This document shows, piece after piece, positions 1 to 22,874 of a stretch of DNA of 22,874 nt (position 1 is its first letter; every line of letters starts with the position of its first letter). A program made the translations under genes and the position numbers. This DNA is from a virus. The notes beneath the pieces were generated by a model. It saw only the letters and a program-made list of their open reading frames with translations, was not told where the DNA came from and searched no databases. The stretch spans positions 1-22,874 of IMG/VR virus record IMGVR_UViG_3300042888_003240; one strand, given 5' to 3'.

Positions 1-194
1 TTAGATTGGCAGAATTTAAGAATCAAGGATATACTCTAAGCAAGAGTTTAAGCATGTTGTCTTTGTCATTGCCGCAAGAAGTTTTTGATATTGCAAGAAA
101 AATATATGAAGATCGCCTCCTAAATAACATTGAAGGCAATGCTGACGATGATTTTTTGAAAGCTTGTCAACAATTTGACGAAATGAATAAATAA
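1..194 (+). CDS. Unknown protein, 5' end outside the window
   Basis: The reading frame is open to the left edge, so this is probably the C-terminal part of a longer gene. The first possible start inside the window is a TTG at 6, which has no visible ribosome-binding site. The visible part is about 62 residues, charged and probably helical, and ends Q-F-D-E-M-N-K. It has no motif I recognise, no membrane segment and no cysteines apart from one near the end. The next gene starts 3 bases after its stop, which suggests co-transcription and translational coupling with 198-950. No function is assigned. Confidence 0.5.
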   Translation, partial: RLAEFKNQGYTLSKSLSMLSLSLPQEVFDIARKIYEDRLLNNIEGNADDDFLKACQQFDEMNK

Positions 195-197
195 ATT

Positions 198-950
198 ATG
201 AAAATCAGTGAAGTTAAAATATTTTTAGAAGATTACCACATGGCTTTAATTTCTTCATCTAATGATGAACAATGGTTAGCCAATACAACCAATTATCCAG
301 AAATTTTTCAGTCTTATTTTAAAACTAAAAACAACATTGATGTTGTTAGCAACGGCAATCTAATAGAAAACATTATTTTGTATAAAAATAAAAACAAATT
401 AAATTGCGTTCCAGAACATATAATTAATTTTGAAGAAAATAAAACTGATTTTATAAAAAACAATATTCATGAAACATATCAGAAGACTTCTTACTACGCT
501 AGCATATTGGAAAAATTAATCAATGAATTCAGTTGTAACAATAGAAAATTTTCTTCATATAAAATATTTCCATTTCCAGAAAAAGAAGAAGATACATATT
601 TGCCAATAAAAAAGTTTAAGATGATTTGTAACGGAAATGTTTGCAAAGCTACAATTGTGCGTGGTGGATTAAGAATTGATGGTGACGATGACATGTCAAA
701 TTATTTTAATAAAAGAATTATCAGTAAATTCATGAAAACTGGTTATACTGACGAAATACCAGATGAAAAGAAAAATCGCAGAAGATTACTTTTTCTTAAA
801 GCAATACCACTCGAAGGCATAACGAGTCTTTCTAAAAAGACAGGAAAATACAAATTAAAATTTATTGGTAATCAAACTGTTGATGATGATGAAAATGAGT
901 TTTCAATTACAAATGAACCAATTCAGGTCACTAATATAGGCAAAATATGA
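198..950 (+). CDS. Unknown 250-residue phage protein
   Basis: I do not recognise this protein. It starts at an ATG 3 bases after the previous stop and ends in an ATGA overlap with the next gene (947-950), so three genes form a coupled unit. The protein is rich in Asn, Lys and Ile. A Cys pair lies near residues 144 and 149 (C-N-G-N-V-C), followed by a basic stretch (K-K-N-R-R-R near 191-196), and the C-terminal 60 residues look beta-rich. In T4 the tail-tube and neck genes lie near the portal, but nothing here resembles them. The N-terminus (V-K-I-F-L-E-D-Y) faintly recalls the targeting motif described in the findings, but the spacing differs and I do not count it. Confidence 0.7.
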   Translation: MKISEVKIFLEDYHMALISSSNDEQWLANTTNYPEIFQSYFKTKNNIDVVSNGNLIENIILYKNKNKLNCVPEHIINFEENKTDFIKNNIHETYQKTSYYASILEKLINEFSCNNRKFSSYKIFPFPEKEEDTYLPIKKFKMICNGNVCKATIVRGGLRIDGDDDMSNYFNKRIISKFMKTGYTDEIPDEKKNRRRLLFLKAIPLEGITSLSKKTGKYKLKFIGNQTVDDDENEFSITNEPIQVTNIGKI

Positions 951-1258
951 AAAAAAACATTAGCGAAACGATTGGTAAGTTGGAAAAAATATACTTTGAA
1001 ATACCTGATGATTTTGCATTGCAAAATGCTAGAACTTATTTTCGCAAAGCAATAAATGAAATGAAAGAAATTCAAAACAAAAGAATAAGAAGAGAAAAAA
1101 CTCAACAAAATGTTCCTCAATCTGGTCATATGGATATCAATGCAGCAAAATTATCTTTGAAAGAATTAGACAGATTGATTGCCTTAGAAAATAAGAAGTT
1201 AGAAAAACCTGAAAAGAATAAACCAATCTCTGATGAAAATCAATTCTTAGCTGGTTGA
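947..1258 (+). CDS. Small unknown protein, charged and helical
   Basis: This 103-residue protein overlaps the previous gene by four bases (ATGA), the usual arrangement for coupled phage genes. The sequence is dominated by Lys, Glu, Asn and Gln, has no Cys, and carries two helix-like stretches around residues 22-50 and 66-95 that could form a coiled coil. No family is recognised. Its 3' end overlaps the 3' end of the opposing gene 1247-1786 by 12 bases, with no terminator visible between them. A structural adaptor or chaperone role is possible but unsupported. Confidence 0.65.
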   Translation: MKKNISETIGKLEKIYFEIPDDFALQNARTYFRKAINEMKEIQNKRIRREKTQQNVPQSGHMDINAAKLSLKELDRLIALENKKLEKPEKNKPISDENQFLAG

Positions 1259-1786
1259 TAATTTACTTTTAAATTTATCTTTAATAAGAGAAAAGTAATA
1301 ATCACTTTTATTGTCAAAACATTTTTCTATTTTGACAGAATATTCTTTAGGATCTACAAGCTTTTCATCAATTTCTAATCTTTTTTCTATTTTATTTAAA
1401 AGTTTATGAAAATTATTTCCATTATTAAAATGAATAATACAATCTTCACAATAATGAAGCATTTCATATATTCTTCGTAAACGGTAATTAATATATGATG
1501 GGTTTTCTTCGCCGACTATATCATCTAAATAAAATATAAAAAAATGTTTTTTCAAAATATCTGTAGATGCTACTTCATAATTTTCCAAACAAACATCGTA
1601 AAACCAAGCACCACCAAACTTATATTTGTGGTTTTTTCGTAATTCTCCAACATCATGACAATTCAAATATGTTGTTTTTATTGTATTATCTTTTATTACT
1701 TTTTGCAATTTACCATGAGAAGAAAGCGTTTTATCAAGCTTATTGTGAGATGATCCATGATAGCTTATGACGAAAAAACTTTCCAT
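1247..1786 (-). CDS. Unknown 179-residue protein, apparently leaderless
   Basis: This long - strand frame is convergent with the preceding operon. The protein is rich in Tyr, Phe, His and Lys, with scattered Cys (C-x2-C near residues 113-116) and no recognised domain. Its first residues alternate hydrophobic and polar (F-F-V-I-S-Y-H-G-S), as in a buried beta strand. No Shine-Dalgarno sequence precedes the ATG. Instead an octamer ACTAAATA lies exactly five bases upstream of it, the spacing at which a T4-type late promoter would start transcription at the A of the start codon. I consider the gene real from its length and clean boundaries. Its function is unknown. Confidence 0.6.
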   Translation of the reverse strand: MESFFVISYHGSSHNKLDKTLSSHGKLQKVIKDNTIKTTYLNCHDVGELRKNHKYKFGGAWFYDVCLENYEVASTDILKKHFFIFYLDDIVGEENPSYINYRLRRIYEMLHYCEDCIIHFNNGNNFHKLLNKIEKRLEIDEKLVDPKEYSVKIEKCFDNKSDYYFSLIKDKFKSKLSTS

Positions 1787-1791
1787 ATTAT

Positions 1792-1799
1792 TATTTAGT
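1792..1799 (-). promoter_or_regulatory. Putative late promoter of 1247-1786
   Basis: On the - strand this reads ACTAAATA, six of eight matching the T4 late consensus TATAAATA. It lies five bases upstream of the start codon, so the predicted transcript would have no leader. This is pattern and position only. TAAATA is not rare in DNA this rich in A+T. Confidence 0.35.
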
Positions 1800-1854
1800 T
1801 TCGCTTTATCAATTTGACAAACTGTTTTTAATGATAGGAAATTTTAAAAAAAAG

Positions 1855-1862
1855 ACTAAATA
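1855..1862 (+). promoter_or_regulatory. Putative late promoter of the portal gene
   Basis: The + strand reads ACTAAATA, identical to the octamer at 1792-1799 that faces the other way. A T4-type late start site would fall near 1868, leaving a leader of about 10 bases before the GTG at 1878. The two identical octamers face away from each other across about 55 bases and could drive the two divergent genes. Confidence 0.4.
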
Positions 1863-1877
1863 ACTTGGTTAGATGGT

Positions 1878-4448
1878 GTGTCCTTGGTTGACACAATAGA
1901 TCAGGAATTAAAAGTAATTATGCCTACACCACTTTGGTCAGATATTTTTAAGACTTTTACTTATGCGTTTGAAAAAGATCCGCTAAGCAGGAGATTGCAA
2001 TCTAAAGAAATTGTTGGCGCTGGTATTATCAGCCCAGATTCTATCCCAAGCATTTCTCCCGATGGTTCTTATTGGAATGGTCAAGATAACAGACTCATCA
2101 GACTTCGTGAATCTCAAGATTTTGTTGATTTGTCTACAGTAAGCAATAGAATTTCAAGATATAAAGAATACGAGAGACTAAGAGCTGTTCCTGAAATTGA
2201 AACATGTTTAACTATATTTGCAGATGAAGCATGTGTTTCTGGAAACACCAAAGTTGCAACACCTTTTGGTTTTAAAACCATCAAAGCACTAGCAGAAGAA
2301 AATGCTACTGACAAATTTTTAGTTTATTGTTATGATTTTAAGAAAAAAGATTACACTTTAGGCTGGGCACACAACCCCAGAAAAACTAAAACATCAGAAA
2401 CTATTGAAATTATCTTTGATAATGGTGGAAAGTTAGAATGTACTCCAGATCATAAAGTACTTCTGCGCTCTGGAGAATGGATTCAAGCAGAGAATTTAAA
2501 GGTTGGCGATGATTTGATGCCTTTCTATCGTGAAAAACCAGACACCACACATAATAATCTTATAAGCGGTCAATTCCCAAGAATATTTACGTTTAATAAC
2601 GGTTGGGTTACAGAAAGACAACTTGTTGATGAATGGCGTACTGGTAAACCTATAGAAAAGTATCAATCAATTAATTTTTACACAAGATTAATCAACCAAG
2701 GCATGTCAATGGACAATATTATTGCCATGGTCGAAGAAACTTGGATAACAGTTAAAGCAAGATTAAAGAAAGCCGGTTTCACCTACCAAGAACTTAAATA
2801 CCTTGCAAAGAATAAAAGCGACAGAAGAAAAATAATTGGAAAATTTAAAGGAATTAAACAAGATGTTTATGATTTGACAGTTGAAGAACATCATAATTTT
2901 GCAACAGATCACACCATTGTTCACAATTGTCAAAAAGATGAATATGGAAATGTTTTAAAAATAGAAGTTGAAAATGATGATGTAAAAAAAGAAGTTGAAT
3001 TTTTGCTAATGTCTAGACAAATGCTTAACTTCAATAAAAGAATATGGGCAGATTTTAAAAGCCTCTTGCTATATGGAGATTTGTTTTACGAACTTGTTAC
3101 CGATCTTGATTCTCCCAATGAAGGTATTTTGAAAATTCAAAGACTTCCTCCTGAAAGTATTTATCGGATTGAAACAACTAAAGGAAAAGTTATTGAATTC
3201 CAACAATCAAAAGAAGGACCAGATTATCAATCATTGGTTCGTGCGCCCGTAACAGTGGCTAGCGATCAAGAAATTCAAATGGCAACCGCAATTAGGTTTG
3301 CTCCAGAACAAGTCGTCCATGTGAGAATTAATGAGGATAGAAGGCAATTCTATCCATATGGCAGTTCAATTGCTGAGCCAGCCAGAGGACCAGCATATCA
3401 ATTAAGATTGATGGAAGACAGTATGTTAACATATCGTCTTGCCAGAGCGCCTGAAAGAAGAGTGTTTTATATCGATGTAGGTCAACTTCCCGGATTCAAG
3501 GCAGAAGCATTCATTGAAAGAATGAAAGATCAATTCCGTAAAAGAAAAATTAGCTTAAATCAAAATGGATTTTCTGGTTCTTCTTCTGTTGAAGAAAGAT
3601 ACCAACCACCAGCAGTTGAAGAAGACTTTTGGATTCCAACAAGACCAAATTCAAATACTAGAGTTGAAACTCTTCAAGGTGCTCAGAACCTTGGTGAAAT
3701 TGATGATGCCATTTATTTTAGATTAAAACTAATGACTGCTCTCAATTTTCCTAAGAATTATCTAAATGTTGACGATCCAGCACAAACCAAGATTACTTTG
3801 TCTTCACAAGACGTAAAATTTGCAAGAACTGTTGAAAGATATCAATCTTCTTTGGAAGATGGAATTTATGAAATAGCACAAAGACATTTACATATGCGTG
3901 GATTTCCACCTGAAACATATGATGACTTGAAAATAAACATGACTCCTCCAAGCGAATGGAGAGAACTAAGTAGAGCTGAAATTGTCAACAATAGAATTCA
4001 GAATGTTACAACGCTTAAATCTGCTGGGATAATTAGTGATTATGACTTAATGCGATTTTGGATGCATTATACAGAAGAAGAAACAAAAGATATGCTTGCT
4101 AGGATTAAGTTGCAAAAACTTGAAGATGCGAGATTGCAAGTATTGCAACAAAATCCACAACTTCTTGGTGTTGGTATTCCTTCACAAGAAGATGAACAAG
4201 TTGGAGCAACAGATAAAGGACCAAATAACCAACTTGAAGTCCCAACAGAAACAACTCCTGAAGCTCCTCTTGATCCTTCCGCTCCTACTGGAGCAACATC
4301 ACCCGAAATGGGATCGTCAGCGCCATCTACTTCTGGTGGAGCGCCTCTTCCAGAACCAAAAGAAGAAGATATTGAAAAATATGACCTTGGTATTAAAGAC
4401 TACGCCAGCGAAGAAGACAACGAAAGCCAAGATTATAGCATAGAATAA
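1878..4448 (+). CDS. Portal vertex protein with an in-frame intein
   Basis: This is the dodecameric portal at the unique head vertex, through which DNA is packaged and to which the neck is joined (T4 gp20 family). The family signature lies after the intein: an R-L-A-R-A-P-E-R-R-V-F-Y-I-D-V-G segment, a basic stretch, then an F-W-I-P-T-R-P element and an L-x-G-A-Q-N-L-G-E-I-D-D segment near the clip and crown. The primary product is 856 residues. Removing the intein (119-350) leaves about 624, a normal length for large phages. The start is GTG at 1878, with only a weak ribosome-binding site and a putative late promoter just upstream. The C-terminal 90 residues are Pro/Ser/Glu-rich and probably disordered. 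The order portal, core slot, protease, scaffold, capsid matches T4. The family call is firm. Confidence 0.95.
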   Translation: MSLVDTIDQELKVIMPTPLWSDIFKTFTYAFEKDPLSRRLQSKEIVGAGIISPDSIPSISPDGSYWNGQDNRLIRLRESQDFVDLSTVSNRISRYKEYERLRAVPEIETCLTIFADEACVSGNTKVATPFGFKTIKALAEENATDKFLVYCYDFKKKDYTLGWAHNPRKTKTSETIEIIFDNGGKLECTPDHKVLLRSGEWIQAENLKVGDDLMPFYREKPDTTHNNLISGQFPRIFTFNNGWVTERQLVDEWRTGKPIEKYQSINFYTRLINQGMSMDNIIAMVEETWITVKARLKKAGFTYQELKYLAKNKSDRRKIIGKFKGIKQDVYDLTVEEHHNFATDHTIVHNCQKDEYGNVLKIEVENDDVKKEVEFLLMSRQMLNFNKRIWADFKSLLLYGDLFYELVTDLDSPNEGILKIQRLPPESIYRIETTKGKVIEFQQSKEGPDYQSLVRAPVTVASDQEIQMATAIRFAPEQVVHVRINEDRRQFYPYGSSIAEPARGPAYQLRLMEDSMLTYRLARAPERRVFYIDVGQLPGFKAEAFIERMKDQFRKRKISLNQNGFSGSSSVEERYQPPAVEEDFWIPTRPNSNTRVETLQGAQNLGEIDDAIYFRLKLMTALNFPKNYLNVDDPAQTKITLSSQDVKFARTVERYQSSLEDGIYEIAQRHLHMRGFPPETYDDLKINMTPPSEWRELSRAEIVNNRIQNVTTLKSAGIISDYDLMRFWMHYTEEETKDMLARIKLQKLEDARLQVLQQNPQLLGVGIPSQEDEQVGATDKGPNNQLEVPTETTPEAPLDPSAPTGATSPEMGSSAPSTSGGAPLPEPKEEDIEKYDLGIKDYASEEDNESQDYSIE
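2232..2927 (+). mobile_element. Intein in the portal gene, HTH-like insert, no nuclease motif
   Basis: The intein is 232 residues, portal residues 119-350. Cys119 opens block A (C-V-S-G-N-T-K-V). Block B has T-P-D-H with His192. Block F is V-Y-D-L-T-V-E-x-H-H-N-F-A near 330-341. Block G ends H-N (349-350), followed by Cys351, the first residue of the downstream extein. All residues needed for standard protein splicing are present. Between blocks B and F lie about 90 extra residues (roughly 228-318). They have no LAGLIDADG, HNH or GIY-YIG motif, but a helix-turn-helix-like segment lies around 276-312 (T-V-K-A-R-L-K-K-A-G-F-T). It is best read as a splicing-competent intein that has lost, or never had, its own endonuclease. 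Block identification is clear; the HTH call is tentative. Confidence 0.92.
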
Positions 4449-4456
4449 GGTGAATA

Positions 4457-5224
4457 ATGAGCGAAGAAGATTATGAAGACATTGAAGAACAAGAAGAAAC
4501 AAGACTTCATGGAGAATATGTTTGGGATGGTCGTCAATTAACAAGCGCAGATAGCAATGTTGATGATTCTGGTGGTCATCAAGGATATTTTCTTCAACAA
4601 ATTATTAGTGAGTTATATGAAGACACAATTGAACTCGCAAAAAATGTAAAAGAACATCTAGAGACATTGCCAGAAGATCAGTTAACAGTCGATCAAGAAG
4701 ATTTTTTAGAAAAGTTTAACATAAATGTAAAAGATATTGGCAATAATGATCACGGGTTTAATCCAGATGAATTTCAAAGTTTTTTGAGGGAATTAGAAAC
4801 AGTTGATCCATCTTCTTATAATAAGTTTAAAGAAGATAACGAAAAGACAATTAAAGGGTTTAAAAATCCTGTTCTTTGGGGTTGTGAAAAAGGAAATATT
4901 GTTGTTAGACAGAATAGTTTTGAACTTTGTGGATGGGAACAAAGTAAAGCGAAAGATATTTTAAAAATTGTTGATGAAATTGTAGGTCGTGATACTGCTA
5001 GCCCTACAACAAGTTTAGACATATATGATCATAATTTTGACAAAACATATCATACTACTGTCGGTGAATTACAGTCTGGAGAAAAACCTCAGAATATTAT
5101 TCCGAGTGCATTAAAGACAAAATCAAACATCCATATTCCTTGGGATAGAAGTATGTTGCAAGGTGACAACAACAATTTTACTAAATTTAAAAATTGGATT
5201 AAGTTAAGAGAAGAAAGGAATTAA
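4457..5224 (+). CDS. Unknown acidic protein in the head operon
   Basis: This 255-residue protein follows the portal gene with a good ribosome-binding site (AAGGTGA at 4447-4453), so it is probably translated from the portal transcript. It sits where T4 keeps its small prohead-core genes, but no similarity to gp67 or gp68 is visible. The N-terminal 20 residues are very acidic (E-E-D-Y-E-D-I-E-E-Q-E-E-T). The rest is mixed and soluble, with two tryptophan-containing stretches near residues 140 and 155. The last residues (F-T-K-F-K-N-W-I-K-L-R-E-E) resemble the aromatic targeting motif found at the N-termini of other proteins here, but at the wrong end. It may be a head-assembly or core component, by position only. 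Confidence 0.7.
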   Translation: MSEEDYEDIEEQEETRLHGEYVWDGRQLTSADSNVDDSGGHQGYFLQQIISELYEDTIELAKNVKEHLETLPEDQLTVDQEDFLEKFNINVKDIGNNDHGFNPDEFQSFLRELETVDPSSYNKFKEDNEKTIKGFKNPVLWGCEKGNIVVRQNSFELCGWEQSKAKDILKIVDEIVGRDTASPTTSLDIYDHNFDKTYHTTVGELQSGEKPQNIIPSALKTKSNIHIPWDRSMLQGDNNNFTKFKNWIKLREERN

Positions 5225-5547
5225 CCACCCATATTTGGTGGTAGATTATTTGCCCTATCCAAAATTCCTGTTTCTTGTGCTAATCCCTTGTCTTCTTCAT
5301 CGTCTTTATTCTCTTCTTCAAAATTTTCAATCTCTCGTTTCAAATGTTCATCTCTAATTTCTTCAACAAATTCTTTAGTCACATCAACAAATTTTTTAAA
5401 ATAATTTGGATTTTCTAAAATAAAACCAATGATAGTTTTTAATCGATTAACTTTTTTTTCCATTTTTGACGGAACTTTTTGTTGATTTTGATCAAAATTT
5501 TCCTTAAATCCAAATCTTTGATTAATAAAATCTGTAAATGTTTGCAT
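5221..5547 (-). CDS. Small coiled-coil protein with targeting-like N-terminus
   Basis: This 108-residue protein is encoded opposite to the surrounding head genes, and its stop overlaps the stop of 4457-5224 by four bases. A good ribosome-binding site (AAGAAGG on the - strand, about 5553-5559) precedes the ATG, which supports a real gene. Residues 1-11 (M-Q-T-F-T-D-F-I-N-Q-R) have aromatic residues at positions 4 and 7 followed by Ile, the shape of T4 capsid-targeting sequences. The middle is basic and helical, then a strongly acidic run (roughly residues 75-90) with a likely coiled coil around 45-80, ending in a Pro/Gly tail. I infer a packaged internal or core protein. The family is not recognised. 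Confidence 0.65.
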   Translation of the reverse strand: MQTFTDFINQRFGFKENFDQNQQKVPSKMEKKVNRLKTIIGFILENPNYFKKFVDVTKEFVEEIRDEHLKREIENFEEENKDDEEDKGLAQETGILDRANNLPPNMGG

Positions 5548-5649
5548 GTTTACCTTCTTTTTTTAAATGCTTCTGCATAGATATGAGTTAGGATTCAAAA
5601 AAATTCTCACTTTATGTTATTTAACATTGTTTTTTTTGGGGAGTAAAAA

Positions 5650-7431
5650 ATGAAGAGAAAACTCATCGATTATGATGTCTTCAAGCAGATTGAGCGCAAG
5701 TTTCTCCAGACAGCTGAAAAAGAATTAAATGAAGCTGCTGATGCTATTGCCAAAGCTCTTGATAAAGACAATATTGCTTTGTTTGGTATCACTGAAAACG
5801 AAGCTACTTTTGCCACTGATCAAGGTACACTTGTTCACGCAACTTATATCATAGATGATTCCAAGCTTTTGCTTGAAAATATCGAAGAATTGGTTGTTGA
5901 TGAGACTTCTCAAATTAATGAAGGCAAAAATATCATTGATAGAATGGTTGATTCCATTCTTGATGATAACAAAGAAAATGCAAGTGATTTGTTTTCAAAT
6001 TACTTTAGCCTTCCTTACATTCGTGTAAATCTTCAAGAAGGTGTAATCAACGAATCTAAGAGGCATAAAGGCAAGATGCCTCCTCAGCTTGCAGCCTATC
6101 TCAAGAAGAAGGCAGCCAAGAAAGGCAAAAAAGGCAATAAAGGCAAGAAAGATGACAAACGTGAAGAATTAGTCAAAAAGCATTCTTCAAATAAGATGGC
6201 ATTTATTGCTAAAAAAGCTAATGCTAAGGTTGTTAAAGAATGGGCAACTGTTTCCAAGAATGTTCTTGACTATGTTGATTTTAGGACTTTTGGCGCTCCA
6301 ACTTTGAGCGAAACTGTTAAAGACAAGCTTGGTAATGTTATTACTGTTGCTATTCCTCGCTCACAAATTAAGAATGAAGCTAAGATTCTTTCATTCAATT
6401 GGAAGACGCTTAATACAGATGTAATGCACCAAAGAGATCTTATGAGACTTCTTGCTCATAATGCTCACTGGGGTCTTGCTTGCAAAGACATGAAGAAGTG
6501 CAACGCTATGAGCGATTCATCTAAACTTCAAGAAACTATTGAAAATGTTGCAGCTGCTTTCCCAAGTGTTGTGTACCTTACTGAAGGTGAACTTGCTAGG
6601 CTAATTAGCGACACTTTAGTTAGAGAAAATGTAAAGAACTTTGATGATGATTCTTGTGTGTTCTTAGCTGAAGGTGTTCTAAGAACATGCTATGAAACAT
6701 ATAAAGATAAAGTCAATCAGATCTTTAAAATAGCTGACATGTTTGAATCTGATAGTTACGAAGGCTTCAAGCATGCTTCTGAAATCATGGTTGACAAGCT
6801 TAACGAAGTTTCAAAGACCGAAAAGATGGCTTTTGAAGATACTTACAAAGCACTTAACAGTCTTGCAGGTCTTGCTGAACATTTCGGAGATGCTTCCATT
6901 AAGCACGAAATTGCTGGTTATATGGGCGATATTGAAAATGCGCTAACTGGCAAGAAAGCTTTCGATATTGATGTTCTTGAAGAAGCAGCTGCTATGCTTA
7001 AAGCTGCCGCTAATCTTCCTATGAGTGGCGATTGGCATGTGTCTGATAAAGTTGGTAACACTGTAACAGGTGATATCGAATCTATGTCAAGATACGGCAA
7101 AATTGACGGAAGTCCCGGCAAGTATGCTTCAACAAGATCACCATTCGTTAGTGATGGCAAATCTTACGACAAGCAAGGTGTTGAAGATCTTAGGAAGGGT
7201 TATTTGACTCATGATGGTTCTGATGTTTACCCAAATGTCAAGAATCCTTATGTTCCCAAGGCTGGCGATTATAAGATTCATGGAGAAAAGACTATTGATT
7301 CAGATAGCGATGTTCTTGGTTACAATGATGGTCCCGGAACTTGGGACAAGTTAAAAAATCCTTACATTCCTTCAAATGGAATGACATTGGCTCATAGTTT
7401 CAAACTGCTTAAAGGCAGCGAAAGGGGTTGA
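5650..7431 (+). CDS. Probable prohead core or internal head protein
   Basis: This 593-residue protein occupies the slot between portal and prohead protease that holds core genes in T4. It has a strong ribosome-binding site (GGGGAG at 5638-5643). I do not recognise a named family. A very basic linker lies at residues 152-170 (K/G repeats), separating an acidic N-terminal third from a helical middle. The C-terminus holds three copies of a short motif, S-P-F-V (497-500), N-P-Y-V-P (532-536) and N-P-Y-I-P (570-574). Several L/I-x-E followed by G or A triplets (ends near residues 28, 91, 130, 312 and 341) fit the cleavage preference of gp21-type proteases. This suits a core protein cut during maturation, by inference. 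The stop at 7431 is two bases before the protease start. Confidence 0.72.
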   Translation: MKRKLIDYDVFKQIERKFLQTAEKELNEAADAIAKALDKDNIALFGITENEATFATDQGTLVHATYIIDDSKLLLENIEELVVDETSQINEGKNIIDRMVDSILDDNKENASDLFSNYFSLPYIRVNLQEGVINESKRHKGKMPPQLAAYLKKKAAKKGKKGNKGKKDDKREELVKKHSSNKMAFIAKKANAKVVKEWATVSKNVLDYVDFRTFGAPTLSETVKDKLGNVITVAIPRSQIKNEAKILSFNWKTLNTDVMHQRDLMRLLAHNAHWGLACKDMKKCNAMSDSSKLQETIENVAAAFPSVVYLTEGELARLISDTLVRENVKNFDDDSCVFLAEGVLRTCYETYKDKVNQIFKIADMFESDSYEGFKHASEIMVDKLNEVSKTEKMAFEDTYKALNSLAGLAEHFGDASIKHEIAGYMGDIENALTGKKAFDIDVLEEAAAMLKAAANLPMSGDWHVSDKVGNTVTGDIESMSRYGKIDGSPGKYASTRSPFVSDGKSYDKQGVEDLRKGYLTHDGSDVYPNVKNPYVPKAGDYKIHGEKTIDSDSDVLGYNDGPGTWDKLKNPYIPSNGMTLAHSFKLLKGSERG

Positions 7432-7432
7432 T

Positions 7433-8077
7433 GTGAGTATGCTACTTGTAGATTGCTGTTCCAACGGCGGTATTCATATGAATTTGAATGAGTCTGCAAC
7501 TAGCGGACTCACCAGATTCCGTGGTAAATTTCAACAAGCCGATGAAATAAATAAAAACAACAGATGTTACAGTTATGATGTGCTAGACAAAAATATGCAC
7601 GATTTAGTGGAATGCGTTAGCGCAAGAGGTTTGGTTGGTGAATTAGATCATCCCTCTGATTCCATTATTCACTTTGAAAAAGCTTCCCATGTCGTAACAA
7701 AATTATGGTGGGAAGGCAAGTCCTTGATGGGAGAAGGAGAAATTCTTAACACTCCACATGGTAAGATCCTCAAAGCTCTTATCAACGATGGTGTCCGTGT
7801 GGGAATTTCATCCAGAGGTGTCGGCAACGGGTCAACAAATGATAAAGGTATCTTGATGATCACAGAATCATACAAGCTCATTACATTTGACGCAGTTGCA
7901 GATCCTTCAACTTATCAGGCATTTCAAAGGAAAATTACTAAAGAAAATTATAATCCTAGTAATTTTTCCACAAAAAATGAAAGCAGAAGCATACATACTG
8001 TTAATAAGGACGCATTAATAGCTTGTTTAGGCGGGCTAATTAAGAATAAAACCAGTAATATAATAGGGAGACTGTGA
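7433..8077 (+). CDS. Prohead maturation protease, gp21-like
   Basis: This serine protease of the phage prohead/herpesvirus assemblin group cleaves scaffold, core and capsid proteins before DNA packaging. Visible signatures, numbered from the GTG start, are G-E-L-D-H-P with the likely catalytic His73, the strand A-S-H-V-V-T-K-L-W-W-E-G (84-95), and V-G-I-S-S-R-G-V-G with the likely nucleophile Ser126 or Ser127. These are followed by F-D-A-V-A-D-P-S (152-159). The length, 214 residues, is normal for T4-like members. GTG at 7433 is five bases from an AAGGGG site; ATG at 7439 or 7478 could also be used. It lies directly upstream of scaffold and capsid genes, as in T4. The C-terminal 40 residues are poorly conserved and may be an autocleaved tail. 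Confidence 0.93.
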   Translation: MSMLLVDCCSNGGIHMNLNESATSGLTRFRGKFQQADEINKNNRCYSYDVLDKNMHDLVECVSARGLVGELDHPSDSIIHFEKASHVVTKLWWEGKSLMGEGEILNTPHGKILKALINDGVRVGISSRGVGNGSTNDKGILMITESYKLITFDAVADPSTYQAFQRKITKENYNPSNFSTKNESRSIHTVNKDALIACLGGLIKNKTSNIIGRL

Positions 8078-8078
8078 G

Positions 8079-8960
8079 ATGAACAAGATTTTCAATTCAT
8101 TAAAGAAACTTCTTCCAGCAGAGCATATCAACGAAGTTGCTCAGTCTGTTAACGAGATGCTAGAAGAATCTAAGAAGGAAATGGAAGCTGAATATAATAA
8201 GAACTTAGAAGAAGCTTATATGCAGCTTACAAATGAACTTTCTCAGGCTGAAAAGACCGCCTACCATGGTTATAACGAAGCTTATGCTATCATTAATGAC
8301 CTTCAGGAAAGAATCGGAACTCAGAAGGCTGAGTTTGAGAACGCTCTTGAAGAAGGTTACGAAGAAGCTTATCAGATGCTTCTTGCAGAAAGAAGCAATA
8401 AGAATAGCGTTGAAAGCGACCTATACGAAGAGTATGATGGTAAGCTTAAAGAAATGAAAGAATATATCGTTGACAAGGTTGACGAATTCCTTCAAGTCAA
8501 GGGTGTTGAAATTTACGAGCAGGCGAAGAGAGATCTTCTTGCTGATCCTCGTATTGTTGAACACAAAGTTGCACTCGATAAGATCGTTAATATCGCTTCT
8601 GATTATATCGCTGGCGATGAACAATTCTTCTCAACTTCCGGCAAGCTTGAAGAAGCTCGCAAGTCTACAGAAGATCTTAAGGGTCAGCTAAGAATCATGG
8701 AAGCAAGGAACATTCGTCTTTCAACCGAGAATACGAAGTTGAATGAAAGTGTTCGTAGAGCTTCTGAAGTCATTGGTGAACATCGTGTTGATCGCACAAG
8801 AAGAGTCATCAGTGAGCAGAAAGAGCGTGGTATGAAAGCAAGAGTTGCAAGCGGGAGAGGTCAGTTAGTAACTGAGAATGTTCAGGTTATTTCTGAATCA
8901 AACTCAGCGAATGTGGACAACGATCTTCTCGTTCTTTCAGGAGTCAAGAAATCTAAGTAA
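8079..8960 (+). CDS. Prohead scaffold core protein, gp22-like
   Basis: This is the major scaffold protein around which the capsid shell forms, later destroyed by the protease. The 293-residue sequence is almost all helix and coiled coil, rich in Glu, Lys, Ala and Gln with no Cys or Trp. The T4 gp22-type region is seen around residues 129-165 (V-D-K-V-D-E-F-L, then R-D-L-L-A-D-P-R-I-V-E-H-K-V-A-L). Many L-E-E followed by A or G sites are potential protease targets. The ATG follows the protease stop by one base, with a purine-rich site GGGAGA upstream. Codon choice shifts toward C- and G-ending codons compared with neighbouring unknown genes, consistent with high expression. Confidence 0.88.
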   Translation: MNKIFNSLKKLLPAEHINEVAQSVNEMLEESKKEMEAEYNKNLEEAYMQLTNELSQAEKTAYHGYNEAYAIINDLQERIGTQKAEFENALEEGYEEAYQMLLAERSNKNSVESDLYEEYDGKLKEMKEYIVDKVDEFLQVKGVEIYEQAKRDLLADPRIVEHKVALDKIVNIASDYIAGDEQFFSTSGKLEEARKSTEDLKGQLRIMEARNIRLSTENTKLNESVRRASEVIGEHRVDRTRRVISEQKERGMKARVASGRGQLVTENVQVISESNSANVDNDLLVLSGVKKSK

Positions 8961-8987
8961 GTTTTATAATAAAGAAAGGTAACTACA

Positions 8988-10445
8988 ATGAGTCTCAATT
9001 CAACTTATTTGAACGAAGCTAAAGAACTGGAGAGCCGTTGGGCAAAAACTGGTCTTCTCAGGGGTATCGAAGATACTCATACCCGTGCTGCAACCGCAGT
9101 GCTTCTTGAGAACCAACGCCTAATGCTCGAAAGAGAAAAGCTATTTAACGAAGTGTCAACCGACACCGCAGATGTCGCACAGTTCAAGAGGATTTCAATT
9201 CCTCTCGTGCGCAGAATTTACCCACAGCTTATCGCTAACAAGATTGTAAGCGTTCAGCCACTACTCGGACCAACTGGTTTGGTGTACTATCTCCGTTTCC
9301 GTTATTCTTCCAACAAGGGTAGCGTTCGTGGAGCTAGCAACAACGGTGGTTTCCCCGGAGACGATATTAATTCACTCCAGCAGCTTGCTGATGGTACTGC
9401 TAACCTCGATGTTTATTATTCTTCACAGTTTATTAACAACGAATCAACCAGCACCGATGCAGGCGCAGATGTTAATAGCGTATTCAGCCCACTTGAACAC
9501 ACTCCAATCCTCGCAGGCACCATCACTGGTACTGTCTATGATGGTTCAACCGCTGTTCAGACATTCGTTGTCTCTTCAAACGGCACCTTCAGCTTTACCG
9601 CAATCGGTTCACCTACTAACAGAGCAACAGCTGGTAGCATCGATCTTACCACTGGCGAATTCACACTCACTTGGGATAATGCACCCGGTCCAAACAACTG
9701 CACAATCTCTTATGAGTACAATATGGAGTGCAATCAGGATCTTCCTGAAATCAATCTCGTAATTGAATCAGAAGATATCGTTGCTAAGACCCGTAAGCTC
9801 AAGGCTGTATGGTCTTATGAAGCACAGCAGGATCTCCGTAGTCAGCACAATCTTGATGCTGAAGCTGAGTTGACCGCTGTTCTTGCACAGGAAATCAACC
9901 TCGAAATCGACCGTGAAGTTCTTGGTGACCTTCGTAACAACGCAGGTACGGTTTCAGCTTGGGACTTCTCAACTGCAATCGGTCAGACCATCAAGGAAAA
10001 GTACGAAGCCCTTTATGTTAAGATCATCGAAGTTTCTAACGTCATCCACAGAAAGACCCTCCGTGGCGGCGCAAACTTCATCGTGACCTCACCTGAAGTT
10101 GCTTCAATCTTCGAAACAGCAACCGCTGGTTTCGCTCCTGCTCCTTCTGAGACCTTCACAAGCTCACTCGGCGTTCAATATGTCGGTACGGTCGCTAACC
10201 GTTATCGTCTATACAAAGATCCACTCTTCCCAAGCAACCAGTTGCTTATGGGTTATAAGGGCGACAGCTACATGGACAGCGGTTACTTCTACTGCCCATA
10301 CGTTCCACTCACCCAGACCCCAGTTGTACTCGACCCAGAGTCCTTCTGCCCAAGACGTGGTTTGCTTGTTCGATACGGAAAAAAGTTATTACGCGAAGGT
10401 GCTAAATTCTACGCAAGATTATCAATAGCCAATTTTAGAGTATGA
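8988..10445 (+). CDS. Major capsid protein, gp23-like
   Basis: This is the shell-forming HK97-fold capsid protein of the T4 type, 485 residues. Family hallmarks are I-S-I-P-L-V-R-R-I-Y-P-Q-L-I-A-N (69-84), V-Q-P-L-L-G-P-T-G-L-V-Y-Y-L-R (89-103), an inserted beta-rich domain around 165-245, and the A-K-T-R-K-L-K-A-V-W-S-Y-E segment that leads into the core. The N-terminal 60 residues are helical and charged, as in gp23, where about 65 residues are removed by the protease; L-L-E at 39-41 or F-N-E at 53-55 are possible cut sites. It has a ribosome-binding site (AAAGG near 8975) and a strong terminator 25 bases downstream. It is richer in G+C and C-ending codons than most of the window, as expected for the most abundant protein. 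Confidence 0.96.
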   Translation: MSLNSTYLNEAKELESRWAKTGLLRGIEDTHTRAATAVLLENQRLMLEREKLFNEVSTDTADVAQFKRISIPLVRRIYPQLIANKIVSVQPLLGPTGLVYYLRFRYSSNKGSVRGASNNGGFPGDDINSLQQLADGTANLDVYYSSQFINNESTSTDAGADVNSVFSPLEHTPILAGTITGTVYDGSTAVQTFVVSSNGTFSFTAIGSPTNRATAGSIDLTTGEFTLTWDNAPGPNNCTISYEYNMECNQDLPEINLVIESEDIVAKTRKLKAVWSYEAQQDLRSQHNLDAEAELTAVLAQEINLEIDREVLGDLRNNAGTVSAWDFSTAIGQTIKEKYEALYVKIIEVSNVIHRKTLRGGANFIVTSPEVASIFETATAGFAPAPSETFTSSLGVQYVGTVANRYRLYKDPLFPSNQLLMGYKGDSYMDSGYFYCPYVPLTQTPVVLDPESFCPRRGLLVRYGKKLLREGAKFYARLSIANFRV

Positions 10446-10470
10446 TTTTTTCATAACGTCTAACTTTACT

Positions 10471-10502
10471 GAAACCGCTTGTTTCCAAGCGGTTTCTTTT
10501 TA
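10471..10502 (+). terminator. Intrinsic terminator after the capsid gene
   Basis: A perfect 10-base-pair stem (10471-10480 with 10487-10496, GAAACCGCTT and its complement) with a six-base loop is followed by TTTTTATATTT. It closes the head operon and separates it from the endonuclease gene. Confidence 0.93.
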
Positions 10503-10572
10503 TATTTAACTAAGTTAGAAACAGTCAAACTGTCGTACAAAGTTAAAAGTTTTTTTATTATCGTAAAACGTC

Positions 10573-10600
10573 TTGATTTGAATTGAGTCTGTGTTATAAT
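10573..10600 (+). promoter_or_regulatory. Sigma70-type promoter of the endonuclease gene
   Basis: TTGATT at 10573-10578, a 16-base spacer and TATAAT at 10595-10600 with an extended -10 TGT form a near-consensus bacterial promoter. The predicted start near 10607 leaves a short leader containing AGGAG (10610-10614) before the ATG at 10621. It lies directly after the capsid terminator, so the endonuclease is expressed independently of the head operon. Confidence 0.8.
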
Positions 10601-10620
10601 AGATTCAACAGGAGAACATC

Positions 10621-12369
10621 ATGTCAAAGATTACAATCGAGTATGTTAGAGATCAGTTTGCTAATCGTGGGTGGACAGCACTTGCCGATAAGTATGTTAA
10701 TTCACAAACTAAGATTAGTGCTATTTGCGGCAATGGTCACGCAACAACAATTACATGGAATAATTTTCAAAGAGGTCAAGGTTGTAGATTCTGTGCTGGT
10801 AATATTAAGTTTTCATACGACCAAGTAAAAACTGTGTTTGAAGACAATGGTTGTGTCCTTCTTGAAAAAGAATACACAAGCAATAATACGCCTATGAAAT
10901 TTTTATGTTCATGCGGTGTAAAAGATGTAATATCTTTAACATCAATTAAAGCTGGAGCTAGATGCAATCAATGTACTGCAAGAAAGATTGCAGAAAGCAA
11001 TAGAGTTACAGATGAAGAATTAAAAAAACGATGTGAAACAAAAAAGTTTAAATTCATAAGATCTTTTGTAAACAAAGATAATGATAGAACATATATTGAA
11101 TACGTTTGCCATTGCGGCAATATGTCAAAAACTGGTCTTTTCAATTTCAATAAAATTGAAAATTGTCGCATTTGTGGTAATAACAAGAAAAGTGGTAAAA
11201 ATTGTTACAAGTGGAATGCTGATAGAGCAGAAGTAAGAAATAGAAAAATAATTCGCAAACGATTGGGAAACATTATCAATAGATGTCTATTTAAACAAAA
11301 TGGTCAAAAGTCTGCAAATACCGAAAGACTATTAAAATATCATCCAAATATATTAAAAGAAAAAATTATGCAACAAGTAAAAGAACTTGGTTTGGAAAAT
11401 AAAGCATGGCATGTTGATCATATATTTCCCGTACAAGCTTTTATAGATCATAAAATATATGATCTAAGTCTTATTAATCATATTGATAACTTAAGAGCAT
11501 TGTCAGAAGAAGATAATCTAAAAAAATATGATAATTATGATAAAGATAAATTTTTAAATTGGGTTATTTCAAAAACAAAATTTGAAACAATAGAAGAATT
11601 TCTGGCAAGTTATAATGTTTCTTTTACAAATGAAAATTTAATAATAACAAAAGATATAGCAATATGTTTTGTTAATATTATTAAGACAAATCAAGATAAC
11701 AATGAACAGCGCAATAAAATGATGGTTGACAAACATACTGTTGTCATTTTTTCAGATGAATGGACAACAAGAAACAAACAAGTTAAAAATTTTTTAAAAA
11801 GCCTTTTGCATCTTAATAAACAAAAAATTGATGCAAGAAAATGTGATATAAAAATAATTGATAATGATCTTGGTAAAAATTTTTGTGAAGAATATCATAT
11901 ACAGGGTTCAAATAACCTAGCTTATCAATTTTTTGGTTTATATCATGCAGAGGAACTAGTTGGTGTTCTTTCTTTGGGCAGACATACAAGACAAAGAGAC
12001 GATCTTGTTCTTGACAGACTTTGTTTCAAAGATGATGTAACAGTAAGAGGTGGCGCTAGTAAATTATTCAAATATGCTGCAATTTGGGCTAAAAATAAAA
12101 ATCATAATAAAATTATTTCATTTAGTGACAAACGATGGAGCAAAGGTGTTGTTTACGAAAAACTTGAATTTGTCAAAGAAGCAACCCTTTATCCAGATTA
12201 TAGTTATGTATCTTCAGCTCATCCTCATTTTAGATTGACAAAACAAAGTCAAAAAAAGAAAACAGTCAATTGTCCAGAAAGCATGACAGAAAAAGAATAT
12301 GCCAGATCAAAAGGATTGAAACTTATTTATGATTGTGGCAAAGACAGATGGGTTTATAATATTAAATAA
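10621..12369 (+). CDS. HNH homing-type endonuclease with Zn ribbons and Hef-like C-terminal domain
   Basis: This 582-residue protein has three parts. Residues 1-190 hold three zinc-ribbon-like units, each with a first Cys/His pair and a second C-x2-C (C36-H40 and C55-C58; C96-C98 and C115-C118; C163-C165 and C182-C185), as in DNA-binding modules of phage endonucleases. Residues 260-302 are an HNH nuclease core, with H264-V-D-H267, then N-H-I-D-N-L-R-A-L and E-E-D-N299. Residues 372-540 (I-F-S-D-E-W, A-R-K-C, H-I-Q-G, F-G-L-Y, R-G-G-A-S-K-L-F-K-Y, S-D-K-R-W-S-x-G-x-x-Y) resemble, from memory, the C-terminal region of Hef/EDxHD-type homing endonucleases, without the usual nuclease domain before it. 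It has its own promoter and ribosome-binding site. It is probably a selfish gene inserted beside the capsid gene. The HNH call is firm; the C-terminal family is tentative. Confidence 0.88.
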   Translation: MSKITIEYVRDQFANRGWTALADKYVNSQTKISAICGNGHATTITWNNFQRGQGCRFCAGNIKFSYDQVKTVFEDNGCVLLEKEYTSNNTPMKFLCSCGVKDVISLTSIKAGARCNQCTARKIAESNRVTDEELKKRCETKKFKFIRSFVNKDNDRTYIEYVCHCGNMSKTGLFNFNKIENCRICGNNKKSGKNCYKWNADRAEVRNRKIIRKRLGNIINRCLFKQNGQKSANTERLLKYHPNILKEKIMQQVKELGLENKAWHVDHIFPVQAFIDHKIYDLSLINHIDNLRALSEEDNLKKYDNYDKDKFLNWVISKTKFETIEEFLASYNVSFTNENLIITKDIAICFVNIIKTNQDNNEQRNKMMVDKHTVVIFSDEWTTRNKQVKNFLKSLLHLNKQKIDARKCDIKIIDNDLGKNFCEEYHIQGSNNLAYQFFGLYHAEELVGVLSLGRHTRQRDDLVLDRLCFKDDVTVRGGASKLFKYAAIWAKNKNHNKIISFSDKRWSKGVVYEKLEFVKEATLYPDYSYVSSAHPHFRLTKQSQKKKTVNCPESMTEKEYARSKGLKLIYDCGKDRWVYNIK

Positions 12370-12805
12370 CTATTTCACTTTCTGCATTTGCCAATAAAGG
12401 CAAATGCAGATTGTTTGTATCACTCAAGCACCAATAAATTTTGGTTAAAGAAAGGGCATCAAGTGCTATTTGGCATTTGTAGCATGGTTTAGCCAATCTG
12501 AATCGTCCATGGCGGTTGATTTTTAGACTTAGGATCGTAGTTCTCTTGCTATAGTGCTTATCATCGAGTTTGAGTAAAAGATCGGCTTCAGCGTGAAGGA
12601 AGGGGTATTTCTGCCAATGCTCTATATTGAATCGTTTAGCTAATCGATAAGCTTTAGCAGAAGTCATGATTGGGTTATTCTTACCTATTGCTAATATTCT
12701 ATTTTTTCTAATAGCAAAAGCATAATGATAGAATGGACGAGATGTTTCTCCACCCCAATCTTCCATCATAATTTTAACACATTTTTCTAAATGATATTGG
12801 TTCAT
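12362..12805 (-). CDS. Cytidine/dCMP deaminase-fold protein
   Basis: This 147-residue zinc-dependent deaminase-like protein has F-L-H71-A-E73 and P107-C108-Y-K-C111, the H-A-E and P-C-x2-C metal and catalytic signature of the family. Glu73 would be the proton shuttle. dCMP deaminases feed dUMP to thymidylate synthesis, a common phage function, but the substrate cannot be told from this sequence. The N-terminus lacks a clear nucleotide-binding loop of T4 dCMP deaminase type, so tRNA or other nucleoside targets remain possible. The stop overlaps the endonuclease stop by eight bases. A perfect TTGACA/TATAAT promoter ends seven bases before the ATG, leaving no room for a leader; Met13 or Met14 could be the real start. 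Confidence 0.82.
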   Translation of the reverse strand: MNQYHLEKCVKIMMEDWGGETSRPFYHYAFAIRKNRILAIGKNNPIMTSAKAYRLAKRFNIEHWQKYPFLHAEADLLLKLDDKHYSKRTTILSLKINRHGRFRLAKPCYKCQIALDALSLTKIYWCLSDTNNLHLPLLANAESEIVI

Positions 12806-12812
12806 AGTTTAA

Positions 12813-12840
12813 ATTATAATTAATTCAAACTATTTGTCAA
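12813..12840 (-). promoter_or_regulatory. Perfect consensus sigma70 promoter of the deaminase gene
   Basis: On the - strand TTGACA (12840-12835), a 16-base spacer and TATAAT (12818-12813) match the consensus in all twelve positions. Transcription is expected to begin at or next to the ATG at 12805, so the mRNA would be leaderless unless an internal start is used. Confidence 0.78.
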
Positions 12841-12850
12841 GATTAATCTG

Positions 12851-12875
12851 CATCTATGCTATCTTCGTTTCTTGA
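12851..12875. repeat. 25-base direct repeat, copy 1
   Basis: This is identical over 25 bases to 13802-13826 in the same orientation. This copy overlaps the 3' end of the flavoprotein gene, while the other lies inside the 3' end of the glycosyltransferase gene. The two copies are read in different frames. Together they bracket the flavoprotein gene as a unit of about 950 bases. Confidence 0.9.
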
Positions 12876-13722
12876 CTTCTTTAATTAAATTTTTAATTAA
12901 TTTGATTGCCTTGTCAATTAAATCACTTTTACGAACATCAATGTTGCTTTGACTATATTTTTCTTTATATCCAAAAACACTTCCTTCTATGCAGTTTTCT
13001 GGAACAAAAATGCCACTGTAGCGACACTGATTAACAATAGGCATAATAGCTTCTTTAGGACTGATATAGTCTTGTGGCTTAGAATCAGCCATAGCTAATG
13101 GCATCTTGCGTCCAACATAGTCATTTGCGCCATTATCTCCATGTATGAAAAATGCTCCAACTTTACCCTCATAATGATTTTTCAAAAGATCACGATATTT
13201 TCCACTTTGTTCTGCTGCTATTGTTTTCTTAGGGTCTTTGATATCTTTGCCGTAAATCTTTTTTGCGTCTTCGACAGATAATGTTAAACTAACGCAAACA
13301 AGTCTATCGAACAATGATTTGACTTGACTGGATGGACCTGACCAATAAACAGGTGTAAAAACAACAAATCCATCTGCTTCTTCCATTTTCTTGTAAACGT
13401 CTTCTTCATACATGAGATCATTTGTTCCATCGCCTTTGCCATAGCAGGAACATGGGTAATGGCATTGAAAGCCATTACTCGTTCCAACGCATCCTTTGCA
13501 TGGACGAACTTGTGGGTCATCATCCATTACTTTCAAATCAACAATTGTAAATTTGACATCTTCTGTTATTTCTTTTATTGCTTTGTTCATTAAAAAACTT
13601 GTTTTACTATCTCCACCAGAACAAGAATCCTTTGTTCGTGGACTTCCCTGAAAAACAACAATTTTTATTTTGTCGTTATTGTTAGCAGTAGCTTCTGAAA
13701 GATATTCAATAAAACTTATCAT
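12859..13722 (-). CDS. NADPH-FMN reductase-like flavoprotein with capsid-targeting-like N-terminus
   Basis: This is a flavodoxin-fold oxidoreductase of 287 residues. The FMN phosphate loop is V-V-F-Q-G-S-P-R-T (22-30), and the conserved F-T-P-V-Y-W-S-G-P-S-S-Q-V-K-S-L-F-D-R (122-140) is the second flavin-contact region. A cysteine cluster (C75, C78, C87, C91, C93) recalls iron-sulfur flavoproteins, though the spacing is not the classical one. The first 11 residues, M-I-S-F-I-E-Y-L-S-E-A, lie outside the fold and match the T4 internal-protein leader in shape, with L-S-E followed by A as a possible protease site. I infer an enzyme carried in the virion. No ribosome-binding site is visible. The 3' end includes one copy of a 25-base direct repeat, and the gene may have been inserted as a cassette. 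Confidence 0.85.
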   Translation of the reverse strand: MISFIEYLSEATANNNDKIKIVVFQGSPRTKDSCSGGDSKTSFLMNKAIKEITEDVKFTIVDLKVMDDDPQVRPCKGCVGTSNGFQCHYPCSCYGKGDGTNDLMYEEDVYKKMEEADGFVVFTPVYWSGPSSQVKSLFDRLVCVSLTLSVEDAKKIYGKDIKDPKKTIAAEQSGKYRDLLKNHYEGKVGAFFIHGDNGANDYVGRKMPLAMADSKPQDYISPKEAIMPIVNQCRYSGIFVPENCIEGSVFGYKEKYSQSNIDVRKSDLIDKAIKLIKNLIKEVKKRR

Positions 13723-13787
13723 ATTAAAATATATACTTTTTTTTAAATAAAATTATTACAAATAAAATTGTTTTTATGATTTATTTA

Positions 13788-14738
13788 TTAACCAATTTCT
13801 TCATCTATGCTATCTTCGTTTCTTGATTTAAAATATTGTACCAATTCATCTCTAAATTCAATTTTATTTCCTGTTAAGGCATAAATTCCTTGCCAATCTT
13901 TCTTTATGTCTGTATCTGGGTCATAGTTATTTTTGACTAGAACATTGCTTCTCCAGCTATAACCTCTATCTTTTTTCTTTCCATGCCAATAGTGTAATAG
14001 TGTTCCTTCAACATATCCTATATTTTTCTTAATATGCTCAACCGCAAGGGTTTCCCATTTTTTGAGTACACGTTTGTATGCTTGTGTGAATTTTTTGTTT
14101 ATAGTCATTTCAATCTTATCAACTAGACCAAAAGCCATATGTCTGTCTCCAGAACCTAATATTGCTTCTTCTATTAGTCCACCGAATGAATTAAAGGCAT
14201 ATTTTGTAGCTGCCCAAGCAAAACCGGGGTGCCAATGGTCATATTTGTCGCATTTTTGGTGTACACGGTTGAGATAACTATAAACAAATCCTTTGTGTGC
14301 TTTTATCATTTCGTGTTTAGGAGAAAGGTCTACAGCAGTGCTAAACATTTGGACTACTGGGTGGTGTTGTAGTTGATGTATGGTTTCTTCGACCCAATCT
14401 GGTCGTGCGAAGGCAACATCTGCGTCAATCCATGCAACGTATTCCCAATTTGATGGAAGTCTTTGTACTGCTACGTTGATCATGTTTTCTTTGTGCCACA
14501 ATTCAGATATAGTTCTTACTTGAATGTTTTGTGGGTTGTCTGATGTAGTGACTTGAAATGGTCTATTTCCGTATGCAGCTTCTATTGTGTAGAGTACTGC
14601 TCCAGAGTCATTGACCATTTTTTCAAATTTTTTGTACAGTTTGTATCGGCTATTGTATCTTTGAGGGTTAATGATAGGTGTGATAACATAGAGTTTTGCA
14701 TCTTCCTGATAATTGGCAGCTAATGTTTTGCTGATCAT
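13788..14738 (-). CDS. Glycosyltransferase, GT-A fold
   Basis: This 316-residue protein begins its domain with L-Y-V-I-T-P-I-I-N-P (17-26) and has the metal/sugar-nucleotide motif W-I-D105-A-D107-V-A-F-A-R-P-D-W, typical of GT2-like transferases. H-P-G-F-A-W-A (near 170) and the E-x2-L-G-S-G-D-R-H segment (near 192) suit the acceptor and catalytic regions of this type. It probably transfers a sugar from a nucleotide donor to phage DNA, a virion protein or a host surface; the acceptor is unknown. There is no membrane segment. The ribosome-binding site GAGGTG is good but lies in the 3' arm of a 10-base-pair hairpin, and a late-type octamer lies in that hairpin. The C-terminal codons contain the second copy of the 25-base repeat. 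Confidence 0.85.
   Translation of the reverse strand: MISKTLAANYQEDAKLYVITPIINPQRYNSRYKLYKKFEKMVNDSGAVLYTIEAAYGNRPFQVTTSDNPQNIQVRTISELWHKENMINVAVQRLPSNWEYVAWIDADVAFARPDWVEETIHQLQHHPVVQMFSTAVDLSPKHEMIKAHKGFVYSYLNRVHQKCDKYDHWHPGFAWAATKYAFNSFGGLIEEAILGSGDRHMAFGLVDKIEMTINKKFTQAYKRVLKKWETLAVEHIKKNIGYVEGTLLHYWHGKKKDRGYSWRSNVLVKNNYDPDTDIKKDWQGIYALTGNKIEFRDELVQYFKSRNEDSIDEEIG
13802..13826. repeat. 25-base direct repeat, copy 2
   Basis: This is the perfect match of 12851-12875. Here it encodes the glycosyltransferase C-terminus around S-R-N-E-D-S-I-D. In the other copy the same frame would read S-R-N-E-D-S-I-D-A-D and then stop, but the flavoprotein uses a different frame. Confidence 0.9.
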
Positions 14739-14742
14739 TTTT

Positions 14743-14768
14743 GCACCTCTAACAATATTTAGAGGTGC
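14743..14768 (-). promoter_or_regulatory. Hairpin hiding the glycosyltransferase ribosome-binding site
   Basis: Ten paired bases (14743-14752 with 14759-14768) and a six-base loop. On the - strand the 3' arm contains AGAGGTGC, which is the ribosome-binding site six bases before the ATG at 14738. A transcript coming from upstream would fold and hide it. No run of T follows, so it does not look like a terminator. Confidence 0.75.
14756..14763 (-). promoter_or_regulatory. Putative late promoter inside the hairpin
   Basis: On the - strand this reads TCTAAATA. With the usual five-base gap, transcription would start at 14750, giving an RNA that begins with the ribosome-binding site and lacks the 5' arm of the hairpin. 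The arrangement recalls the T4 lysozyme gene. It is inferred from spacing only. Confidence 0.42.
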
Positions 14769-14801
14769 CGGATAAAATAAAATTATTACAAATGATTAAT
14801 G

Positions 14802-14876
14802 TTATTTTTTCATGATTTCTTCATGAAGTTTGATATCGTGAGCATATGCTTCTCTTAAGGCTTTTGTCTGTTTCAA
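14802..14876 (-). CDS. Doubtful 24-codon ORF
   Basis: A TTG-started frame directly after the methyltransferase-like gene encodes a 24-residue, helix-like charged peptide (K-Q-T-K-A-L-R-E-A-Y-A-H-D-I-K). It has no ribosome-binding site and an in-frame stop just upstream. The composition looks protein-like, so it could be the tail of a once longer gene or a small peptide. It is listed because the 140-base gap otherwise holds only the hairpin. Confidence 0.18.
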   Translation of the reverse strand: MKQTKALREAYAHDIKLHEEIMKK

Positions 14877-14878
14877 CT

Positions 14879-15328
14879 TTACTCATAAAAGCTCCAGCAG
14901 AAGAAATTGTAATCTTCGTATTCGTCTATTAAATCTGGTCTAATGTGGAAGTCATTTTCTTTTGGAAAGTAGTCAGCAATTTTCATTATCGGCAATTTGT
15001 GTTTAAAGCTTCTTATCACTAAATTTCTACAATTTTTTTCGCACATTAAGAGAATAGAGTCAGTTAGTTCTTTGGTGAAATTAAATACACCATCACCGAT
15101 TATGTTGTCATAATAAGTTTTGTTATTGCGCCAGTCTTTAATGATCATTGTTGGCGCTTGATACCAAGGGTCGATATCCATTTGAAAATCGCTTATTGGT
15201 ATTAATTTATGTGTACATCCGAGTAGAAGAGTTGAACCTCTTGTCATACTTTCCTTATAAATTTCTACATCTTTATTAGAAGGCGACAAAGGATATAGCA
15301 ATTCTTTAGACCAGTATGATTTGTCCAT
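14879..15328 (-). CDS. Short SAM-dependent methyltransferase-like protein
   Basis: The sequence is about 149 residues from the ATG at 15328, which lies one base beyond the previous stop (TAACATG), so translation is probably coupled; a TTG at 15346 is also possible. G-S-T-L-L-L-G-C-T (31-39) looks like the SAM-binding glycine motif, M-D-I-D-P-W (50-55) like motif II, and D-N-I-I-G-D-G-V-F-N-F (74-84) like the D-x-V-I-G-D-G element of a group of small class I methyltransferases. It is short for the fold, which usually needs about 200 residues or more, and it has no clear target-recognition region. It may act on a sugar or small molecule together with the adjacent glycosyltransferase. This is a moderate call; a degenerate or non-catalytic protein is possible. 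Confidence 0.55.
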   Translation of the reverse strand: MDKSYWSKELLYPLSPSNKDVEIYKESMTRGSTLLLGCTHKLIPISDFQMDIDPWYQAPTMIIKDWRNNKTYYDNIIGDGVFNFTKELTDSILLMCEKNCRNLVIRSFKHKLPIMKIADYFPKENDFHIRPDLIDEYEDYNFFCWSFYE

Positions 15329-15329
15329 G

Positions 15330-15911
15330 TTATGTATTCGTTCCAAAGGGATTACTTACAGTTTGACCACCATCTGTAATGACATCGCCTTGTATCCAGT
15401 AAATGGTTCCCAAACTAATCGCTACCACATAACTTCCTATGATACCACCAGTGCTATTGTTGGTTCCATATTCGATTTTGTTGCTCGTAGCACTGGCAGC
15501 AAAAGTTCTAGTTTCAGCTACGCCATTTTTATATAGCGTTAGACTACCAGTCATTAAATCAGAAAAAGGATAGCACTGGATGAAAAATTGATCTGGGCGA
15601 ACTGTGGTTAAAAATCTGAATGTCTGTCCAATCGTAGTAGTGCTTAATTCTGGCAATGTTATGAATCCATTTGGTCCATGATCTAATAAAAAAAGTTTTC
15701 CACTATCAGATTCAGATATTTGATGAACAGGAAGAGATATAACAGAATCAGTGTACGACACTATGGTCGAAAGGTTAGATGAACAACATGCGTTTGCAAT
15801 TGCCGAAGTCACATCTGCCGCTAGATTCAATAATTTTATATTATTTTGAATTCTTGGAAAAGAATTCTCCACTGCTCCCTGACCTATACCTGTCACTGAA
15901 GTTGCACCCAT
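15330..15911 (-). CDS. Probable virion structural protein, MGATSVTG family
   Basis: The sequence is 193 residues with a good ribosome-binding site (AGGAG, 15919-15923). The N-terminal 12 residues, M-G-A-T-S-V-T-G-I-G-Q-G, are nearly identical to those of the next gene upstream (16029-16358), after which the two diverge. The remainder is beta-rich with many Thr, Ser, Gly and Ile and few charges, as in decoration, fibre or baseplate proteins. It ends in Y-W-I-Q-G-D-V-I-T-D-G-G-Q-T-V-S-N-P-F-G, a pattern common near the C-termini of phage surface proteins. A putative late promoter lies at 15957-15964. Placement on the virion is inferred from composition and the shared peptide. Confidence 0.65.
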   Translation of the reverse strand: MGATSVTGIGQGAVENSFPRIQNNIKLLNLAADVTSAIANACCSSNLSTIVSYTDSVISLPVHQISESDSGKLFLLDHGPNGFITLPELSTTTIGQTFRFLTTVRPDQFFIQCYPFSDLMTGSLTLYKNGVAETRTFAASATSNKIEYGTNNSTGGIIGSYVVAISLGTIYWIQGDVITDGGQTVSNPFGTNT

Positions 15912-15956
15912 TTTATTTCTCCTGTAAGATGTTCAGCAAAATTAATATTCACATAG

Positions 15957-15964
15957 TATTTATT
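15957..15964 (-). promoter_or_regulatory. Putative late promoter of 15330-15911
   Basis: On the - strand this reads AATAAATA followed by CTATG, the closest match in the window to the T4 late consensus TATAAATACTAT. The predicted leader is about 40 bases and contains the ribosome-binding site. It lies just after a terminator for the upstream gene. Confidence 0.5.
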
Positions 15965-15970
15965 ATCACA

Positions 15971-16007
15971 TAAAAAAACCGTATTAAAATTATTTTAATA
16001 CGGTTTT
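15971..16007 (-). terminator. Intrinsic terminator after 16029-16358
   Basis: Sixteen complementary bases on each side (15975-15990 and 15992-16007) form a long stem with the core ACCGTATTAAAA, followed on the - strand by a run of seven T. The tip cannot be fully paired because only one base separates the arms. It ends the MGATSVTG gene transcript and precedes the next gene's promoter. Confidence 0.88.
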
Positions 16008-16028
16008 ATGTTTATTTAATTATTAAAT

Positions 16029-16358
16029 TCAGTTGCCAACGCTTACAACTGCATACTGAATAACATCTGTGCTTGTACCTGTGAAGGTAATAGTCCAGAC
16101 ATCGCTAGAAACTGTAAGAACAGCTTTAACTGCCGCAGCAGCGGTATAATCTGTAGCAAGTACGATATAATCAGCTGCAACGCCTGTTAGCGGTGCGATT
16201 TCGAGTGCATTTGACCCGCCAGATAGTGTAGCTGTGCCTGCGCTAACAACGTGTGGTCCGATTAGGTGACCAACTCCGAGGGTCTGACGACCGGGTGCGC
16301 CTTTGCATGAAGCTTCTGCGCTGCCCTGACCAACTCCTGTTACTGATGTAGCTCCCAT
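16029..16358 (-). CDS. Probable highly expressed head decoration or minor structural protein
   Basis: This 109-residue protein has a full AGGAGG ribosome-binding site (16363-16368). It begins M-G-A-T-S-V-T-G-V-G-Q-G and is rich in Ala, Gly, Thr, Ser and Val, with beta-strand alternation (V-W-T-I-T-F-T-G-T) near the end and only one Cys (residue 18). Codons are unusually rich in G and C for this window, similar to the capsid gene, and it has its own terminator, so strong late expression is likely. I read it as a small virion surface protein. The family is not recognised. A variant late-type octamer lies at 16384-16391. Confidence 0.68.
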   Translation of the reverse strand: MGATSVTGVGQGSAEASCKGAPGRQTLGVGHLIGPHVVSAGTATLSGGSNALEIAPLTGVAADYIVLATDYTAAAAVKAVLTVSSDVWTITFTGTSTDVIQYAVVSVGN

Positions 16359-16383
16359 TTTTCCTCCTAATATTAATTAAAAA

Positions 16384-16391
16384 TACTTAGT
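16384..16391 (-). promoter_or_regulatory. Variant late-type octamer upstream of 16029-16358
   Basis: On the - strand this reads ACTAAGTA, one base different from the ACTAAATA found twice near 1792-1862. The predicted start leaves a leader of about 20 bases with the AGGAGG site. It is weaker than the others. Confidence 0.25.
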
Positions 16392-16459
16392 GTTTTTGTT
16401 ACAAATTGTTTTTTAACATATTTGACATTAGTATGTATGCTTGTTGAATCAAATTTTAA

Positions 16460-16798
16460 TCAACCAGTTAAACTTTTGGGACAAGGTGATCCGCTGCATC
16501 CTTTGCCGAATTTGTTTGCCATATCTCTTTTATACCATTGTTCTGGTGTTTTTGCCCATGCATTTTTATTACTATTTGATGGTGTATATTTAAATGCGGT
16601 CCCTGTGCCTGTTAAACCACCTCCAGTAGATCCACCGCCTCCTCCTCCACCACCACCACCACCTCCTGTTGTTGGTGCAGCAGCAGATGGTGCAGGAGCT
16701 TTAGTAGTTGCAGATGGTGCTGGAGCGGGTGCTGGAGTTTTAGATGGAGCCGGTGCAGGAGCAGCTTCTAATAACCAGTTTTTAAAGTTTAAATTCAT
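16460..16798 (-). CDS. Low-complexity Gly/Pro/Ala protein with targeting-like N-terminus
   Basis: The sequence is 112 residues from the ATG at 16798. The start M-N-L-N-F-K-N-W-L-L-E-A fits the shared targeting pattern, with L-L-E followed by A as a possible protease site. It is followed by an Ala-Pro-Ser linker (residues 13-44), a run of 12 glycines (encoded at 16631-16666), and a C-terminal part with W and Cys (A-W-A-K-T-P-E-Q-W-Y-K-R, then G-C-S-G-S-P-C-P). No ribosome-binding site is visible. The start lies 16 bases from the start of the opposite gene at 16815. A TTG further upstream (16897) would add a poorly protein-like stretch and is less likely. The function is unknown; probably an internal head protein on a flexible linker. 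Confidence 0.6.
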   Translation of the reverse strand: MNLNFKNWLLEAAPAPAPSKTPAPAPAPSATTKAPAPSAAAPTTGGGGGGGGGGGGSTGGGLTGTGTAFKYTPSNSNKNAWAKTPEQWYKRDMANKFGKGCSGSPCPKSLTG

Positions 16799-16844
16799 AT
16801 TGATATATATGTATATGAAGATTGAATTTAAGAATTGGTTATTA
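16769..16844. repeat. Inverted duplication at a divergent start-codon pair
   Basis: The opening codons of 16460-16798 (read leftward) and 16815-16967 (read rightward) both encode F-K-N-W-L-L. The DNA is alike in inverted orientation, with a perfect nine-base match (16769-16777 against 16836-16844) inside a longer imperfect one. Only 16 bases separate the two ATGs. Confidence 0.75.
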
Positions 16845-16967
16845 AAAACTGAGATGGCAGGAACTAATGCAATTGTTTCTTGCAAGGATAGAAACAACCC
16901 TAATTTTCAAATTTGGGGAGCGATGTCTGACTTAGGCTGTAATAAAAAGAAAAAACGCAAAAAGTAA
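16815..16967 (+). CDS. Small protein with targeting-like N-terminus
   Basis: The sequence is 50 residues, M-K-I-E-F-K-N-W-L-L-K-T-E-M-A-G followed by a short mixed segment containing W and two Cys, and a basic tail (K-K-K-K-R-K-K). The frame extends further left, but the upstream part lies antisense to 16460-16798 and is probably not translated. No ribosome-binding site is visible; ATG at 16809 is an alternative. The basic tail could contact DNA, as for T4 internal proteins packed with the genome. It is supported mainly by the match of its first residues to neighbouring genes. Confidence 0.45.
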   Translation: MKIEFKNWLLKTEMAGTNAIVSCKDRNNPNFQIWGAMSDLGCNKKKKRKK

Positions 16968-16996
16968 ATTAAAACAATATTATTTTATCACAAAAC

Positions 16997-17004
16997 GATA
17001 AATA
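16997..17004 (+). promoter_or_regulatory. Putative late promoter of 17024-17923
   Basis: The octamer is GATAAATA. A start near 17010 would give a 14-base leader that begins with the ribosome-binding site (GGTGGAG, 17012-17018). Confidence 0.45.
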
Positions 17005-17023
17005 TAACAAAGGTGGAGAAGTT

Positions 17024-17923
17024 ATGAAAAATTTTTGCGAGTGGCTTGAAAAAAAAGATCAAAAATACTTTAGAACATTAATTTTTAAGGAACAAAAAGA
17101 TCCTAACGTATTTGACATAAAAGATTATCTAATAACTAAACTTGAGGATGGTGAGGACTATTATGTAGTTGATGATCCTTTTGAAATGGGTAAAAAAAAA
17201 TATATTCCAGTTGACAGCCCTAGTGCTATTGAAACAGTTAAAAGATTACATAATGCGAGAGTAAATAAAGGTAATCCTTTAGCCCAGAACAATACTAATG
17301 CTGTTGATGCTAATATGAAGAGAAAAGATGCTGTTAAAAAACCACTTGATATGAAGGCACAGGCAGAGAAAGAAGCGCAAGAGATAGAGCTTAATAGAAG
17401 AATGGCAGGCTTTAATGCGATGGTGAGAAGTTTTGAAAAATATTATGGTAAAGACCGTACTGCTAAAGTTTGGCAAAAACCTATATTAATAGCGGCTAGC
17501 GAGGAAAAAACTAACGATCCATATTTATTAAAACAAGCTTCTTACTTCAAAGAGTATCACAATGTTTTTGGACCTAGATATTGGAGATGGAGCAAAGAAG
17601 CTAAAATAAAAGCTGGGGTAGGTGAATTGAAACCAGAAGAAACTCCATTATTCATAGTGACAGATATTGACGATTGGAAAGAGAACTGTCAAGATCTTGC
17701 TAGACAATTATTTAATAGTATGTATGGACCTAAAACTGATGGAGAAAGCTGGCATAATTTAGCTAGTATTGCATCTGGATATATTAAAGGTGCAGATAGA
17801 GAAACTCTCGAAAACGCAATGAGGTTTACAATAGAAACATATAAAGATTATCTTGCTGGGAAGAAGGGGAAAACCTATGAGAGATGGGATGCTCCAAGGC
17901 GAAGGGAAACTGGAGTTGATTAG
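17024..17923 (+). CDS. Paralogous putative internal virion protein A (YGP domain)
   Basis: The sequence is 299 residues. It begins M-K-N-F-C-E-W-L-E-K-K-D-Q-K-Y-F, the shared targeting pattern, and its first 80 residues align with those of the next gene (D-G-E-D-Y-Y, then Y-I-P-V-D-S-P). F-K-E-Q at 21-24 is a possible protease site. Residues 92-125 are charged and helical. A C-terminal domain at about 211-290 (T-D-x2-D-W, then M-Y-G-P 233-236, S-W-H-N-L-A, E-N-A-M-R-F, Y-K-D-Y) is present twice in the next protein. No known fold or enzyme motif is recognised. It has a strong ribosome-binding site and its own putative promoter. It was probably produced by duplication with 17974-19824. Confidence 0.72.
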   Translation: MKNFCEWLEKKDQKYFRTLIFKEQKDPNVFDIKDYLITKLEDGEDYYVVDDPFEMGKKKYIPVDSPSAIETVKRLHNARVNKGNPLAQNNTNAVDANMKRKDAVKKPLDMKAQAEKEAQEIELNRRMAGFNAMVRSFEKYYGKDRTAKVWQKPILIAASEEKTNDPYLLKQASYFKEYHNVFGPRYWRWSKEAKIKAGVGELKPEETPLFIVTDIDDWKENCQDLARQLFNSMYGPKTDGESWHNLASIASGYIKGADRETLENAMRFTIETYKDYLAGKKGKTYERWDAPRRRETGVD

Positions 17924-17948
17924 TAATTATTTTTATTTAGAAAATATT

Positions 17949-17956
17949 AGTAAATA
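17949..17956 (+). promoter_or_regulatory. Putative late promoter of 17974-19824
   Basis: AGTAAATA followed by CTA resembles the extended T4 late consensus. The predicted start near 17962 gives a leader of about 12 bases that begins with the ribosome-binding site AAGG. Confidence 0.42.
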
Positions 17957-17973
17957 CTAAAAAGGCAAAATTT

Positions 17974-19824
17974 ATGCGATATTTTATTGAATGGCTTGAG
18001 ATTAGAGATCCCAAATATTTCAAAAGTTTTGTTATTAAAGAACAAGATGATCCTTTAGAATATTTTGATACTCCTAAGATAATTTCCAATGAAGATGGTG
18101 AAGAATTTTACAAAGTTCCAGATCCTTACAATGATGATAAATACAGATATATTCCAGTTGATAATCCCAAAGCCAAGGCAATAGTACAAAAATTGTTAAA
18201 GGCTAATGCTGCTAAGTTAAAAAATGCACTTGTTGCTCCTGATATTCTTACAGGACCACTTCCTGCCAATAAAAAAGTGGTTGGTGGAGATGATTTTGAA
18301 GGGGCAGATACCCTTAATCCTATAGAAAACAGGGCTAATACATTGAGACGGTTACTTGGCAGAGAAGTTATGAAGAAATTTAATGTGCCTCATAGTGAAG
18401 TGACAGATGATGCTATAAACATGGAGATTATAAGAGCTGGAATTAAGAAAAATTTAGAAAAAGTTATGCTTCTGGATGGCAAGGATCTAAAAATTCATGA
18501 TTTTCAACAGAAATTATTAGATAACCCAGAATATGGTTATATTCCAGAACTTTGGGAGCCTAAAAGCATGAGGGATCTAGCTCCTAAAAGCATGAAAGGA
18601 TTTCGTTTGCCTTGGTATATGTTTAATGGAAGACGAGAAATTCCAGAAGGTGTTATTTTAGTTGATAAAAAAGGCAGAATAGTTGACAAAGATGGTAAAT
18701 TATTGCCAGAAAAAGGACCACAAATAGCTAAAGCTCCCGAAAAACCAGCAATGCCTAAACCAGTAGCACCAGCAATGCCTAAACCAGTAGCACCAGCAAT
18801 GCCTAAACCAGTAGCACCAGCAGTGCCTAAACCAGTGCCACCAGCAGTGCCTAAACCAGTAGCACCAGCAGTGCCTAAACCAGTAGCACCAGCAGTGCCT
18901 GTGGATAAAGACGAACTTGTTACAGGTTCTTGGATTGGTACTACAGATCTTCCCGGAGATAGATACTGGAATTTAAAGTATCAAGCAGAAATTATCCAAA
19001 TGTTAACGTATATGTATGGACCAACCCAAGAGGCTTGGGGAGAAGAGGGGTTATATGGTGCTGGCAGGGTCGGTGGTGGTAAGTATGATAATAAAGAGAA
19101 TAAGCTAATTGTTAAAAACTTTTTAACAAGAGTATACGGTGATTATAAAAATAAAAAAGCAAAAGAAAAATTAAATCCGACACCAGCTACTAACAAGCCT
19201 GTGGAACGTCCAAATGGTAAGCCAGAACCAAAGCCACCACAATTTCCACTTCCAGTTTTACCTAAACCTCCGTGGCATAATAGTACAGACTTCCCCGGAA
19301 GTGATAATTGGAAAAAAAATTGGGCTAGCAAGGCGCATGACTTAATGTGGAACATATATGGTCCAAACAAAGATAATTGGACACATTTAGGCAAATTAGC
19401 GGCTGGTGTAGACGAAATAGAGGGTGTTACACCTTTTGATAGAAAGGTAGAACAGGAAAATGCAAGACTGTTTATAGATATGGTTTTCGATCTCAACGCA
19501 CCACATTCTAGATGGAGTCAACAGCAAAAAAATGATGGTGGCTTGAGAGACTCAACAAAAGAAAAAAATGAATTTGAAGAAGAGGGTAAAACAGAATCTG
19601 AAAAAAGACAAAAAAAACTTAATGCTGCATTTGGTGATAAGTGGAAAAAATCGACTGCGTTTAGACTGTATGCTGGAGTTGAGCGCATACAAAATAATAC
19701 ACATGACGCTTTTGTACTTGATAGAGTATTAGACACAATTAAAAAGCATGGAGATGATTTCTCCAAATGGACAAATGAAATTTTGGACAGTGCATTGGTC
19801 ACTGAATTCCGAGTAGGAAAATAA
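17974..19824 (+). CDS. Paralogous putative internal virion protein B with Pro-rich linker
   Basis: The sequence is 616 residues. The N-terminus M-R-Y-F-I-E-W-L-E-I-R-D-P-K-Y-F carries the targeting pattern, and residues 1-85 align with the previous gene; I-K-E-Q at 21-24 is a possible protease site. Residues 110-250 are unique and mostly helical. A Pro/Ala/Lys linker of six and a half 8-residue repeats (about 258-309) is followed by two copies of the YGP domain: W-I-G-T-T-D-L-P-G-D ... M-Y-G-P (347-350) and H-N-S-T-D-F-P-G-S-D ... I-Y-G-P (461-464), each with a later E-N and F. A second Pro-rich spacer (about 401-433) separates the copies. The last 90 residues are charged and helical. The function is unknown; the layout looks like binding domains on flexible linkers. 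Confidence 0.75.
   Translation: MRYFIEWLEIRDPKYFKSFVIKEQDDPLEYFDTPKIISNEDGEEFYKVPDPYNDDKYRYIPVDNPKAKAIVQKLLKANAAKLKNALVAPDILTGPLPANKKVVGGDDFEGADTLNPIENRANTLRRLLGREVMKKFNVPHSEVTDDAINMEIIRAGIKKNLEKVMLLDGKDLKIHDFQQKLLDNPEYGYIPELWEPKSMRDLAPKSMKGFRLPWYMFNGRREIPEGVILVDKKGRIVDKDGKLLPEKGPQIAKAPEKPAMPKPVAPAMPKPVAPAMPKPVAPAVPKPVPPAVPKPVAPAVPKPVAPAVPVDKDELVTGSWIGTTDLPGDRYWNLKYQAEIIQMLTYMYGPTQEAWGEEGLYGAGRVGGGKYDNKENKLIVKNFLTRVYGDYKNKKAKEKLNPTPATNKPVERPNGKPEPKPPQFPLPVLPKPPWHNSTDFPGSDNWKKNWASKAHDLMWNIYGPNKDNWTHLGKLAAGVDEIEGVTPFDRKVEQENARLFIDMVFDLNAPHSRWSQQQKNDGGLRDSTKEKNEFEEEGKTESEKRQKKLNAAFGDKWKKSTAFRLYAGVERIQNNTHDAFVLDRVLDTIKKHGDDFSKWTNEILDSALVTEFRVGK
18745..18900 (+). repeat. In-frame 24-base tandem repeat, 6.5 copies
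   Basis: Units of 24 bases encode P-A-M/V-P-K-P-V-A. The first three are identical to one another (P-A-M-P form). The later units use GTG for Val, and one carries a changed V-P ending. Copy number is likely to vary between relatives by slippage or unequal recombination. Confidence 0.95.
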
Positions 19825-19883
19825 AAACAACTATTATTATTTAATTTGTTTATTTTTATCATATAATAACTTTTTTATAAGTA

Positions 19884-20072
19884 ATGGAAGAAGATTGTTA
19901 TTTTGAAATAATTGATGATAATGGCAAGCAAAGAATGAGTGCCAAGTGTATAGAATGTTGCAAAGAAAGCGAAGATGGAAAGTTTTTCTGGCAAGGTTCA
20001 AAGAGAGGATATGGTGCATACAAGGTAGTATGCGAAATATGCAAAAAAATAATTTACGATCCAATCAAGTAG
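19884..20072 (+). CDS. Small zinc-ribbon-like protein
   Basis: The sequence is 62 residues with C22-I-E-C25-C26 and C50-E-I-C53, two C-x2-C knuckles about 25 residues apart, enough for one zinc site. Between them lies F-F-W-Q-G-S-K-R-G-Y-G-A-Y, an aromatic and glycine-rich segment that I have seen, without a name, in small phage proteins of this size. The ATG has no Shine-Dalgarno sequence. It lies five bases ahead of the next frame, which starts at 20078. A nucleic-acid-binding or adaptor role is likely but unproven. Confidence 0.6.
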   Translation: MEEDCYFEIIDDNGKQRMSAKCIECCKESEDGKFFWQGSKRGYGAYKVVCEICKKIIYDPIK

Positions 20073-20077
20073 GCTAT

Positions 20078-20680
20078 ATGTTCATGAAAAATGTTTTTAG
20101 AAATAAAATTAAAAAAATTAATAAAAAGCAAAACGAAAAAATAAAAGAAATTTTAGGAAAACCTGAATTTGTTTTATTGAATTTTTCTGAAAATTTATAT
20201 TTGCCTGAAACAAAAAAAGATGAAGAAATCATACATTCAAATTGTGAAAATCATTGTAATTTATTGAGAAAAATTAGAGACATACCAGAAATGTTTACTG
20301 ATTATATTAAGAAGTACAATTTTACAAAACCTGTTGAAACTTGTGATGAATCTTTGAAGTTTTACATAGAAAAAAAGAGCAAAGGGACAAAAAGTGTTAT
20401 TAATAAGTTAACAATTGATGAAAATATTAATAACATAAAAATAATTTCCGCAAGGATCAAAAATTCTTTTATTGTTTATGACACTACTGATTCTGCTTTA
20501 AAGACTTTTGACAATAATAGTTCTTATGTGTTTTTTGAATTTAAGGAAGATGTTAATTACAAATTAATTGATAAGATTAAAAATGCTTCTGTTATAATTA
20601 TTGCGAATAAAAAGCAATCACTTGAATTAAAGAAAAGAAATTATGAACCTTTTAGTAATAATTTGTTTGTGAAAAGCTAA
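20078..20680 (+). CDS. Unknown 200-residue protein
   Basis: I do not recognise this protein. The frame is open further left, but that part overlaps the zinc-ribbon gene out of frame, so the ATG at 20078 (or 20084) is preferred. The N-terminal 30 residues are very basic (K-N-K-I-K-K-I-N-K-K). A C-x3-C pair lies near residues 56-60 (C-E-N-H-C). The C-terminal half alternates beta-strand-like segments (I-I-S-A-R-I, S-F-I-V-Y-D, A-S-V-I-I-I-A-N). The gene is one of the most AT-rich in the window, unlike the capsid genes. The next gene's promoter-like octamer overlaps its stop. Confidence 0.6.
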   Translation: MFMKNVFRNKIKKINKKQNEKIKEILGKPEFVLLNFSENLYLPETKKDEEIIHSNCENHCNLLRKIRDIPEMFTDYIKKYNFTKPVETCDESLKFYIEKKSKGTKSVINKLTIDENINNIKIISARIKNSFIVYDTTDSALKTFDNNSSYVFFEFKEDVNYKLIDKIKNASVIIIANKKQSLELKKRNYEPFSNNLFVKS

Positions 20681-20683
20681 ATA
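20676..20683 (+). promoter_or_regulatory. Putative late promoter of 20688-20906
   Basis: GCTAAATA overlaps the previous stop codon and lies four bases before the ATG at 20688. A T4-type start would fall on the start codon, giving a leaderless or nearly leaderless mRNA. Confidence 0.35.
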
Positions 20684-20687
20684 AGTT

Positions 20688-20906
20688 ATGTTAACTTTTT
20701 TCGATTGGATGGGTGGACCTGTTGTTGGCAGTCATACTAACGATGCTATTTTACAAAGTGCTGGAGTCAAGAGTAAATATGGCGCTGTAGAGGGACATGC
20801 ATCAGATGTTATTTCAAAAGCAGATTGTAACTTTTTAGGCGCAAAATGTGGAAAGAAATACAATAATCCTAAAGATAAGGTTAAATCTAACAAAAAATTT
20901 CAATAA
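20688..20906 (+). CDS. Small protein with targeting-like N-terminus
   Basis: The sequence is 72 residues. It begins M-L-T-F-F-D-W-M-G-G, matching the pattern of an aromatic at position 4, acidic at 6, Trp at 7 and a hydrophobic residue at 8. The body is small and polar, with two Cys (near residues 47 and 54) and a basic C-terminal tail (K-V-K-S-N-K-K-F-Q), similar in plan to the 50-residue protein at 16815. No ribosome-binding site is visible. I infer a small packaged protein; no family is recognised. Confidence 0.5.
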   Translation: MLTFFDWMGGPVVGSHTNDAILQSAGVKSKYGAVEGHASDVISKADCNFLGAKCGKKYNNPKDKVKSNKKFQ

Positions 20907-20909
20907 AAG

Positions 20910-20917
20910 CATAAATA
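20910..20917 (+). promoter_or_regulatory. Putative late promoter of 20943-21986
   Basis: CATAAATA followed by TAATA has seven of eight matches to the T4 late octamer. The predicted leader of about 20 bases holds the AAGGA ribosome-binding site (20931-20935). Confidence 0.48.
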
Positions 20918-20942
20918 TAATACTTTAAAGAAGGATGTTAAA

Positions 20943-21986
20943 ATGAGTGGATTTAACGAATGGTTGGAAAGAAAATATCCTGAATATTTGTTAGAGCAAG
21001 GAGCTGTTAATCCAGCCGGAACTCCTAATAATCCTACACCGAATTATGATCAATTTGATCCAGACGATCTGAAAGAACTTTTAAAACGCTTAGAATATGC
21101 TAAAAGAGGAAATAAAATTTTTTGGGACAATGTTGGTAAGTTGGATAAGATAAGTTTATATTATTATGCAAAATCTAAAGGTATAGATCTAAATCCAAAT
21201 GATTGGGAAAAAAATCCAAGTAAATTTGATCAAGCATTATTAAATTTGTATAATGTGATGGTAAAAAATTTAAAAAATGGAAATATGCCTAGAAACATGA
21301 CTAGAAAACTCGGTGCAAGACCTCCTGAAGTGGCGGCTGGTTTTAATGCAGCTTACGTTGGATATTTATACAATTTGGCAGATTCTGTAGATAACGATAT
21401 GCCAGACGATACGCCAGACGGGAGTTTAGGAAATTCAGATATGCTTAAAAATTTGGCGGAATATGTTAAAAAAGTTACTAATTACATTGGAACAGAATTA
21501 GCAAATCCAAAATGGGACCAAAAAGGTTACGAGCGAACAATTTTTCAGCAGCTGTTTGGTGGGGGGAGAAAACATATACTCGCCCCTTGGAAAGAGCAAC
21601 TTACATCTTGGTATATCAATTTCCATCCTTTTACTTGCCCATTTTTGTGTGACAGACTGGGGATACTTAATAAGCATGGTAAAAATGATCCTGATTCTTA
21701 CAGGAGTACGAGAGTTTGGAGTAATGAACAAGAAGACGCTGATCACGGACAAAACATAAAACAACTTAAGGCTATCTATACCATAATTAGGACTGACGTA
21801 GCAACAAATCAAAATTTAATTAAAAGATATTATGGTCCAGATGTTATCCGTGAATATAAAAAAATAGAAGATTATAAATCATCTGAATACGATCTCTATG
21901 ATTGGGTAACCCAGACTGCGAGCAAGCCGAGCAAAGATTTTGGTAAAAAAAGAGAAACATATGGTGCTAGTCAAGGTGATAATTAA
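20943..21986 (+). CDS. Putative internal virion protein C
   Basis: The sequence is 347 residues. It begins M-S-G-F-N-E-W-L-E-R-K-Y-P-E-Y-L-L-E-Q, the targeting pattern, with L-L-E followed by Q as a possible protease site that parallels the E-Q in the two paralogues at 17024 and 17974. A Pro/Asn linker follows (residues 22-40), then helical segments with many Asp, Asn and Tyr. H-P-F-T-C-P-F-L-C-D-R (around 230-240) is a striking Cys/His segment that could bind metal. There is no known domain. It has a good ribosome-binding site and its own putative promoter, and probably heads a four-gene unit running to the window end. Confidence 0.68.
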   Translation: MSGFNEWLERKYPEYLLEQGAVNPAGTPNNPTPNYDQFDPDDLKELLKRLEYAKRGNKIFWDNVGKLDKISLYYYAKSKGIDLNPNDWEKNPSKFDQALLNLYNVMVKNLKNGNMPRNMTRKLGARPPEVAAGFNAAYVGYLYNLADSVDNDMPDDTPDGSLGNSDMLKNLAEYVKKVTNYIGTELANPKWDQKGYERTIFQQLFGGGRKHILAPWKEQLTSWYINFHPFTCPFLCDRLGILNKHGKNDPDSYRSTRVWSNEQEDADHGQNIKQLKAIYTIIRTDVATNQNLIKRYYGPDVIREYKKIEDYKSSEYDLYDWVTQTASKPSKDFGKKRETYGASQGDN

Positions 21987-22004
21987 AAAAAACAAGGAGA
22001 AAAC

Positions 22005-22322
22005 ATGGCTGATCCAAAACCTACTATTACTTTTACAGTGAATCTTTCTAACAAGGAAAGTTCTTCTTTACCTTACAGTTCTGATCTTGTTGGCAATCAG
22101 GCTATAACTGAAGCTGTTAGTCAAATTGAGGCTAGAAGCACTTGGTTGCCATCATTGGGAGATGCTGGATCTAAAGAACCCAATCAAGGTTCTGGAGCAA
22201 ATATTGCGGCTAAAAACGGCAATACTATTGTTGCACATGGTTTAAATGCTCTTTATCTTAAGAGAACCTATGCTTCTGGTACTGCTAATGATCTTTTGAC
22301 TATTATTAATGAAACGTGGTGA
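22005..22322 (+). CDS. Unknown small structural-type protein
   Basis: The sequence is 105 residues with a strong ribosome-binding site (AAGGAG, 21994-21999). After a beta-like start (T-I-T-F-T-V-N-L-S) it is rich in Ser, Ala, Asn and Gly, with a G-N-T-I-V-A-H-G-L-N-A-L-Y-L-K-R-T-Y segment. It has no Cys and low charge. It lacks the targeting pattern. Composition suggests a small virion structural protein or tail-associated assembly protein, but no family is recognised. It lies 18 bases after the previous stop and ends at the start of the next gene, so it is probably co-transcribed with both. Confidence 0.62.
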   Translation: MADPKPTITFTVNLSNKESSSLPYSSDLVGNQAITEAVSQIEARSTWLPSLGDAGSKEPNQGSGANIAAKNGNTIVAHGLNALYLKRTYASGTANDLLTIINETW

Positions 22323-22324
22323 AA

Positions 22325-22645
22325 ATGGCAAGTTTTGCTAGTCTTAATGAAAGTATAAAAAATTTCAGGGAAGAAAAAAGGAAACACAATGAAGAAGAAG
22401 CTGATGCTTTGATATCAAGAGGCATTGACATCGGCGGTGAAGATTTTTGGGAAGATTTCATGCGTATTTTAGGAGATGGCAGAGGATTTGCAGCTTTGCT
22501 TGATATAAAGCAACAAAAAGTTGCAACTTGGCGCAATAAAATTAACAATGTGTTGTCTAAATACCATAATAAAGATGATGATTTTCCTGAACGTCCTAAA
22601 AAACGTCGAATAGTTAGTGTTGATGATTATGAAGGAGATACATGA
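22325..22645 (+). CDS. Unknown small protein with HTH-like middle
   Basis: The sequence is 106 residues from the ATG at 22325; two GTG codons just upstream (22316, 22319) are alternatives but overlap the previous stop. The N-terminal part is helical and charged. Residues about 42-76 (F-W-E-D-F-M-R-I-L-G-D-G-R-G-F-A-A-L-L-D and then Q-K-V-A-T-W-R-N-K-I) have the layout of a small helix-turn-helix in which the second helix carries V-A-T-W-R. The C-terminus has a basic P-K-K-R-R-I patch. It could bind DNA or act as an assembly adaptor. It overlaps the next start by ATGA. Confidence 0.6.
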   Translation: MASFASLNESIKNFREEKRKHNEEEADALISRGIDIGGEDFWEDFMRILGDGRGFAALLDIKQQKVATWRNKINNVLSKYHNKDDDFPERPKKRRIVSVDDYEGDT

Positions 22646-22874
22646 AAAATTTCAATGAATGGTTAAGCATCAGAAGTAATTCGTACAACGAAACTGAAGG
22701 TGATGGAGAAAGTGGTTTTGATTTTGGCAATATTCCCGGAGCAAAAAATTCTTTCTCGATTGAAAAGGCTAGCGATAAATTCTCTGGCGCTTTAGGGAGA
22801 ATTGGTGGTGGTAAAAGAGTTGTAAATAAAAGACAAGATCTCGCAAATCACATAAAAGATATTTACGATGTTAG
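22642..22874 (+). CDS. Targeting-pattern protein, cut by the window end
   Basis: This is the N-terminal 77 residues of a gene that continues past the window. It begins M-K-N-F-N-E-W-L-S-I-R-S, almost the same as the start at 17024 (M-K-N-F-C-E-W-L-E). It is followed by an acidic, Gly/Ser-rich linker and then a Gly/Lys segment (G-R-I-G-G-G-K-R-V-V). It has a strong ribosome-binding site (AAGGAG, 22632-22637) and an ATGA overlap with the previous gene. The function is unknown; I infer another packaged protein. Confidence 0.7.
   Translation, partial: MKNFNEWLSIRSNSYNETEGDGESGFDFGNIPGAKNSFSIEKASDKFSGALGRIGGGKRVVNKRQDLANHIKDIYDV

Follow-up and report, generated by a model that had tools for sequence, protein, structure and literature searches.

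The window, meaning the whole stretch of 22,874 nucleotides analysed here (virus record IMGVR_UViG_3300042888_003240, 22.9 kb), holds a head-gene block of a T4-like phage encoding gp20, gp21, a gp22-type protein and gp23, together with a flavoprotein gene (Table 1). The gp21 protein aligns with T4 gp21 across the motifs GELxHP and SSRGxG, presumably the active-site His and Ser regions, and candidate hydrophobic-x-E sites are found near the starts of gp21 (LNE/S) and gp23 (LNE/A; here and below a slash outside brackets marks the site). The nearest named relative of the capsid protein is that of LR756511, a 595-kb uncultured huge phage (76%). Both gp21 and gp22 are present in the window and in relatives; protease genes were also found in relatives G002 and G004, the other contigs being fragments without head genes, and where one contig holds both, the flavoprotein gene lies ~1-15 kb from gp23. 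The portal intein (PF14890) occupies residues 134-350 of gp20, and as tblastn matches of nearly full length in G004 and LR756511 (L152) cover the same portal residues it may be shared. A 582-aa ORF at 10621-12369 combines an N-terminal part that is HNH-like by eye with a C-terminal Mom-family/GNAT domain (PF25680, 1e-8), and in G002 and G006 its relatives, which lie near gp23, match in the C-terminal part alone. A 147-aa ORF at 12362-12805, with HAE and PCxxC, is cytidine/dCMP deaminase-like by eye and had no Pfam match.

Table 1. Positions of the features in the window and the evidence for each
Feature	Position	Strand	Evidence
gp20-type portal with intein	1878..4448	+	PF07230 6.4e-72, PF14890 1.4e-14
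gp21-type prohead protease, start probably 7478	7433..8077	+	PF03420 2.6e-25, phrog_207 2.4e-45, T4 alignment
gp22-type scaffold/core protein, presumed leader partner	8079..8960	+	position and conservation
gp23-type major capsid protein	8988..10445	+	phrog_138 2.4e-86
Flavoprotein gene, FMN-reductase-like, 287 aa, N-terminal capsid-targeting-type leader	12859..13722	minus	PF03358 8e-15, PF02525 2.7e-7
Flavin-ring loop and helix, residues 123-141, TPVYWSGPSSQVKSLFDRL	13300..13356	minus	
Five-Cys cluster C75 C78 C87 C91 C93, residues 75-93	13444..13500	minus	invariant, phages and bacteria
FMN phosphate-binding loop, residues 25-30, QGSPRT	13633..13650	minus	invariant in phage set
Variable linker from leader to first beta strand, codons 11-19	13666..13692	minus	
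Leader M-I-S-F-I-E-Y-L-S-E, codons 1-10, predicted gp21 cut Glu10/Ala11	13693..13722	minus	
Ala/Pro/Gly-rich protein, 112 aa, leader-like start MNLNFKNWLLE/AA	16460..16798	minus	
299-aa protein, looser leader MKNFCEWL, TAAATA upstream	17024..17923	+	
616-aa protein, looser leader MRYFIEWL, TAAATA upstream	17974..19824	+	
347-aa protein, looser leader MSGFNEWL, TAAATA upstream	20943..21986	+	

The Pfam match of the flavoprotein to FMN_red scored 55.2 bits against a cut-off of 24 and spans residues 19-143, with a second match to Flavodoxin_2. Profile searches of PHROGs and NCBIfam did not contain the family and a single-sequence PDB search gave no match. The AlphaFold model (24 sequences) has a mean pLDDT of 70 and a pTM of 0.74, with residues 197-235 below 50, and places a helix at residues 4-12, with the first strand coming next at 19; the closest PDB folds found by Foldseek were oxidoreductases and azoreductases, namely Smu.1420, azoreductases (AzoR) and SsuE, with TM scores of 0.3-0.6. 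The predicted fold is that of a flavodoxin, with modest model confidence. The flavin-contact motifs were correctly described as intact in the original prediction, being found as QGSPR at 25-29 and TPVYW...FDRL at 123-141 alongside the FMN_red match, and the sequence makes an active flavoenzyme likely. The Pfam match and the fold are shared with FMN reductases and azoreductase-type enzymes of PF03358, whereas identity to them is 10-17% and the flavoprotein has an additional Cys cluster and an additional C-terminal segment.

Bacterial homologues, annotated as 'flavodoxin family protein', are 27-31% identical over the domain and include Sinorhizobium meliloti WQP04157 and Bradyrhizobium WP_231145699, which have the seven Cys, the HGD motif and the FMN loops in common with the phage protein. 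They do not have the leader and carry instead an unrelated N-terminal region of ~85-115 residues that is missing from the phage form; a check for the same N-terminus in non-phage homologues, proposed with the original prediction, therefore came out in its favour. No relative turned up when the phage alignment was scanned against bacterial genomes, so a bacterial-type fragment served as the query instead. Gene neighbourhoods of the bacterial homologues provided nothing usable as a functional hint (OsmC at 3/80 loci, SodB at 1), and all-against-all clustering of them was overwhelmed by shadow ORFs arising in high-GC DNA. Residues that do not vary among phages and bacteria are C34, C75, C78, C87, C91, C93 and C143, as well as H88, H183 and HGD at 194-196. 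The five clustered Cys noted in the original prediction are thus present at 75, 78, 87, 91 and 93 and conserved, but support for its iron-sulfur part is partial. The compact motif that is canonical for the iron-sulfur flavoprotein family is C-x2-C-x2-C-x5-7-C (PMC3164229) and does not fit here, the spacing being C-x2-C-x8-C-x3-C-x1-C; what is common to both is the flavodoxin fold and a Cys cluster opening with C-x2-C. With seven invariant Cys, metal binding is at most plausible.

A viral scan for the flavoprotein identified 16 loci, and all those with the 5' end present start M-(K/R/I)-(S/T)-(F/Y)-x-E-Y-(L/I)-x-E-(A/T)-T. The full-length phage relatives of the window protein are 70-100% identical to it and all retain this N-terminus; the leader is found in 11/11 aligned full-length phage homologues with E6, Y7, E10 and T12 invariant. 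Translation of T4 DNA showed that ipII and ipIII both start MKTYQEFIAEA, and MISFIEYLSEA of the window is identical to this at positions 1, 6, 10 and 11 and conservative at 3, 4, 7 and 8. The resemblance noted in the original prediction was read from the minus-strand ORF as written and proved to be conserved family-wide, with some relatives nearly T4-like (MKTFAEYLAEA in L014) and one (L010) starting one residue farther upstream (MIKSFLEYLAEAT). In T4 the first 10 residues are enough for packaging, targeting depends on residues 4 and 7 of the capsid targeting sequence and processing on residues 8 and 10, and gp21 cleaves after L/I-X-E (PMC9026906). The residue class is right at these four positions in every phage homologue, with an aromatic residue at both targeting positions (F/Y at 4 and Y at 7), Leu/Ile at 8 and Glu at 10, and all have a gp21-type L/I-x-E site followed by A/T at the end of the leader, so that the predicted L-S-E cut before Ala conforms to the T4 rule. 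The leader is under purifying selection equal to that on the domain: pN/pS was ~0.21 for codons 4-12, 0.205 for the domain and 0.39 for linker codons 13-19.

A strict T4-type pattern matched one start codon per contig in seven contigs, always that of the flavoprotein gene, among 33,286 start codons with 15 open codons, and in T4 it matched ipII and ipIII only. Because this pattern was drawn up after the family had been seen, BLOSUM62 scoring against the single T4 leader is the less biased test. By this measure the flavoprotein was among the top four in 7/7 contigs (1360-14,589 start codons each) and first or tied first in five, the window protein being 4th of 1369. The significance of the leader rests on the conserved family and not on the window sequence alone.

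The leader is also present on small basic proteins encoded divergently beside the flavoprotein gene in four relatives (L013, L014, G004 and G002). In L013/L014 this neighbour is MKTFGEYLTEATKK (87 aa, pI 9.7), and in the other two it has 109 aa (MKSFNEYLAEK, pI 10.0, in G004 and MRSYKEFLAEK, pI 9.7, in G002). These proteins have a C-terminal region in common among themselves and none in common with the flavoprotein, and so resemble the T4 IP proteins, whose sole common part is the leader (PMC12373910), in that the leader is reused on unrelated proteins. The window copy has a glycosyltransferase-like gene as its upstream neighbour instead. A DUF5661 protein (7.9e-14 in L013) with the looser leader described below also lies divergently beside the flavoprotein gene (L013 4711-4968, L014 2916-3176), and an ORF at L011 3606-4148 looks related to it.

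The tree grouped the phage proteins with a homologue in the 735-kb phage LR756501 and separated them from the bacterial proteins (100/100 support), although long branches meet at this group and the placement of LR756501 is therefore unsure. The LR756501 protein is 42.8% identical and has no conforming leader, a viral scan with it as query gave no match, and LR756511, the relative closest by capsid protein, has no FMN_red gene. Carriage of the flavoprotein as cargo is thus not universal. The LR756501 gene is flanked by the leader-like starts MKKYNEYLLEE and MLTKFELFLEG (L018, from 2263 and from 3822 on).

A looser form of the leader, [FY]xx[FWY][LIMV] within residues 2-13, which covers T4 positions 4, 7 and 8, was sought in the six contigs G001-G006, the window and LR756511 (L163-L192). 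It was found in 83/679 ORFs, where other 12-residue slices gave 9-15 and shuffled sequences 16.7, and in LR756511 in 47/797 against 8-16; only 22 ORFs combine it with an E-[ASGT] site. With the contigs taken together, the hexamer TAAATA is over-represented within 30 bases upstream of ORFs (21 per 10-base bin, as compared with 2-8 in the stretch from -120 to -71), and the looser leader is strongly associated with it (30/70 against 53/609, OR 7.9, p 4e-12), a control farther upstream giving p 1. Counted by family with orthologues removed, the figures were 60/455 (~13%) against 8-15, with OR 8.7 and p 7e-11. The T4 late promoter motif is TATAAATA, by analogy with which TAAATA may be a late-promoter mark; the exact T4 motif was not enriched in the window (1 observed, 2.4 expected). 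TAAATA lies just upstream of the flavoprotein gene in five relatives (G001, G005, L011, L013 and L014) and is absent from the 36 bases upstream of the window copy. In T4 itself the looser leader is not enriched (6/205 ORFs against 2-8 in control slices), so that the looser class is particular to these phages and T4 gives no evidence of its being a targeting signal.

The flavoprotein is likely to be an internal head protein, in which a T4-type capsid targeting sequence precedes a reductase of the flavodoxin/FMN_red superfamily that would bind FMN and depend on NAD(P)H. Its packaging into the head is well supported and very likely, given the conserved leader, the reuse of that leader on unrelated neighbours, the gp21 and core protein genes in the window and the lack of the leader in bacterial relatives. 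Together with T4 mutagenesis, these sequence-based lines of evidence favour the flavoenzyme carried in the virion that was first proposed. The protein would be made late in infection, and its leader helix would dock through F4 and Y7 on the gp22 core at prohead assembly. Cleavage by gp21 after Glu10 (L-S-E/A) is probable and would leave a 277-aa enzyme free inside the head, around which the DNA would be packed. Ejection with the DNA into a new host is reasonably likely, and there the enzyme might reduce an acceptor, such as quinones, flavin or thiols, ahead of phage gene expression; a role in protecting against redox stress, be it oxidative or defence-related, is conceivable and rather doubtful. 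Known T4-type capsid-targeting cargo consists of small restriction inhibitors, and Alt is a separate injected enzyme. With IPI, IPII and IPIII the flavoprotein shares a 10-residue leader with aromatic residues at 4 and 7, Leu/Ile at 8, Glu at 10 and Ala at 11, an encoded gp21-type protease and reuse of the leader on unrelated basic neighbours, whereas the mature protein is a conserved 31-kDa flavodoxin-fold enzyme and the T4 IPs are small, diverse, basic inhibitors. It speaks against this reading that a folded protein of this size must pass the tail, the T4 IPs being small, although the larger T4 Alt does so. Alt is an ADP-ribosyltransferase that enters the head, undergoes processing by gp21 and is ejected (PMC9026906), and is a precedent for a head-packaged enzyme, with different chemistry and a different propeptide of 7 residues. 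A search of the open literature, outside which most subscription journals lie, found no earlier case of a redox enzyme that a phage packages or ejects.

An auxiliary metabolic enzyme of the cytoplasm, in which the N-terminal helix is part of the enzyme (a dimer contact or an aid to solubility) and resembles T4 by chance, would accord with FMN reductases being common cytoplasmic enzymes (PF03358 occurs in 13/14 control genomes), with the leaderless LR756501 homologue and with the window copy alone being merely 4th for likeness to the T4 leader. It is nevertheless improbable in view of the unrelated neighbours that bear the same leader, the bacterial homologues that manage without it and a conservation that is found at the residues important in T4 and stops at the variable linker. 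Slightly less improbable is a packaged protein that is not an enzyme, either a flavodoxin scaffold that inhibits a host defence protein after ejection or a core or structural protein, as T4 IPI, IPII and IPIII are all injected restriction inhibitors, directed against GmrSD enzymes (PMC12373910). Phages and bacteria however share the flavin loops, HGD and seven Cys without variation, a sign that the cofactor chemistry has been retained, and the 71-100% identity among phages is unlike the divergence of the T4 IPs.

The number of ORFs with the looser motif is far above the number of T4 IPs, and since the looser leader occurs on so many genes it may not signify quite the same in these phages as in T4. 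It could be a general virion-assembly tag, with the flavoprotein sent elsewhere, e.g. to the tail or baseplate. The flavoprotein leader has the E/A processing site of head cargo that is confined to 22 ORFs, and its gene lies within a head-gene neighbourhood, both of which make such a destination improbable. If head packaging and ejection of the flavoenzyme are true, the phage would alter host redox chemistry at entry, before any gene expression.

The looser class may be an extensive group of virion cargo proteins, or it may reflect a general assembly tag. Among the enzyme-like types that bear it are a kinase, a nucleotidyltransferase and acyltransferase-like and hydrolase-like proteins, the Pfam matches being mostly below the curated cut-off with the exception of an AAA_33 kinase-like protein. 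It can be suggested tentatively, at somewhat less than even likelihood, that these huge T4-like phages run a large TAAATA-linked late regulon of leader-tagged virion cargo (~60/455 families) that delivers an enzyme kit including the flavoenzyme. If so, the redox flavoenzyme would be among the most conserved items of the kit, and the link between the looser leader and a late-promoter-like motif would allow virion cargo to be predicted from sequence in uncultured huge phages. A leader-bearing protein of 133 aa (G003 40393-40794), for which Pfam gave no match, has a YHGT motif and is by eye like the ADP-ribosyltransferase fold (cf. T4 Alt). The protein at 16460-16798 of the window and another at L004 3088-3366 are Ala/Pro/Gly-rich and of low complexity, and both start MNLNFK(N/K)WL(L/T)E/AA.
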